From contig NZ_AGAV01000017.1 in the NCBI RefSeq assembly GCF_000224785.1, positions 1 through 64,000 of the forward strand: a DNA stretch of 64,000 nucleotides. The letters run 5' to 3'. This document shows, piece by piece, positions 1 through 64,000 of this stretch. This stretch comes from Lentibacillus jeotgali. GTDB taxonomy: Bacteria > Bacillota > Bacilli > Bacillales > Amphibacillaceae. Under the pieces are notes generated by a model. It saw only the letters and a list, made by a program, of their open reading frames with translations, made no database searches and was not told where the DNA came from. A program made the translations under genes and the position numbers. Within the stretch, counting starts at the first letter, position 1. Each line of letters opens with the position of its first letter.

Positions 1-98
1 GAATGTGAAGCGAAAGGGTACCATTACTGGAGCTTGTAATTATGTGCCGCTTTTTTGACCTCCGTAATGGAAGGGGATGTTCTGTCTCTCAATAAGTC

Positions 99-122
99 GA
101 TTTTCGGCCGCCGCCGAAAATC
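99..122. repeat. Inverted repeat GATTTTCGGC-CGCC-GCCGAAAATC
   Basis: A perfect 10-base stem with a 4-base loop. Near-identical hairpins occur at 32582-32605 and 62703-62726, so this is a small dispersed hairpin family. Each copy is followed within 7 to 29 bases by TATAAT. No gene ends directly upstream inside the window, so a terminator role here cannot be shown. Confidence 0.5.
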
Positions 123-148
123 CTCGACTATCCAAAACCCTTCTTTCT

Positions 149-243
149 CCTATAATCGAATCTAACCTGTAAAAAGGGGCATGGCATTACAAAAAATTTT
201 TTGTTTTCCATGCCCCTTTTTTGCGTTTCATTTCGATTATAGG
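149..243. terminator. Nested palindrome with terminator-like hairpin before the DUF1659 gene
   Basis: The inner stem AAAAAGGGGCATGG (171-184) pairs with its exact complement at 208-221 and is followed by a T run, as in an intrinsic terminator that could work on both strands. An outer 12-base inverted repeat (CCTATAATCGAA at 149-160, complement at 232-243) encloses it. It lies just before the ribosome site of the following gene, so it could end an upstream transcript or act as a leader structure. Confidence 0.6.
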
Positions 244-263
244 GGTGAAGGGAGGTGAGCAAC

Positions 264-491
264 ATGGCCGAACAGCAAATGGTCAGCTCGCGACTGCGTC
301 TCATCCTGGATGATGGGATAGACGAAATGTCCGGGAAGCAGCTTTTCAAAACGAAAGGCTTCAACAATGTCAAAACACAAGCAACCGCCGATCAGCTTTA
401 TGCGATCGCAACGTCGGTTGTAGGGCTGCAGCAGCGCCCGCTGGTAGATGTGGAACGTAATGACAGCTCCGAAATCACCGCAGGCGCATAA
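264..491 (+). CDS. DUF1659 family small protein
   Basis: A 75-residue protein with the typical DUF1659 pattern: SRLRL near the start, a KTKGFNNVKTQATADQLYA block in the middle and a GLQQRPL segment near the end. The family is common in Bacillaceae and has no established function. The ATG at 264 is preferred over the in-frame GTG at 255 because GGAGGTG at 251-257 lies six bases before the ATG and overlaps the GTG. It is paired with a DUF2922 gene 115 bases downstream, the usual two-gene arrangement. The pairing and family are solid; the role is unknown. Confidence 0.85.
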   Translation: MAEQQMVSSRLRLILDDGIDEMSGKQLFKTKGFNNVKTQATADQLYAIATSVVGLQQRPLVDVERNDSSEITAGA

Positions 492-514
492 GTCATGGGG
501 AAGTTTTTGCAGGT

Positions 515-562
515 GGCAGAACTATAGGGGGGATTCGGGAAACCACGAATCATAGTTCTGCC
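515..562 (+). other. Hairpin between the DUF1659 and DUF2922 genes
   Basis: GGCAGAACTA at 515-524 pairs exactly with TAGTTCTGCC at 553-562, and an inner ATTCG/CGAAT pair extends the structure. There is no T run, so an mRNA processing or stability element between the two cistrons fits better than a terminator. The role is inferred from structure only. Confidence 0.4.
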
Positions 563-606
563 GGGGATCTGAATGTCTTGACTTAGTACGAGGAGGAGGT
601 GACAAA

Positions 607-822
607 ATGAAAAAGCTTGAATTGAAATTTTTGAACGAAGACGGCAAGACCGTCACATATTCATTGGAACAGCCGGTCGAGCCGGCCGATCCAGCAGCCA
701 TTAAAGCTGCAATGGACGACATCATCAATCAGAATGCGTTCACATCATCAGGTGGCGATGTCGTATCCATCAAAGAGGCGCGGATTGTTGAACGGACGGT
801 TGAGGAGATTGAGTTGGTATAG
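607..822 (+). CDS. DUF2922 family small protein
   Basis: A 71-residue protein starting MKKLELKFLNEDGKTVTYSL, with the pattern of the DUF2922 family: a beta strand with 'GKTVTY', a PADPAAIKAAMDDII helix and a C-terminal ARIVERTVEEIEL strand. The start is supported by GAGGAGGTGACAAA just before the ATG. It follows the DUF1659 gene in the same direction and is closed by a strong terminator, so the two probably form one short transcription unit. No biochemical function is known for the family. Confidence 0.85.
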   Translation: MKKLELKFLNEDGKTVTYSLEQPVEPADPAAIKAAMDDIINQNAFTSSGGDVVSIKEARIVERTVEEIELV

Positions 823-833
823 TGAAGGGGCGG

Positions 834-875
834 CATCAAGGGACGCTGAATCATTCAGCGTCCCTTGATGTTTTT
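834..875 (+). terminator. Intrinsic terminator after the DUF2922 gene
   Basis: A perfect 17-base stem (834-850 with 854-870), a 3-base loop and five T residues, 12 bases after the stop codon. Confidence 0.9.
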
Positions 876-890
876 GGAAGGGCGAGCTTT

Positions 891-1164
891 TGACTTGTGC
901 GAGGGCGTGGTCAACTCATGCGGGAGCACTCCGAACTCGTGCGGGAATGGTTCAAACTCGTGCGATGGAAGCAGTAACTTGTGCAGGGTCGCGCCAAACT
1001 TGTGCGAGCGGCGCGTCAACTTGTGCAGGGTCGCGCCAAACTTGAGCGAGACCCGCATCAACTCGTGCGGGAACACTTCAAACTTGTGTGGGAGTGCATC
1101 GAACTAGTGCGAGAGTGCGCCAAACGTGTGCGGGAACGCCCCCAACTCGTGCGGCAGTAGCATG
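891..1164 (+). repeat. 21-base tandem repeat array R1 (TCGTGCG type)
   Basis: About 13 units with a 21-base period, each starting AACTYGTGCRRGA followed by more variable bases. It fills the space between the DUF2922 terminator and the convergent sod gene. The units read with GTGC on the + strand. The period is a multiple of three, so long stop-free frames run through the array, but they lack credible ribosome sites and are not genes. Confidence 0.9.
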
Positions 1165-1196
1165 CTTAAAACGATTATCTTATCTGATCGCGCAAC

Positions 1197-1784
1197 TTAT
1201 TCACTAATCGTACCACATGCGAACCGGTCACCGGCATCGCCCGACGGCTGTGATTTTCCATCATCTTTACCTTGGTGGATGACCAGTGCCCTTCCGCCAT
1301 CGCCAAGCAGTGAATTATCTTGTCCTTTTTCCAATGTTACATCTTCTGCGACATAAGACATTTTTACAGTACCATCTTCGCCAACGGTAATGTTTGGCAT
1401 GTCTCCCGCATGCGGTCCTTCTGATGTATCAAACCCATGCTTGGTATTACCGGGATTGAAGTGTCCGTCTGCCGATTTGAAATCGGGTGCTTCACATGTG
1501 CCTTTTTCATGTATATGGAAACCGTGTGTTCCTTTTGGAATATTTTCTCCGTTAAGGGTTACTTTGACACCTTCCGATACTTGTTCTAACGTGGCAGTGC
1601 CGGCTGATTCACCTTCTCCGCTTTGTAAATCTACTGTAACGGCTTTCTGACTGGCGTTCTCATTTTGGTTGCTTGATCCACCCATGTTATTCTGTTGGTC
1701 TGAATCGGTATTGTTATTTCCGCCGCAAGATGCTAGCGCAAAAGTAACTACCAACAGCACTAGAAGGAATATCCAACGTTTCAT
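1197..1784 (-). CDS. sodC: Superoxide dismutase [Cu-Zn]-like lipoprotein
   Basis: A 195-residue secreted protein. The N-terminus is a lipoprotein signal ending in the lipobox LASC (Cys20), so it should be anchored on the outer face of the membrane, followed by an Asn/Gln/Ser-rich linker. The SOD domain shows HGFHIHE, GHFNPGN, KHGF, HAGDMPN, VIHQGKDD and the GDAGDRFACG tail, so all the histidines and the aspartate expected to bind Cu and Zn appear present, together with both disulfide cysteines. It would convert superoxide to peroxide outside the cell. The start has an AAGGAG site. It is transcribed alone and lies between two repeat arrays. Confidence 0.88.
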   Translation of the reverse strand: MKRWIFLLVLLVVTFALASCGGNNNTDSDQQNNMGGSSNQNENASQKAVTVDLQSGEGESAGTATLEQVSEGVKVTLNGENIPKGTHGFHIHEKGTCEAPDFKSADGHFNPGNTKHGFDTSEGPHAGDMPNITVGEDGTVKMSYVAEDVTLEKGQDNSLLGDGGRALVIHQGKDDGKSQPSGDAGDRFACGTISE

Positions 1785-1940
1785 TCAGATTCTCCTTTCC
1801 CAATTTTCTCACTATCAATTTAACCGGGAAATCTATCTGCTAAACGATTATAGCAACAATTCATCCGAAAATACTATTATGGTTCGAATGTCCTCCCTGG
1901 TCAGAGTACGGGGGCTTTTTATGTCCCGGGAATAGCTCCT

Positions 1941-2180
1941 AATCGTGCTAGAACGTGTCCAACTCGTGTGGGAGCAGTACAAGCTTGTGCGACAACATCT
2001 TAAACTTGTGCAGGAGTGGCTCCAACTTGTGCGAGAGCAGCCAAAACCTGTGAGAGAACAGCTCCAGCTCGTGCGGAAATGGCCACAACTTGTGCGAGAG
2101 CACCCCAATTCTGTGCCAGAGCAGCCTTAACCTGTGCGAGAACACCCAAAACTTGTGCAAGCGCAGTCCCAATCGTACAA
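1941..2180 (+). repeat. 21-base tandem repeat array R2 (TCGTGCG type)
   Basis: About 11 units of 21 bases, GTGC on the + strand, between the 5' end of sod and the 3' end of the LysR gene, both on the minus strand. Degenerate units reach almost to the LysR stop codon at 2198. The 100 bases between the sod start and the array hold nothing recognisable apart from the expected sod promoter area. Confidence 0.85.
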
Positions 2181-2197
2181 CACGCACCACGCGCACC

Positions 2198-3082
2198 TCA
2201 AACCCGATAGCTCTCCGACATCTCAATAAACTCTCTCACCGCATATGGCATATATTTATCTTTATTCCAGACCATGCCGAGCTCCAAATTAATGACAGGC
2301 TGGGCGAAAGGGATCGCTGTTAGCTGATCATTATCAATATTGCTGCTGATGCGGCTTGGCAGCAGGGTGCTTCCCAGTTTGGCTTCAACCATTTCAATCA
2401 TAAAATCTTTCTGCGAGCTTTCGCAGACGACTTTCGGGTCAAATCCGTAATAGGCGCAGGCCTCCATAATCCGGTCATGCAGTGAAAAATCATGGCGGTA
2501 TAAAATAAGCGGTTCGTGTTTGATAGCGTCAAATGTAATTGTCGTCTCACCAGCGAGCGGGTTGTTTTTATGTACCATAAGCACCAGAGGATCTTTTAAT
2601 AGTTGAATCGTTGCAAGGTTTTCCTCCCTTGCCGGGGTGTTGCAGATCAGCCCGATGTCAAGTTCGCCATCACTGACGCCCTGTCTGATGGCGTTCGAGC
2701 CGACTTCAGTCAGTAACAGATCAATCGATGGATAAGTTTCTTTGTAGCGGCTGATATATGGTGCGAAAAACGCAGCGCCGATGATCGGGGGGATGCCGAT
2801 TTTGATTTCGCCTTTCTTTAAATCAATCACATCATCCATTTCAGATGTGAGATTTTCAAATGAATCGAGGACTTTTCGCACGCTGACTAAAAAAGCTTCT
2901 CCCGCATCGGTCAATTTCAGCTGATGCGCGCTGCGGTCAAACAGCGGTGCACCCAATTCAGTCTCAAGGTTTTTGATCGTTTTGCTCAGCGATGGCTGCG
3001 AAATATGAAGCGTTTCAGCCGCCCGTGTGACATTCGATTGCCGTGCAACTTCTGCAAAACAAGTCAATTGCCTGATGTCCAT
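2198..3082 (-). CDS. LysR-family regulator, probably of glycolate use
   Basis: A 294-residue LysR-type regulator. The N-terminal winged helix-turn-helix is clear (MDIRQLTCFAEVARQSNVT, then SQPSLSKTIKNLETELG and LFDRS), followed by a two-lobed effector-binding domain from about residue 90. It is divergent from malate synthase G with 148 bases between the starts, the classical arrangement for a LysR activator of its neighbour. Glycolate or glyoxylate as coinducer is inference from context; E. coli uses a GntR-type regulator (GlcC) for this job. The ATG at 3082 is preceded by a weak GGGCGG site. Confidence 0.85.
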   Translation of the reverse strand: MDIRQLTCFAEVARQSNVTRAAETLHISQPSLSKTIKNLETELGAPLFDRSAHQLKLTDAGEAFLVSVRKVLDSFENLTSEMDDVIDLKKGEIKIGIPPIIGAAFFAPYISRYKETYPSIDLLLTEVGSNAIRQGVSDGELDIGLICNTPAREENLATIQLLKDPLVLMVHKNNPLAGETTITFDAIKHEPLILYRHDFSLHDRIMEACAYYGFDPKVVCESSQKDFMIEMVEAKLGSTLLPSRISSNIDNDQLTAIPFAQPVINLELGMVWNKDKYMPYAVREFIEMSESYRV

Positions 3083-3230
3083 ATGAATCGCCGCCCTTCA
3101 TATATCAATGGTTAAGCCTATTATACGTCAAGGTATAGCTAAAAGGAATAGTGTTCATGCAAAACATGTATTTTAGTTTTTGCCCGGGCCGTATTAAAAT
3201 AAAGAAAAGCACAAAGGGGAGGAATCAGGG
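3083..3230. promoter_or_regulatory. Divergent promoter region lysR/glcB
   Basis: 148 bases between divergent starts, AT-rich. A short inverted motif CATGCAAAACATG lies at about 3156. LysR proteins usually bind such intergenic spaces, so the operator should be here. No consensus -35/-10 pair stands out. The glcB ribosome site is AAGGGGAGGAATC. Confidence 0.4.
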
Positions 3231-5414
3231 ATGACAGACTATATCAAATCGGGCAATCTGCAAGTCGCTAAAGAGCTTTATGATTTTGTCAATTCGGAGG
3301 CGTTGCCGGGAACTGGGCTGGACGAAGCAACATTCTGGCAGGACCTCGAAAAGCTTGTCGCTGACCTGACACCGAAAAATAAAGCAGTACTGGATGAACG
3401 GGAATCCATGCAAAAACAGATTGATACATGGCACAAGCTGAACAATGCATTTGATTTGGATACGTATAAAACATTCCTTGAAGATATCGGTTATTTAGAG
3501 CCTGAGGTGGACGATTTCAAGATTACAACTGAAAATGTTGATGAGGTCATCACCAGGCAGGCGGGGCCGCAGCTTGTTGTGCCGGTCGACAATGCGCGCT
3601 ATGCCCTGAACGCTGCCAACGCGCGCTGGGGTTCACTTTATGATGCATTGTATGGTACCGATGTAATCAGTGAAGAGGACGGTGCTGAGAAGTCTGGTCC
3701 GTACAATCCTGTCCGCGGCGAAAAAGTGATCGCATTCGCCAAACGCTTCCTTGATGAGCATACACCACTTGAGAATGCCTCACATAAAGACGCCATCACG
3801 TATACGGTCAATGATGGCAAACTCAGCGTGACACTTGAAAGCGGCCAGACGACCATTCTTAAAGATGGGGAGCAATTTGCAGGCTATCAGGGCTCCGCTG
3901 AGAAACCTGATGCGATTTTGCTTGAGAACAACGGCATGCACATTGAGATACAGGTTGATTCGGATCATCCGATTGGCAAAACGGATCCAGCCGGTGTTAA
4001 AGATGTTTTTCTGGAGTCGGCCACAACAAGCATTATGGATTGCGAAGACTCGGTCGCTGCAGTTGACGCTGAAGATAAGACGCTCATTTACCGAAACTGG
4101 CTCGGTCTGAACCGTGGCGATCTGACAACGACCTTTTCGAAAAACGACAAAGACGTCACACGTCAATTGAATCCTGACCGTACGTATACGGCTCCGAATG
4201 GCGGCGAGATCAGTCTGAACGGCCGTGTGCTCATGTTCGTGCGTAATGTCGGTCACCTGATGACGAACAGCGCGATTCTCGATGAAAATGGCGACGACGT
4301 GTTCGAGGGTATTATGGATGGTGTGTTTACGAGCCTGATGGCAAAGCACAGTCTGCTCGGCAACGGCCCGTATCAAAATTCCGAGACCGGCTCTGTTTAC
4401 ATTGTGAAGCCAAAAATGCACGGATCAAAAGAAGCAGCGCTTGCCAATGAACTATTTGCACGTGTAGAGGATATGCTCGACATGAAGCGCAACACGCTGA
4501 AGATCGGTTTGATGGATGAAGAGCGCCGCACGACCTTGAACCTGAAAAATTGCATTCATGAGGTGTGCGAACGCGTCGTATTCATCAACACCGGATTTCT
4601 TGATCGCACGGGTGATGAAATCCATACCTCTATGGAGGCAGGCCCAATGATCAAGAAAGGCGACATGAAAGCATCAACCTGGTTGAACGGCTATGAGAAA
4701 AATAATGTCGCGGTCGGTCTTGGTGCCGGTTTGAAGGGGAGAGCGCAAATCGGCAAAGGCATGTGGGCAATGCCTGACTTAATGGCGGCTATGCTTGAGC
4801 AAAAAATCGGCCATTTGAAAGCAGGCGGGAACACAGCATGGGTGCCATCACCAACGGCAGCAACCCTGCATGCGCTGCACTACCATCAGGTGGATTTGAA
4901 AGAAGTCCAGGCGGAAATTGAGGAAAATCTGCAGGACTACCGTGATGATATATTGCAGCTTCCTGTTGCGGTCGATAAGAATTGGTCAGCTGACGAAATT
5001 CAGGAGGAAATGGACAACAGCTGCCAGACACTGCTCGGCTATGTTGTGCGCTGGGTTGAGCAGGGCGTCGGTTGTTCAAAAGTCCCTGACATTAATGACG
5101 TTGCACTGATGGAAGATCGCGCGACATTACGCATCTCCAGCCAGATGCTTGCCAACTGGCTTTATCATGACATCTGCACCAAGGAGCAGATGATGGACAC
5201 ATTGAAGCGGATGGCCAAAGTGGTTGACAGGCAAAACGCAGGCGATGCTGCGTACCGTCCTATGGCGAACAATTTTGATGACTCTGTTGCGTTCCAGGCC
5301 GCATGTGATCTGGTGTTTAAAGGCCATGAGCAGCCAAGCGGTTATACAGAGCCAATTTTGCATAAGCGCCGGCTGGAAGCGAAGGAGAAGGAAGCAGTGA
5401 ATACGGCGAAATAA
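3231..5414 (+). CDS. glcB: Malate synthase G
   Basis: A 727-residue monomeric malate synthase of the G type (E. coli GlcB is about 723 residues). It condenses glyoxylate and acetyl-CoA to malate in the cytoplasm. Family landmarks: [73 protein letters not shown] and the active-site region [12 protein letters not shown] with its aspartate. Together with the glycolate oxidase genes downstream it completes glycolate to glyoxylate to malate. It is transcribed alone, with a good terminator, and is probably controlled by the divergent LysR protein. Confidence 0.97.
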
Positions 5415-5419
5415 ATGTT

Positions 5420-5473
5420 AGCAGGAAAATGAGAGGCGATTATGAGGGGCCTCTCAATTTCCTGCTGTTTTTT
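5420..5473 (+). terminator. Intrinsic terminator after glcB
   Basis: A 17-base stem with one mismatch (5420-5436 with 5450-5466), a 13-base loop, then G and six T. Confidence 0.85.
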
Positions 5474-5540
5474 GTGGGGTGATTGAGGTGCTCGGGCCGA
5501 GCGGGCAGTCGATCAAGTGGGGCCTTGACGAGGACTTCTC

Positions 5541-5747
5541 GGATTTCGCGCGAGGACGGCATGAAATCGCGCGGTGTCCATGGTTTTTCGCGCGGCGATG
5601 GCATGAAATCGCGCGACGCCCCCGAATTTCGCGCGAGGATGGCATGAAATCGCGCGACGTCGCCGAATTTCGCGCGAGGATGGCATGAAATCGCGCGACG
5701 CCCCCGAATTTCGCGCGAGGACGGCATGAAATCGCGCGACACAGCTC
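5541..5747 (+). repeat. 21-base repeat array T1 (TCGCGCG type)
   Basis: Tandem units of 21 bases in alternating pairs (period 42), with core TCGCGCGA and flanks such as GAATTTCGCGCGAGGATGG and CATGAAATCGCGCGACG. It runs straight into array R3 without loss of phase, which shows that the TCGCGCG and TCGTGCG units belong to one repeat superfamily. T2 at 10656 carries the reverse complement of the same unit. Confidence 0.88.
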
Positions 5748-5897
5748 AAACTCGTGCGACAGCAGCTCAAACTTGTGCGGAAGCAGCGCCAACTCGTGCG
5801 ACAAGATCATTAACTTGTGCGGGAGCAGCTCAAACTTGTGCAACAACAGCACCAACTTGTGCAAGAACAGCTCAAACTCGTGCAACAGCACCACAAC
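5748..5897 (+). repeat. 21-base tandem repeat array R3 (TCGTGCG type)
   Basis: Seven units of about 21 bases, in phase with T1, downstream of glcB. The next 180 bases up to glcE hold the glcE promoter area. Confidence 0.88.
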
Positions 5898-5977
5898 AAG
5901 CCACACCCGCCGCATTTGTCGAACAAAGGCGCAGAAACTCGTACCCTGTCAATTTTTGCATAATTAAAAAAATAACA

Positions 5978-6006
5978 TTGACTTTCCTATATGACACTGG
6001 TTAACT
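5978..6006 (+). promoter_or_regulatory. Candidate sigma-A promoter for glcEFD
   Basis: TTGACT, a 17-base spacer, then TTAACT, about 75 bases before glcE. The -35 is good and the -10 is weak, which would suit an activated promoter. Confidence 0.4.
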
Positions 6007-6080
6007 ATAGACAACATCACACATCCAAAGCGATCATGATAACAAAATTTGACGTTTACTAAGGAAAGGGGGATTCCCAT

Positions 6081-7394
6081 ATGAGCACATCAATAATCGA
6101 AGCGGTTGTGCCGAAAGACCAAATCAAACAGAACGAATCAGACCATCCGTTGGGGAATGGTGCCCGGCAGACAATCGAAGCCCGTTCCGAAGACGATATA
6201 GCGAATGTGCTTCGATACGCGAACGATCACAATCGAACTGTAAACATCATATCCGGCGGTACGAAGCGGGGTTATGGTGGGACGATAAAAGAGGCGGACA
6301 TTTTACTGTCGCTCGCGCACTACAAAGGGATTGTCGAGCATTCGGTCGGTGACTTGACGCTGACCGTCAGACCTGGAACGACCATAAAGGAAATTTCCGA
6401 TCAATTGGCGGAAAGTGGGCAGTGTTTGGCGCTTGATCCGTCGTGGCCGGAGCTGGCGACGATTGGTGGCGTTATTTCCGCAAATGAAAGCGGTCCCAAA
6501 AGGCTGCTTTACGGATCAGCGAGGGACCACGTCATTGGCACGCGGATTGTTTACGCGGATGGTCGTGTCATCCGTACGGGCGGCAAAGTGGTAAAAAACG
6601 TGGCGGGTTATGACATGAACAAACTGTTTATCGGTGCGATGGGGACACTGGGCGTCATCAGTGAAATCACGCTTAAATTGCGGCCGCTCCCGAAATATGA
6701 GGCCCTGTCACTGCTGCATTTCCCAGATGGCTATGAGCAGGCTATTCACGACTTTGCAAAACGTATCCTGGACTCGATGATGGAACCGGTATCGCTTGAA
6801 GTACTAACACCAGCAATGGCAGAAAAATTAACCGGTAAACGGCTTGATACGTTGGCAATTGCGTTTGAAGATCAGGAAAAAGCTGTCATTCAGCAGGAAA
6901 AATGGGTGACGGAGCACTTGCCACCGGATGTCGAGCAAACAGTCTTGCATGAACAGGAAGCAGTCGAATGGTGGGAGGCGTTCCGGCGTCAAGGCCCGAA
7001 CGGTCATAACGATGGCGCAGACGACCCCAAAACACAGGCCGCATTGAAGATCGGCAGTCTGCCTTCAGACGTACCCGGCAATTTGAAAAAGGCAGAAGAA
7101 CTTGCTGAAACTCATCATGTTTCCGTGGAAGCACATGGCGGCGCCGGGCACGGGATTTCGCGCGTCTATATCAACGGATACGCAGAGGATGTTATCACCC
7201 TCATAAAAGCGCTAAGGTCAGAAGCAGAAAAGAAGCATGGGTACGTTGTTTGCACTCATTTACCTTTCGCGCTGAGGGAAGAAGCTGATGTGTGGGGCGA
7301 AAAGCCTGCTTATTTTCCATTATTAGATGGCGTTAAACGGGCGAATGATCCGAAAAAACGTTTAAACCGGCAGCGGTTTGTAGGAGGGATTTAA
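6081..7394 (+). CDS. glcE: Glycolate oxidase FAD-binding subunit GlcE-like
   Basis: A 437-residue FAD-binding oxidoreductase of the PCMH type. Visible FAD-domain motifs: NIISGGTKRGYG, LTVRPGTTIKEI, LATIGGVISANESGPKRLLYG and GGKVVKNVAGYDMNKLFIG, followed by LGVISEITLKLRPLP. It should form the membrane-associated glycolate oxidase with GlcF and GlcD, oxidising glycolate to glyoxylate and passing electrons to the quinone pool. It is the first gene of an operon in the order E-F-D, where E. coli has D-E-F. The start has AAGGAAAGGGGG upstream. It is somewhat longer than the E. coli subunit (about 350). Confidence 0.9.
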   Translation: MSTSIIEAVVPKDQIKQNESDHPLGNGARQTIEARSEDDIANVLRYANDHNRTVNIISGGTKRGYGGTIKEADILLSLAHYKGIVEHSVGDLTLTVRPGTTIKEISDQLAESGQCLALDPSWPELATIGGVISANESGPKRLLYGSARDHVIGTRIVYADGRVIRTGGKVVKNVAGYDMNKLFIGAMGTLGVISEITLKLRPLPKYEALSLLHFPDGYEQAIHDFAKRILDSMMEPVSLEVLTPAMAEKLTGKRLDTLAIAFEDQEKAVIQQEKWVTEHLPPDVEQTVLHEQEAVEWWEAFRRQGPNGHNDGADDPKTQAALKIGSLPSDVPGNLKKAEELAETHHVSVEAHGGAGHGISRVYINGYAEDVITLIKALRSEAEKKHGYVVCTHLPFALREEADVWGEKPAYFPLLDGVKRANDPKKRLNRQRFVGGI

Positions 7395-8807
7395 ATGAGC
7401 ATTGGTTTAGTCAACATGCTGAGTGGCGGCAAGTCTAATAGTGAAGCTGCCGCTGTTGCTACGAAAGAAAATAAAATGGATCCGGCATGCCAGTCGAATC
7501 CGCTTGGCAACTACATCTGGGATGATGTACCGGATGCGACGAAATGGGCTGACTGTGTTCACTGCGGCATGTGTCTGGAAGCATGCCCGACGTATCAGGA
7601 AACGGGTGAGGAACAGAATTCACCACGGGGTCGGGTTTACTTAATTAAATCGGTAGCAGAAGGCAAAATCAGTCTTGATGAGGCGTTTGCCGACCCAGTT
7701 TATAATTGCCTCGACTGCCGTGCCTGTGAAACCGCCTGTCCAGCAAACGTCCAGGTCGGCGGTCTGATTGAAGAAGCGCGCGGGCAAATCAATCAGTCAA
7801 TGCCGTTGTCAGGGATCTCCGGTACATTTAAAAAGACGGTTTTGAACCAATTTTTCCCGAATAAGAAGCGGATGGAAAAACTGGGCGGTCTGATGCGGTT
7901 TTATCAGCAGAGCGGTCTGCAAAAGGTGGCTCGGAAAACAGGTGTCCTCAATGTAATGCCGGATCACTTAAAAGATATGGAAGCCACACTTCCGAAAGCA
8001 GGAAAGCCGATTTTGGGCAGGTATCCTGAAGTCATTCCGGCAGAGGGTGAGACAAAAGGGCGCGTTGCTATCCTGACGGGCTGCATCATGGACATTATGT
8101 TTAATGACGTGAACAAATCGACTGTCCGCGTGTTAACGCACAATGGATTTGAGGTGGGGCTGCCGCCTGATCAGGGCTGCTGCGGGGCGCTTCACATTCA
8201 CGCCGGTGAGCGGGATTCGGGGAAAGAACTTGCCAGGAAGAATATTGAGGCGTTCAAAGACTACGATAAAATTCTCGTGAACGCGGCAGGCTGCGGCTGT
8301 GCGCTTCAGGAATATGATGAACTATTCCGGAATGATCCGGAGATGCTGCCGCTCGCTGAGGAATTTTCCGAGAAGGTTGAGGATATCACCAAGTTTCTGT
8401 ACGACAATGATTTCAAACGGCCTCACTCTGAAGTTGATACAACCGTGACGTACCATGATGCGTGTCATCTGGCGCACGGCCAGGGTGTTCGATCTGAACC
8501 GCGGCAAATTTTAAATGACATTCCGGGCGTTGAGGTGGTTGACTTGCCTGATGCGGACCGGTGCTGCGGCAGTGCGGGCATCTATAATCTGACCCATCCC
8601 GAGATGGCCGGAAAGCTGCTTGACCGCAAAATAGATGACATACCGGATAACATTAATATGATTTCGATGGGCAACCCCGGCTGTATGCTGCAGATTGCGA
8701 TGGGTGTGCAAAAATACGGCCGAAAAGAAAAAGTCGTTCATACCATTCAGCTCCTTGATTGGGCCTATGAGAAAGATAAGCAGAAAATGCATGAATACGA
8801 ATTATAG
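7395..8807 (+). CDS. glcF: Glycolate oxidase iron-sulfur subunit
   Basis: A 470-residue (Fe-S)-binding protein. Two ferredoxin-type [4Fe-4S] motifs are near the N-terminus (CVHCGMCLEACPTY and CLDCRACETACP), followed by two cysteine-rich CCG domains (GCCGALHIHAGE and DRCCGSAGIYNL), the standard plan for GlcF and related electron-transfer subunits. The start codon follows the glcE stop codon without a gap and a TAGGAGGG site lies inside the end of glcE, so the two are translationally coupled. It carries electrons from the flavin subunits. Confidence 0.95.
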   Translation: MSIGLVNMLSGGKSNSEAAAVATKENKMDPACQSNPLGNYIWDDVPDATKWADCVHCGMCLEACPTYQETGEEQNSPRGRVYLIKSVAEGKISLDEAFADPVYNCLDCRACETACPANVQVGGLIEEARGQINQSMPLSGISGTFKKTVLNQFFPNKKRMEKLGGLMRFYQQSGLQKVARKTGVLNVMPDHLKDMEATLPKAGKPILGRYPEVIPAEGETKGRVAILTGCIMDIMFNDVNKSTVRVLTHNGFEVGLPPDQGCCGALHIHAGERDSGKELARKNIEAFKDYDKILVNAAGCGCALQEYDELFRNDPEMLPLAEEFSEKVEDITKFLYDNDFKRPHSEVDTTVTYHDACHLAHGQGVRSEPRQILNDIPGVEVVDLPDADRCCGSAGIYNLTHPEMAGKLLDRKIDDIPDNINMISMGNPGCMLQIAMGVQKYGRKEKVVHTIQLLDWAYEKDKQKMHEYEL

Positions 8808-8834
8808 GAAACATACAGAAAGCGGGTGACAAGG

Positions 8835-10292
8835 ATGTTTCGAAAAAAGCGAGCCAAGCAAAAGCCGGATGCAGCCGTAAAGAAGTTAATGGATATTGTC
8901 GGTGAAGAAAATGTGCTCTATTTGAAGGAAGATCTCCTGTCCTATGAGTGTGATGGGTATACACTGGAACGGGGCATGCCAAGAGCGGTCGTGTTTGTCC
9001 GGAACACACAGCACGTTTCGGATGTCGTCAAACAATTGAATGAACGGGAGATTCCCTACATTGCGCGCGGTGCTGGCACAGGTTTGAGCGGCGGTGCGAC
9101 ACCAAGGGGCGGCGAAGTGATCATCAGCCTTGTCCGGATGAAGCAGCTGCTCCACCTTGATCTGGAAAACCGCCAGGCTGTTGTCGAACCAGGGTATATT
9201 AATTTGAAGCTGACCCAATCGATTTCCGATAAAGGCTACTATTATGCCCCGGACCCATCAAGTCAGTATGCCTGCACAATCGGTGGCAATGTTGCTGAGA
9301 ACTCCGGTGGTGCGCACTGTCTGAAATACGGTGTCACGACCAATCATATTTTGGGTCTTGAAGTGGTTCTGCCAAGTGGTGAGATTATTGAAATTGGCAA
9401 AAGCGGTGTGCCGGATCAGCCGGGGTATGATCTGCTCGGTCTCCTCACCGGATCGGAGGGGACGCTTGGCATTGTGACAAAGATTACCGTGAACATATTG
9501 AAAAACCCGGAAGGCAAGAAAACGGTCCTAGCTTATTTTGACGATATCGATGATGCCAGCCAGGCGGTGTCGGACATTATCGCAACAGGCATCATCCCGG
9601 CGGCGCTCGAGATGATGGATGAAATCGCGATTGAAGGTGTTGAGGCATCGGCCTATCCAGTCGGACACCCGAGTGACATTGCGGCATTTTTGCTGATTGA
9701 AGTGGATGGCATTCAAGCCGGGATTGACGATCAGATCGATGATATTTTGACGGTGTGCAAAAGCAATCATGTGCGCAACGTAAAGGTGGCCAAAGACGAG
9801 GCGGAGCGAAGCATGTGGTGGGCCAACCGCAAAATGGGTTTCGGCGCGATGGGGGCAATTTCGCCGGACTACCTTGTCCAGGATGGCGTCATTCCAAGGA
9901 CCCGACTGCCTGAAGTACTCGCACGCATCAACGCCATTAGCCGCAAGTATGAACTGCGGATTGCGAATATTTTCCATGCAGGTGACGGGAACCTGCACCC
10001 GCTCATCTTGTTTGATGCGAGCGTCCCCGGTGAGAGTGACCGCGCGTCCAAAGCGGGTTCGGAATGTTTGCAGGTGTGTGCGGATGTTGGCGGCTCGATT
10101 ACGGGTGAACATGGTGTCGGCATTGAAAAGTCAGCTGAAATGCGCTTTATCTTCAGTGATGAGGAAATGGCAGCACAAACCGATATCCGGCATGTCTTCA
10201 ATCCGGACGACCTGCTGAATCCGGGGAAATTGTTCCCTGAACCGGGCCGTTGTGTCGAAGTGAAGCATGATGAGAAAAAAGCAACCGTTTAA
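8835..10292 (+). CDS. glcD: Glycolate oxidase FAD-linked subunit GlcD
   Basis: About 485 residues. FAD-binding type 4 motifs: IARGAGTGLSGGATP, VVEPGYINLKLTQ, CTIGGNVAENSGGAHCLKYG and LLTGSEGTLGIVTKIT. The FAD-oxidase C-terminal domain shows IFHAGDGNLHPLI and GEHGVGIEK. It is the catalytic flavoprotein for glycolate (or D-lactate). The ATG at 8835 is chosen over the in-frame GTG at 8826 because the best ribosome-site match, AAAGCGGGTGA, overlaps that GTG and is well spaced from the ATG. It is the last gene of the glcEFD operon, 27 bases after glcF. Confidence 0.95.
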   Translation: MFRKKRAKQKPDAAVKKLMDIVGEENVLYLKEDLLSYECDGYTLERGMPRAVVFVRNTQHVSDVVKQLNEREIPYIARGAGTGLSGGATPRGGEVIISLVRMKQLLHLDLENRQAVVEPGYINLKLTQSISDKGYYYAPDPSSQYACTIGGNVAENSGGAHCLKYGVTTNHILGLEVVLPSGEIIEIGKSGVPDQPGYDLLGLLTGSEGTLGIVTKITVNILKNPEGKKTVLAYFDDIDDASQAVSDIIATGIIPAALEMMDEIAIEGVEASAYPVGHPSDIAAFLLIEVDGIQAGIDDQIDDILTVCKSNHVRNVKVAKDEAERSMWWANRKMGFGAMGAISPDYLVQDGVIPRTRLPEVLARINAISRKYELRIANIFHAGDGNLHPLILFDASVPGESDRASKAGSECLQVCADVGGSITGEHGVGIEKSAEMRFIFSDEEMAAQTDIRHVFNPDDLLNPGKLFPEPGRCVEVKHDEKKATV

Positions 10293-10369
10293 GATCATGG
10301 CTGTTTTCTAGGAGGTTGTTGATTTTGACAATTAATGCGACGGGGTGATAGGCAGGGTTGATTTTCGCT

Positions 10370-10500
10370 TTGGGCAGTCGCGAACCTTAGCGCAACGCTT
10401 CAGCTTCCTCGGAAGCAAAGACCGCTTCCTGCTCAGATCTTAAGCTGCCCGCTTCCCTGCAGGAGTCTCCTGCCTTTTGCTCCAATCAACGCCATGTCAG
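10370..10500. repeat. Probable dispersed Bacillaceae intergenic repeat
   Basis: This stretch after glcD contains a run of short inverted motifs (CTTCAGCTTCCTCGGAAGC, then GCAGGAGTCTCCTGC). It resembles, from memory, dispersed intergenic elements of Oceanobacillus and relatives. No coding signal is seen. A genome self-comparison would show whether it is repeated. Confidence 0.4.
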
Positions 10501-10655
10501 CGCAGTGTATTTTGTTTACGACATCTTGGTAAAACAAATATTTTATGACGGATAAACTAGGAGCGCGGTGATTTTTCGATTGAAAAACCTAAACTTAGAT
10601 CGACTACGGGGGGGATTAATCGAAAGGCACAAAAGTTCGATTGATTACAAGGAAT

Positions 10656-10850
10656 CCTCACGCGAAATTCAGAGGGTGTCGCGCGAATTCATGCCACCCT
10701 CGCGCGAAATTCAGAGAGCCACGCGCGAATTCATGCCACCCTCGCGCGAAGTTCAGAGGGGTGTCGCGCGAATTCATGCCACCCTCGCGCGAAATTCGGA
10801 GAGCCACGCGCGAATTCATGCCACCCTCGCGCGAAATTCAGAGCGCCGCA
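10656..10850 (-). repeat. 21-base repeat array T2 (TCGCGCG type, inverted)
   Basis: Alternating half-units CTCGCGCGAAATTCAGAG and TCGCGCGAATTCATGCC with a total period of about 42. The reverse complement matches the T1 unit closely, so this copy is inverted relative to T1. Further downstream, 10850-11179 shows only a small hairpin (CGCAGTT at 11066 with AACTGCG at 11079) before the next gene. Confidence 0.88.
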
Positions 10851-11179
10851 CGATCTTGTGCCAGCATCACGCATTCGAACAACACAAAAGCTCGAGTGGG
10901 AGAAAACCGAGTTATCGGGGCACAGAATGCAAGCCCGCTATGGGACAGCGAGCCTAAGAGCCCCCATCTCGAGCGTTCTCTGCGAACAAGGAAGCTCGCC
11001 AGCCGCCCTAAGGTGTGCGAAGTGTATTTCCGAAGCGGTGATATCGCACACATTTTTTACTACGTCGCAGTTAATCTCAACTGCGAGGGTTCACGCGCAA
11101 CAAAATTAACGTAAAAAAGTCAGTGTATAAAACATTGAGATCGGCGTCTGGCCCATCTCAATCACAAGGAGTGGATACA

Positions 11180-11962
11180 GTGAAATTTACTAGATTCAAA
11201 CCAAAAGGCGTACAAACCATTTTACAGGGCATCATAACAGACCGCGGCATCCAGCAAATCGAAGGCGATATGTTTACCGATTGGGAGAGAACAGGCGGAA
11301 TCTATCATCCCGATACGATCGACATTTTGGAACCAATTACACCACGGCATGTGATTGGTATTGGGGCAAACTATGTTGCAAAACCAAGTGATCTGCCCGC
11401 TGAAGCGCCTGAGTTGCCAGTGTTTTTCTACAAACCGGTTTCATCGGTTGTCGGAAGCGGCGAATCCATTGTTATTCCACAAGGGATCAGCGAAGTGAAA
11501 TTTGAGTCAGAACTGGCGGCCGTCATTGGGAAAACGGCCAGCAATATCGCAGAGGATAACGTGATGGATCATATTTTTGGCTATACCGTGGCCAATGACG
11601 TGACGGCACCGCAATATTTTCATGACGACGGCCATTGGATGGTAGGTAAATCATTCGATACGTTCACACCACTTGGCCCCTGTATTGAAACTGAATTTGA
11701 TCCGGACAATGCACGCGTTGAAGCATATTTGAATGGCGAAAAGAAACAGGACAGCCCGACAGCGAACATGATCGTCTCCATGCGAAAAATGATTGCTTAC
11801 CTGTCCGGCGTAATGACACTGGAACCTGGCGATGTCATTTTAACCGGAAGCCCGCTTGGAGCGGAGATGATGAAAGCCGATGATAAAATCGTATGCAGCA
11901 TTAACGGCATCGGAGAGCTTCATAACCCTGTCGAACAAAAAGTGCGTGTACAGCAACATTGA
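11180..11962 (+). CDS. Fumarylacetoacetate hydrolase (FAH) family protein
   Basis: A 260-residue protein of the FAH / 2-hydroxyhepta-2,4-dienedioate isomerase family. Visible: VIGIGANYVAKPSD, PVFFYKPVSSVVG, the metal-binding region KFESELAAVIGK, YTVANDVTAPQYF and MTLEPGDVILTGSPLGA. These enzymes are divalent-metal-dependent cytoplasmic hydrolases, decarboxylases or tautomerases acting on acylpyruvate-like acids. GTG at 11180 is taken as the start because AAGGAGTG lies six bases upstream; the frame stays open further upstream without a ribosome site. It sits between the glc genes and the permease, so it may handle a 2-oxo acid; the exact substrate is unknown. Confidence 0.85.
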   Translation: MKFTRFKPKGVQTILQGIITDRGIQQIEGDMFTDWERTGGIYHPDTIDILEPITPRHVIGIGANYVAKPSDLPAEAPELPVFFYKPVSSVVGSGESIVIPQGISEVKFESELAAVIGKTASNIAEDNVMDHIFGYTVANDVTAPQYFHDDGHWMVGKSFDTFTPLGPCIETEFDPDNARVEAYLNGEKKQDSPTANMIVSMRKMIAYLSGVMTLEPGDVILTGSPLGAEMMKADDKIVCSINGIGELHNPVEQKVRVQQH

Positions 11963-12020
11963 CTGTCTGTACGCATATGAACGCGTACCGACGTCATGCT
12001 GCTGTTTGCGATATAAACGA

Positions 12021-12054
12021 TCATCAGTAGGGGTTTTTACCCTTTTCACTGATG
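12021..12054 (+). other. Hairpin between the FAH gene and the permease
   Basis: CATCAGT pairs with ACTGATG around a second GGGG...ACCC pairing. There is no T tail, so it is a weak terminator or a leader structure at best. Confidence 0.3.
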
Positions 12055-12114
12055 GTTAGTTGAACGAATTGACCATTAGATGCGGGTTAAAAATTAAAAA
12101 GGGAGGAATTTACC

Positions 12115-13878
12115 TTGGGAACTGGAACCTTAGCCTTTCTTGCGTTGCTTCCGATTATTGCAGTCGCTGTATTTCTGGTAGGTCTTAAATGGCCCGCAAG
12201 TAAAGCCATGCCGATTTCCTACATTGTAGCTGTACTGCTCGCGCTCTTTGTTTGGGATGTGGCGTTTCCGCAGGTCGCTGCTGCTTCTGTCAACGGTCTG
12301 ATCGTTGCTGTTACGCTCTTATTCATTATTTTCGGTGCGATTCTGCTCTTGAACACCTTACAGGAAAGCGGTGGGCTTCATACGATTCGGCGCGGTTTCA
12401 CAGATATCACGCCGGACCGCCGGATACAGGTTGTTATTATCGCCTGGCTGTTCGGATCGTTTATTGAAGGGACTGCAGGTTTTGGAACGCCAGCAGCTGT
12501 TGCCGTACCGCTAATGGTCGGACTCGGCTTTCCAGCGATGGCAGCTGTTGTCTCCGGCATGGTGATTCAAAGTACACCCGTCTCATTCGGTGCGGTTGGC
12601 ACGCCGATCGTTGTCGGGGTGGGATCAGGCGTTGAACCGCTGACCCAGGTATCCGACGTGTCAAGTTTCGTATTTGGGCTTGCCGGAAAAGTCGCCCTGC
12701 TCCACACGTTGGCGGGGATTTTAATACCGTTGTTTTTAGTGGGACTCCTGACCCGGTTTTTCGGGAAAAACAAATCGTTCAGTGAAGGGCTTCAGGTATG
12801 GAAATTCGCGATTTTCGCCGCGCTTGCCATGACGCTTCCGTATTTACTGGTTGCTTACACGATGGGTCCGGAATTCCCGGCCATGTTCGGCGGATTGATT
12901 GGTCTGGCAATTGTCGTTCCGGCCGCGAAAAAAGGTTTCTTAATGCCGAAAGAAGGTGAAGAATGGGATTTCGAACCAAAAGACCGCTGGGACCCGCTTT
13001 GGAATGGCAAGGTGGAGCTGAAGCACAGTGATGTCAATGCCGGAAAAATCAGCATGTGGCGCGCATGGGCACCATATGTGCTGATCGCCGCTCTATTGAT
13101 TATATCAAGGCTGACGGTCGTCGGCGACTGGCTAAAATCGGTGAATCTGACGCTGCCAAACATTTTCGGTACAGAAATCACAGCTGAATGGGAAATTCTC
13201 TATTCACCAGGGTTCATTTTCATCGTTGTCGCTGTGCTGACATACTTTATGCATAGCATGAAACCAAATGAATTTGCCACCGCCTGGAAGGATTCTGGGA
13301 AAAACATGATCGCAGCCAGTACAGCACTTGTTTTCACGGTGCCAATGGTGCAAGTGTTTCTGAACACGGACGGCGGAGCAGCTGGTTTCCAGGAGATGCC
13401 GCTTATCCTCGCTGAAGCCGCAGCTGATTTAGGAGGCACCATGTATCCGATCTTCGCCACATTTATCGGCGGACTTGGTGCATTTGTGGCCGGCAGTAAT
13501 ACAATCAGCAACATGATGTTTTCCCTTTTCCAGTACGGTGTCGGCGAAAATATCGGCGGCAGCGCGACATGGATGGTTGCCCTGCAGGCGGTAGGTGGAG
13601 CAGCCGGGAACATGATCTGTGTGCATAACGTCGTCGCCGCATCAGCTGTCGTCGGCCTTGTCGGCAAGGAAGGCCACGTCATTCGGAAAACACTGATCCC
13701 GTTTGCCTATTATGCACTGCTCGCAGGCTCGATCGGCTACTCAATTATGTGGACCGCCGACAAAGGCATATTCAACCTCGGCTCGATTCTGGCCGTGATC
13801 ATCTGGGGCATTGCCATTTACGTTATTGCAACGAATAAGAAGCGATTGGCTGCGCTTGATCGGAAAAATATTGCTTAG
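12115..13878 (+). CDS. LldP/LctP-family permease, probably glycolate/lactate
   Basis: A 587-residue membrane protein with more than ten hydrophobic segments, matching the L-lactate permease family ([19 protein letters not shown] near residue 120 and [17 protein letters not shown] near 460 are family signatures). The E. coli relatives are lactate/glycolate:proton symporters, and E. coli GlcA sits with glcDEF, so uptake of glycolate or lactate is the best reading here. The start is TTG, supported by GGGAGGAATTTACC before it. It lies 152 bases after the FAH gene and ends in a repeat array followed by a perfect terminator. Confidence 0.92.
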
Positions 13879-13949
13879 ATAGTGGGGATTTCGGAATAAG
13901 GAGCAGTCCTGTCTTGTGGCGGGGCTGTTTTCTATTGCTGATAGACCTC

Positions 13950-14158
13950 GACTCGTGGGGGAAAGGCCTCGACTTGTGCAACAGCTCTATAAACTCGTGC
14001 GGGAGCGGGCTCAACTTGTGCGACAGCTCCAAAAACTTGTGCGGGAAAGACCTCAACTTGTGCGACAACCCAGAAACTCGTGCGGGAGTGACCTCAACTT
14101 GTGCGGCAGTTCCACAAACTCGTGCAAGAACAGCCCCAACTCGTGCAGCCGAACCGCC
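13950..14158 (+). repeat. 21-base tandem repeat array R4 (TCGTGCG type)
   Basis: Ten units of 19 to 22 bases directly downstream of the permease gene and upstream of its terminator, so the array would be transcribed with the permease mRNA. Confidence 0.88.
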
Positions 14159-14220
14159 TCCTCTTGAATGGACAACTTTGGGGGCTTCGTATTTCCGGTT
14201 AACGTTATCTATCGACAGAA

Positions 14221-14257
14221 ACCTGGTCTTGTAATCGACAAGACCAGGTGTTTTTTT
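14221..14257 (+). terminator. Intrinsic terminator after the permease and array R4
   Basis: A perfect 12-base stem (ACCTGGTCTTGT with its complement), a 5-base loop, then G and seven T. Confidence 0.93.
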
Positions 14258-14290
14258 GGTCTAAATCCATTTTTTCGATAAAAGACGAAA

Positions 14291-14390
14291 AAAGTACTAG
14301 GTAAAAGGATGTGAAATATGTAGAAATTTTGACAAAACAAAACTAAAGTTATATAGACTGCCACACTTCAACTTGATAGTCTATTAATAA
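14291..14390 (+). promoter_or_regulatory. 100-base promoter/operator module, copy 1 (matrix operon)
   Basis: Contains TTGACA (14329-14334), a 17-base spacer and TATAGA (14352-14357), a good sigma-A promoter. An inverted repeat ATAGACT (14353-14359) and AGTCTAT (14378-14384), 18 bases apart, overlaps the -10 and the likely start of transcription, as expected for a repressor operator. A second copy at 26929-27028 aligns over all 100 positions without gaps, 83 identical. Position 143 bases before the TapA-like start makes it the likely promoter of the matrix operon, with a leader of about 170 bases. Confidence 0.75.
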
Positions 14391-14532
14391 CATTTAAATT
14401 ATTTAAATAATTATGGTTAATTTTCTAGTCGAAATTTTTATAAAAGCTTCATTGCTCCCTTCTCCCTGCTGAAAATAGATTTAACAGCAGCGTTAATAAT
14501 TGTTGTAAACCGAATAACGGAAGGTGTTTTAT

Positions 14533-15075
14533 ATGAGAGGCCAACAGAACCGCAATAACAAATATGCACATGTGATCGTTAAGTTATTTGCTGTGATTTA
14601 CGTGTTATTTTGCACCGCTATCATGCTTACCTCACCAACGACTGCCTATTTTCAGGATTTTGAAACCGCTTCTGCAACCGTTTCAACTGCTGATGATTTT
14701 AATGATGGCCAAAAACAATCAGACAAGGATGGCACTGAAGAAAAGGGCCAACCTCAAGATCAAAACGAGACCGACCAGCAGGAAGCGACAAATCAGAATG
14801 AGCAGGACAAAAAGACAGAAAGCAATGATGAAGTCTCATCCTCAAATAAGAACATAAAAAAGGAAAAAGAAGAAACACCAGATCAATCCGAAGAAGAAGA
14901 AAAATCAGAGCAAACGCCAAAAACAGACAGTGAGAAAGCTGAAGAGGAGACAGGCGGTGAGAAAAAATCGAAAACTTCCGAGACCAATGCCGAAGAGACG
15001 TCAGAAGTAACAACGGAATCAAATCCGGATCGGAGTGATGACAAAGATGATGAAAAAAATCCTAAACGTGATTAA
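14533..15075 (+). CDS. TapA-like matrix protein with charged tail
   Basis: A 180-residue exported protein. The N-terminus has a hydrophobic segment (FAVIYVLFCTAIMLTS) followed by AYFQDFETASATVSTADDF, which resembles the cleavage region of TasA/TapA-type proteins. The remaining 130 residues are low-complexity and strongly charged (Lys, Glu, Asp, Gln, Ser, Thr) with no recognisable fold. The position directly before sipW and tasA matches tapA (yqxM) of B. subtilis, which helps assemble and anchor TasA fibres, but the known TapA domain is not visible, so the name is mainly positional. ATG at 14533 has GGAAGGTG upstream. It overlaps the sipW start by 29 bases. Confidence 0.6.
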   Translation: MRGQQNRNNKYAHVIVKLFAVIYVLFCTAIMLTSPTTAYFQDFETASATVSTADDFNDGQKQSDKDGTEEKGQPQDQNETDQQEATNQNEQDKKTESNDEVSSSNKNIKKEKEETPDQSEEEEKSEQTPKTDSEKAEEETGGEKKSKTSETNAEETSEVTTESNPDRSDDKDDEKNPKRD

Positions 15076-15601
15076 CCACATTACCACGTTCCTTTTATTT
15101 GCTGTATTAATTGTAACCGTGCTGTTGGTAATATCCTTCAGAGCATCGGGAGGGGAAGCGGCCATTTTCGGTTATCAATTCAAGACAGTCTTGTCCGGCT
15201 CGATGGAACCTGAGATACAGACGGGGTCCATTATATCGATTGAAAAGGGCGGGGATATGAAACGTTTTGAAAAAGGTGATGTCATCACTTATAGAACACC
15301 TGAAGATATGCTCGTCACCCACCGAATCGCTGAGGTCATAGGAGATGGTGAGCAGTATATCACCAAAGGGGACAACAACGAGGGGGCTGATTTAGACCCG
15401 ATTCTGGCGCAAAATGTTGTTGGAAAATATACCGGGTTCACGGTACCGTATATCGGTTATGTGATGAATTTTGCTAATACGTCACAAGGGGCTGCACTGA
15501 TGCTTATCTTACCCGGGCTGTTACTGGTTGGCTACTCGGGCATTACCATCTGGCGTGCACTGAGGCAATTCGATGACTCAAAAGCGGCTGAAAAACATTA
15601 A
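15047..15601 (+). CDS. sipW: Signal peptidase I, SipW type
   Basis: A 184-residue membrane signal peptidase of the ER-like type. There is an N-terminal membrane segment, the catalytic serine in LSGSMEPEIQTGS (Ser52), the histidine in VTHRIAEV (His92) that replaces the lysine of ordinary bacterial enzymes, KGDNNEGAD near residue 108, and a C-terminal membrane helix. In B. subtilis SipW processes TasA and TapA for fibre formation. ATG at 15047 (or 15050) is chosen because GGAGTGAT lies eight bases upstream. Its placement between a TapA-like and a TasA-like gene supports the role. Confidence 0.93.
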   Translation: MMKKILNVINHITTFLLFAVLIVTVLLVISFRASGGEAAIFGYQFKTVLSGSMEPEIQTGSIISIEKGGDMKRFEKGDVITYRTPEDMLVTHRIAEVIGDGEQYITKGDNNEGADLDPILAQNVVGKYTGFTVPYIGYVMNFANTSQGAALMLILPGLLLVGYSGITIWRALRQFDDSKAAEKH

Positions 15602-15612
15602 AGACCGCTTTT
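15580..15612 (+). other. Hairpin at the sipW 3' end
   Basis: AAAAGCGG pairs with CCGCTTTT across 17 bases, overlapping the sipW stop codon. It may be a weak terminator or processing site that lets tasA be expressed at a different level. Confidence 0.35.
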
Positions 15613-15751
15613 AAGAAGGAGGATCATTGTTACCGGACTTTTTGTACAACCACACTTAAATCGTTTGTAACGCTGATAGATACCCATTCTATGAGGCGTT
15701 CAAATATAAACATCCCTGTATCAGAGGGAAAAATATAAAGGAGGCATTTAT

Positions 15752-16336
15752 ATGGGTATTAAGAAACAATTAGGCATGGGCGTCATGACAGCGGCGCTTG
15801 GTTTATCATTAGTCGGAGGGGGTACGTATGCATACTTCAGCGACAGCGAGACAACGAACAACACGTTTGCAGCAGGGACACTGGATCTGGCGGTAGAGCC
15901 GACACAAGTGATTGAAGTTGACAATATCCAGCCAGGTGACTCGATGACCCGCGATTTTGAGCTGCAAAATAACGGGTCACTCGCTATCGACAAGGTACTC
16001 CTGGAAACAAATTATGACGTGATCGATGCAGAAGGGGACAACAGTGGTGACTTTGGCAATCATATTGAAGTCGAATTTCTATACAACGCTGATAAGCTGG
16101 ATGAAGTGATTTATCAGACAACATTAGCAGAACTGCAAAACATGTCACCTGAAGCGGTCAATGAGCATGTGTTCGATCCGTTGCTTGAAGATGGGCTTGA
16201 GCCGGGATCGCTCGATGATCTGGTTGTCAAATTCAATTTTGTCGATAACGGAGAAAATCAAAACCAATTCCAGGGCGACTCATTAGAGTTGGAGTGGACC
16301 TTTAATGCACAACAAGGATCAGGCGATGAAGAATAA
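15752..16336 (+). CDS. TasA/CalY-family matrix fibre protein
   Basis: A 194-residue secreted protein of the TasA/camelysin (M73) family. A signal peptide (GVMTAALGLSLVGGGTYA) is followed by the family hallmark AYFSDSETTNNTFAAGTLDL and then an acidic beta-rich domain (NIQPGDSMTRDFELQNNGS). TasA is the main protein fibre of Bacillus biofilm matrix and is matured by SipW, encoded just upstream. It is shorter than B. subtilis TasA (about 260). The start has AAAGGAGG. It lies 150 bases after sipW, probably on the same transcript. Confidence 0.88.
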   Translation: MGIKKQLGMGVMTAALGLSLVGGGTYAYFSDSETTNNTFAAGTLDLAVEPTQVIEVDNIQPGDSMTRDFELQNNGSLAIDKVLLETNYDVIDAEGDNSGDFGNHIEVEFLYNADKLDEVIYQTTLAELQNMSPEAVNEHVFDPLLEDGLEPGSLDDLVVKFNFVDNGENQNQFQGDSLELEWTFNAQQGSGDEE

Positions 16337-16347
16337 TTGATGTTAAT

Positions 16348-16392
16348 AGAGCTGTGCCATAAGTCATGAAACCCGTTATGGCCAGCTCTTTC
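16348..16392 (+). terminator. Hairpin, likely terminator after the tasA-like gene
   Basis: AGAGCTGTGCCATAA pairs with TTATGGCCAGCTCT with one mismatch, followed by a short TTTC tract. The T tail is weak. Confidence 0.55.
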
Positions 16393-16431
16393 GTACCTTT
16401 TAAAAGAATCAAAACGAGAGGAGAGAATGAA

Positions 16432-19326
16432 GTGAAGAAACTTGTACAGTTGCTAAGTTACATGTTAGTGTTCGTTCTTCTCCTTACAACCCCGGTTTCG
16501 GCTCTAACACCATCATCATTAACGCAACAAGGAAAGAAACCTGTTGTACAGGATAATGCGAAGCAACAGATGGTTCAACAAATGGCGGCACAAATGACTC
16601 CTGAGGAAAAAATCGGACAGCTTGTGATGCCATCCACCCACGATAACGAACAGAGCATGCCCAATGAAGACACCAAGGAACTGATTCAAGAATACAAAGC
16701 TGGTTCTGTGATCATTTATGGAAACCGCGATGCCGAGACAACAGCTGAATACAATAATCAACTCCAGGAATGGGCATCGGAAACAAATACGGGCATCCCA
16801 TTATTTTCAACGGCTGATCTTGAATACGGTGTCAATCAGCATGTGACAGATGCGACTGCCTTTCCACGCCAGATGGGGATTGCTGCGACAAGGGATTTAG
16901 AAGCTGCTAAAGAGATGGCAAGCGTGACGGCTGAGGAAATGAAAGCGGCAGGCTTTAACTGGAACTATTCCCCGCTTGCTGATGTGAACACAAATCCGAA
17001 TAACCCAGTGATTGGTGTCAGATCATTTGGTGAAAACACAGACCTTGTTTCGGATATGACCGTTGCACAAGTAGAAGGCTATCAGGAAAACGGCGTATTA
17101 TCGACGCCAAAACATTTTCCGGGACATGGTGATACGAGTCAGGACTCACACCATAATCTGCCTGCTGTAACATATGACCGGGAAACATTGGAAGAGGTTC
17201 ATCTGCCGCCATTTCAGGCAGCCATTGACGCTGGGGCCGAATCGATTATGACCTCGCATGTCATCATTGAAGCGATTGACCCGGACCTTCCAGCAACATT
17301 GTCAAAAGATGTGTTGACCGGCCTGCTTCGTGAAGATATGGGCTTTGACGGGCTTATTGTAACCGATGCCATGTCGATGCAGGCGATCAAAGACAATTGG
17401 GGTGCAGGCGAAGCAGCCGTGATGACGATTCAGGCAGGTGCTGATATTGTCATGGCTACCGGCTCACTGGATGAACAAAAAGAAACGTTTGAGGCGCTTC
17501 TTTCAGCCTATGAATCTGGTGAATTGTCACAGGAGCGTGTTGACGAATCCGTGGAGCGCATTCTGGCCACAAAAGTGAGATATGGGCTTTTTGATAATCG
17601 TTATGTCGATCCGGGTGAAGCGACAGATGTCGTGAACTCGGAATCCCACAAGGAATTGGCAGAAAGCATGGCTCAAGACTCGATGACACTCGTGAAAAAT
17701 GACGACACGCTGCCTTTTGATTCTGAATCCGATGAATCAACACTTGTCGTTGGTCCGGAAATCTATAACCAAAGTCATTACATTGAAGATATAGCTGACG
17801 CCGTTCAGGGGAAAACGAACGGGGAAGTTGATCATTACGTCACGTCCGAAGATCCTTCTGACAGCGAGATTGACGAAGCAGTCCAGCAAGCTGAACAAGC
17901 AGACCGGATCATCGTTTCAACATTCTCAGCAAGTGAACTTCCCGCAGGACAAAGCCAATTGGTTAAAGCCCTTGGCGAAACAGAAAAACCGGTTGCGTCG
18001 ATTTCTTTAGGCCTTCCATACGACATTAAAGAGTATCCTGAGGTGGATGCCCATATTGCAACGTATGCGATTGAAAGGTGGGGATCGGCAGTCCCGGTCT
18101 CCTGGGAAGCTGCTGTTGATGTCATTTACGGTGCCAGTCCGGGTGGCAAACTTCCAGTAACCATTGAAGGACACTATGAATTTGGCCATGGGGAAAACTA
18201 TGAAGCGGCGGCACCTGAAAGTGCAGGAGATATTAAAGCATTTGTTGATCAGCTGGAGGAAGAAGGCGCGTTTGAGAGTGACGTGGCACCGCGTGCTCTA
18301 AAGCGTCACCTGGATGCTGTCAGCCATTATGAAGAGCAGAAAGCCGATGAAAAAGTCATCAAACACATGCAAAGCTTTAAGGATCTGCTGGATCATCAGC
18401 AAACGCAGGAGCTGATGACCGAAGAAGCCTATAACCTGCTTCAATCGCAAGCTGATGCATTAATCGAGAAATGGGAAGCATTCGCTTTCGATTCAGAGCG
18501 GGCAATGGCTGATGTCGAGCATTTAAGTGAAGAGATTGGACCGCGAGCTCCCGGCAGTGAGGCTGAAAAAGAGGCTTCCGAGTATATAAAAGGTGAACTT
18601 GAAAAGCTGGGATACAGCACTTCCACACAAACATTTGAATTTAACGGCGGTGAACAACAATCACAAAACGTGGTTGCCATCAAGGAAGCCGAGGGCATTG
18701 AGAATCCTGAAATTGTTTATGCAACGGCACATTATGACAGTGTACCTGGTTCTCCGGGGGCGAACGATAATGGCTCGGGCACGGCTTCTCTGCTGGAATT
18801 GGCCAAGATCATGAAGGACAAGCCTGCGAACAAAGAAATCCGCTTCGTTTTCTTTGGTGCCGAAGAGGCTGGTCTCCTAGGCTCTCAGCATTATGTCAGT
18901 CAATTATCAGATGACGAGATTAATAGAAGCGCCGCCAATTTTAACATGGATATGGTTGGGACGGATTGGGATCCGGCTTCCCAGCTCCATGTCAGCACCG
19001 TTGATGGCGAATCAAATGCTGTATGGGAATCTGTTGATGCAGCGTCTGATCGATTAGGGCTGGAAGACGATCGATTGACGCTCCACCAATTAGGCAGGTC
19101 TGATCACGTTTTCTTCCATGAAGCGGGTATTGATGCCGCACTGTTTATCTGGATGGAACCAGGGACAGAGCCAGGGCAGGCAGGTATCGAACCATGGTAT
19201 CACTCGGCTGGTGACACCATTGATCGGGTAGACCCTGAAAAAATTCAAATGGTTGGGGAGTTAATCAACTCAGCCATTTCCGATGTTCCCATCGAACAAG
19301 AGCAGGACACAGATATCGCCAGTTAA
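16432..19326 (+). CDS. Secreted GH3 glycosidase - FIMAH - M28 peptidase fusion
   Basis: About 964 residues in three parts. After a signal peptide (LLSYMLVFVLLLTTPVSA) comes a GH3 domain of NagZ type: KHFPGHGDTSQDSHH (residues 227-241, with the Asp238/His240 pair typical of Gram-positive NagZ) and nucleophile Asp312 in LIVTDAMSM. A FIMAH module covers about 600-685. The C-terminal third is an M28 zinc aminopeptidase with likely ligands His767 (TAHYDS), Asp779 (GANDNGSG), Glu812 with Glu811 as base (GAEEAGLLGS), Asp840 (NMDMVG) and His924 (WYHSAGDT). It probably removes N-acetylglucosamine from wall fragments and trims peptides outside the cell. GTG at 16432 has GAGGAGAG upstream. The fold assignments are firm; substrates are inferred. 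Confidence 0.9.
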   Translation: MKKLVQLLSYMLVFVLLLTTPVSALTPSSLTQQGKKPVVQDNAKQQMVQQMAAQMTPEEKIGQLVMPSTHDNEQSMPNEDTKELIQEYKAGSVIIYGNRDAETTAEYNNQLQEWASETNTGIPLFSTADLEYGVNQHVTDATAFPRQMGIAATRDLEAAKEMASVTAEEMKAAGFNWNYSPLADVNTNPNNPVIGVRSFGENTDLVSDMTVAQVEGYQENGVLSTPKHFPGHGDTSQDSHHNLPAVTYDRETLEEVHLPPFQAAIDAGAESIMTSHVIIEAIDPDLPATLSKDVLTGLLREDMGFDGLIVTDAMSMQAIKDNWGAGEAAVMTIQAGADIVMATGSLDEQKETFEALLSAYESGELSQERVDESVERILATKVRYGLFDNRYVDPGEATDVVNSESHKELAESMAQDSMTLVKNDDTLPFDSESDESTLVVGPEIYNQSHYIEDIADAVQGKTNGEVDHYVTSEDPSDSEIDEAVQQAEQADRIIVSTFSASELPAGQSQLVKALGETEKPVASISLGLPYDIKEYPEVDAHIATYAIERWGSAVPVSWEAAVDVIYGASPGGKLPVTIEGHYEFGHGENYEAAAPESAGDIKAFVDQLEEEGAFESDVAPRALKRHLDAVSHYEEQKADEKVIKHMQSFKDLLDHQQTQELMTEEAYNLLQSQADALIEKWEAFAFDSERAMADVEHLSEEIGPRAPGSEAEKEASEYIKGELEKLGYSTSTQTFEFNGGEQQSQNVVAIKEAEGIENPEIVYATAHYDSVPGSPGANDNGSGTASLLELAKIMKDKPANKEIRFVFFGAEEAGLLGSQHYVSQLSDDEINRSAANFNMDMVGTDWDPASQLHVSTVDGESNAVWESVDAASDRLGLEDDRLTLHQLGRSDHVFFHEAGIDAALFIWMEPGTEPGQAGIEPWYHSAGDTIDRVDPEKIQMVGELINSAISDVPIEQEQDTDIAS

Positions 19327-19335
19327 TGGTAGAAA

Positions 19336-19386
19336 AAGCAGCCGTTCTTTCCGTAGGTAAATTTGTAAGAACGGCTGCTTCTTTAT
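19336..19386 (+). terminator. Intrinsic terminator after the GH3-M28 gene
   Basis: A perfect 14-base stem AAGCAGCCGTTCTT with its complement (19336-19349 with 19367-19380), a 17-base loop and a T-rich tail. Confidence 0.85.
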
Positions 19387-19445
19387 CAAATAGATAAATA
19401 AATTAGATTGATAGTTTTCTGATTTACTGGGAAAGGAGAAAGAAA

Positions 19446-22010
19446 ATGTATCCAACAAAAAAATCATTTTTATATATGCTATTCTTTGCATTTATGCTAG
19501 CTGTTACAGCCATAATGCCTGTATCGGGGACAGTTCAGGCAAATGAAACACCTTATAATCCGGTTCCGTATGAAGACATTTACCCTATCCTTGAACAGCA
19601 TGAAGAGGAAAGTGACCGTGTCTCAGTTGAAGTAATCGGTCAATCTGCATTGGGGCATGACCTGTACAGTGTGGTTATTTCTGAACCGGGGGACGATCTT
19701 GAAGAAATTAAAGAAAAGCGGGAGGAGATGATCGCGAACCCGGAAGATGCTAAGGATTTTATTGAAGAAAACCCTGACTTTAAAGTACCGTTCATGGTTA
19801 ATGGCTCAATCCATGGGGATGAATATCCGGGCACTGATGCTGTATTGCAGCTGATTGATCGGTTTGCCTATGACGATGATGAAACAACAAAGGATATTCT
19901 TGACAACAACATTCTTGTTTTTAATGTCGTTAATAACCCCGACGGCCGTATTTTAGGAACGAGGCAAAATGGGGAAGGGTTTGATCTTAACCGTGACCAC
20001 GTGACATTGTCACAACCGGAATCGGCAGTCAATGTTGATTTGATTACCGAATGGAATCCGATGGTATTTCTTGATTTGCATGGTTTCGTGAAGCGATCAG
20101 ACGATAAGCCCGGCCTGATTGAACCGACAACTGGGCCGCACAATCCTAACTATGAACATGGCCTGTACCTAGAGTACGCCTTGGATCAGGCTAAGGCCAT
20201 GGAAGGAGAAATCGTTTCAAACAGACAAGATTATGAAACTAGACTCTATCAAAATATGGAAGGCACCCATATTCCGTATCGAGACGCCGAGGATGGCTGG
20301 GATGATTACCCGCCAATTTTCACACCAATGTATGCGATGCTGCACGGGGCATACGGTCATACCCTTGAAACACCGACAAACAGTGTGGATGGTGTCAAGT
20401 GGCATTATGATGCGGTGATGGGCGCGTTGAAGTTTGCCTCAGAGAACAAAGTTGAGATGACCAACAATCAGCTGGAAATCTTCAGGCGGGGAATCCAATT
20501 TGATCACCCTGAACATGAAGATGGATTTTTCCCGAAAGCGTATGTATTGCCTGTTGATGAAACCGATCCGACGACAACTGAGAAGGCTATTAACAATCTG
20601 CTGAGACACGATGTTGAAGTAGAAAAAGCTGAAGCGCCATTTACGGTTGACGGTGAACAATATGATGAAGGAACGTTTATTGTGCCACTGGATCAGCCAA
20701 AGGCAGCTTTAGCGAATACGCTCCTGTGGGACGGCGAGGATATCAGTGATCAGGCGAGTGCCATGTATGATATTTCTGCGTGGAACTTACCGGAGCTATG
20801 GGGATTTGCTGCCATACCGACCGATTCATCGATAGATGTCCCGGTTGAAGAAGCGAAAAAGCTTGATATAGAGGGCGAATTAATCGGAGAAGGTCCGTAT
20901 AAAGTGACGAACAGTTCGGTTGACGCTGTGGCACTTGTCAACAAGCTAATCCAGAGCAATCTATCAGTTTATAAAGCAGAAAACGGCCATTTTTATGTTG
21001 AAGGCGACAACGGTGATGTGTTGGCTCAGGCTGTAGCAGAATCCGGTCTCACGGTAAAAACAGCAGCAATACCTGAGGATGCAAAAGAGTTGAGTCATGT
21101 CAATGTGGCCGTGTTGCAGGATGGTGGTCAGCATGGCATAAGGACAGCTCTTGAACAGCTTGGGTTTGAGGTGGACGAGCTTAAACCGCAAGCGATTTCG
21201 GATAATGGTTTGGATGGTTACGATGTTTTGGTAGCGAACGGCTCCGGTATTGATGACGGTGATGCATACAAACAAACCATTCATTCATTTATAGATGACG
21301 GCGGAAAATACATTGCCATCGGTGCAAGGGCATCTAACAGGGCTAGTGAGCTTGGATTGACAGATGCCAGCATTAAAACCGGTGCGCGTAACAGTAATGG
21401 TGTTGTCAACGTGAATTACAAAGATACAGCGTTAACTGCTGGATACGGCGAACAGGATATCGGATTTGTCTACAATCCTGTCTGGTACACGGATATTGAA
21501 AACGATAGAGTCGTAGCATCTTTCGCTGATGAAAACTTTTTTAAGGCCGGTTTTTGGAAAAATGCTGATGCAGCACAAGGCGAGCCCGTCATTTTGAAAG
21601 GAATCGATCAAAATGTGACACTGATGGGATTGGAAGCAGGGTTCAGAGCTCATCCGGAATATTTGTACAGATTGCTTTCCAACGCGATTTATCCGGGAGA
21701 AGAAACGATTCTGACGACTGCGTCCGGGATGAAAGAGCGTGTTGAACGTTACGAAAACGATGGGGAGCTTGAAGATAGCGGAGCTGCCCGCGCTTTAAGC
21801 GTTCATTTGACTGCTGTGAGCCGTTATGAGGAACAGGAAAAAGCGGAAAAAGTCGTCAAACATGCTGAAGGATTCAAAGATTTACTCAACAACCAACAAG
21901 AAAATGATGTGATTTCTGAAAAGGCATTTAACATTCTTGATAATGATGCTGATGCTTTGATAGAGAAGTGGGAGTCATTTAATAGCTCATCTCTCTATGG
22001 CAAGCGTTAA
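19446..22010 (+). CDS. Secreted M14-family metallopeptidase with C-terminal FIMAH module
   Basis: An 854-residue secreted zinc carboxypeptidase-like protein. Signal peptide, then an M14 domain with the zinc motif SIHGDEYPG (His123, Glu126), NNPDGR, FDLNRDH, the third ligand His212 in FLDLHGFV and catalytic Glu308 in HTLETPTN. A long region of unassigned fold follows (about 340-760), with alternating beta/alpha pattern such as GGKYIAIGARAS. The last 80 residues are a FIMAH module (HLTAVSRYEEQ, KVVKHAEGFKDLLNNQQ). It would cleave peptides outside the cell. ATG at 19446 is preceded by AAAGGAGAAAG. No terminator before the following repeat array. Confidence 0.88.
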   Translation: MYPTKKSFLYMLFFAFMLAVTAIMPVSGTVQANETPYNPVPYEDIYPILEQHEEESDRVSVEVIGQSALGHDLYSVVISEPGDDLEEIKEKREEMIANPEDAKDFIEENPDFKVPFMVNGSIHGDEYPGTDAVLQLIDRFAYDDDETTKDILDNNILVFNVVNNPDGRILGTRQNGEGFDLNRDHVTLSQPESAVNVDLITEWNPMVFLDLHGFVKRSDDKPGLIEPTTGPHNPNYEHGLYLEYALDQAKAMEGEIVSNRQDYETRLYQNMEGTHIPYRDAEDGWDDYPPIFTPMYAMLHGAYGHTLETPTNSVDGVKWHYDAVMGALKFASENKVEMTNNQLEIFRRGIQFDHPEHEDGFFPKAYVLPVDETDPTTTEKAINNLLRHDVEVEKAEAPFTVDGEQYDEGTFIVPLDQPKAALANTLLWDGEDISDQASAMYDISAWNLPELWGFAAIPTDSSIDVPVEEAKKLDIEGELIGEGPYKVTNSSVDAVALVNKLIQSNLSVYKAENGHFYVEGDNGDVLAQAVAESGLTVKTAAIPEDAKELSHVNVAVLQDGGQHGIRTALEQLGFEVDELKPQAISDNGLDGYDVLVANGSGIDDGDAYKQTIHSFIDDGGKYIAIGARASNRASELGLTDASIKTGARNSNGVVNVNYKDTALTAGYGEQDIGFVYNPVWYTDIENDRVVASFADENFFKAGFWKNADAAQGEPVILKGIDQNVTLMGLEAGFRAHPEYLYRLLSNAIYPGEETILTTASGMKERVERYENDGELEDSGAARALSVHLTAVSRYEEQEKAEKVVKHAEGFKDLLNNQQENDVISEKAFNILDNDADALIEKWESFNSSSLYGKR

Positions 22011-22026
22011 TTTGTTGCAATCGATT

Positions 22027-22320
22027 GCTCGTGCGGGAGCGGCACACTAAATGTGCGGGAACAGCGCCAAAACGTGCGGGAACGACATCGAGACGTGCGA
22101 GAGCGGCACCAAAATGTGCAAGAACGACATCGAGACGTGCGAGAGCGGCACCAAAATGTGCAAGAACGACATCGAGACGTGCGAGAGCGGCACCAAAATG
22201 TGCAAGAACGGCATCGAGACGTGCGAGAGCAGCACCAAAATGTGCAAGAACGGCATCGAAACGCGCGAGAGCAGCATTAAAACGTGCAGAAGCCATCACA
22301 ATGCGTGCGAAAACGTCTCA
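22027..22320 (+). repeat. 21-base tandem repeat array R5
   Basis: About 14 units of 21 bases in a 42-base higher-order pattern (AAATGTGCAAGAACGACATC alternating with AGACGTGCGAGAGCGGCACC). Several 42-base copies are identical, so this is the most recently amplified array in the window. Stop-free frames through it are a by-product of the period. Confidence 0.9.
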
Positions 22321-22380
22321 AACTTGAAAAGGGTAAAAACACTGACAATCTTAAAATTAATTTGGACCTTAGTTTAACAC

Positions 22381-22443
22381 AATCGGATCAATGGGGAGTT
22401 AACGGATGATCTAAGCAAAAGGATTGTCCGCTCCCCTCCGATT
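22381..22443 (+). other. Structured leader before the AmiE-like gene
   Basis: Three nested pairings: AATCGG with CCGATT, GGGGAG with CTCCCC and CGGA with TCCG. It ends about 20 bases before the ribosome site of the next gene. It could be a weak terminator or a regulatory leader. Confidence 0.4.
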
Positions 22444-22478
22444 CTGGCTGAATGCAAAATATAGGGAGGAGTCACAAA

Positions 22479-23951
22479 ATGAAAAACAAGTTTATCCCGA
22501 CAACGCTGGCTTGTGTTCTGCTCGTTTCGCTGTTTGTTGCAGGCAGCGGAAAAGCAGCGGCTTCCGCACCCATCGTACAGCCTGGACCAGCAGATAGTGT
22601 CCAGATGCTGCAGGCGCCGTTAGATGAAATCGATGACGTTATGCAGCAGGGGATCAACGATAAGTACATGGCAGGTTCTGTCTTTTTGGCAGCCAGAAAC
22701 GGAACCATTGTTAAGGAAGATGCGTACGGCTATGCAGCGCGCTATTTGGATAATGACTTTACGGAAATGGAAAATCCGGTAGACATGCAAACAGACACCA
22801 TATTTGATTTAGCTTCTATTACAAAAGTGTTTACCGCAACGGCCGCAATGCAGTTATACGAACAGGGCGCATTTAACCTGGATGATCCAGTGGCGGAGTA
22901 CATTCCGGAATTTGCCCAAAACGGTAAGGCTGATGTCACAATCAGGCAACTATTGACGCACACATCAGGCTTCCCGGCTTGGATCCCGCTTTATCAAACG
23001 ACGGATTCCCGCGAGGAAGCCTACGCAGAAGTGTTCGCGGCATCATTGGATCATAAGCCCGGCACACATTACGGATACAGTGATCTGAACATGATTACAG
23101 TTGGGGCATTAGTCGAGGAAATTTCAGGGGAGCGGCTCGATCAATATATTGAAGAGAATATTACTGATCCACTTGGAATGACTGACACAATGTTCAATCC
23201 GCCTGAATCGCTACAGCACCGTGTTGCGGCAACGGAGTATCAGCCACAGACAAATCGGGGAATCGTTTGGGGTGAGGTGCATGATGAAAACGCCTGGGCG
23301 ATGGATGGTGTTGCCGGTCACGCCGGTTTGTTTTCAACAGCACAGGATCTGGCGGTATTTGCCCAAATGATTCTTAATGATGGTGAATATGAGGGTACCC
23401 GCATTCTTGAAACTGAGACTGTGGAAAAAATGGAAACGAATCAGTTGCCTAAGTTTCCGGGGGATGCGCACAGCCTTGCTTGGGAACTGAACCAGGATTG
23501 GTATATGGGTGCACTATCCGGACCAGCGACAATGGGGCACACCGGCTTTACGGGAACGTCTATCGTTATTAATCCGGAGAAGGAAACGGTGGCGATTTTA
23601 CTGACAAACAAAGTCCATCCGACACGTGAAGCACCTTCCACCAATCCGATACGTCAGGCAGTTGCTGGGAAGACGGCTGATGCCATTAATGCATGGAGTG
23701 CATCCACTATGACAGAACTTGTCGAAGATTTGGCAGCTGAAGGGAAAATCTCAAGTGATGAGACCGCTCATGCGTTAAAGGTTCACCTGAATGCTGTCAG
23801 CCATTATGAAGACAAGGGCGAAGCGGATAAAGTGATCAAACATATGGAAGGTTTTAAAAACTTGCTGGATCACCAGCAGGAAAATATGGCAGAGGATGCC
23901 TATGAGACACTTCAGACGGATGCAGATTATGTGATTGGGAAGTGGCAATAA
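22479..23951 (+). CDS. Secreted serine hydrolase (AmiE-like) with C-terminal FIMAH module
   Basis: About 490 residues. Signal peptide (TLACVLLVSLFVAGSG), then a beta-lactamase/transpeptidase-fold domain with the SxxK motif SITK (Ser113, Lys116), a YSDLN second motif (Tyr200) and HTGFTGTS in the place of the KTG box. The pattern around LASITKVFTATAAM and DPVAEYIPEF is like B. subtilis AmiE (YbbE), an N-acetylmuramoyl-L-alanine amidase that works with NagZ in wall recycling; esterase-type relatives are the main alternative. The last 80 residues are a FIMAH module (HLNAVSHYEDKGEADKVIKH). ATG at 22479 follows GGGAGGAGTC. It ends in a strong terminator. Confidence 0.85.
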   Translation: MKNKFIPTTLACVLLVSLFVAGSGKAAASAPIVQPGPADSVQMLQAPLDEIDDVMQQGINDKYMAGSVFLAARNGTIVKEDAYGYAARYLDNDFTEMENPVDMQTDTIFDLASITKVFTATAAMQLYEQGAFNLDDPVAEYIPEFAQNGKADVTIRQLLTHTSGFPAWIPLYQTTDSREEAYAEVFAASLDHKPGTHYGYSDLNMITVGALVEEISGERLDQYIEENITDPLGMTDTMFNPPESLQHRVAATEYQPQTNRGIVWGEVHDENAWAMDGVAGHAGLFSTAQDLAVFAQMILNDGEYEGTRILETETVEKMETNQLPKFPGDAHSLAWELNQDWYMGALSGPATMGHTGFTGTSIVINPEKETVAILLTNKVHPTREAPSTNPIRQAVAGKTADAINAWSASTMTELVEDLAAEGKISSDETAHALKVHLNAVSHYEDKGEADKVIKHMEGFKNLLDHQQENMAEDAYETLQTDADYVIGKWQ

Positions 23952-23982
23952 GTCAGTCTGAAGATGGGAATTTCATGAGGCT

Positions 23983-24025
23983 AACCCTAAAAACCGGACA
24001 ATTAGGCTGTCCGGTTTTTGGGGTT
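23983..24025 (+). terminator. Intrinsic terminator after the AmiE-like gene
   Basis: A long stem AACCCTAAAAACCGGACA with a nearly perfect complement at 24008-24025 and a 7-base loop; the descending arm holds a TTTTT tract. Confidence 0.85.
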
Positions 24026-24062
24026 GAAGCGTTTTTTAAAAGTAGGGAAGTTGGGAGAAATA

Positions 24063-24556
24063 CCTTGTGCGGCAACGGCCTCAACTCGTGCAGGAATGCA
24101 CTAAATATGTGCGGGAACGACCGCAACGCGTGTGGAAACGTACTAAAGTTGTGCGGTAACGTCCTCAACGCGTGCAGGAACGTACTTAACATGTGCGGCA
24201 ACGGCCTCAACTCATGCAGGAACGTACTAAAGTTGTGCGGTAACGTCCTCAACTTGTGCAGGAACGTACTAAACATGTGCGGTAACGGCCTCAACTCGTG
24301 CAGGAACAAACCAAACTTGTGCGGTAACGGCCACAACGCGTGTGGAAACGTACTAAAGTTGTGCGGTAACGTCCTCAACTTGTGCAGGAACGTACTAAAC
24401 ATGTGCGGTAACGGCCTCAACTCGTGCAGGAATGTACTAAACTCGTACGGGAACGACCTCAACGCGTGCAGGAATGCACTAAACTTGTGCGGCAACGGCT
24501 CAACTTGTGCAGCAGCGCCCCAGACTCGTGTAAGAAGCTTCTGAACTTGTGCTAGA
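24063..24556 (+). repeat. 21-base tandem repeat array R6 (largest array)
   Basis: About 23 units with a strict 21-base period (for example AACTTGTGCAGGAACGTACT, AACATGTGCGGTAACGGCCT). It lies between the convergent serine hydrolase and Xaa-Pro peptidase genes. Internal blocks of several units are repeated, showing local amplification. Confidence 0.93.
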
Positions 24557-24596
24557 GCTGTCACTATTCGCGAGAAGAAGAGGTTGAAATAGGAAA

Positions 24597-24620
24597 GGCG
24601 CAGTCCATAATGACTGCGCC
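24597..24620 (-). terminator. Terminator of the Xaa-Pro peptidase gene
   Basis: GGCGCAGTC pairs with GACTGCGCC around a 6-base loop, followed on the minus strand by TTTCCTATTT. Confidence 0.75.
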
Positions 24621-24659
24621 TGCAAATATATATTGTGCCGTTTGTGTCAATCTTAGAAA

Positions 24660-26813
24660 CTACTGCCAATCTTCCAGTAAACGATCTAATGCTGACATTA
24701 ACTTATTGTAAGCCAAGTCCGAAATTAAATCTTGATCCTTATGATGCTCGAGCAGCGGTTTAAATCCATTCAGATGCTTTACTGCTTTTTCCATGGCTGC
24801 TGTCTTTTTATAATGAGCAAGTGCCGTTAAATGGGTTTCAACGTTGCGGGTTGCCTCTTCATCGTTGAATGCGCCATCACGCTTCAATTTATCAACCAGG
24901 TTTTGTAAATACGGAATTCCTCCCATTGCTCGCTCAAATGCCTTTTTGCCGCCGACAACCGGCAGTTTCACATGACTTTGGCCCAGAGAAACATTTAACG
25001 TTGCTCGGGTTTCATCCGGCATAAGCCATCTGTCATCACTGCCAGCAATCACAATGCCAATGCGATGACCTTTTTTGAAAACATAGTCTTCAGGAAGTGT
25101 ATCCCATTGGAAACGGTAGTTTTTACCCGGCTGTAAAATGTCCGTTTGTTTAAGACTCCTCCAATTTTGAGCATCAAGCCATCCGTGCGTGACAATTTCG
25201 TATGGTGCCGTGTGTGTCGTCTTTTCTGTTTCCTTATAGCAGGCATCATCGACATCTGTACTTGCACCCCAGCACGACTCAGTCTCCAACGTACGGACAC
25301 CCTCGCCGCTGTCACGATGATTGACGCGCTCGTCCGTTCCGTAATCGACAATCATGGCTGTCAGATTTGTATCTTCCTCATCCACCATCGCCTGGATATC
25401 AAATTCCGGAACGCCGCTCAATGTCACATCTTCTTTTAATTCAGGGGACAGGAACATTAATCTGTTTTCTTTTGCTGTAAATTTATCTGCCACCATTTCC
25501 TGTTCTGTCTGTTCAGGGTCGTCTGTAAATGTTTGCGTGAAATTTCCTTTGACGGCTGTGGTTGTCATTGTTCCTGGGAGCTTTTCTGTCGCCGGTCCAA
25601 GTTTTACTTTAACTGATTTGGAATCTTCAAGTGGCCAGGATGAATAGGTTTCCCACTCATCGGCTGACCGTTCGATATCGACTGTCGGTTCATCCGTAAT
25701 GCCATTGTCGATATCAAGCAGCCAATGGTCAAACCATTTATGAAGCGTGTCTACCCATTCTGCCCGGCGAAAATCAAATGGATCAACATGTCCGGTTTGT
25801 GACAGCCAAAGTTTACGCGGGACATCATGGTTGGCAAGCTCCTCCCACCAATTGGAAAAGTGGTTGGCTTTAACATTATAGTCATTCAAACCATGGATAA
25901 CGAACACACTGGCATTGACATTATCAGCGTCTTTCACAAAGTTACGCTCATCCCAAAACGCATTGTAATCACCGGTTTCATCGTCAGCTCCTGCTCTGAT
26001 TTCCTCCCTGACAGATGCACATTCGTCAATACTGTCACTGCTTACCACTGTTCTGGCCAGGCCACTTGGTCCATTTGGATAAAATGGAATGCCGCCATAG
26101 CGGTAATAGTCATACCAGCTGCTGATGGCTCCGATTGGGACAATGGTTTCCAGACCTTCGACACCAGTAGCGGCAACCCCATTGGCAATTGTGCCGTCAT
26201 ATGATTTTCCGATCATGCCGGTTTTACCTGTCGTCCAGTCGGCCTCGATTTCTTCACCATCCTCATTCCAGGCGGTCCCGTTCCCATTCAGCCACTCAAT
26301 GACCGTTTTGGCACTTTCCGTCTCTTCATAGCCTCCGGTAGTAGGGCAGCCATCGGAGTTGTTTGTACCAACCATATCGACTTGTACAACGGCATAGCCC
26401 CTTGGCACAAAATAATTATCATAGAATAGCGGAAATTTTTCATTGTCGCCATCACCATCGGGGTCTTTTATCTCGGATTCATTTCCGCGTCCAAGACTTT
26501 CATAATAAGGACTTGCATCCATGATAACAGGTACTTGCAAATCATCTTCGGTTTTCTGTGGACGGATGATATCCACCGCGATCCGATCAGACTTACCATC
26601 GTTATCACTGTCCAAGGACGATTCGACATAGATTGTTTCTCTGATTGCATCCTCATACGAATAAATTGATTCTGTCACGCCATTTTCGAGCTGGTAGCCA
26701 GATACAGAATCGCCTTCTGTATTGGCGTCTGCATGGGACGGGATGGTAAAAACAGCTGACAGTAATAGAATCAGCGTAATCAGTAAAATTTTGAATATAT
26801 CATGTTTCAACAA
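24660..26813 (-). CDS. Secreted Xaa-Pro dipeptidyl-peptidase (S15) with FIMAH module
   Basis: A 717-residue secreted serine peptidase. Signal peptide (LLITLILLLSAVFTIPSHA), S15 alpha/beta-hydrolase domain with nucleophile Ser204 in IGKSYDGTIA, Asp in HGLNDYNV and His in SQTGHVDPFD, then the beta-rich C-terminal S15 domain (KKGHRIGIVIAGSDDRW). The last 85 residues are a FIMAH module (HLTALAHYKK, KAVKHLNGFKPLLEHH). It should release Xaa-Pro dipeptides from peptides outside the cell; cocaine-esterase-like hydrolases share the fold. The start is one of two adjacent TTG codons after AGGAGGGAG. It is divergent from ggt, with promoter module copy 2 between them. Confidence 0.9.
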   Translation of the reverse strand: MLKHDIFKILLITLILLLSAVFTIPSHADANTEGDSVSGYQLENGVTESIYSYEDAIRETIYVESSLDSDNDGKSDRIAVDIIRPQKTEDDLQVPVIMDASPYYESLGRGNESEIKDPDGDGDNEKFPLFYDNYFVPRGYAVVQVDMVGTNNSDGCPTTGGYEETESAKTVIEWLNGNGTAWNEDGEEIEADWTTGKTGMIGKSYDGTIANGVAATGVEGLETIVPIGAISSWYDYYRYGGIPFYPNGPSGLARTVVSSDSIDECASVREEIRAGADDETGDYNAFWDERNFVKDADNVNASVFVIHGLNDYNVKANHFSNWWEELANHDVPRKLWLSQTGHVDPFDFRRAEWVDTLHKWFDHWLLDIDNGITDEPTVDIERSADEWETYSSWPLEDSKSVKVKLGPATEKLPGTMTTTAVKGNFTQTFTDDPEQTEQEMVADKFTAKENRLMFLSPELKEDVTLSGVPEFDIQAMVDEEDTNLTAMIVDYGTDERVNHRDSGEGVRTLETESCWGASTDVDDACYKETEKTTHTAPYEIVTHGWLDAQNWRSLKQTDILQPGKNYRFQWDTLPEDYVFKKGHRIGIVIAGSDDRWLMPDETRATLNVSLGQSHVKLPVVGGKKAFERAMGGIPYLQNLVDKLKRDGAFNDEEATRNVETHLTALAHYKKTAAMEKAVKHLNGFKPLLEHHKDQDLISDLAYNKLMSALDRLLEDWQ

Positions 26814-26928
26814 AACTCCCTCCTAATCTATTGATTAATATTAGATTAGCGTTTAATAGAAAAAATAGGAAGAGGATTTTATACTAATTTTCTGAACATT
26901 GGCGGTGTAGATTAGGCAAAAAAGGTGA

Positions 26929-27028
26929 AAAGTACTAGGTAAATGGACAGGAAAATTATAGAAAATATGGACAATCAAAACTAAAGTTATATAGACTGCT
27001 GCATTATAACTTGATAGTCTATTAATAA
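26929..27028 (+). promoter_or_regulatory. 100-base promoter/operator module, copy 2 (before ggt)
   Basis: Ungapped match to 14291-14390 (83 of 100). Promoter elements TGGACA (26968-26973), a 16-base spacer and TATAGA (26990-26995) point toward ggt. The inverted repeat ATAGACT/AGTCTAT (26991-26997 and 27016-27022) with an 18-base gap is conserved exactly. The module also lies 116 bases upstream of the divergent Xaa-Pro peptidase, so a protein bound here could act on both genes. Confidence 0.7.
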
Positions 27029-27287
27029 GATTTTTATTATTGTAAAAACAATTATAATTTAACCCATTTTTGTCGTCTGGTGTCCTTAAAATTGACAAGA
27101 AATGAAAGGTGACCAGTTACATCAATGAACCTCTTTGTGACCTCATTAGAAGTTAGATTCCGCAAAACGTTTATCCAGATATAGAAAAACTAATAAGTAA
27201 GCCGATTCATTGGAATTTCATAGATTATCGCAAATTATCAGTAAGCCGGGGTAATTTACAAATCCATTATGACAGCAGCAAGAAAAG

Positions 27288-27329
27288 CCTTATTTGCGAC
27301 GGGACAATCGCTCGCCGCAAGGGTTTTTT
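27288..27329 (+). terminator. Terminator-like hairpin in the ggt leader
   Basis: CCTT and TGCG pair with CGCA and AGG across a 17-base loop, with a 3-base bulge, followed by G and six T. It lies about 300 bases after the module-2 promoter and before the ggt start, so it could attenuate transcription. Confidence 0.5.
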
Positions 27330-27353
27330 ATAATATGGAAAGGAGGTTGATAG

Positions 27354-27467
27354 ATGACATGCCCGGAAAAAATTAAAAAGCACAATGAATACAGAAAGGA
27401 GAATGATAGTGAAGAATCAAACATTCAAATGGCTGTCGATTTTCATGTCGCTGCTGCTTCTAGTTAG
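27354..27467 (+). CDS. Possible 37-residue leader peptide overlapping the ggt start
   Basis: An ATG with an excellent ribosome site (AAAGGAGGTTGATAG) opens a 37-codon frame beginning MTCPEKIKKHNEYRKEN and ending at TAG 27465-27467. It overlaps the beginning of ggt in another frame, so its translation would cross the ggt start and could control it by coupling. The peptide resembles nothing I know. The ribosome site is the main evidence. Confidence 0.4.
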   Translation: MTCPEKIKKHNEYRKENDSEESNIQMAVDFHVAAASS

Positions 27468-29436
27468 TGTCTTGATTCCAGCAGGCTTAACTGCCAATGC
27501 GCAGGGCATTAAGGATGAACAGACGGCAAAAGGCGATTATGGCATGGTTGTGACGTCACATCCATTAGCATCTGAAGTTGGTGCAGATGTATTAAAAAAT
27601 GGCGGTAATGCCATTGATGCGGCTGTTGCGATTCAGTTTGCACTGAATGTAAATGAGCCGATGATGTCCGGTATCGGCGGTGGCGGCTTTTTAATGTATT
27701 ATGACGCTGATAGTGAAGATGTGTCGGTCATTAACAGCAGGGAGCGGGCCCCGGCCGGTGCAACACCGGATATGTTTCTGAACGAAGACGGTGATCCCAT
27801 GCCTTTTGAAGAACGGGTCCGCAGCGGTAAATCAGTTGGTGTGCCAGGGACGCTGAAAGGGCTTGAAACGGCTCTCGATCAATGGGGCACACGTTCAATG
27901 GCAGAACTGATCGAACCATCAATCGAAATGGCGGAAGAAGGCGTTGAAGTGAATTGGGTGCTTGCCAACGCCATCGAGAGTAATGAGGAAAAACTGTCCA
28001 ACACAGCGGCAAAAGAAGTTTTCCTACCTGATGGTGAACCGCTGGAAGAAGGCGATTTGCTTGTGCAGGAGGATTTGGCTAAAACATTCAGGCTGATTGC
28101 CGAACATGGTACCGATGTATTTTACAATGGTGAAATTGGTGAAGCACTTGCTGAGGAGGTACAAAAACGTGACAGCAGTATGACACCGGACGATCTCAGC
28201 CGGTATGACGTCACCCATGAAGAACCAGTATGGGGTGATTACAAGGGATATGATATTGCCTCCATGGCCCCGCCGAGTTCAGGTGGTCTGACAATGCAGC
28301 AAATGCTGGACATGTTTGAAGAGATGAACCTGACACAACATGGCATCAAATCAGCCGAAAAATATCATCTTATGGCTGAGGCGATGCACCTTGCCTATGC
28401 AGACAGAGGCGCTTATATGGGCGATCCGGAATTTGTAGATGTGCCTGCTGAAGGGTTGCTCCACCCTGATTATATTGAAGAAAGGGTTGATACAATCGAT
28501 CCAAATCAGGCCAATGACAACGTTCAGCCAGGGAACCCATGGGCGTACCAGGAAAGTGAGCCTTCTGACATAAGTGAAAAAGCTGGTGACAAAAAGAATG
28601 GCCAGACGACGCACTTTACCGTTGCCGATAACGAAGGCAACCTTGTGTCATATACCACGACGATTGAACAAGTATTCGGATCAGGGATTATGGTGCCCGG
28701 TTACGGCATTATGCTGAACAATGAACTGACGGACTTTGATGCTATTCCTGGTGGTGCGAATGAAGTCCAGCCGAACAAACGGCCGCTAAGCAGCATGACA
28801 CCAGCGATTGTTTTAGAGGACGGCGAACCGTACATGACAGTCGGATCACCAGGCGGCACAACCATCATTACGTCAGTATTGCAGACCATTGTCAATGTGA
28901 TCGGGTATGATATGGAGCTTAAGGCTGCCATTGAAGAACCGAGAATCTTCAGCAGTTCCTATCCACGTATCAGCTGGGAAGAAGGTATTCCGTCAGATGT
29001 ACGGGAGCAGCTGTCATCAATGGGTCATGAATGGGAATCATCACCAGGTGAAATCGGGAACGTCAACAGCTTAAGGATCGACTCTGAAAGCGGGACTTAC
29101 TTTGGCGCTGCCGATTCAACCAGAGAAGGCAAAGCCATCGGAATTTCGGCCGAAGATTTGCCGCCGGAAGCGTCAACGGTTGCGTATTTGCAGTATCTTG
29201 TTGATGAACTAGCAGAGGACGGCGAATATAACGGCGAAACGGCCATTCGACAAGCTGACATTCATTTAGAAGCACTTGCGCATTATGAAAATACTGGAGC
29301 CATGGACAAGGCGGTTAAACATTTGAATGGATTTGAGTCGCTGCTTGACCATCAGATGGATAATGATTTGATTTCAGAGGACGCTTATGAGGAATTGATG
29401 GCGGCGTCTGGTGAGCTGCTGGATGAATGGGAGTAG
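27409..29436 (+). CDS. ggt: Secreted gamma-glutamyltransferase with C-terminal FIMAH module
   Basis: About 675 residues. Signal peptide (WLSIFMSLLLLVSVLIPAGL), then a full GGT domain: VVTSHPLASEVGADVLKNGG, MSGIGGGGFLMYYD, the self-cleavage and catalytic threonine in NGQTTHFTV (Thr400), and GSPGGTTIITSVLQ. The precursor should cleave before Thr400 into two subunits. It hydrolyses or transfers gamma-glutamyl groups (glutathione, polyglutamate, gamma-glutamyl peptides) outside the cell. The last 85 residues are a FIMAH module (HLEALAHYENTG, KAVKHLNGFESLLDHQ), absent from ordinary GGTs (about 580). GTG at 27409 is preferred because AGAAAGGAG lies eight bases before it; an ATG at 27385 is also in frame. 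Confidence 0.93.
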   Translation: MKNQTFKWLSIFMSLLLLVSVLIPAGLTANAQGIKDEQTAKGDYGMVVTSHPLASEVGADVLKNGGNAIDAAVAIQFALNVNEPMMSGIGGGGFLMYYDADSEDVSVINSRERAPAGATPDMFLNEDGDPMPFEERVRSGKSVGVPGTLKGLETALDQWGTRSMAELIEPSIEMAEEGVEVNWVLANAIESNEEKLSNTAAKEVFLPDGEPLEEGDLLVQEDLAKTFRLIAEHGTDVFYNGEIGEALAEEVQKRDSSMTPDDLSRYDVTHEEPVWGDYKGYDIASMAPPSSGGLTMQQMLDMFEEMNLTQHGIKSAEKYHLMAEAMHLAYADRGAYMGDPEFVDVPAEGLLHPDYIEERVDTIDPNQANDNVQPGNPWAYQESEPSDISEKAGDKKNGQTTHFTVADNEGNLVSYTTTIEQVFGSGIMVPGYGIMLNNELTDFDAIPGGANEVQPNKRPLSSMTPAIVLEDGEPYMTVGSPGGTTIITSVLQTIVNVIGYDMELKAAIEEPRIFSSSYPRISWEEGIPSDVREQLSSMGHEWESSPGEIGNVNSLRIDSESGTYFGAADSTREGKAIGISAEDLPPEASTVAYLQYLVDELAEDGEYNGETAIRQADIHLEALAHYENTGAMDKAVKHLNGFESLLDHQMDNDLISEDAYEELMAASGELLDEWE

Positions 29437-29454
29437 GTTTGTCAATGTGAACGT

Positions 29455-29772
29455 TCTCATGCGGGAATAGGCCAACCCTGTGCAGTAGTAGTAGATGAAC
29501 TTGTGCGAGAACGCTCTATTCCCGTGCGAGTATTGCGCAAATCTGTGCGAGAGCAACCTGAACTTGTGCAGAAATGACGCCGGCCTGCGCGAGACGCCTT
29601 TGAATTCGTGCGAGAACTCTCGGAACTTGTGCAAGGGTGCTTTAAACTCGTGCAGGAATAGGCTGAACCCGTGCGGAAGCAGACGTAATTTGTGCGACAA
29701 CTAACCAAACTTGTGCGAGAAGCCTTTTGAATTCACGCGAGGACGCATCAAACTCATGCGGGAACAGCCTCC
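29455..29772 (+). repeat. 21-base tandem repeat array R7 (degenerate)
   Basis: About 15 units of 20 to 22 bases, more diverged than in other arrays, directly after ggt. From 29773 to 30104 no gene is convincing: a 42-codon minus-strand frame (29824-29952) encodes a hydrophobic stretch but has no ribosome site. Confidence 0.85.
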
Positions 29773-30104
29773 TGCTCATGCCAGTGCTGATATTTAATCT
29801 GCTTATAAATGACATCGAGTCGATTAAATAGCCATCGCAAGTACGAGCCCCTGAAAGGCAATGCCGAGAACTGACACAGCAGTTAGGGCCACCTTGATAT
29901 GGCTGTGCAAAAATAAGGTAATAGAAGAAGAGCAGGCAGTCCAATACAACATAGATAGTTAATTAAACGTTTGATCAAATCTTTCTTATCAGCAGAAGAT
30001 AGGATAATAGATAAATCCTTGCTGGAAGGGATGATCAAATTCTTGAGAAAGAAGCAAAGCTTACAATTTATTATCTAAATGTTTAGAAGAGGAGGCCAAT
30101 ATTA

Positions 30105-32318
30105 ATGACACATGTAAATAAAGCGTTTATACCGTTCATTATCATTCTGTCATTCCTCTTAACCCTAGGTCCATTTAGTGTGGCTGCTGAGAGCGGTACA
30201 AAAACTTTAGACGCTCCGGAAGAAACATTAACGACAGGGTTTGAGGACCGGAATGGTGACGGATGGACGACGCTTGAGGAGGAAGCGGCATTTTTGGAAG
30301 ACCTGACGGAAATGTCCGAACGGGTTTCCTACACCCAGGTCGGGACATCGGTTGAAGGGCGCCCGATTCGCTTAGTGCGGGTAGGCTCCCCGGAGCCGCC
30401 GTCTGATGAAGAAATTGCGGAGGGAAACAGTATTTTGATCATGGGAACGCCGCACGGAAATGAGCCTGCAGGACGTGAGATGACACTGGAATTGATGAGG
30501 GATTTGGCATTTACAGAGAATGAGGAAATGATAGAGCAATTGCAAGATGCGACAGTATTGTTTGTCCCAACACCAAATCCGGACGGAAGAGCTGCGAATA
30601 CACGCGGGAATGCCTGGGGTGTTGATAACAACCGTGATCACCTCAATTTGGATACACCGGAAATGCAAACGGTTGCGGGGATTTTGGATAAATTTCAGCC
30701 CGATATAACGATGGATGCTCATGAGCGGCCAAGCGCAACAGGAAACCCGGATATGGAGATGCTCTGGCCACGTAATCTTAATGTGGATGAGGAATTGCGT
30801 GCGCTGAATAAAGAGCTGGTCCAGGATTATATGATCCCGGATGTTGAAGAAGCTGGTTTCTCAACCGGATTGTATGGATCCCCTGGAGGCGCTGGCGGCG
30901 GAGATGAACGGATTTTGCGCAATATGCTGGGGCTTCGGAATGGCATTGGAATTTTAACGGAGAGTGCCGGCAGTCAGGAACCACTGGAAAGGGTGGAAAT
31001 GCAAAGGGAAGCAGCTGATTCGGTACTTCGATTCTATCGGGAGCGGTTTGATGATGTCACTGAAGTTGTCAATGAAGCGCCAGAGCGTCAGGCAGAAGCA
31101 GGGGCCGATCCATCAGACCCATTCTATCTCGATGGCGCAGATAACTGGGATCCGACGATTGTGCTCGATCCAAAAGCATGCGGCTATCTTATCAACAGTT
31201 CTCAGGCAGACGAAGTAAGCAAGCATACTGACTTGTTTTCACTGCAGACAGAACAAGTCAGTGAACACGGCGTATTTGTTACGATGAACCAACCTATGAT
31301 GACAGTGGTTCCGTTCTTGCTTGATGAACGAGCGAACTATAACGAAGTGAACGGATTGCCGCTGGACAATTGTTCAAATCCGGGAGAAGTTGAACCGCCG
31401 CTGGGAGCACCAAGTTTGGCAAATTTAGAGATTCTCGCTGACCGCTTTGAAGAAGACGAGGAATTTGCAAATGATGGAGCTGCTCGTGCTGTAGAGGTTC
31501 ACTTGGCTGCAATCAGCCGATTTGAAGAACAGGGCAGAGCAGAAAAGGTTGTTAAGCATCTGGAAAATTTACTGGATTTACTGCAGCATCAAAAGGATAA
31601 TGAACTGCTCACCGAAGATGCTTATAACCTGATTGAACCACAGGCTGACAGTTACATGAAAGACCTGCAGTATGCCTTTTATCAAGGGTTTACCTGGGAC
31701 AATGGCGACAGCTGGGATTCATCGGATTTTGTGGATCTGCATACCTGGCCATCGAATCCGGATGGTGCCACATACACGATTCAGGACAACACCGGGCAGG
31801 TTGAGCTCGATAACCGTCTGCAGGAGAACGGCAGTGCTTTCGGTCGTATGACGCCTGATATGGAAGAAACAGAGAACAGTGAGATGCTGGTTCGTTTCAA
31901 GGCTGATGAGACAGGCAATGATCAGCGGCTTCGGTTGTGGCTGCAGTCTGATACATTTACAACAGGCAGTTCAATGCCAGTGAACGGCTTAGGTGTTGAA
32001 TTAAACCTCAACACGGATGAATTGATTCTTAGAGGCAGATATGACAGCAGCTCCACTTATTTTGATCGTATGAATGCGAATATGTCAGATGAATGGCATT
32101 GGGTACGGTTACGTAAACAGGGTGATGAGCTGATGGTGCGCCTCTGGCAAGATGATCAAGAAGAACCCGAAGAATGGGATATGGTGCACGCACTCTCTTC
32201 GGATGAACAATTGGAAAATGAAACGGGTAAAGCGCTGATGAGTGTTATTAATTTTGATTCTGACAGCAGCAACATTTTTAACTTTGATGAAGTGATTGTG
32301 AATGATTTGGATCAGTAA
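30105..32318 (+). CDS. Secreted M14 metallopeptidase with internal FIMAH and C-terminal beta domain
   Basis: A 737-residue secreted protein. Signal peptide (FIPFIIILSFLLTLGPFSVA), then an M14 carboxypeptidase-like domain with TPHGNEPAGRE (His117, Glu120), TPNPDGRAAN, DNNRDHLNLD, MDAHERPS and a likely catalytic Glu in GILTESAGS. A FIMAH module covers roughly residues 430-515 (HLAAISRFEEQGRAEKVVKH). The last 200 residues, with many Trp and the segment DEWHWVRLRKQGDELMVRLW, look like a jelly-roll (LamG-like) domain that may bind carbohydrate or wall material. ATG at 30105 is preceded by AAGAGGAGGCC. It is the last gene of the FIMAH series. Confidence 0.87.
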   Translation: MTHVNKAFIPFIIILSFLLTLGPFSVAAESGTKTLDAPEETLTTGFEDRNGDGWTTLEEEAAFLEDLTEMSERVSYTQVGTSVEGRPIRLVRVGSPEPPSDEEIAEGNSILIMGTPHGNEPAGREMTLELMRDLAFTENEEMIEQLQDATVLFVPTPNPDGRAANTRGNAWGVDNNRDHLNLDTPEMQTVAGILDKFQPDITMDAHERPSATGNPDMEMLWPRNLNVDEELRALNKELVQDYMIPDVEEAGFSTGLYGSPGGAGGGDERILRNMLGLRNGIGILTESAGSQEPLERVEMQREAADSVLRFYRERFDDVTEVVNEAPERQAEAGADPSDPFYLDGADNWDPTIVLDPKACGYLINSSQADEVSKHTDLFSLQTEQVSEHGVFVTMNQPMMTVVPFLLDERANYNEVNGLPLDNCSNPGEVEPPLGAPSLANLEILADRFEEDEEFANDGAARAVEVHLAAISRFEEQGRAEKVVKHLENLLDLLQHQKDNELLTEDAYNLIEPQADSYMKDLQYAFYQGFTWDNGDSWDSSDFVDLHTWPSNPDGATYTIQDNTGQVELDNRLQENGSAFGRMTPDMEETENSEMLVRFKADETGNDQRLRLWLQSDTFTTGSSMPVNGLGVELNLNTDELILRGRYDSSSTYFDRMNANMSDEWHWVRLRKQGDELMVRLWQDDQEEPEEWDMVHALSSDEQLENETGKALMSVINFDSDSSNIFNFDEVIVNDLDQ

Positions 32319-32340
32319 ATTGAAAATGTGTTCGAATGAT

Positions 32341-32380
32341 GAGGAATGCTCCTTTGATCAGGGGCATTCCTCAAGTTTTA
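32341..32380 (+). terminator. Intrinsic terminator after the second M14 gene
   Basis: GAGGAATGCTCC pairs with GGGGCATTCCTC, followed by AAGTTTTATT. Confidence 0.8.
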
Positions 32381-32439
32381 TTATTTAAGAGTACCAGGAT
32401 CGTCAGACACCACGTCCGGGCATCATGGTGCAGCAGTTG

Positions 32440-32504
32440 GTAATCGATCGGGAAACAGGTAAAATCGATCGAACAATCACTAAATCAATCGTACGGAGTG
32501 CCTC
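32440..32504 (+). repeat. Short 21-base repeat array, TCGATCG variant
   Basis: Three units with exact 21-base spacing (TAATCGATCGGGAAACAGG, AAATCGATCGAACAATCAC, AATCAATCGTACGGAGTGC). The layout is that of the large arrays with a different core, pointing to a third variant of the same superfamily. Confidence 0.6.
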
Positions 32505-32581
32505 AAATATCTGTCAGCGCCGCCAACTCACTTTGAATAAGGGTAGCTCGTCCGAAGTTCCAATTCCCCTTAAATGCTGTT

Positions 32582-32605
32582 GATTTTCGGCCGTTGCCGA
32601 AAATC
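32582..32605. repeat. Inverted repeat GATTTTCGGC-CGTT-GCCGAAAATC
   Basis: A perfect 10-base stem, second member of the hairpin family seen at 99-122 and 62703-62726. TATAAT follows at 32626-32631. Confidence 0.5.
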
Positions 32606-32733
32606 TTTCTATTAAAGAGCCCTACTATAATCGCTCCCAAACTGGTATAGATTTTTCAACCTGTATGGCTAACTGTAGCCCCTGTGTAATAGGGGGGTGT
32701 TTTGATTATCAATTATCATAAATAATATACATA

Positions 32734-32785
32734 TTGACAATAACAAGTCACATCTGATACATTACAACCAATGAAATCGTTTTAA
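32734..32785 (+). promoter_or_regulatory. nan operon promoter with cre-like site
   Basis: TTGACA (32734-32739), a 17-base spacer and ATACAT (32757-32762). TGAAATCGTTTTAA at 32772-32785 fits the CcpA cre consensus with one mismatch and lies just downstream of the -10, where CcpA represses. It suggests glucose repression of sialic acid use. Confidence 0.6.
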
Positions 32786-32815
32786 AAGCTATAGGAATCA
32801 GTAAGGGGACTATTT

Positions 32816-33526
32816 ATGGACATACTGGAGAAACTCAGGCAGAAATTGATTGTGTCTTGTCAGGCGTTGGAGGATGAGCCGCTTCACAGCCCTTATATTA
32901 TGTCGAAAATGGCTTTGGCCGCGAAACAGGGTGGTGCCTCCGGTATTCGGGCCAATACCGTCCAGGACATACAGGCGATCAAAACAGAAGTGGATCTCCC
33001 TATTATTGGTATCATCAAAAAGGATTTCACCAATAGCGGTGTTTTCATTACGCCGACGATGCATGAAGTTGATGAACTTTATCGGGAAGGTGTGGATATC
33101 ATCGCGTTTGATGCCACTGGGCAGGAAAGGCCCGATGGCAAAAGCTTCAGGGAATTCTTCTCCAACATTAAGACTAAGTATCCGGATCAGCTGTTTATGG
33201 CGGATATTTCCACATTGGAGGAAGGAATCAATGCTGAAAAAATGGGCGTCGATATCGTTGCTTCAACGCTCGCAGGGTATACGCCTTATTCAAAAGATAC
33301 AGTGCCGATGAATCTGTTAACGGAACTTATTGAACATTTGTCGGTCCCGGTGATTGCAGAAGGTAATTTCGATTCACCGGATAAAGTGAAAAAGGCATTG
33401 CAGCTGGGTGCTCATGCCGTGGTCGTTGGGAGTGCTATCACACGTCCGCAAATCATTACGGAGAAGTTCAGTCAGGCCGTACTGGATTTTAACAACAATT
33501 CAACAGATAGAAAGGTGATAGAATGA
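32816..33526 (+). CDS. nanE: N-acylglucosamine-6-phosphate 2-epimerase
   Basis: A 236-residue TIM-barrel enzyme of the NanE family that converts N-acetylmannosamine-6-phosphate to N-acetylglucosamine-6-phosphate in the cytoplasm. Landmarks: [53 protein letters not shown] and [17 protein letters not shown], ending in [10 protein letters not shown]. The start has GTAAGGGGAC. It is the first gene of the nan operon and overlaps nanA by four bases (ATGA). Confidence 0.93.
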
Positions 33527-34389
33527 GAGGTTTATATACAGCATTAATGTGTTCGTTTGATGAAAATGGCAATGTGAATGAAAAAGGCTTGCGGGAGATT
33601 GTCAGGCACAACATTGATGTACAGCAAGTCGATGGGTTGTATGTGAACGGCAGCACCGGGGAAAACTTCCTCATTTCCAAAGAACAGAAGAAGCAGATTT
33701 TTGACATTGTTAAGAATGAAGCAGGGGATGACGTAAAGCTTATCGCTCAAGTGGGTGCTCTCAACCTGGATGAGGCTGTGGAACTCGCAAAATACGCAAC
33801 AGAACTAGGCTATAATGCCATTTCTGCCGTGACACCGTTTTACTACAAGTTTGACTTTGACGAAATAAAAGACTATTACAATACGATTCTGGATAATGTT
33901 GATAATGATTTGATCATTTATTCCATACCAGCTTTGACAGGCGTTAACATGAATCTCGAACAGTTTGGTGAACTCTTTAAAAATGACAAAGTGATTGGTG
34001 TGAAATTTACAGCACCGGATTTCTTTTTGCTGGAACGAATCAGACATGCGTTTCCGGATAAGTTAATTTATTCTGGTTTTGATGAGATGCTGCTGTCGGC
34101 AAGTGTGTTAAATGTCGATGGGGCGATTGGCAGTACATTTAACGTTAACGGCCGGCGAGCGAGACAAATCTTTGAACTTGCCCAGAATGGTCAGATTGAT
34201 GAAGCACGCAAAATACAAAAAGTGACCAACGATCTGATTGCAGAGATTTTAGACAATGGCCTTTATCCAACAATTAAGGGGATATTGAAACATAAAGGCG
34301 TTGATGCAGGCTATTGCCGCAAGCCATTGAAATCACTCGATCAGGAAGGTGTAACAAGGGCTCAAGAGATTGCTGAAAAACACTTGTGA
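33523..34389 (+). CDS. nanA: N-acetylneuraminate lyase
   Basis: A 288-residue class I aldolase of the DapA/NanA superfamily. It splits N-acetylneuraminate into N-acetylmannosamine and pyruvate. Visible: [12 protein letters not shown], the catalytic tyrosine in [11 protein letters not shown] and the Schiff-base lysine in [17 protein letters not shown]. The GSTGE and IPALTG patterns favour NanA over dihydrodipicolinate synthase, and nanE upstream confirms it. It is translationally coupled to nanE. Confidence 0.95.
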
Positions 34390-34406
34390 TGTTAAACCCG
34401 CCCTTA

Positions 34407-34453
34407 ACAGGCAGCAAACCCCATTATTTAAAAAACGTGGGTGGGCTGCCTGT
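34407..34453 (+). other. Hairpin after nanA
   Basis: ACAGGCAGC pairs with GCTGCCTGT across a 29-base loop that contains a further CCC/GGG pairing. There is no T run; it may lower read-through from nanEA into the transporter gene. Confidence 0.4.
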
Positions 34454-34542
34454 ATAAATCTTCAACAGTGGGAAAAGTACTTCACTAAATATTATTTCAC
34501 TTTTTGTTAAAATGATAGTTGTAAGTCATATTATAAAATATA

Positions 34543-34571
34543 TTGACAATAAATTTTCACAATGTTATCTT
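34543..34571 (+). promoter_or_regulatory. Candidate promoter of the sialic acid symporter gene
   Basis: TTGACA (34543-34548), a 17-base spacer and TATCTT (34566-34571), about 70 bases before the start codon. Confidence 0.55.
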
Positions 34572-34639
34572 TTAGTCAAACATTGAAAACGCTTAAGATG
34601 ACGACTTAATAAAGTCAATAAATTGGGAGGGAGAATCAT

Positions 34640-36175
34640 ATGACAGGTAATTTCGCGATGATTGATTATATTATCCTAATTGGCTATTTATTGTTTATAC
34701 TCTATATTGGCATGGCCGTCGCCAAAAGGGGTATGAAAGGAAAAGAGTTTTTTAAGGGTGACGGGAAAATCCCATGGTGGGTGACATCTGTCAGCTTGTT
34801 TGCGACAATGTTAAGTCCGATCTCGTTCTTATCACTTGCCGGAAATTCGTATTCGGATTCATGGCAATTATGGGTGGCTCAATTGGGACTGTTCATTTCA
34901 GTGCCTGTAGCTATTATCTTTTTCTTGCCGGTATATCGTAATTTGAATTTGGATACGGCGTATGAGTATTTGGAGCGACGGTTCGATAAAAATATGCGGC
35001 TCTTGGCAAGTGTTCTGTTTATCATTTATCAAATAGGCAGAATGTCGATTATTATGTATCTGCCATCGATTGCCCTTTCTGCGGTGACGGGAATCAATGC
35101 TGTATTCATCATTCTGTTTATGGGTGTCATCGCAACAATTTATTCATCTGTCGGAGGCATCAAATCCGTACTCTGGACAGATTTTATTCAAGGTGTTGTA
35201 TTGATCGGCGGCGGAATTTTCGCCTTCATCGTTCTAATCTTTTCAATTGAAGGCGGTCTGCCTGCCATATTCGATACAGGTCTTGAAAATAATAAATTTT
35301 TAAGTGAGGAAGTATTTTTTGATCCAAATCTTGTGAATGATAGTCTGTTCATTATCTTTTTGGGTGCTGGTTTATCGACTGCGTTTTCGTATATATCAAG
35401 CCAGGATATGGTGCAGCGTTATTTAACGACAAATGATTTGAAACAGATGAATAAAATGACGATCGGTAATGGCATTCTGTCACTTGGTACAGCGACGTTG
35501 TTCTTCTTTATCGGAACGGCTCTGTACGTCTTCTACACCCAGCAAATGGGCAGTAATATCCCAAGCGGTAATTCCGACTTGATTTTTGCAAACTTTATCG
35601 TCAGCCAGCTACCAGCCGGTATCTCAGGGCTCCTGATTGCGGGGCTGTTTGCAGCTGGACAATCAACGCTTTCAACCGGTCTGAATAGTGTGGCAACAAG
35701 CTGGACGCTCGATATTCAAAGGGTCTTGAAGCCTGATTTAAGTGATGAAAGAAGTACAAGGATAGCCAAATTTGTATCCACAGTCGTCGGCATATTCTCA
35801 ATAGTATTTGCGACTGTCCTTGCCTATTCTGATATCAGCTCTGCCTATGAATGGTTCAATGGACTGATGGGACTTGTTCTTGGTATTGTCGGTGGTACAT
35901 TTACACTGGGTGTTATGACTAGAAAAGCAAATTCTAAAGGTGCTATGGTTGGATTTATTATAACGTCAATCATTGCAATCTATGTATCTTATTTTACGGA
36001 CATTTCACTATGGGCTTATTCCATCATCAATCTGGTGAATTCCCTTGTGTTCGGATATGTGTTTAGCTTAATTTTCAGTGGTAGAAGTAAGGCAGAAGAT
36101 GAGAATTTGGAACTTACCTTTTATGACCGGAAAACAGAATTAAATGGTTATAAAGATGATTCTTATGTTCAGTAA
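34640..36175 (+). CDS. Sodium:solute symporter (SSS), likely sialic acid uptake
   Basis: A 511-residue membrane protein with about 13 hydrophobic segments, of the SSS family. Family pattern: FFKGDGKIPWWVTSVSLFAT, then LSPISFLSLAGNSY, IYSSVGGIKSVLWTDFIQG and SYISSQDMVQRYL. Some SSS members (SiaT) carry N-acetylneuraminate with sodium, and the position inside the nan cluster makes that the best guess. The start follows GGAGGGAGAATC. It has its own promoter and is followed closely (18 bases) by the flavoprotein gene. Confidence 0.88.
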   Translation: MTGNFAMIDYIILIGYLLFILYIGMAVAKRGMKGKEFFKGDGKIPWWVTSVSLFATMLSPISFLSLAGNSYSDSWQLWVAQLGLFISVPVAIIFFLPVYRNLNLDTAYEYLERRFDKNMRLLASVLFIIYQIGRMSIIMYLPSIALSAVTGINAVFIILFMGVIATIYSSVGGIKSVLWTDFIQGVVLIGGGIFAFIVLIFSIEGGLPAIFDTGLENNKFLSEEVFFDPNLVNDSLFIIFLGAGLSTAFSYISSQDMVQRYLTTNDLKQMNKMTIGNGILSLGTATLFFFIGTALYVFYTQQMGSNIPSGNSDLIFANFIVSQLPAGISGLLIAGLFAAGQSTLSTGLNSVATSWTLDIQRVLKPDLSDERSTRIAKFVSTVVGIFSIVFATVLAYSDISSAYEWFNGLMGLVLGIVGGTFTLGVMTRKANSKGAMVGFIITSIIAIYVSYFTDISLWAYSIINLVNSLVFGYVFSLIFSGRSKAEDENLELTFYDRKTELNGYKDDSYVQ

Positions 36176-36193
36176 GCTATATTAGGTGGGATT

Positions 36194-37876
36194 GTGTTGG
36201 AAATCAGCAGAAGAATCACAACTGAGGTTCTGGTGGTTGGAAGCGGGCTTTCAGGGATTAAAGCAACGAAAGAATTGGCAAGCATGAATCGTGATGTTTT
36301 AATGGTAACGAAGACGAAGCTGGCGTCAGGTTCCAGCTTCTATCCCTTAAAAGCTTCTTTGGGCACACAGGTAACGAAGAATGAAGATGACAGACGCGTT
36401 TTCCTAGAAGATATAGAAGACCTGAGTCGTGGAATGCACAATCAGGATCTTGCTGAAGTCTATGTGAACGATATTCCTGAACGTGTGAAGGAATACAAGG
36501 ATATAGGTGTTCAGGCGAAAAAGCTGGAAGGCGAAAGGAAAGCCTGTTTTGCCAATCATGCCCGGGATATTTATCTGCTGAGTGATTGGGATCAAATCCG
36601 GGAAAATGTTAAGGCAATATTTAATCAATACGATAATCTAGACGTGATGCAGAAAACGGTTGTTGTCTCCTTAATAAAAAAGGAAAATCAAATCGCGGGG
36701 GCAATTCTGCTGGATGATCATAATGAATTTGTACTGATTGAATGCCAAGCAGTGATATTGGCATCAGGTGGCTTTGGCAGTATCTATAAGCACAATCTGA
36801 ATCCTGCCGATGTAGATGGTTCCGGGCATATGTTAGCACTGGAAGCAGGTGCAAGTTTAGTGAACATGGAATTTATCCAATTTATCCCCGGCATCACGAC
36901 GCCACGGTATAAAACACTTTTCGGCGAGCACACCCTGATGTATTGCCGGGATATCATTGATAACCATGGGGAAAGCTTGCTTAAACCGCATCTGCCAGAA
37001 GACGTTTCGATAAAAGAATGCCTGGAAATCAGAAGTACACACGGCCCTTTTACCCATTCACTTGAATCCAAGTATTTTGATATTGCCATGATGGAGAATA
37101 TTATTAAAACCAAGGACGAAAATGGCTTTACATTGCTGTACGAAGATGAACTTTATGATAATGAGGAAGAATTTTATAAGGTTTATCTGGATTGGCTAAA
37201 AGAGAAAAATGTCCATTTAACAGAACAGGAAGTTAAGATTGCCCCGTTTGCTCATGCCAGCAATGGTGGTGTATTCATTGATGAAAATGGAAGAACGGGT
37301 ATCGCCGGCCTTTATGCCATTGGAGAGCTTTCTTCCAACATAGAAGGGGCGAATCGTCTAGGCGGTAATTCCACTGGTGCCTGCATGGTGTTTGGGAAAA
37401 GGTCGGCGCTTGATTGTGATCAGTACTTGCAATCGGCGAATGCTTATAAAATAAGTGAAGCAGAAGGGGACGAACATTTAGCACGCTTATCTAAGTCGAT
37501 TGATTCAGGTTCATCTGCTGATAATAAACTCTCAGCAAATAAGATGATCGATCAGATTAAAGAAATCATGTGGTATCATGGGAATGTCGTCCGCTCTGAT
37601 GAACGGCTGGAAGAGGCATTGAAGCAAATAAGCGAACTTGAAACAGGATTCATGTTTACAGATCTTCTTGATCACAAACAATCACGAAAACTTGCCATCA
37701 AGGGAAGGAACTTTATAAAAATGGCCCGAATTCTGCTTCGATCAATGCAAGAAAGAAAAGAAAGCCGGGGAGCCCATTACAGGGAGGATTACCCTGCAGA
37801 GGATTCGTCATATGACAAGCGGCTATTTATTTCAAAAAAGAATGAAACAGCTTCATTTACATTTTTAGATCAATGA
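36194..37876 (+). CDS. FAD-dependent oxidoreductase, fumarate reductase/NadB-like, in nan operon
   Basis: A 560-residue flavoprotein of the succinate dehydrogenase / fumarate reductase / L-aspartate oxidase type. FAD-binding motif VVGSGLSGIKATKELASM near the start, ILASGGFGSIYKHNLNPADV, GSGHMLALEAGASLVNMEF, and the C-terminal GGVFIDENGRTGIAGLYAIG and GANRLGGNSTGACMVFG; a helical capping tail follows. No secretion or haem motif is seen, so it is cytoplasmic. Enzymes of this group oxidise or reduce 2-oxo/enoic acids, alpha-hydroxy acids or amino acids. Its place between the symporter and nanK suggests a step on a modified sialic acid, but no such role is known to me. The start is GTG 36194 or TTG 36197 after AGGTGG. 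Confidence 0.8.
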   Translation: MLEISRRITTEVLVVGSGLSGIKATKELASMNRDVLMVTKTKLASGSSFYPLKASLGTQVTKNEDDRRVFLEDIEDLSRGMHNQDLAEVYVNDIPERVKEYKDIGVQAKKLEGERKACFANHARDIYLLSDWDQIRENVKAIFNQYDNLDVMQKTVVVSLIKKENQIAGAILLDDHNEFVLIECQAVILASGGFGSIYKHNLNPADVDGSGHMLALEAGASLVNMEFIQFIPGITTPRYKTLFGEHTLMYCRDIIDNHGESLLKPHLPEDVSIKECLEIRSTHGPFTHSLESKYFDIAMMENIIKTKDENGFTLLYEDELYDNEEEFYKVYLDWLKEKNVHLTEQEVKIAPFAHASNGGVFIDENGRTGIAGLYAIGELSSNIEGANRLGGNSTGACMVFGKRSALDCDQYLQSANAYKISEAEGDEHLARLSKSIDSGSSADNKLSANKMIDQIKEIMWYHGNVVRSDERLEEALKQISELETGFMFTDLLDHKQSRKLAIKGRNFIKMARILLRSMQERKESRGAHYREDYPAEDSSYDKRLFISKKNETASFTFLDQ

Positions 37877-37887
37877 AAATCAGTTTA

Positions 37888-37920
37888 GAGAAAAACCTGA
37901 CCGTGGTTTTTCTCTTTTTA
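37888..37920 (+). terminator. Intrinsic terminator/attenuator before nanK
   Basis: A perfect 10-base stem GAGAAAAACC with its complement, a 7-base loop and TTTTTA, placed 19 bases before the nanK start, so expression of nanK and the regulator is probably reduced. Confidence 0.8.
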
Positions 37921-37938
37921 TAGCAAAGGAGACTGCTT

Positions 37939-38847
37939 ATGTTAATTGCTGTTTTTGATATCGGCGGGACGTCTATAAAATATGGTGTTGTCGACGAAGC
38001 TGGCAGTATTTTAATGGATGATTCGTTTCCATCACAGGCGCACCTAGGAGGAGAGGCCATAATAAAAAACGTCATTGCCAAAAGCAGGGAACTGCAACAT
38101 GAATGGAATTTGGATGGTATCGCCATCAGTTCCGCGGGACAGATCGACAACCAGGAAGGTGTCGTTGTTCATGCTACCGGCAATATCCCTGGATACACGG
38201 GTGTCCAGATTAAAAAAACAATACAGGATGCCACAGGGTTAAACGTAACTGCGGAAAACGATGTGAACTGTACGGCATTGGGAGAATACTGGAAAGGTGC
38301 AGCAATGGGCGCGGAAGATTTTCTCTGTGTCACCATCGGAACCGGTATCGGCGGTGCGATTTTTACAGACGGAAAATTATCAACCGGATCACGTTTCTCG
38401 GCCGGAGAAATCGGCCACATCAATTTATACCCCGGCGGAAAGGCATGCACGTGCGGTGATAGCGGCTGTCTTGAACAATACGCATCAAGCTCTGCACTCC
38501 AGGAGATGATTTTTGAAACATTAGGGTATAAAATGGAATTGAAAGAATTCTTTGATAGACTGCGCGCAGGTGACGAAAAATGCACGTGGCTATATAATCG
38601 GTGGATTGATGATTTGACGACAGGTCTGAAATCTATCGTGCATATTTTAAATCCGGAATTGATAGTCATTGGCGGCGGGATATCGGCACAGGGTGATTTT
38701 CTGTTGAACCCTATAAAGAAATCGCTGTCGTCAAAAATCATGCCGAACCACGCAGCGAGTTTGGACATCAGGATAGCCCAACATGCCAATCAAGCTAATC
38801 TGCTGGGAGCGGCTAAACATTTTATTGACTGTGGCGGAGGAGAGTGA
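37939..38847 (+). CDS. nanK: ROK-family kinase, N-acetylmannosamine kinase
   Basis: A 302-residue ROK sugar kinase. ATP-binding start FDIGGTSIKYGVVDE, ENDVNCTALGEYW, TIGTGIGGAIF, GEIGHINLYPGGK and the zinc motif ACTCGDSGCLEQY. In this operon it should phosphorylate N-acetylmannosamine produced by NanA, giving the NanE substrate. The ROK family also includes glucokinases and regulators, but there is no helix-turn-helix here. The start has AAAGGAGACTG. It is followed closely by the regulator gene. Confidence 0.9.
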   Translation: MLIAVFDIGGTSIKYGVVDEAGSILMDDSFPSQAHLGGEAIIKNVIAKSRELQHEWNLDGIAISSAGQIDNQEGVVVHATGNIPGYTGVQIKKTIQDATGLNVTAENDVNCTALGEYWKGAAMGAEDFLCVTIGTGIGGAIFTDGKLSTGSRFSAGEIGHINLYPGGKACTCGDSGCLEQYASSSALQEMIFETLGYKMELKEFFDRLRAGDEKCTWLYNRWIDDLTTGLKSIVHILNPELIVIGGGISAQGDFLLNPIKKSLSSKIMPNHAASLDIRIAQHANQANLLGAAKHFIDCGGGE

Positions 38848-38851
38848 TGAT

Positions 38852-39691
38852 GTGGCTAAAAATCAGCTAAATGGTATCAAACCATCAATTACGATGGAGC
38901 AGCATAAACACAGCTTTACAAAATCCGAGAAAAAAATATATCACTATATTCAGTCCAACAGCCAGCAGGTTCTGTATCATTCATTAACCGAATTATCGGA
39001 GGCAAGCGGTGTGGCTGAAGCGACTGTTCTTCGTTTTTTCCGTAAATTAGGTTTTAAAGGGTTTCAAGACTTTAAATTTCTCTTTGCCCAGGAAGTGACA
39101 GTGAATGACGATGATGATCATGACGAAACTTACGCAGATAAAATTAAAGACAATATGTTGCAGGCCATCGGAAATTCTCATGAAATTATTGATTATGATG
39201 AACTACAGAAATGTGTTGACGCGATTGATGCTTCAAGTGATGTCGTTTTATTTGGTGTGGGTTCCTCAGCCATTGCGGCACTGGACATGCAAAACCGGCT
39301 CATGCGAATCGGTAAACATGTGAGCGCTGTGACCGATCCCCATTTCCAATTTATGCGCGCTTCCTCGATGGATAAGGATACAGTAGTCATTGCTGTCAGC
39401 CTCACCGGCAGTACAAAAGACATCGTGGATTCAGTCGAAATTGCCAAGCAGCAAAACGCGACCGTTATCGCTTTAACGAATTATATCAAATCACCGCTAA
39501 CACAATATGCCGATCATGTCCTGCTTTCATCTGCAAAAGAAAGCCCATTAGACAGCGGATCACTTGTGGCTAAAGTGTCGCAATTATTTCTGATTGATCT
39601 TATTTGCACAGGGCTCACCATCAAAAATTACGAAAATGCCGAGAAAGTCAAAATGGGAATAAGCAAGAATACGGCTGGGAAGTTGTATTGA
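38852..39691 (+). CDS. MurR/RpiR-family regulator of the nan genes
   Basis: A 280-residue regulator with an N-terminal RpiR helix-turn-helix (LTELSEASGVAEATVLRFFR) and a C-terminal SIS sugar-phosphate binding domain (VLFGVGSSAIAALDMQNRL, VIAVSLTGSTKDIVDSVE). NanR of several Firmicutes belongs to this family and senses an amino-sugar phosphate. GTG at 38852 is selected because GGAGGAGAG lies seven bases upstream; the frame is open further back inside nanK but has no ribosome site. It is the last gene of the nan cluster. Confidence 0.88.
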   Translation: MAKNQLNGIKPSITMEQHKHSFTKSEKKIYHYIQSNSQQVLYHSLTELSEASGVAEATVLRFFRKLGFKGFQDFKFLFAQEVTVNDDDDHDETYADKIKDNMLQAIGNSHEIIDYDELQKCVDAIDASSDVVLFGVGSSAIAALDMQNRLMRIGKHVSAVTDPHFQFMRASSMDKDTVVIAVSLTGSTKDIVDSVEIAKQQNATVIALTNYIKSPLTQYADHVLLSSAKESPLDSGSLVAKVSQLFLIDLICTGLTIKNYENAEKVKMGISKNTAGKLY

Positions 39692-39986
39692 TTTGGTGAG
39701 GGAGTTTGTAATGCTGATTAACTGTTTAGCTCAATGCGGAAAGCGTGAGCGGTCACAAGAAAAGGGAGATCGAGCGGAACGGAAAAACGATCGAGTTGAA
39801 TCTGCAATTGTAATGTTAGGGACGCGAGTGTTTGAATTGAATCCACCACTCAAATAAGAAATTTCATAATATGACACGTCTCCCCAAAATATTGCCCGGG
39901 AAATATTTTGGGGAATATAATGTCGAAAGCACGAGAAATATTAGGTTTTAAGAGGTAATCTAAATGTGATTTTGTGCTAATCGGCT
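39692..39986. other. Non-coding stretch with a TCGATCG repeat pair and a perfect palindrome
   Basis: Two 21-base-like units with ATCGAGCGG and CGATCGAG cores lie at about 39767-39806. A perfect 12-base inverted repeat CCCCAAAATATT at 39882-39893 pairs with 39902-39913. A 49-codon frame at 39711 covers the repeat units and is probably not a gene. The palindrome may serve as terminator between the nan genes and the convergent Uma2 gene, although no T run follows. Confidence 0.5.
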
Positions 39987-40589
39987 TTAATCTAAATTCG
40001 GAATACTTTTCATGATATCAGTCATTGTGAAAGCTAGACATGGGATGGCGGGAGAGGTTATATGCTCATCTTCTTGAAAAATATTAATCAGACTGTACTG
40101 TTCATTGTAGAGGGAATATTGCTCTAAAAAACCTGCCTTTGGTTCAATTATCCAATATTCGGGAATGCCGAATTTTACATACGTATTGAGCTTATCAATT
40201 TTATCCCGTTTTAATGTAGAGGGGGAAAGAATTTCAACAACAAGGTCCGGGGGTCCTGTGACACCGCGATTGCTTAGAATATTCATCCGGCTCCGGTGAA
40301 TAAGGACAAGATCTGGCTGCCTGACTTCATTATCGGCCAATATGACATCAACAGGAGCATGTAGAATAATATAGTCTGATTCGCAGCTTTCAGCAATATG
40401 CTTTTGTAATTGAAAGCTGATCATTTGATGGGTGACAGATGGTGCCGGGCTCATCAGTTCTAATTGTCCGTTAACGAGTTCGTAGCGATTTCCGTCATCA
40501 ATTGAAGCATAGTCATCATATGTGAGGTTGTTTTCTTTTATGAGTTCAGTATAGGAGCGCTTCTTTTTATGATCCTCTTTATCATTCAT
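39987..40589 (-). CDS. Uma2 family protein (DUF820, PD-(D/E)XK fold)
   Basis: A 200-residue protein of the Uma2/DUF820 family, a restriction-endonuclease-like fold of unknown biological role, common in cyanobacteria and some Firmicutes. Visible: NRYELVNGQLELMSPAPS, the metal-site sequence EVRQPDLVLI and PPDLVVEILSPSTLKRDKIDK, then YWIIEPK. The start is backed by GGAGGTG. It is a stand-alone gene between two sugar operons. Confidence 0.88.
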   Translation of the reverse strand: MNDKEDHKKKRSYTELIKENNLTYDDYASIDDGNRYELVNGQLELMSPAPSVTHQMISFQLQKHIAESCESDYIILHAPVDVILADNEVRQPDLVLIHRSRMNILSNRGVTGPPDLVVEILSPSTLKRDKIDKLNTYVKFGIPEYWIIEPKAGFLEQYSLYNEQYSLINIFQEDEHITSPAIPCLAFTMTDIMKSIPNLD

Positions 40590-40784
40590 TTCTACACCTC
40601 CAATCCAATCGTTTATGATAGTATACCATAAGGGTCAGAGCCATGCTATAAAGGGGGCAAGATTGACAGATTTATGAGAAAGAGGGGGATTGGGGTGATT
40701 GGAATTAGTTTCTGGGCTTAGAGATGGTTATCGATCCAATCAAACATATATATAATTTGAACCGCAGGAGCTTAGTATTCATTT

Positions 40785-40842
40785 CGCGCGACAATCTTAA
40801 AAATCGCGCGAGGCGGTACCCAATTCGCGCGGCCCTCACAAT
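40785..40842 (+). repeat. Short 21-base repeat array T3 (TCGCGCG type)
   Basis: Three units with 21-base spacing (ATTTCGCGCGACAATC, AATCGCGCGAGGCGG, ATTCGCGCGGCCCTC). It lies in a 380-base gap between the Uma2 gene and the SorC-type regulator. Confidence 0.65.
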
Positions 40843-40916
40843 TCATCCACCATCATCATCTCTAATCGTGCCTTAGTTTTTCTAATTGAAATGTTTTATA
40901 TAACAGAAACAAATAA

Positions 40917-40962
40917 AGGCCTCACCCTAAAGCTGCCAATAGCGGCTTTTATGGTGGGCCCT
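40917..40962 (-). terminator. Terminator of the glucitol-type PTS operon
   Basis: On the minus strand GGGCCCACC...AAAGCCGC pairs with GCAGCTTT...GGGTGAGGCC, with mismatches, followed by TTTATTT, eight bases after the regulator stop codon. Confidence 0.65.
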
Positions 40963-40969
40963 TATTAGT

Positions 40970-41908
40970 TCAATCCAATAACTCTTTTGCAGTTGCATCG
41001 TCTGTGATTAACACATGAATTAAGTTTCCTCGTAAAGCAGCTCTGATTGCTTTTACTTTCTCTTTCCCGGAAGCTACCCCTATTACTAGTGGAATGTGTT
41101 TTAATTGATTTAAAGTTAATGAAATAGACTTTTCATTCCATTCATTGTCCACCGGTTCGCCATTTTCATCGATAAAATTGTAGCAAATATCACCAACAAT
41201 ACCTTCATCTTCAAAATTACTGTCCAATTCCCGGCCAAGATAGGATTTTACCATTGTAGAATGTTCAGGTGTACCGCCAATGCCGACGATGGCAGTGTTT
41301 GCCTGGTTGGCTATATCCAAAACATTTTTTATGGAAGATTGGTTGATAATAACTTCTTTTGCTTCCTTTGAGTCTACGAGCACCGGGGCATGGAGAAGCC
41401 GATATTTAGCTTGAAGGCTCTCGGCAAATTGCGCTACGATTTGATTGGCGTGTATATCCAGTCTTCTGTCTCCCATTCCACCGACTAATGAAACAAAACT
41501 CAGATCCGGAAAATATTGACTGGAGGACATGGCTGCTGCAACTTCATATAAAGTCGTACCAGATGATACGCCGATAATTTGACCGTCTCTTACCATTCTT
41601 AACAGATATTTGCTGGCCGCAGCTCCCAGCTGACTTTTAGAGTTACCATTTTCTGAATGCGGGACACAAACAACTTCCCTGAGCCCGTATTTCTGTTCCA
41701 CCTTCGATTCCAATCCTGTGAAAGGGTGGCTCCCCTCATCATGAATGATAATTTCAACAATACCTAATTCTCTTGATTTGGTAAGATACTTTGAAACTAA
41801 CGATCTGCTGATTCCTATTGTTTTTGCGATTTCTGACTGTGTGGTACCTTCTTCATAATACATATGAGCGATTTTAACCATCAGTCTTCGGTCATCAAGA
41901 AAAGACAT
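40970..41908 (-). CDS. SorC/DeoR-type sugar-responsive regulator
   Basis: About 312 residues. The N-terminal helix-turn-helix (EGTTQSEIAKTIGISRSLV) is joined to a SorC-type sugar-phosphate sensor domain (GQIIGVSSGTTLYEVAAAM, SLVGGMGDRRLD, VGIGGTPEHS, VIGVASGKEKVKAIRAAL). ATG at 41908 is preferred over an upstream in-frame TTG because AGGA is properly spaced before it. As the last gene of the PTS operon it should control that operon in response to the phosphorylated substrate. Confidence 0.9.
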   Translation of the reverse strand: MSFLDDRRLMVKIAHMYYEEGTTQSEIAKTIGISRSLVSKYLTKSRELGIVEIIIHDEGSHPFTGLESKVEQKYGLREVVCVPHSENGNSKSQLGAAASKYLLRMVRDGQIIGVSSGTTLYEVAAAMSSSQYFPDLSFVSLVGGMGDRRLDIHANQIVAQFAESLQAKYRLLHAPVLVDSKEAKEVIINQSSIKNVLDIANQANTAIVGIGGTPEHSTMVKSYLGRELDSNFEDEGIVGDICYNFIDENGEPVDNEWNEKSISLTLNQLKHIPLVIGVASGKEKVKAIRAALRGNLIHVLITDDATAKELLD

Positions 41909-41958
41909 TCTATCAATCCTAACCAAGTTGCATTATTTACCTTAATCAAACATCGATA

Positions 41959-42315
41959 TTATTTAAACGTAATGACACTGCCATCCTGAATGTCAGGGAG
42001 TTTGGAAGGTGATGCAAAAATGGCTCCCGGTAATACATCTTCGTTTGGTTCTGAGAAATAAATCGAAATATGACCGAGTTCTTTCAAATTATCGTTGGCT
42101 GATGAGCCTACCGCTGTAATGGTATACTCCTGGTTGTCTACAGCAAATTTTCCGTCTTTTTTAATCGGTTCATTATCAGAGTCCTCTTCTGCTTCGTGGA
42201 TGATTGAAACTTCCTTTAATTCATCCGGCGCATCAGGGCCAAATAATATAACAACCTTTTCTTCCTCAAATGCTAGCGCTAGTGGACCGACTTGTTTAAC
42301 AGTTGATTTATACAT
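41959..42315 (-). CDS. srlB: PTS glucitol-family transporter subunit IIA
   Basis: A 118-residue cytoplasmic EIIA of the glucitol/sorbitol PTS family (MYKSTVKQVGPLALAFEEEK, VILFGPDAPDELKEVSIIHE, PGAIFASPSKLPDIQDGSVI). It takes phosphate from HPr and passes it to IIB. ATG at 42315 follows GGAGGT with a seven-base gap; the longer open frame upstream lies in the IIB gene. Fourth PTS-related gene in the operon. Confidence 0.92.
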   Translation of the reverse strand: MYKSTVKQVGPLALAFEEEKVVILFGPDAPDELKEVSIIHEAEEDSDNEPIKKDGKFAVDNQEYTITAVGSSANDNLKELGHISIYFSEPNEDVLPGAIFASPSKLPDIQDGSVITFK

Positions 42316-42334
42316 ATTTATACCTCCAAATATT

Positions 42335-43381
42335 TTAATACATTCCAAAGCTTGCAAAGTACGCAATAACAACGGCTAACACACCGGTTATTAATCTGCT
42401 GTACAGGACGGCTGGCACACCATATTGCACCGTTTCAGGCTTTGCTTCTCCCAGTGACAAGCCTACTGGAACAAAATCTGCTCCGACCTGTCCATTAATG
42501 GCAAATAATGCCGGCAACGCAAACTCCGGCGGGATATTTCCCATACCAATCTGACTTCCGATCAGGACACCAATGACCTGCGCAATAACTGCCCCTGGTC
42601 CAAGTACTGGCGATAAAAAGGGCAGCGTACAAATTAGTACGATAACGATTAACCCCCAGAGTGAGCTTGCGAGAGGGGAAAGCGTATTGGCAATCAGGTC
42701 GCCGATTCCAGTGTAATTGATGATACCAATAAGCATACTGACAAATGCCATGAACGGCAAGATATTTTTAATCAGCATATCGATTGAATCACGGCCTGCC
42801 TGATAGAACGTGCCCGTTACGCCACCAATGCCTTTTGAGAATCGCATGAGAAGGTTGTCTTTTTGTTCATGCTGCTCTTTCGTTTCCTGTTTTACCTTTT
42901 CATACTCCGCTTGAAACTGCTCTTTATCGGAAGTATCGAAGCGAGCAGTTGTTTCTTCCTTATTACCTTCAGTTGCTTCCTGTGACTCATTAGCTGAAGA
43001 TGCTTCTGTGTCTTCAGACGCTTCAACATCCTTTGCGGCAACCCCTGATACGAAAATATCCTCTGTAATATGCTTGGCTAGAGGGCCTGATGGAGAAGCA
43101 TCCATAATGTCAACTGTAGGGATATTTTTCATTGGATAGACACCGATTCTGGCAGTCCCTCCACAATCAATGATGACACATGCCATTTCATCTTCAGGAA
43201 CGGAATTTTTAAAGCCGTCAACTGCTTCAGCACCGCTTAGATCAGCGATTCTTTGTGCAACGGGATGAATTCCACCGCCCGTAACTGAAACTATTTTTGA
43301 TTTTTGATCGGTTGGTTCAATCTGAAGGCCTTTTCCCCAGCCTCCGGATCCTTTATTTACAAAAACAGGATTGTAAGACAA
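42335..43381 (-). CDS. srlE: PTS glucitol-family transporter subunit IIB(C)
   Basis: About 348 residues. The N-terminal IIB domain begins [19 protein letters not shown] and has the probable phospho-cysteine in [14 protein letters not shown]. An acidic linker (residues 130-180) joins it to a membrane part with [17 protein letters not shown] and [17 protein letters not shown]. This is the standard SrlE plan. The start is uncertain: TTG 43381 (best spacing to AAGGGGTGAT) or GTG 43390, which overlaps the IIC stop codon. Confidence 0.9.
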
Positions 43382-43386
43382 CGTAA

Positions 43387-43923
43387 TCACCCCTTAACTG
43401 CAGAATTTTGCATTTTTTTCGCTAAATATTTTGAAATCTGCTCTGTGACAATACCCCGTATTAGGATAACGATTATACCAACCAGGAAATACCTTACTGC
43501 TAACTCTGATTGGGAATATCCGGCCTGTGCCAGTCCATTTGCAATACCAAGATAAACGAAAAGTTCGCCGGCGTTAGCGTATGGAAATAATGATGTGACC
43601 GGATGCAAGAATGAAACAAGTGAATCAAAAAATGCCGGTTTTTGCTCTTCTTTTACAAATCGGCCAAATGTATAAGCCATTGGATTTGTAAGAAGTAAAA
43701 TAGATAAAATAGGCATTAACGTATATCTTAAGACTGTGAATCTCGATGCAAATTGAATTCCTTTGGTCACTCTATCTTCACCAATGAATTTAATCATAGC
43801 ATAGGTGAATGTCAGCAAAACGACTAATGTAGGAACAATTGAATTGAATAGATTCATGAATTGTTCCCCACCAGCGTTAAACAAACCTATGAAATGTTCA
43901 CCAAACCACTCGATCCAATCCAT
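43387..43923 (-). CDS. srlA: PTS glucitol-family transporter subunit IIC
   Basis: A 178-residue membrane protein with several helices, matching the glucitol EIIC2 subunit ([60 protein letters not shown]). With SrlE it forms the membrane channel of the PTS. ATG at 43923 has AAGGAGTG upstream. It lies directly before the IIB gene. Confidence 0.92.
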
Positions 43924-43999
43924 TTACAACACTCCTTAAATTCCATGGATTTTGTTACCCCTTTCAATTTCCGTTTAAATCAGGAGGGGGAGCCCCGCA

Positions 44000-44431
44000 T
44001 TATTTAACAGCTACTTTTTGTTTAGAAATGGATAGCAGGGCATTTTCCGCTGCTTCCATTAAAGCTGTGCTGATTGCGGGTCCTTTTTGTTTCTTGCTTT
44101 TTTTAGATACAGTATTTTCGTCATGCAAACTGGACAACAGACTGCCAACGTGCTGACCTTTGTATTGTTTAAGCTCTTTAAAGGTTGTCAATACACTAAC
44201 GCCTTTCATTATTTGGCACTCGACAATTGTGTAGTCTTTATCGACTATGAGCATTGCTATTGATCCGGATTTCAATTTTCTTCTGGCCTGTCCTGAGAAC
44301 AAATAATAATCATTCTTGCCTCTGTATTTGCCTATCAGCTTGTCCATTTCTTTGCGGTAATTTCTTACCTGAATAAAGGTGAGAATATAATTCAACACCA
44401 ATATTACACAGGCAATGATAATTAATTCCAC
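44000..44431 (-). CDS. gutM: GutM-like glucitol operon activator
   Basis: About 143 residues of the GutM family: an N-terminal membrane-type segment (LIIIACVILVLNYILTF), then VRNYRKEMDKL, NDYYLFSGQARRKLKSG and IAMLIVDKDYTIVECQIMKG. In E. coli GutM activates the glucitol operon; the mechanism is poorly known and the hydrophobic N-terminus suggests a membrane-bound form. GTG at 44431 has GAGGAGGGGG upstream. It lies between the oxidoreductase and IIC genes. Confidence 0.85.
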   Translation of the reverse strand: MELIIIACVILVLNYILTFIQVRNYRKEMDKLIGKYRGKNDYYLFSGQARRKLKSGSIAMLIVDKDYTIVECQIMKGVSVLTTFKELKQYKGQHVGSLLSSLHDENTVSKKSKKQKGPAISTALMEAAENALLSISKQKVAVK

Positions 44432-44457
44432 AGCAACCCCCTCCTCACTTATCGAAC

Positions 44458-45714
44458 TTATTCTGAGAACATTTGATCTTGAAGCGATCTTAATTTCCAA
44501 ACAGTTGTTGATGGGTCAAGATCGACATCGTCATGTGTTACGAATTGACCTTCTTTGATATCTTGTTTAGCAACAACCTTGCCGCTGATTAATCCAATCG
44601 GGATGTGACCGTTAGATTTCATATCCTCATGTGTTTCAAGGACTCCTCTTACGGAATATCCGCCAATCCCATCCAAGGTTTCACCGGCTTTGATATCTCT
44701 TTTGGCGACTGTTACTGTTTCTGATACCGGTGCTCCAATCGGATGAATAGATGTATCATGTTGCAATACCGCTTTTGCAATTGTTATCGGTGTTTCAAGA
44801 CTTGCCAGATGGTAAGGTCGATAAAGTGTATAATGTGGCCCATGGTTTTCACCTACTTTTAATAGATAACGGAGTTCCTCATCAACTGGTTCCAGTTCAC
44901 TTTTTACAATGACAAAGACACCTGGTGCCAAACCATCTACATATTCAACAACCCCTAGATTATCAAGCACGCCGCCGTTTTCTTTCAGGTTCAGTTTTTC
45001 AGCGAGATTATCGAGGTTCGCTTGTACACCATGCATGCCAACTTTATCCGGTCCCAATCCGATCGCATTACTTAACAGGTTCATTTCTGCCATCGTTTTA
45101 GTACCGTCCTGGAACGCTGCCAGCATATGAGGATTCATATTTTTAGCTTTTGCCTCGTCTGCGGCCGTATCCGGGTTTGCGGTTGGTTTTAATGGATTGT
45201 TTTTGCCCTTGCCCGCGACGACCACTTCAAGTCCCATCGTTTTGGCAAATTCATATAATTCCATTATGACACCTGGTTCATCACCTGCGGATCCTGAGTA
45301 AATCAAGCCAGCTGAATTAAATAGGGAACTCATATACGAACCGATTGTAATATCAACCTCAACATTTAATAAAACCAGATGTTTGCGGGAGCGCAGCGCT
45401 TCCAGTGAAATTTGAGCTCCGACTTCAGGTACGCCGGTTGCGTCTATAACAACTTCAACGCTTGGAGATTGAATTACTTCGCGGTAGTCACTGGATACGA
45501 CAGTAGCAACATCATGCTTCTCCTGTGAGTGATAATACGTTTTGGCCCTGTTAGCGTTTTCTTCATTAACATCACAAATACCGCCAACTACCATGCCAGG
45601 AATATTTGAAATTTGAGAGATAAGTCCAAATCCCATCTGGCCGGCACCGATAATACCTACTTTGATCGGCTGATTCGCATCGTCTCGCGTTAAAAGTTCT
45701 TGGTAAATAGACAT
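44458..45714 (-). CDS. NAD(P)-dependent oxidoreductase with SAF domain
   Basis: A 418-residue protein: an N-terminal Rossmann domain (IKVGIIGAGQMGFGLISQI), a homoserine-dehydrogenase-like middle part (VVIDATGVPEVGAQISLEAL, YSGSAGDEPGVIMELYEFAK) and a C-terminal SAF domain (VAKRDIKAGETLDGIGGYSV, IGLISGKVVAKQDIKEGQFV). It is the first gene of the glucitol-type PTS operon, where a sorbitol-6-phosphate 2-dehydrogenase is expected but not found. It may act on the phosphorylated substrate; the exact reaction is unknown. ATG at 45714 follows GGAGGAAAC. Confidence 0.85.
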   Translation of the reverse strand: MSIYQELLTRDDANQPIKVGIIGAGQMGFGLISQISNIPGMVVGGICDVNEENANRAKTYYHSQEKHDVATVVSSDYREVIQSPSVEVVIDATGVPEVGAQISLEALRSRKHLVLLNVEVDITIGSYMSSLFNSAGLIYSGSAGDEPGVIMELYEFAKTMGLEVVVAGKGKNNPLKPTANPDTAADEAKAKNMNPHMLAAFQDGTKTMAEMNLLSNAIGLGPDKVGMHGVQANLDNLAEKLNLKENGGVLDNLGVVEYVDGLAPGVFVIVKSELEPVDEELRYLLKVGENHGPHYTLYRPYHLASLETPITIAKAVLQHDTSIHPIGAPVSETVTVAKRDIKAGETLDGIGGYSVRGVLETHEDMKSNGHIPIGLISGKVVAKQDIKEGQFVTHDDVDLDPSTTVWKLRSLQDQMFSE

Positions 45715-45805
45715 AATTGTTTCCTCCAATTTTCTATATTTCATAGTGCAATTAGGAGCTTTTCTGTAACAATTGTTCCAGAAAAGCACTTTTGGATAAA
45801 AATCG

Positions 45806-45849
45806 TAACATATGTTATACTTTGTAACAAATGTATGATTACGTTTTCA
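45806..45849. promoter_or_regulatory. Operator and cre-like site in the divergent PTS/HAD region
   Basis: A perfect palindrome TAACATATGTTA (45806-45817) and a near-palindrome TTTGTAACAAA (45821-45831) look like operator sites for the SorC-type regulator. TGATTACGTTTTCA (45836-45849; complement TGAAAACGTAATCA) fits the cre consensus with one mismatch. The cluster lies 92 bases upstream of the PTS operon start and 64 bases upstream of the HAD gene. Confidence 0.55.
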
Positions 45850-45912
45850 TTCTACATCGACATCTATCACATGTCAACAACGATTATTTTGGTAATAGAA
45901 AGGAAGAATCAG

Positions 45913-46764
45913 ATGAAGTTAATTGCAATTGATCTGGATGGTACGCTGCTTTCGGATGACGGCAACATAAGTCAGGAAAATAAAGATGCTATCTATGAGG
46001 CGCAAAAAAGCGGTCATATAATTGTGATCTCTTCAGGCCGTTCACTGCATGATACACGTGAGTTACTGAAACAAGCCGAGATCGACTGCCCATTTATTAC
46101 CGGTAATGGCGGAATGACCTATTATTCCGGGGAGGTCCTTCAGCAGTTCATTTTACCTTTGAAGACGCTTGGAAAAATCACACGTTCGATTGAAAAATAC
46201 AATTTGCATTACGAAATCTACACGAATCAAGGTATATTAATCAGTGAGAAAAGAACACATATACTTTATGATGAAATAGAGCAGCTGAACCAGCAGTCCG
46301 AAAGAGAGCATGCTGCCGGAATGGTAAGCACCCAATATAGCCAGCATGGTATTGTGTATGTTCCTGATTTTCATACTGTTGATTTCGCCGAATCAAACCC
46401 TTATAAAGTGTTCGTACTGTCATTTAAGCCTGATGCATTGGAACAACTTCATAGAGAGTTGTCGAGAATGAAGGATGTCTCCCTGACAGCTGGCAGCAGA
46501 GAAAAGCTTGAAATAGCACATGGAAACGCCAGTAAAGGGAATGGATTAAAGTCGATTGCAGCTTATTTTAAGGTGCCATTGGAAGATACCGTGGCGATCG
46601 GTGACAATCTGAATGATATTTCAATGTTTAAGACCGCTGCGACAGGCATTGCGATGGAAAATGCTGAGCAGGAAGTGCAAAAGTGTGCTAACTTCATTAC
46701 GAAACACCATAATGACAGCGGCGTAGCATATGCGTTGCGGGAGTATGTTGTGAACCGTGAGTAA
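45913..46764 (+). CDS. HAD-superfamily (Cof-type) phosphatase
   Basis: A 283-residue HAD-IIB hydrolase. Motif I is IAIDLDGTLLSDDG, motif II ISSGRSLHDT, lysine in NASKGNGLKSIA and motif IV VAIGDNLNDISMFKTA. These enzymes dephosphorylate sugar phosphates, FMN or related compounds in the cytoplasm. ATG at 45913 follows AAAGGAAG; the frame is open further upstream without support. Divergent from the PTS operon and sharing its regulatory region, it may remove excess sugar phosphate from that pathway. Confidence 0.87.
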   Translation: MKLIAIDLDGTLLSDDGNISQENKDAIYEAQKSGHIIVISSGRSLHDTRELLKQAEIDCPFITGNGGMTYYSGEVLQQFILPLKTLGKITRSIEKYNLHYEIYTNQGILISEKRTHILYDEIEQLNQQSEREHAAGMVSTQYSQHGIVYVPDFHTVDFAESNPYKVFVLSFKPDALEQLHRELSRMKDVSLTAGSREKLEIAHGNASKGNGLKSIAAYFKVPLEDTVAIGDNLNDISMFKTAATGIAMENAEQEVQKCANFITKHHNDSGVAYALREYVVNRE

Positions 46765-46803
46765 GCTATAGCATTAAACTTTAAAGTGTTCTGGAATACA
46801 ACT

Positions 46804-46830
46804 AAAGGTGGCGTAATGTCACCTTTTTTA
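46804..46830 (+). terminator. Intrinsic terminator after the HAD gene
   Basis: AAAGGTG pairs with CACCTTT around a 9-base loop, then a T run to 46830. Confidence 0.8.
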
Positions 46831-46834
46831 TTCG

Positions 46835-46882
46835 AACTGGGATATAGCGTCAGATGCTTTCAGACACCATATCCCAGTTTTC
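46835..46882 (+). terminator. Second terminator-like hairpin after the HAD gene
   Basis: AACTGGGATAT (46835-46845) pairs with ATATCCCAGTT (46869-46879), a 23-base loop, ending in TTTT. Tandem with the previous one. Confidence 0.65.
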
Positions 46883-46943
46883 CAGGAAAAATTGCCTCCT
46901 ATTATTTTAGTTTCTATTAAATTGAAGCAAGTTACATAGATAA

Positions 46944-46972
46944 TTGATTCGTATTTTTCTAATCAGTATAAT
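46944..46972 (+). promoter_or_regulatory. Sigma-A promoter of the 5-oxoprolinase operon
   Basis: TTGATT (46944-46949), a 17-base spacer and a perfect TATAAT (46967-46972), about 49 bases before the first start codon. Confidence 0.75.
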
Positions 46973-47020
46973 TGTTGCCATAAATAGAATATGTTAAGTA
47001 CATAAACATTGGAGGATATT

Positions 47021-48229
47021 ATGGAGCGCAAGGGGTTTTTTGAAAGGCTGCGATCATTGGGGCCGGGAACGCTTGTTGCGGCGTCTATTGTTGGGCCTGG
47101 TACGGTTACGACAGCCTCCGCCACGGGCGCGGAATTCGGTTATGTGCTTATCTGGGCACTAGTTTTTTCCATTATCGCAACAATGATTCTTCAAGAAATG
47201 GTAACCCGGCTTGGAATTGTCAGCAGAAAAGAACTCGGTACCGTGATGCGGGATCAATTCAGTCATCCAATCTTAAGGGGAGCAACTGTCATTCTTATTA
47301 TTGCTGCGATACTGATAGGGAACGCGGCATATGAAACGGGAAATATTACAGGTGGCGCAATTGGCTTAACGACCATTACCGGTATTCCCGTACCAGCGTG
47401 GAGTATCATTATTGGTGCTGTGGCAGCATTGTTGCTTTGGACAGGAAACTACAAGGTTATTGAAAAGGCCTTTATCACCCTTATTCTGATCATGAGTTTT
47501 TGTTTTGTTCTGACAGCAATCGTTGTCCAGCCTGACATGAGTGCAGTGTTTGAAGGTACGTTCATCCCGACGATACCGGATGGAGCGGGATTGCTTGTTA
47601 TATCACTGATAGGGACAACCATTGTGCCTTATACGTTATTCTTGCAAGCCTCGACAGTCCAAGAGCGTTGGAAAGGAAAGGATAGTATAAAAGACGGTCG
47701 CTTTGATGTCATAGCATCCATGGTTATTTGCGGCGTTATTTCGATATCAATTCTATTGACAGCGGCCGCTTCGTTTCCGGTTGGAACGGCCCTTGATAAT
47801 CCGGCTAAGATGGCAGTGCAATTGGAACCGCTGCTTGGTTCCTGGGCAAAATATGTTTTTTCAATTGGGATATTTGCAGCCGGCATTTCATCTTCAATGA
47901 CAGCAGCACTGGCTGCAGCATATGCGACATCCGGTGCACTTGGCTGGGAAAGGAATTTAAAATCTATTCGCTTTCGTATGATTTGGATGGCGATCATTCT
48001 GATTGGTGTTACTTTTGCAAGTTTGGGATACGAGCCAATTCAGGTCATATTATTTTCCCAATATGCAAACGGATTAATTTTGCCGGTTATTGTTCTGCTT
48101 CTCATGTTTGTAATGAACAATCGAAAACTGCTTGGTGAACATGTCAACAGGACGTGGACAAATGTAATAGGCTGGTTAATTTTTGCAATTACGATTTTGT
48201 TAGCATTACAATCATTTGGAATTCTTTAA
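47021..48229 (+). CDS. ycsG: Nramp-related transporter (YcsG-like)
   Basis: A 402-residue membrane protein with about 11 helices of the Nramp fold. The helix 1 metal motif DPGN of true Nramp proteins is replaced by GPGT (SIVGPGTVTTASATGAEFG), and the helix 6 MPH motif reads VPYT (GTTIVPYTLFLQAS), so a divalent metal is an unlikely substrate. B. subtilis YcsG is in the same operon with ycsF, kipI and kipA, and uptake of 5-oxoproline or a related acid is a reasonable guess. ATG at 47021 has GGAGG five bases upstream; an in-frame TTG at 47009 is less likely. First gene of the operon. Confidence 0.87.
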   Translation: MERKGFFERLRSLGPGTLVAASIVGPGTVTTASATGAEFGYVLIWALVFSIIATMILQEMVTRLGIVSRKELGTVMRDQFSHPILRGATVILIIAAILIGNAAYETGNITGGAIGLTTITGIPVPAWSIIIGAVAALLLWTGNYKVIEKAFITLILIMSFCFVLTAIVVQPDMSAVFEGTFIPTIPDGAGLLVISLIGTTIVPYTLFLQASTVQERWKGKDSIKDGRFDVIASMVICGVISISILLTAAASFPVGTALDNPAKMAVQLEPLLGSWAKYVFSIGIFAAGISSSMTAALAAAYATSGALGWERNLKSIRFRMIWMAIILIGVTFASLGYEPIQVILFSQYANGLILPVIVLLLMFVMNNRKLLGEHVNRTWTNVIGWLIFAITILLALQSFGIL

Positions 48230-48264
48230 GCGATTATTCTTAGGACCGGAGAAGGTGATTCGAT

Positions 48265-49002
48265 ATGATCAGTTGTGATCCAGTAGGAGATGCGGCTATT
48301 CGTATTAAATTTAATGAGGATGTAACCCCAACATTAAACCGCAAAATCAGATCATTTTGTAGACGGTTGAGTCATCAGGCAGTTGAGGCAATAATCGAAT
48401 GGGTGCCTTCATTTGATTCTGTAACGGTTTACTATAGCCCTTATCATATGTCATATGAAACGATCCGAAATATGCTATTGGAGCTTGCGTCCGGAGATAT
48501 GTTACTTGGTGAAGATACAAAGATGCTCGTTAAAATCCCTGTATTCTATGGCGGGAGCGCTGGACCGGATTTGGAAAAAGTGGCGAAAAAGAGCGGATTG
48601 AGTGTAAATGAGGTCATTGAAAAACATTCCGGTGTTGATTACCTTATTTATATGATCGGGTTCTTGCCCGGTTTTCCGTACTTAGGTGGACTGCCGAAAG
48701 AATTGGCCACACCAAGGCTGGACAATCCAAGAAGCAGTGTTCCCGCTGGATCGGTCGGAATTGCTGGCAGCCAAACAGGGGCTTATCCACTGGCATCACC
48801 GGGCGGTTGGAATTTAATCGGACAAACCCCTGTAAAACTTTTTGATCCGGACCGTGATGCCCCTTTTTTATATCAGGCAGGCGACAAGATAAGGTTCGTG
48901 CCCGTCTCGGAAAGTGACTACAGAACGATTGAAAAACAAGTCCATAACAATACGTTTCAAGTTGAAAAGGAAGTGATTCGGAATGAGCAACCATCAGATT
49001 GA
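48265..49002 (+). CDS. pxpB: 5-oxoprolinase subunit PxpB (KipI)
   Basis: A 245-residue protein of the KipI/PxpB (AHS1) family. Landmarks: [11 protein letters not shown] near the start, [64 protein letters not shown] and [18 protein letters not shown]. With PxpA and PxpC it forms the ATP-dependent enzyme that converts 5-oxoproline to glutamate; in B. subtilis KipI also inhibits the sporulation kinase KinA. The start has GGAGAAGGTG. It overlaps pxpA by 20 bases. Confidence 0.93.
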
Positions 49003-49750
49003 TCTGAACAGTGATGTAGGGGAAAGTTTCGGTGCCTATACAATCGGTCTTGATGATGAAGTCCTGAAAGTTATCACGTCAGCCAATATTGCCTGCGGGT
49101 ATCATGCCGGTGATCATAATACGATGTTTGACACCGTCAAGACAGCGACAGAAAATGGTGCAGGTATCGGTGCGCATCCGGGATTGCCTGATTTGATGGG
49201 ATTTGGCCGGCGTAACATCGTCGTTGATCCGGAAGATGTGTACCATTTTGTGACATATCAGATCGGTGCATTGAAAGGTTTTTGCCATGTGCATGATGTC
49301 GAAATGAACCATGTGAAAGCACACGGGGCACTTTATAATATGGCAGCGAGTGATGCAGCAATAGCTGATGCCATTGCCCGATCTGTTAAGAATATCGACA
49401 GTCATCTGATTTTATTTGGACTGTCCGGAAGTGAACTGATCAATGCTGGCGAAAAGTATGGATTGAGGACGGCATCTGAAGTGTTTGCCGATCGGACATA
49501 TCAGCCGGATGGAACGCTGACCCCCCGTTCAGATGAACAAGCGATGATAACTGACCCGGATCAGGCGGTAAGACAGGTATTGCAAATGATTAACGATAAC
49601 CGTGTCATTGCTGTTGATGGCACAGCTGTTGACATTAAGGCTGATACGATTTGCGTGCACGGTGATAATCCGCATGCCTTAAATTTTGTCGAACAATTGC
49701 GGGAACGCCTTTCCGATGAAGGAATCGCCATTCGGCGAATTGGAGAATAG
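48983..49750 (+). CDS. pxpA: 5-oxoprolinase subunit PxpA (LamB/YcsF family)
   Basis: A 255-residue protein of the LamB/YcsF family, the subunit of bacterial 5-oxoprolinase that opens the ring of the activated 5-oxoproline. Visible: [60 protein letters not shown] and [11 protein letters not shown]. The length is normal. It is coupled to pxpB by overlap and is followed three bases later by pxpC. Confidence 0.95.
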
Positions 49751-49753
49751 CCC

Positions 49754-50698
49754 TTGTCTCAGCCACTTTTTAAGTTCAGAAAAACAGGATTGCAAACGAC
49801 GATTCAGGACCTTGGGCGGCAGGGACTCCAGCAGTATGGTGTTGTCGTTTCCGGAGCAATGGATCCATTTGCACTGCAAGTGTCGAATTTGCTTGTTGGC
49901 AACGGCCGTGATGAAGGCGCTCTGGAGATTGCCTTGATGGGGCCCGAACTTGATGTATTATCATCTGCAGTTATAGCCATATGTGGTGCGGATTTAAGTC
50001 CTGCCGTCAATGGGGTCAGGGCACCCATGTGGAGGTCGTTTGAAGTGCGGGAAGGTGACCGGATCACGTTTGGCCGTCCTTTATCGGGAATGCGTGCTTA
50101 TCTTGCTGTTGCAGGCGGATTTGATGTATCGGTTGATATGGGTAGCAAGTCGACATACGAACGTGCGAATCTTGGCACAGTCATTGAAAAAAATATGGTC
50201 ATCAGTGGATTTAATGTAAATGGATTCCATGGTCTGGGGCTGAGTCACACTGACATCCCTGATTATAATGATCCAGGGTACATCCGGGTGGTCGAGGGTC
50301 CTGATACTGACCATTTTACTGAAAAAGGGATAGAATCGTTTTACAGCCAGCAGCATATCATCAGTCCTGAATCCGACCGAATGGGCTATCGGCTGAAATC
50401 AGCGGAGATTCCCCATAAAAACGGCGCAGATATATGGTCTGACGCCATACCATTTGGGACAATACAAATTCCGGCAAATGGACAGCCGATCATCCTGATG
50501 GCGGACCGGCAAACAACTGGAGGGTATGCCCGGATTGCTACCGTCATTTCCATTGATGTACCGAGGGTGTCACAGCTGCCCCCGGACGGTAAAATATACT
50601 TTCATCCGATTAAAGTGGATGAAGCGCAAAAGCTGGCCGTAAAGGAGGAACAGTTTTTACGTATCTTGGAAATGAATGTGAAGGACGCTGCTGATTAA
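49754..50698 (+). CDS. pxpC: 5-oxoprolinase subunit PxpC (KipA)
   Basis: A 314-residue protein of the KipA/PxpC (AHS2) biotin-dependent-carboxylase-like family: TTIQDLGRQGLQQYGVVVSG, GAMDPFALQVSNLLVGN, CGADLSPAVNGVR, LAVAGGFDVSVDMGSKSTY, ESDRMGYRLKS and GTIQIPANGQPIILMADRQT. It works with PxpB in 5-oxoproline activation. The start is TTG at 49754, with GGAG eight bases upstream inside the end of pxpA. Confidence 0.93.
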   Translation: MSQPLFKFRKTGLQTTIQDLGRQGLQQYGVVVSGAMDPFALQVSNLLVGNGRDEGALEIALMGPELDVLSSAVIAICGADLSPAVNGVRAPMWRSFEVREGDRITFGRPLSGMRAYLAVAGGFDVSVDMGSKSTYERANLGTVIEKNMVISGFNVNGFHGLGLSHTDIPDYNDPGYIRVVEGPDTDHFTEKGIESFYSQQHIISPESDRMGYRLKSAEIPHKNGADIWSDAIPFGTIQIPANGQPIILMADRQTTGGYARIATVISIDVPRVSQLPPDGKIYFHPIKVDEAQKLAVKEEQFLRILEMNVKDAAD

Positions 50699-50750
50699 CG
50701 GGAAAGAGGCGGTTTATGTGTTCTCTGTTTAATGGAAAGGAGTCGTGAAA

Positions 50751-51530
50751 ATGAGCAATGATGTAGACAAGATTCGGCGCGCAATCAGACAGGGAGAATG
50801 GACAAAGCCGACGACGGGAGTGATTTTGGGAAATACGCAGGCAAATTTGGTTATTCTCCCTAAACGCTATGCGTACGACTTTTTATTGTTTTGCCTGCGC
50901 AATCCCAAATCCTGTCCGCTGTTGGAAGTAACGGATGAAGGGATGCCGGTGCCGGTTAAAACAGCACCTGATGCCGATTTGCGGACGGATCTTCCCAAAT
51001 ATCGCATCTACAAAAATGGCGAAAAGGTTGATGAGGTAACCGACATTTCCGATCACTGGTCCGACGATTTTGTATCGTTTATCATTGGCTGCAGCTTTAC
51101 ATTTGAAAAGCCGCTGCTTGATAATGGCATTCCAATCCGGCACATCGATGAGGGGCGTAACGTATCGATGTACCGGACAAACATTCCTTGTGAATCTGCG
51201 GGAGAATTGAGCGGTCAAATGGTTGTATCAATGCGTCCGATGAAACCGGCCGATGCCATAAGAGCCGTGCAGATTACTTCAAGATTCCCCTCCGTTCATG
51301 GCGCCCCGGTCCATATCGGTGACCCGGATGCGATTGGGATTAATGACTTAAGCAAACCGGATTTTGGTGATCAAGTGGCCATTCATGCGGACGAGGTTCC
51401 GGTATTCTGGGCATGCGGTGTCACACCGCAGTCTGTTGTGATGGAAAGTGACATTGAGATGATGATAACGCATGCGCCGGGACATATGTTCATAACCGAT
51501 CTGAAGGAAGAAGACAACGCGGTGTTATAA
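50751..51530 (+). CDS. ycsI: YcsI-like putative hydro-lyase (DUF1445)
   Basis: A 259-residue protein of the DUF1445 / D-glutamate cyclase-like family (PKRYAYDFLLFCLRNPKSCP, SFIIGCSFTFEKPLL, MYRTNIPCESAGELSGQMVV, VPVFWACGVTPQSVVM). Mitochondrial relatives convert D-glutamate to 5-oxo-D-proline, which fits the place at the end of a 5-oxoprolinase operon. ATG at 50751 is favoured over GTG 50745 because AAAGGAG is eight bases before it. Fifth and last gene of the operon. Confidence 0.9.
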   Translation: MSNDVDKIRRAIRQGEWTKPTTGVILGNTQANLVILPKRYAYDFLLFCLRNPKSCPLLEVTDEGMPVPVKTAPDADLRTDLPKYRIYKNGEKVDEVTDISDHWSDDFVSFIIGCSFTFEKPLLDNGIPIRHIDEGRNVSMYRTNIPCESAGELSGQMVVSMRPMKPADAIRAVQITSRFPSVHGAPVHIGDPDAIGINDLSKPDFGDQVAIHADEVPVFWACGVTPQSVVMESDIEMMITHAPGHMFITDLKEEDNAVL

Positions 51531-51539
51531 TTGACTCTT

Positions 51540-51912
51540 TAAACGTGCGGAAGAGGCTTGAATTTGTGCGAGAGCAGTGCAAACTCGTGCGAGAATGGCG
51601 CTAACTTGTGCGGAGGAGTCTTGAACTCGTGCGAGAATGGCGCTAACTTGTGCGGAGGAGTCTTGAACTCGTGCGGGAATAGCGCTAACTTGTGCGGGGG
51701 AGTCTTGAACTCGTGCGAGAATGGTGCCAGCTTGTGCGGGGGAGTCTTGAACTCGTGCGAGGATGGCGCTAACTTGTGCAGGAACATCTCGAACTTGTGC
51801 GAGAACAGCACCAACTTGTGCAGGAATATCTCGAACTTGTGCGAGAACAGCACCAACTTGTGCAGGAATACTCGAACTCGTGCGAAAATGGTACCAACTC
51901 GTGCACAATCTC
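51540..51912 (+). repeat. 21-base tandem repeat array R8 (TCGTGCG type)
   Basis: About 18 units of 21 bases starting ten bases after the ycsI stop codon. A 42-base pair (AACTTGTGCGGAGGAGTCTT with AACTCGTGCGAGAATGGCGC) is repeated with almost no change. From 51913 to 52150 nothing further is recognised. Confidence 0.93.
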
Positions 51913-52150
51913 AGCCTGTACGGGGGAAAAAGTCAACTATACTCGATATAACCGGACTTACGGAAGAATAATTGCAGAAGCTGCTGCTTCAGACCTTTAT
52001 AATATCCAACAAGACTTCATATTGATTACTGTACAGACAAAAAAGTTATTAGTCCATTTGAGATAACTACACATATGTCATGATAAATGTCTGCATGCGT
52101 GTATACGCATTAAGGAACTGGGTCTTGAAATAGGACATTAGCATAAATTA

Positions 52151-52186
52151 AAAAGCCAAGTTCACAATCATCAGAACTTGGCTTTT
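52151..52186. terminator. Bidirectional terminator between the 5-oxoprolinase and galactose regions
   Basis: A perfect 13-base stem AAAAGCCAAGTTC with its complement and a 10-base loop; T-rich on both strands. It serves the minus-strand lacD remnant and any read-through from ycsI. Confidence 0.88.
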
Positions 52187-52203
52187 GTCCTTGCACACCT
52201 ATT

Positions 52204-53106
52204 TTATTCTACAAACCCCGTCCACGGTGTTGCTGTCTCTTTAACCGCTTGTTTCACTTTATTTAAGTTCTCCAACCCGGTTTTATTAAGCCATTGATAT
52301 TGTGATTCTTTTCCTTTTTCCGCAAATGGCTGAACACCGTCTTTCCAGATGGCCCGTCCGCACAGGCAGCCACTGAAATTGGCGCCGGCTTCTTTGGCGA
52401 AATGCAGTGTTTCGACAAATTGGTCATTTGTGACGCCACCACTCAAATAAATAAATGGCAGCCGGCTTTTTTCGGCGCAAGTACGATAGAAATTTGCAGC
52501 TTCTTCCTTGCTGAAGACAGGTTCATAATTATCATATTGCCCGTAACCTTCAATATTGTAAATGGATACCGGCACTTCAACTTTCAACAGATTAATGCCG
52601 TATTCCTCTTTGGAAAATTCGGTCATGAAATACTCTACAATTTCCGGCTTTTTCTTGGCGAATTCAGCACTTTTTGACCCTAAACCTTCTGCACTGTAGG
52701 AGACAGGCTCTAATATAAACAGCAGATCATTTTGCTTGCATTCATCACCAACGCGCTTAATAAATGCTTTTTTAATTGTATTGTATTTTTCTTCTTCATT
52801 GTGATCGTTATATATGAGCAGTTTCAAGGCGCTTGCACCTTTTTCGGCTAAGTCCTGGACAGCATAGTTGTCGACCAGATTTGGCAGGCGGCCTTTTTCG
52901 GAGGTATCATATCCGGTTTTTTCATAGGCCATAATCAAGCCGATATCATCATTTAATCTGCTTGCAGCACTCCAGCCATACTCGGGATCAAGCAGAAGGG
53001 AAGAGGATTGGTTCCCGAGCACCTCACTGACACCTTCTTTGGGCGGAGGTAGGACAACGATCCTGACCCTTCGTCCAAATATTCGGGGTGAGTTGCTGTG
53101 AGTCAT
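52204..53106 (-). pseudogene. lacD: 5'-truncated tagatose-1,6-bisphosphate aldolase (lacD-like)
   Basis: From about codon 26 (position 53031) the protein follows LacD to its end: SSLLLDPEYGWSAA, GLIMAYEKTGYDTSEKGRLP, the Schiff-base lysine in LLKVEVPVSIYN, YLSGGVTNDQFVETL and GCLCGRAIW. The first 50 or so LacD residues, including the AxDQRGAL motif at the barrel entrance, are missing and replaced by unrelated sequence (GRRVRIVVLPPPKEG). The open frame is 300 residues against about 325 for the family. It is most likely an inactive remnant produced by a deletion; a rescued start cannot be excluded. It lies downstream of galM. Confidence 0.65.
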
Positions 53107-53290
53107 TCCAGATTACTGCTTTATACAGTGAGCGGGGTTGTTGTCTGTATTAGTTTTATTGGTATGGTTATTTATGGTTATAAGACATTTTTTATTCAAA
53201 CTGAGAAAGTTGAATCGGCTGATTACTCCTATCATTTTGCGTTGATTACTGAGGAAGCTGATAACGAAACAGTAACATGTTCCGGATCGC
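53098..53290 (+). pseudogene. Remnant 5' end of a sugar-binding protein gene
   Basis: A plus-strand frame encodes one membrane segment (VSGVVVCISFIGMVIYGY) followed by SADYSYHFALITEEADNE, the pattern found at the mature N-terminus of periplasmic-type sugar-binding proteins (YHF-x-LI-x-EE-x-DN). After this the frame turns into unrelated, repeat-like sequence (TCSGSRQTCAR) and soon stops. It abuts the truncated lacD head to head, so both look like scars of one deletion or rearrangement. Confidence 0.4.
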
Positions 53291-53353
53291 GCCAAACATG
53301 CGCGAGAAAACCTAAGTTGCCCTTAATCAACCCGTTTGGCGCGGTCAGCTTAA

Positions 53354-54376
53354 CTATTCAAAAGAATATTTAATGTAACTGTGATACTTTTCTTCTGTTT
53401 GCAATATGACATTTGGAAACCCTTCATGATGAAGAGCTGCTGGATGGGGCTGGGCTTCAAAGCATACGCCTGCGTATTTTTGGGATAATCCTTCGTTCAA
53501 TTTTAGTCCCTCATCCAGTCCGTTTGCAGTGTAGAGCACCACTCCCGGCGCGTTTGTGTGAATCTTCATGGTGCGCCCGCTATTATTTTCCGATACAGTC
53601 ACCGCTTTTTCGCTTCCAAACATAACATAATGATCATAGCCATTCCCGGCAATTATCTGTTGCGTTGTTTCCGATTTTAAGCCATCACCAAGCAAACGGC
53701 CATTACGGAAATCAAAAGGGGTGTCAGTCGTTTCAATCAGCTTGCCGGTTGGAATGAGCTCCTCATCGAGTTCTGCAAAATAACGGCTGTCAAATTGAAC
53801 ACGATGATTGTGCACCGTATCTGTCATATCGCCGCTCAAATTAAAATAGGTATGATTCGTCAGTGCGACAGGTGTATCATGATCGGATGCTGCCTGGTAG
53901 TTTAGGGTGAGTTCATTGGAATTGTTCAGTGTATAGGTAACCGATATGTCAAGATTGCCCGGATAGCCATTTTCCAAATGTTTGCTTGTATGCGTTAGAA
54001 CAAGGTTCACCTCATGTTCCGATTGGTGTGTTCCCGATTCCCAAATGATCTGATGAAACCCGTTTGGTCCGCCGTGCAGATGATGGGTGCCTTCATTTTT
54101 TGCCAGTTCGTAGTGGCTTCCGTTGAGATGAAAGCTGCCGTCTTTAATTCTGCTTGCCACACGTCCGATTTGGGCGCCTAAATAATTGGTGTTGTTCTCA
54201 TAATCTGCATAATTGTTATACCCGAGTACAATATTTTCGCATTTACCATACTTATCGGGAACTATCATGTTTGTAATAATCCCGCCAAAGTTCAAAATGC
54301 TGACGGACATGCCGTGATCATTTGTGAGTATAAATTCTTTCCATTTTCCGTGTACATTTTCTTCTGTGATATCCAT
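53354..54376 (-). CDS. galM: Aldose 1-epimerase (mutarotase)
   Basis: A 340-residue GalM. Catalytic histidine region in VALTNHTYFNLSGD, the earlier HHLHGGPNGFHQIIW, and the catalytic glutamate in YAGVCFEAQPHPAA. It interconverts alpha and beta galactose so that GalK can use it. It is the fourth gene of the minus-strand gal operon, eight bases after galT. Confidence 0.95.
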   Translation of the reverse strand: MDITEENVHGKWKEFILTNDHGMSVSILNFGGIITNMIVPDKYGKCENIVLGYNNYADYENNTNYLGAQIGRVASRIKDGSFHLNGSHYELAKNEGTHHLHGGPNGFHQIIWESGTHQSEHEVNLVLTHTSKHLENGYPGNLDISVTYTLNNSNELTLNYQAASDHDTPVALTNHTYFNLSGDMTDTVHNHRVQFDSRYFAELDEELIPTGKLIETTDTPFDFRNGRLLGDGLKSETTQQIIAGNGYDHYVMFGSEKAVTVSENNSGRTMKIHTNAPGVVLYTANGLDEGLKLNEGLSQKYAGVCFEAQPHPAALHHEGFPNVILQTEEKYHSYIKYSFE

Positions 54377-54384
54377 GTGTTCAC

Positions 54385-55866
54385 CTACTTATTTAGGGTT
54401 CTGATAAATCGGTCAAAGGCTGACTTCTCTTTGAATACACCAGCGTCTTCAAGCACTTTTGCAAATTTCAGGCCCAACTCCTGCTGTAAAATCAGCTCAG
54501 CATCACTCGGTGTGGAAATGGTACCGTGTTTCGCTTTAATGGATTGTGCCCATTCGTGATGATACTCTTCTATATTGCTGGGTTTATCCAATAGGAATTC
54601 CTTGATTTCAGCAAGTTCGTCTTTCAACCTCGGGGGTAAAACGGCCAGCCCCATCACTTCAATCAGGCCAATATTTTCTTTTTTAATATGATGAACATCA
54701 GAATGTGGATGGAAGATTCCCATCGGATGCTCCTCAGATGTGCGGTTGTTGCGTAAAACAAGGTCAAGTTCGTAAGCGCCATTACGCATCCGTGCTATTG
54801 GTGTGATGGTATTATGTGGTGTGTTACCGGAAAAAGCCTTAATATCAATTGATTCATCTGAATAATGTTTCCATGTTTGTAAAACGTGATCGGCTGCATC
54901 GAGTAATTCTTTTTTATCGGAACAATTTAAACGTATGACGGACAGCGGCCAGTTCAAAACTTGAGCAGTGACGTTATCATGATTGTCAAGTTCAAATGAA
55001 AATGCTTCTTCTGCATCTGTCATGGCGAACCGGTACCGGCCGCCCTGATAGTGGTCATGAGATAAAATGGATCCCCCGATAATTGGCAAGTCTGCATTGG
55101 AACCAATGAAATAATGAGGGAATTTATCGATAAATGCCAGCAGTCGTTCAAATCCTTGTTTATCTATTTTCATATTACGATGTTTTTCAGCGAGTACGAT
55201 ACTGTGCTCGTTGTAGTATACATATGGGGAATATTGGAGATACCATTTTTCCCCGAGTAATGGGACTTCGATGACACGATGGTTTGCTCTGGCTGGATAT
55301 CCGATGCGGCCGGCATAGCCTTCATTTTCAACACAGAGAACACATTTCGGGTAATCAATATGTTTCGTGTTTTCGCGTTCCCGTTTTATTTGCTCCGGAT
55401 CCTTTTCCGGTTTTGATAAATTAATCGTGATGTCCAGGTCACCATATTCGGTATTTGCCTTAAAATGGATGTTTTTTTCAATCCGTTTCATCTGGATGTA
55501 ATTACTGTCCTTGCTTAACTGGTAAAAATAATCGGTTGCCGCTTCGGGAGATTTGCTGTATTTCTCTTGAAACACAGCGTTGATAACTGACGGGCGTGCA
55601 ACAAAGCAATTCATGATATTAGCAGCAAGAATTTCTTTATCATCAAAAACATCATCGATCACGTGGTGGCGAACGGCGTAGGCAACCAGTTCGTCAAGCA
55701 AGTCGGGGATAGAAGCATCAGAGTGGGACATAGATCCCGTCCCTTTGTCCCCGTCGAGCTTAAGATAGTGCATAATTTGGTTGCGTACGTAAATATGGTC
55801 CTGCTTTTCGATCAGCCCGCTCTGGATAGCTTTATCGATCAGGGCATTAATATGCTGGTAAATCAT
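54385..55866 (-). CDS. galT: UDP-glucose-hexose-1-phosphate uridylyltransferase (class II)
   Basis: A 493-residue class II GalT as found in Firmicutes. Visible: YPKCVLCVENEGYAGRIGYP, SPYVYYNEHSIVLAEKH, GGSILSHDHYQGGRYRF and IFHPHSDVHHIKKENIGLIE. It exchanges UMP between UDP-glucose and galactose-1-phosphate. The frame is open upstream into galE, but ATG 55866, with GAAGGAG upstream, matches the family N-terminus (MIYQHINALIDKAIQ). It is seven bases after galE. Confidence 0.94.
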   Translation of the reverse strand: MIYQHINALIDKAIQSGLIEKQDHIYVRNQIMHYLKLDGDKGTGSMSHSDASIPDLLDELVAYAVRHHVIDDVFDDKEILAANIMNCFVARPSVINAVFQEKYSKSPEAATDYFYQLSKDSNYIQMKRIEKNIHFKANTEYGDLDITINLSKPEKDPEQIKRERENTKHIDYPKCVLCVENEGYAGRIGYPARANHRVIEVPLLGEKWYLQYSPYVYYNEHSIVLAEKHRNMKIDKQGFERLLAFIDKFPHYFIGSNADLPIIGGSILSHDHYQGGRYRFAMTDAEEAFSFELDNHDNVTAQVLNWPLSVIRLNCSDKKELLDAADHVLQTWKHYSDESIDIKAFSGNTPHNTITPIARMRNGAYELDLVLRNNRTSEEHPMGIFHPHSDVHHIKKENIGLIEVMGLAVLPPRLKDELAEIKEFLLDKPSNIEEYHHEWAQSIKAKHGTISTPSDAELILQQELGLKFAKVLEDAGVFKEKSAFDRFIRTLNK

Positions 55867-55873
55867 GATACAT

Positions 55874-56872
55874 CTACTCCTTCTCTGACTTATATCCATT
55901 CGGGTTGTTTGAATGCCACTTCCATGCGTCTTCCATGATTTTTGTAATGGCTGTTCGCGTCGGGTTCCATCCAAGCACTTCCTTCGCTTTATCGGAACTT
56001 GCAATCAGTACGCTCGGATCTCCGCTACGGCGCTCACCTGTTTCAGCCTTAATGTCTTCGCCGGTTACATTTCGCGCCGCATCAATCATTTCTTTTACAG
56101 AGAAACCCTGACTGCTGCCGAGATTGAAAATATTGCTTTGGCCGCCATTCTTCAAATAATTCATTGCCAGGATATGTGCTTGAATGAGATCCTCTACATG
56201 AACATAATCCCGGACACAAGTACCATCTGCCGTGTCATAATCTTCGCCGAAAATGGTGATATTTGAACGCTGGCCTAGCGCAGCCTGCAGTATAATGGGA
56301 ACAAGGTGTGTTTCGGGACGGTGATCCTCACCAATTTCACCGGTTTCCCGTGCGCCTGCCACATTGAAATATCTTAAGGAAACATAGTTAATCCCATGGG
56401 CATGTTCAGTCCACTTCATTAATTTCTCCATGGTGCGTTTCGTTTCGCCGTACGGATTTGTCGGGTTTGTCGGCATGGCTTCAGTCAATGGTATCGATTC
56501 TGGTTCACCATATGTTGCAGCAGTGGAGGAAAAGACGATATTTTTCACATTATGTTCCACCATAGCCTTCAGTAACACGTGTGTGCCATAAACGTTATTA
56601 TCAAAATATTGGAGCGGCTTTTCCATGGATTCGCCCACAAGGGAATTGGCTGCAAAGTGCATGACGCCATCGATTGATTCTTTCGCAAAGACTTCGCGTA
56701 GAAATTCAATATGGCGAATGTCCCCTTGATAAAAAACAGCATTTGGATGGATGGCTTCGTGATGCCCAGTTTCCAGGTTATCAACAACGACAACCTGTTC
56801 TCCCTGATCAATCAGCTGATGGACGGCATGCGAGCCGATATATCCTGCTCCGCCTAATACAAGAATACGCAT
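55874..56872 (-). CDS. galE: UDP-glucose 4-epimerase
   Basis: A 332-residue short-chain-dehydrogenase-fold epimerase: NAD-binding [27 protein letters not shown], the YxxxK pair in [23 protein letters not shown] and [13 protein letters not shown]. It interconverts UDP-galactose and UDP-glucose. It is coupled to galK: the galK stop codon shares one base with its ATG, and GGAAGGAG lies inside galK. Confidence 0.96.
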
Positions 56873-58047
56873 TATAATGCTCCTTCCGTTATTTCTTTGG
56901 CCCCATCGCCGAGTGTGGCCGTATAGAATGTGGCTGAATAGCCAAATTGATGCTGGTAGATTTGTCCAACATTGTCTTTAAAATCATCAATTTTACTTTT
57001 TGGCACAATGGCAATGGCACATCCGCCAAATCCGGCCCCGGTCATCCTTGCTCCGATAACACCTTCTTGTTTCCAGGCTGCTTCCACGACAGTGTCCAAT
57101 TCTGCACCGGTTACTTCATAATCGTGTCGAAGCGATTGATGCGAGGCATTTATTAATTGCCCAAATCCTTCCAGATCACCATTTTGTAATTTATTTAATG
57201 CCTCCAGTGTGCGGCTGTTTTCCGCAACAGCATGTTTGGCCCGTTTCCGGTTAATGTCATTTTGAATGAGGTGTTTGTACTGTTCGAATTGCTCGGTTGT
57301 TAAATCACCAAGGCTGTTAATACTAAGTTCTGATTTTAAATCGGTAAGCGCCTCTTCACATTGCTGGCGGCGCTCATTGTACTGCGATCCGGCAAGCGTG
57401 CGCTGTTTATTCGTGTTGATAATCATAATCGCATGATCTTGCAGTTCGATGGGTGCATAATTATAATCAAGCGTCTGACAGTTTAATAGAATGGCATGAT
57501 TTCGTTTTCCCATGCCAATGGCAAACTGATCCATGATGCCGCTGTTTACGCCGATATAATCATTTTCAACCTTTTGCCCGAGCTTAATCATTTCGATACG
57601 GTCGATGTTTAGTTCAAATAAATACTCCAGCAATACACCGGTTGCCATTTCAATGGATGCCGATGAGGAAAGCCCGGCACCATTTGGAATATCCCCGTAA
57701 TACAGAATGTCAGCACCGTGTTTTAGCGAATAGCCGGCTTTGATTAGGTGATGGATCATGCCTTTAGGATAGTTTGCCCAATCGTGTGTATCATTGAATC
57801 TTAAATCGGAAAGGTCGCATTCAACCACACCCGTCTCCGGAAAATTCATGGAATAGAAACGGAAACGCGTATCTGTCCGCCTTTTTCCCAATGCATATGT
57901 CCCAAAAGAAATAGAGGTGGGAAAAACGTGTCCACCGTTATAATCGGTATGTTCGCCGATCAAATTAATACGGCCGGGTGCAAAAAATGTACGCGGTTCT
58001 TCGGTGCAATTAAATACATTCTGAAAGGTATTGATGAGGTTATTCAT
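56872..58047 (-). CDS. galK: Galactokinase
   Basis: A 391-residue GHMP-family kinase. Galactokinase signature [22 protein letters not shown]-loop [18 protein letters not shown] and [14 protein letters not shown]. It phosphorylates galactose at C1. The start at 58047 is set by GAGGGGGAATTCC and the usual N-terminus; the open frame further upstream is not supported. It is the first gene of galK-galE-galT-galM, divergent from the sugar permease. Confidence 0.96.
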
Positions 58048-58073
58048 GGAATTCCCCCTCTTAGTTCTCTTGT

Positions 58074-58244
58074 TAAAAACGCTTACAATCAGTTTACTAT
58101 AGTGTTGTCGTATGCACAATAAAATTGTTGATGTTTTTTAGTTAAAAAGTAATAAAATTTAACTTGTCCTAGTGCAGTGATGGTCATTGTTAAATGGCAA
58201 CACTAAAAATAATACTTTACATGAATAGTATGAAAGCGTATACT
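58074..58244. promoter_or_regulatory. Divergent promoter region galK / sugar permease
   Basis: On the plus strand TTTACA (58216-58221), a 17-base spacer and TATACT (58239-58244) form a good promoter for the permease. TGAAAGCGTATACT (58231-58244) overlaps that -10 and resembles a cre or LacI-type operator with two mismatches. On the galK side TAAAAACGCTTACA (58074-58087) is a one-mismatch cre or LacI-type site. Control by CcpA and by the LacI-family protein encoded at 59683 is likely. Confidence 0.6.
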
Positions 58245-58278
58245 AAATTTTAAATTAACATCTTTGGGGGACTGAATA

Positions 58279-59646
58279 ATGGGTGGTAAAAAAATAGGTA
58301 AAAAAGTGATATTTTTTCTCGGGGCGTTAGGTGGACTCCTATATGGGTATGATATGGGTGTTATATCAGGGGCTCTCTTGTATATAAAAAATGATATTCC
58401 GCTAACGAGTTTTACAGAAGGTCTTGTCGTCAGTTCAATGCTGGTTGGAGCAATTTTTGGTTCGGGGTCAAGCGGGCCTTTGTCAGATAAATTTGGGCGG
58501 CGCAGATTGGTCTTTATGATTTCGATTTTATATATTGTTGGGGCATTGACACTGGCATTTGCTCCGAATATGGTAACACTTGTAGTGGGTCGCTTGATTA
58601 TTGGTGTGGCTGTTGGTGGTTCCACTGCAATTGTTCCTGTATACTTATCGGAAATGGCACCGACAGAATCCAGAGGGTCGCTAAGTTCATTGAACCAGCT
58701 GATGATTACAATCGGTATTCTTTCTTCCTACCTGGTAAACTATGCGTTTGCTCCAATTGAAGGTTGGCGCTGGATGCTCGGACTTGCCGTTGTACCATCT
58801 CTCATATTAATGGTTGGTGTACTATTTATGCCTGAGAGTCCAAGATGGTTGCTTGAACACCGCGGCAAAGAAGCGGCCCGGCGTGTTATGAAATTGACGC
58901 GGAAGGAAAATGAAATCGATCAAGAAATAAATGAAATGATTGAAATTAATCGTGTTTCTGACAGCACTTGGAATGTATTAAAATCAGCCTGGCTGCGTCC
59001 GACGCTGGTTATTGGCTGTACATTCGCGCTGCTTCAGCAAATCATCGGCATTAATGCGATCATTTATTATGCGCCAACGATTTTCAATGAAGCTGGACTT
59101 GGCGATGTCACGTCCATTTTGGGGACGGTCGGAATCGGAACGGTCAATGTCTTATTTACAATCGTTGCAATTATGATTATCGATAAAATTGACCGGAAGA
59201 AACTGCTGATCACCGGAAATATCGGGATGGTTGGATCATTAGTGATTATGGCCGGCTTAATCTGGACAATCGGCCTTGGTTCAACGGTCGGCGCATGGAT
59301 TATTGTGGCTTGTCTGACATTGTTCATTATCTTTTTCGCCTTCACGTGGGGACCGGTTTTATGGGTTATGCTTCCGGAACTGTTTCCTATGCGTGCGCGT
59401 GGTGCAGCAACGGGTATCGCTGCCCTGGCGTTATCAATCGGAAGCTTGCTTGTCGCACAATTTTTCCCAATGCTGACCGAAGTCATGTCCATTGAACAGG
59501 TGTTCCTGATTTTTGCTGTGATTGGAATTGGCGCCATGATTTTTGTCGTGAAATATCTGCCGGAAACACGTGCCCGGAGTCTGGAAGAAATTGAAGCTGA
59601 CTTGCGGAAGCGTACTTCGGCAGTGGATACGAAAAGTGTGAAGTAA
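58279..59646 (+). CDS. MFS sugar:proton symporter, probably galactose
   Basis: A 455-residue, 12-helix sugar porter: FLGALGGLLYGYDMGVISGA at the start, SDKFGRRRLVFM between helices 2 and 3, RLIIGVAVGGSTAIVPVYLS, PESPRWLLEHRGK and, in the second half, LLQQIIGINAIIYYAP and YLPETRARSLEEIE. It is closest in pattern to AraE/GalP/YwtG-type symporters. Divergent from galK and followed by a LacI-type regulator, so galactose is the likely substrate. Confidence 0.92.
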   Translation: MGGKKIGKKVIFFLGALGGLLYGYDMGVISGALLYIKNDIPLTSFTEGLVVSSMLVGAIFGSGSSGPLSDKFGRRRLVFMISILYIVGALTLAFAPNMVTLVVGRLIIGVAVGGSTAIVPVYLSEMAPTESRGSLSSLNQLMITIGILSSYLVNYAFAPIEGWRWMLGLAVVPSLILMVGVLFMPESPRWLLEHRGKEAARRVMKLTRKENEIDQEINEMIEINRVSDSTWNVLKSAWLRPTLVIGCTFALLQQIIGINAIIYYAPTIFNEAGLGDVTSILGTVGIGTVNVLFTIVAIMIIDKIDRKKLLITGNIGMVGSLVIMAGLIWTIGLGSTVGAWIIVACLTLFIIFFAFTWGPVLWVMLPELFPMRARGAATGIAALALSIGSLLVAQFFPMLTEVMSIEQVFLIFAVIGIGAMIFVVKYLPETRARSLEEIEADLRKRTSAVDTKSVK

Positions 59647-59682
59647 TGGTCGTTTCATAACGAGTCGATCGGAGTTGGATAA

Positions 59683-60675
<993 letters not shown>

Positions 60676-60692
60676 TGGTAAGGGGGGGTGTC

Positions 60693-61562
60693 ATGAAGAT
60701 AAATACGGTGTATAAGAAAGGGAATCGTGACGTAAACGAAGATGCTTATGTGATCAATGAGAAGTCCGGGGTTTTCGCGGCAATTGACGGTGCCACAGGG
60801 CTAGAAGGTGTGCCCGGTCACATAGCCTCAGGTGCCATGCGGGAAGTGCTGAATGCAAACGTCATGGAAAAGTCGCTCGAGGACAGCGTGAAAGCTGGTA
60901 ATCAGGCAGTCGGTGAAGAAAGCCTTTCGTATCTTGGGCTAAAGGGCAGTGTGACGATAGATGACGTTTCAAAAGAAAAACGGAGTACTTGCGCGCTTGC
61001 AGCGATTTCAATCGATATGGATCACTTACGGCTTGATTATGTCCATGCCGCAGATTGCATGATTTTTTTACAATATGAGAACGGTGATATCCGTCAGGTG
61101 ACATATGACCTGCTTCATCATTTTGATCAAAAAGCAATAAACGGCATTGTGGAACTGAGAAAGCAAGAAGGCAGGGACGTCGGGATGGCTGAAGCCAGGG
61201 AAAAAGTGCGGCCGACGCTAATTGAAAACCGCTCTTTGCTAAATAGCCGTGATGGATACGGTGTGATTGATGGAAGTGTTGCTGCGTTAAATCATTTGGA
61301 AAAAGGCAGGCTATCCTTGAAAAAGGTTACCGGAGTTCTTTTACTGAGCGATGGATTAATGCTGCCAACGAAATTGGAAGAAAGTAACGCTTGGGAGCAA
61401 ACTGCGGCGTTTGCTTTTCATTCCGGGCTGGATGAACTGCTACATGAAGTGGAGAATAGAGAAAACGCTGATCCCGAGTGTGTGACATATCCCCGTCTGA
61501 AAATGAATGACGATAAGACAGGTATATTGCTCGTGCGAGAAGCACCTGAACTTGTGCGATAG
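60693..61562 (+). CDS. PP2C-like phosphatase domain protein with repeat-derived tail
   Basis: About 289 residues. The N-terminus fits a PP2C-type domain: KGNRDVNEDAYVINEKSGVF, AAIDGATGLEG, then LDYVHAADCMIFL and GVLLLSDGLML. It may dephosphorylate a protein or small molecule; the partner is unknown. ATG at 60693 is chosen for AAGGGGGGGTG just upstream; the open frame begins 21 bases earlier, overlapping the galR stop. The last nine codons (VREAPELVR) and the stop are the first units of repeat array R9, so the original C-terminus has been replaced or extended by the repeat. Confidence 0.72.
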   Translation: MKINTVYKKGNRDVNEDAYVINEKSGVFAAIDGATGLEGVPGHIASGAMREVLNANVMEKSLEDSVKAGNQAVGEESLSYLGLKGSVTIDDVSKEKRSTCALAAISIDMDHLRLDYVHAADCMIFLQYENGDIRQVTYDLLHHFDQKAINGIVELRKQEGRDVGMAEAREKVRPTLIENRSLLNSRDGYGVIDGSVAALNHLEKGRLSLKKVTGVLLLSDGLMLPTKLEESNAWEQTAAFAFHSGLDELLHEVENRENADPECVTYPRLKMNDDKTGILLVREAPELVR

Positions 61563-61760
61563 CGGCTCCAACTTGTGCGACAAGCGGCTGAACTTGTGCG
61601 AGAAGCTCCCGAATTTGTGTGGCAGCGGCTTCAACTTGTGCAGAGTAACGCTAAAGTTGTGCGAGAGCATCGCTAACTCGTGCGAGAATGAGACCAACGT
61701 GTGCGAAATTCACTCCAACTCGTGCAGCAACACTCCGAATCCGTGCGGGAATCCCCTTGA
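61530..61760 (+). repeat. 21-base tandem repeat array R9 (TCGTGCG type)
   Basis: About 11 units of 20 to 22 bases. The first unit and a half lie inside the coding sequence of the PP2C-like gene. Confidence 0.9.
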
Positions 61761-61793
61761 ACTTTTTTTCCCCGGTATATTGCTGCCGTTGAG

Positions 61794-61823
61794 CCTTGTA
61801 GAATATTGCTGCAAGGTTTTTTT
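61794..61823 (+). terminator. Intrinsic terminator after array R9
   Basis: CCTTGTAG pairs with CTGCAAGG (one mismatch) around a 7-base loop, then seven T. The array is therefore inside the transcript of the gal regulator region. Confidence 0.8.
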
Positions 61824-61918
61824 GCTGTCTTAAAATGTGGTGGCAACAGTTTCCCCCAAAGCAGCTATATGTATGATAGAATAATAGACATAAACCACCT
61901 ACGAAACGAGGCCAACAC

Positions 61919-62698
61919 ATGACACAAAAACTCATCTTTTTTGATATAGACGGGACCCTGCTTGATGATGAGAAGCGCCTGCCGGAATCGACAAAGCAGG
62001 CAATCGCACAGCTGCAGGCGGACGGCCATTTTGTGGCGATCGCAACAGGCCGTGCGCCGTTTGCGTTCAAACCGCTGATGGACGAACTGAATATCAGCAC
62101 TTATGTCAGCATCAACGGGCAGTATGTCGTGCACAATGACGAAGCGATTTACAAAAATCCCCTGAAGCCGGATGCTTTGGCCGCGCTGGAGAAATACGCG
62201 GCGGAACGTCAGCATCCTCTGGTCCATCTCAATCATGAGGACTGGTATGCGAACACGAAAGATCACCCGCAAGTCAGAGCGGCTACTGAGTCACTGAAAC
62301 TTGATCAGGCCGTTAAGTATAATCCGGATTTTTATCGAAATAGCAAGGTGTATCAGACGCTGTTATTCTGCACGGGAGAAGGCGAAGCGGAATATGATCA
62401 AACGTTTGATCAACTCGATTTTGTCCGCTGGCATCAGTATTCTGTGGACGTCATGCCGGCCGGTGGTTCCAAAGCGGCAGGCATCGGAAAGCTGATTGAG
62501 CAATTGGACATCCCCGCCCAAGACGTTTTTGCCTTCGGCGATGGCCTGAACGATATTCCGATGCTTAAGTCCGTGCAAAACAGTATCGCGATGGGTAACG
62601 CTGCAGATACCGTGAAAGAGGCGGCCGGCAGTGTTACGAGAGACGTGCATGATGACGGAATCTGGCATGGGCTGAAAATGGCGGGGCTGTTGAGGTGA
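61919..62698 (+). CDS. HAD-superfamily (Cof-type) hydrolase
   Basis: A 259-residue HAD-IIB phosphatase: motif I FFDIDGTLLDDEKRLP, motif II IATGRAPFAFKPLMD, lysine in GGSKAAGIGKLIEQ and motif IV FAFGDGLNDIPMLK. It should act on a small phosphorylated metabolite. The start follows CGAGGCC. It ends in a hairpin terminator. A decayed partial copy of its second half lies at 63153-63303. Confidence 0.9.
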   Translation: MTQKLIFFDIDGTLLDDEKRLPESTKQAIAQLQADGHFVAIATGRAPFAFKPLMDELNISTYVSINGQYVVHNDEAIYKNPLKPDALAALEKYAAERQHPLVHLNHEDWYANTKDHPQVRAATESLKLDQAVKYNPDFYRNSKVYQTLLFCTGEGEAEYDQTFDQLDFVRWHQYSVDVMPAGGSKAAGIGKLIEQLDIPAQDVFAFGDGLNDIPMLKSVQNSIAMGNAADTVKEAAGSVTRDVHDDGIWHGLKMAGLLR

Positions 62699-62702
62699 AG
62701 AG

Positions 62703-62735
62703 GATTTCCGGCTGATGCCGGAAATCTTCTTTTAT
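62703..62735 (+). terminator. Hairpin terminator after the HAD gene
   Basis: GATTTCCGGC-TGAT-GCCGGAAATC followed by TTCTTTTAT. Third member of the GATTTYCGGC hairpin family. Confidence 0.75.
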
Positions 62736-62849
62736 AATTGAGAAAAAAGGCTTAATTCGTGTGTTAGCAGTAGCAGGCGTTGAACTTCATCAATTATTTA
62801 CTGGAGATGCCAGAACATGTCAAAAGGTCCTAAAGAAGAGGAGAGTCAT

Positions 62850-63134
62850 ATGAGTGGAACAGGGTTTCCTAACTCGCCGACGTTTAAACCAATTTTTGAT
62901 GAATTGAGGGAGGAATGGAAGAAAGAAGGGGAGACAAAGGGAAAACGAGAAATAGCGTTTGCAATGCTTCGAAAAGAATATCCGGACGAAGACATCCTTG
63001 ATATAACTGGTCTTACGAAAGGAGAATTGCAGGAATTAAACAAAAATGTAATCCTTGAACAACAAGCAGGTTCGCGCGAAATGCAGGGAGTGTCGCGCGC
63101 ATTCGAGTCACTCTCGCAGAATATGATAGAATAG
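62850..63134 (+). CDS. Rpn-family C-terminal remnant, small ORF with repeat-derived end
   Basis: A 94-residue frame starting MSGTGFPNSPTFKPIFDEL with AGAGGAGAGTC before the ATG. The segment EEWKKEGETKGKREIAFAML and LDITGLTKGELQELNK resembles the C-terminal tail of Rpn (PD-(D/E)XK nuclease) proteins; the nuclease domain is absent. The last 25 residues (after EQQ) are encoded by TCGCGCGAAAT-type repeat units like those of T2. It is probably a fragment of a mobile-type gene that is still open; whether it is translated is uncertain. Confidence 0.45.
   Translation: MSGTGFPNSPTFKPIFDELREEWKKEGETKGKREIAFAMLRKEYPDEDILDITGLTKGELQELNKNVILEQQAGSREMQGVSRAFESLSQNMIE
63068..63118 (-). repeat. Short repeat array T4 (TCGCGCG type)
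   Basis: TTCGCGCGAAATGCAGGG, TGTCGCGCGCATTCGAGTC and CACTCTCGCAGAA match the T2 unit in the same (inverted) orientation and lie inside the 3' end of the preceding frame. Confidence 0.65.
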
Positions 63135-63152
63135 TGAGAAAGACTAGACCCT

Positions 63153-63303
63153 TTATTCTGCACGGGAGAAGGCGTAACGGAATATGATCAAACGTTTGAT
63201 CAATTTGATGTTGTCCGCTAGCACCAATATCTTTGGCCGTTATCCCTGCCGGTGAATTCTAGGCGGCAGGGATCAGCAAGCTGATTGGGAGGTTGCAGAT
63301 CCC
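63153..63303 (+). pseudogene. Decayed partial duplicate of the HAD gene
   Basis: About 150 bases align closely with 62363-62516 of the HAD gene: TTATTCTGCACGGGAGAAGG is identical, then CGGAATATGATCAAACGTTT, then diverging sequence with an in-frame TAG (GTCCGCTAGCACC). No start or intact motif remains, so this is a non-functional fragment from a local duplication. Confidence 0.85.
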
Positions 63304-63397
63304 GTTAAAGCGAACATCTAAACCGTGCCGAGCTACATATGGACTCGGGACGCTCATTTTATAAAATTTTTCTCAATCTTAAAGGAGAGCTAATCAC

Positions 63398-64000
63398 ATG
63401 AAAGCCTATCAAATCAAAATCGAGCTGACCGGTTCAGAACCACTAATCTGGCGTCGTATCGTCATGCCGGCCGGCGCGACATTTAACAGATTGCATGATG
63501 TGATTCAGAACGCAACGAATTTTCAGGGCGGTTATCCCGGCGCATATCACCTTTTCGAGTTTGACCTGCCGAATGATAATATCCGGGTGACCAATGATGA
63601 AGAGGCGTATCAGGAGCATCAGCATTTTAAGAAAAACCGGAAAGAGATTGAGGCCAAGTTGCGGGATGTTCCCCCGGAATTCGCGGAGATTCAGGAAGCC
63701 CGGCTGCGCGAATTGGAAAAAGTGGTGCGCAAACCGGCCGGGATCAAGATTGATACGTATCTGGAAAAGTATGGAACGCTTGAATACATTTATGATTATG
63801 GTGATGATTGGCATTTTCTTATTACATTAGAAAAAACGATGAAAGATTACCATTACGGCTATCCAACGCTTATCGATGGTGCTGAAACAGCGCCGCCGGA
63901 AGATGTGGGCGGACTACCCGGCTATTATGAGTTTTTGGATATTTATTATGATTCGAATCACTCGGACCATGAGGATATGAAAGAATGGGTTCAAGAGCAA
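63398..64000 (+). CDS. Plasmid pRiA4b ORF-3-like protein (partial)
   Basis: The first 201 codons of a gene that runs past the window edge. Family pattern: YQIKIELTGSEPLIWRRIVM, then FQGGYPGAYHLFEFDL, LEYIYDYGDDWHFLITLEKT and GAETAPPEDVGGLPGYYEFL. A charged insertion at about residues 65-115 separates the two halves. The family (MM3350-like) has no settled function and often sits near mobile or accessory genes. ATG at 63398 is preceded by AAAGGAGAGC. Confidence 0.85.
   Translation, partial: MKAYQIKIELTGSEPLIWRRIVMPAGATFNRLHDVIQNATNFQGGYPGAYHLFEFDLPNDNIRVTNDEEAYQEHQHFKKNRKEIEAKLRDVPPEFAEIQEARLRELEKVVRKPAGIKIDTYLEKYGTLEYIYDYGDDWHFLITLEKTMKDYHYGYPTLIDGAETAPPEDVGGLPGYYEFLDIYYDSNHSDHEDMKEWVQEQ

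Follow-up and report, generated by a model that had tools for sequence, protein, structure and literature searches.

The 100-base module that occurs twice in the window, a stretch of 64,000 nucleotides from Lentibacillus jeotgali, is most likely a promoter heading the biofilm-matrix genes of salt-loving Lentibacillus. Our main reading, to which we assign a probability of roughly 60%, is that the module constitutes the promoter region of a tapA-sipW-tasA-type matrix unit in Lentibacillus and near relatives, and that its second copy represents another unit of this type without the matrix genes. A description of the element was not found in the literature at the depth of abstracts and listings, with most subscription journals outside the coverage.

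The two copies, located at positions 14291-14390 and 26929-27028, align without gaps and share 82 of 100 bases. The gapless duplication claimed in the original prediction is therefore real, its count of 83 identities being one too high. A gapped local alignment of the two modules reached a score of 131, far above the maximum of 33 among 300 dinucleotide-shuffled pairs, and extended the likeness by about 25 bases into the A+T-rich leader. BLAST, a sequence profile and a core pattern all recovered only two strong copies in the genome itself: the profile search gave nine matches at E values up to 10, two of them strong, and the core pattern with up to three mismatches gave two matches, compared to none for the reversed control. 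Likewise, the genome search proposed earlier for ATAGACT-N18-AGTCTAT returned exact matches only at the two window sites.

Module 1 begins 40 bases past a terminator-like hairpin on the plus strand (14221-14249; 12-pair stem, T run, −21.6 kcal/mol, z −5.56) that follows the upstream permease gene, is a strong one of its kind and isolates the module from that gene. Downstream, on the same strand, lie a tapA-like gene (14533-15075; TIGR04087, E 8e-10, 38.6 bits against a cut-off of 80) with a predicted 144-base leader from the module, the signal peptidase gene sipW (15038-15601; NF046067, 255.9 bits, cut-off 190) and a tasA/calY-type matrix protein gene (15752-16336; PF12389, E 3.1e-88; NF046066, 112.9 bits, below the cut-off of 450). 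As originally predicted, copy 1 precedes the TapA-like gene, and copies in relatives also head matrix genes. The gene order past tasA is GH3-FIMAH-M28 (16366-19326, plus strand, assigned by Pfam), M14-FIMAH and beta-lactamase-FIMAH. Co-expression of matrix genes and exoenzymes is possible, given that the GH3-FIMAH-M28 gene has the same orientation as tasA and starts only 29 bases past it. From tapA to the beta-lactamase gene, neither this gap nor any other yielded a plus-strand terminator-like call; the nearest intergenic one further on is at 23982-24026. Module 2 is situated between the divergent S15 X-Pro dipeptidyl-peptidase gene with a FIMAH domain (24660-26813, minus strand, Pfam), which served as its synteny marker, and the ggt gene with a FIMAH domain (27385-29436, plus strand; PF01019, PF22888), in agreement with the earlier description of a copy pointing to ggt alongside a divergent peptidase gene. 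Six secreted-type enzymes (GH3-M28, two M14, beta-lactamase-like, S15 and ggt), all with FIMAH, are encoded at 16366-32318 beside the matrix operon. A full-text literature search for 'FIMAH domain' found no paper. The window also contains tandem arrays, mostly intergenic, whose periods are close to 21 and 42 bases and whose sequences resemble each other (e.g. CTTGTGCG), at 953-1086, 2022-2166, 5543-5890, 10656-10847, 13951-14147, 22053-22288, 24064-24512, 51582-51891 and 61533-61685. Open frames crossing these arrays are probably not genes.

Among 159 genomes of the family, nine contain the module, with 12 strong copies altogether: two each in G000, G050 and G052 and one each in G043, G046, G047, G059, G145 and G156. 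Within the genus, it is present in 6 of 12 genomes. The weakest member reached an E value of 5.0e-17 and the next match 1.05e-3 in a profile built from the same 12 copies, which confirmed its training copies and added none; this profile search used stricter filters, at which weak matches can be lost. Two copies that appeared weak at first (L016 and L019) were counted on the basis of profile E values of 3.3e-19 and 5.0e-17. Matches with profile E values of 0.001-0.1, or of 7e-5 and weaker in the first search, were treated as chance and left uncounted, among them L021-L025, L029, L030 and G046:C19:141221 (E 0.002); L015, L017, L018, L020 and L028 were inspected and not kept. In a scan with the core (C-D part) of the module, covering the window and the fetched loci numbered L074 and up, the 12 members scored at least 37.8 bits and the next place 8.1, with a matrix trained on these members. 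Searches for tasA-type genes gave 49 matches in 15 genomes; apart from the known copies, the core was absent from the 30 of these 49 that the scan included. An exact core-pattern scan of 84,980 species genomes produced seven matches, by record title Lentibacillus salicampi (2), L. kapialis, L. halodurans, Lentibacillus sp. CBA3610, Virgibacillus sp. YIM 98842 and Roseburia sp. 1XD42-34 (as labelled).

Most copies head tapA/tasA matrix genes or a GH3-FIMAH gene that is usually followed by tasA. Copy 1 of the window and the G046 copy head tapA-sipW-tasA, the second G050 copy tapA-tasA, and the G043 copy tasA. A GH3-FIMAH glycosidase gene intervenes before tasA behind the first G050 copy and the G047 copy, and before tapA-sipW-tasA behind the G059 copy; one G052 copy is followed by broken pieces of such a glycosidase gene and then by sipW and tasA. 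The S15-side copy of G052 heads a broken tasA copy and then a broken ggt, and copy 2 of the window heads ggt. What speaks against our main reading is that the promoter hexamers are moderate and that two copies head genes without an adjacent tasA, namely a GH3-FIMAH glycosidase gene in G145 and a gene for a dipeptidyl-peptidase-like FIMAH protein in G156. FIMAH matches range from 2 to 53 in the nine module genomes and from 0 to 9 in six module-less Lentibacillus genomes; the module does not track FIMAH genes one by one, and a FIMAH regulon was ruled out. G156 stands out with 53 FIMAH matches compared to 0-17 in the other 14 genomes searched. With one or two copies per genome, the module is not a shared exoenzyme regulon element.

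An alignment of the 12 copies (A1) revealed two fixed elements in the core. ATAGAC is invariant in all copies, and TTGRTANNCT follows at a constant distance of 20 bases, its TTG, TA and CT being invariant as well. We read TAGAC(T/G) as a −35 region and TGNTANNCT as an extended −10 region, separated by 17 bases in every copy. Sigma-A promoters with an extended −10 form a known class, which the module resembles in the TGN preceding a T-A-n-n-n-T −10, the 17-base spacer and the TnGAC −35. It differs in the central bases of the −10, which depart from consensus in all 12 copies, and a generic promoter scan of the window did not list the pair in either copy. The features of a sigma-A extended −10 promoter (hexamers 16-18 bases apart, T-A...T, preceding TG) are present in 12/12 copies, as moderate matches below the limits of the generic scan. 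On conservation and spacing, the predicted −35 TAGACT is located at 14354-14359 in module 1 and 26992-26997 in module 2, and the predicted extended −10 TG-A-TAGTCT at 14374-14382 and 27012-27020, respectively, all on the plus strand. Together, these elements would form a sigma-A-type promoter with predicted transcription starts near 14389 (copy 1) and 27027 (copy 2). Hexamers this weak may make it dependent on a factor bound at or near a distal block.

This distal block A, AAAAGTACTAG, is located upstream of the core and is conserved in alignment A1. Its distance to ATAGAC is 60 bases in 8 of 11 copies found by pattern and 51, 56 and 62 bases in the other three, the intervening sequence of about 60 bases being rich in A+T. 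In copy 1 it reads AAAAAGTACTAGG (14289-14301, plus strand, approximately −100 to −88 from the predicted start) and in copy 2 GAAAAGTACTAGG (26927-26939, plus strand), a one-mismatch match. The 13-base word of copy 1 occurs exactly once in the genome and with one mismatch at six places including copy 2, less often than the reversed control; taken by itself, block A shows no enrichment relative to the reversed pattern (4+3 compared to 16+17). A dispersed regulon was rejected on these counts and on the two strong hits among nine profile matches. The two window copies differ at none of 54 positions inside the conserved blocks and at 18 of 46 outside, with blocks drawn post hoc; when columns were chosen from the other ten copies only, 4/46 compared to 18/64 positions differed (p 0.015). 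The middle block of the module resembles a CodY site by eye. A structured RNA element was ruled out: the RNA folds of both modules were no better than shuffles (z 0.76 and −0.91), and the window contained no Rfam match at gathering score. Two sub-threshold Rfam matches among nine loci at E up to 1 (L009 and L026) lay outside the modules.

Which factor might read the module? RemA is our best guess among known factors. In B. subtilis, tapA and eps are targets of RemA, which acts via periodic A+T-rich sites (PMC8481266), and the A+T-rich stretch between block A and ATAGAC might be wrapped in a comparable manner by a ring protein. That the module is the binding region of such a RemA-type matrix activator is possible but improbable; it is compatible with our main reading and would name its factor. 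RemA-like genes were present in 15/15 genomes searched, yet equally in the six without the module. In addition, RemA sites are described as poorly conserved whereas the module is conserved, and a periodicity of A-tracts of 10-11 bases was not clear of permutation, 19 of 300 permutations being as high. In G052, the better RemA-like match (G052:C1:910718-910924) contains three in-frame stops, which may be due to sequencing error.

The assignment of the promoter elements competes with two other registers, which we compared using sigma-A hexamer frequencies. In the first, TTGATA of block D is the −35 with a −10 located 16-18 bases further on (TAAATT at 14395-14400; TATTAT at 27035-27040), and ATAGAC and the rest of the module are operator or activator sites. 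TTGATA matches TTGACA at five of six positions, the generic scan lists this register in both window copies, and its totals there (8.6-9.9) are higher than those of the TAGAC(T/G) pair, as is the case in 5 of 12 copies (win1, win2, L010, L011 and L027). The remaining seven, however, lack a fitting −10 and score 2.8-5.9, compared to 6.0-6.7 for the TAGAC(T/G) pair in all 12, and strong conservation in the alignment ends ahead of the −10 of this register. We consider it unlikely. Even though it scores better in the window, we prefer the TAGAC(T/G) register because it is the only one that holds in 12/12 copies.

The second register builds on the original prediction; in it, TTGACA-N17-TATAGA is a sigma-A promoter, ATAGACT-N18-AGTCTAT an operator, and a single repressor governs both matrix genes and ggt. 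In copy 1 TTGACA stands exactly 17 bases from TATAGA, with a total of 8.3 compared to 6.4 for the TAGACT pair. This is the only copy in which it wins: its totals range from 1.0 to 8.3, and the TAGAC(T/G) pair exceeds it in 11 of 12. Copy 2 has TGGACA at 16 bases, TTGACA is found in 1/12 copies, and the final T of a −10 is absent from all 12 (TATAGA, or CATAGA in one). At block D, the −10 scores 3.0-3.7 with TG in 12/12 copies, whereas the alternative −10 scores 0.7 or −2.0 and lacks TG.

The inverted repeat itself is exact in both window copies (14353-14384 and 26991-27022), its right arm in module 1 overlapping the predicted extended −10. As evidence it is weak on its own: when the 100-base module was mononucleotide-shuffled 2000 times, 27% of the shuffles contained a perfect 7-base repeat with a loop of up to 40 bases. 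Across the 12 copies it is perfect in four, single pairs are broken in up to six, and none of the seven pairs had changed on both sides. An inverted-repeat operator was rejected on these pair counts. In some copies TAGACT happens to be the mirror image of TAGTCT, which is what produces the repeat. We regard the repressor scheme as distinctly unlikely. What stands of the earlier interpretation is a promoter-type element with one copy heading tapA-sipW-tasA; the conserved −35/−10 pair, the operator and the shared regulon do not.

In B. subtilis, the tapA-sipW-tasA operon is under SinR and AbrB control, and the SinR box reads GTTCTYT. It is very unlikely that the module is a SinR operator region. 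SinI-domain proteins are encoded in 13/15 genomes, and block A of L011 and L013 contains AAAGAAC, the complement of the SinR box. These two are the only ones with a box, one each, among the four relatives' copies checked (none in L010 and L014); no box occurs in either window leader (13900-14540 and 26800-27400), and G047, which lacks a SinI-domain match as does G044, keeps the module. Compared by description rather than by sequence, the module resembles the B. subtilis tapA promoter in the genes headed, in an A+T-rich control region of about 100 bases and in the presence of a RemA-like gene. In contrast, the window copies are devoid of the SinR box, the Lentibacillus module is a strongly conserved composite sequence, and FIMAH exoenzymes are part of the gene series behind it.

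The relatives suggest an origin for copy 2. In G050, a module that heads tapA-tasA-GH3/M28-M14-ggt comes next after the S15 gene; in G052, about 2.7 kb separate S15 from a module with the broken genes described above. The G052 stretch has many broken genes, also outside the cluster; it may be error-rich, with the tasA copy intact in the cell. At the start of the S15 gene, a 74-base stretch matches at 83.8% between the window and G050. A maximum-likelihood tree grouped copy 2 with the S15-side copies of G050 and G052 and the G156 copy, which does not lie next to S15 (94/90, just under the threshold of the tool); the three S15-side copies alone were not a clade, and other forks were weak. From this we infer that copy 2 once headed a further matrix unit, which predates the divergence of these species and has lost its tapA and tasA in the window genome. 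A relic of a duplicated unit explains copy 2 better than a promoter recruited to co-regulate ggt. That the copies are a mobile repeat or a site-specific recombination site flanking the exoenzyme block is hardly credible: each of the three genomes with two copies (G000, G050 and G052) has them as direct repeats separated by 11-20 kb, but tandem duplication accounts for this geometry, the neighbourhood recurs, viral contigs (exact pattern) and plasmids (blastn) contained no copy, and the dispersal over many unrelated loci that the original prediction had named as contrary evidence is not seen with at most two copies per genome and 12 in 159 genomes.

According to our main reading, module 2 would belong to another matrix unit next to the S15 gene, one that arose before some of these species diverged. 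The window genome would have lost the matrix genes of this unit, and its promoter now lies ahead of ggt, separated from it by a terminator-like hairpin and T run (27282-27329, plus strand; fold of 27280-27340: −18.6 kcal/mol, z −2.67). A simple terminator scan did not call this hairpin; a related one (−29.3 kcal/mol) lies immediately ahead of ggt in G050. Should the window hairpin act as a terminator, module 2 would reach ggt only via read-through, if at all. The hairpin might also be a possible attenuator.

A more far-reaching proposal, which we put forward only tentatively, is that the module is a lineage-specific control element, a composite promoter some 100 bases long whose core geometry is rigid and which a factor dedicated to this one locus reads. 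It would replace SinR-type control of a tasA unit in halophilic bacilli and switch matrix protein and FIMAH exoenzymes together, both paralogous copies having remained constrained even though one no longer has its matrix genes. With a dedicated factor, these bacteria would regulate their matrix genes differently from B. subtilis. For matrix production in salt-loving bacilli, the module offers a promoter open to testing, its bases specified and its starts predicted, and it suggests how a promoter may persist once the genes it served are lost and come to stand before a neighbour.
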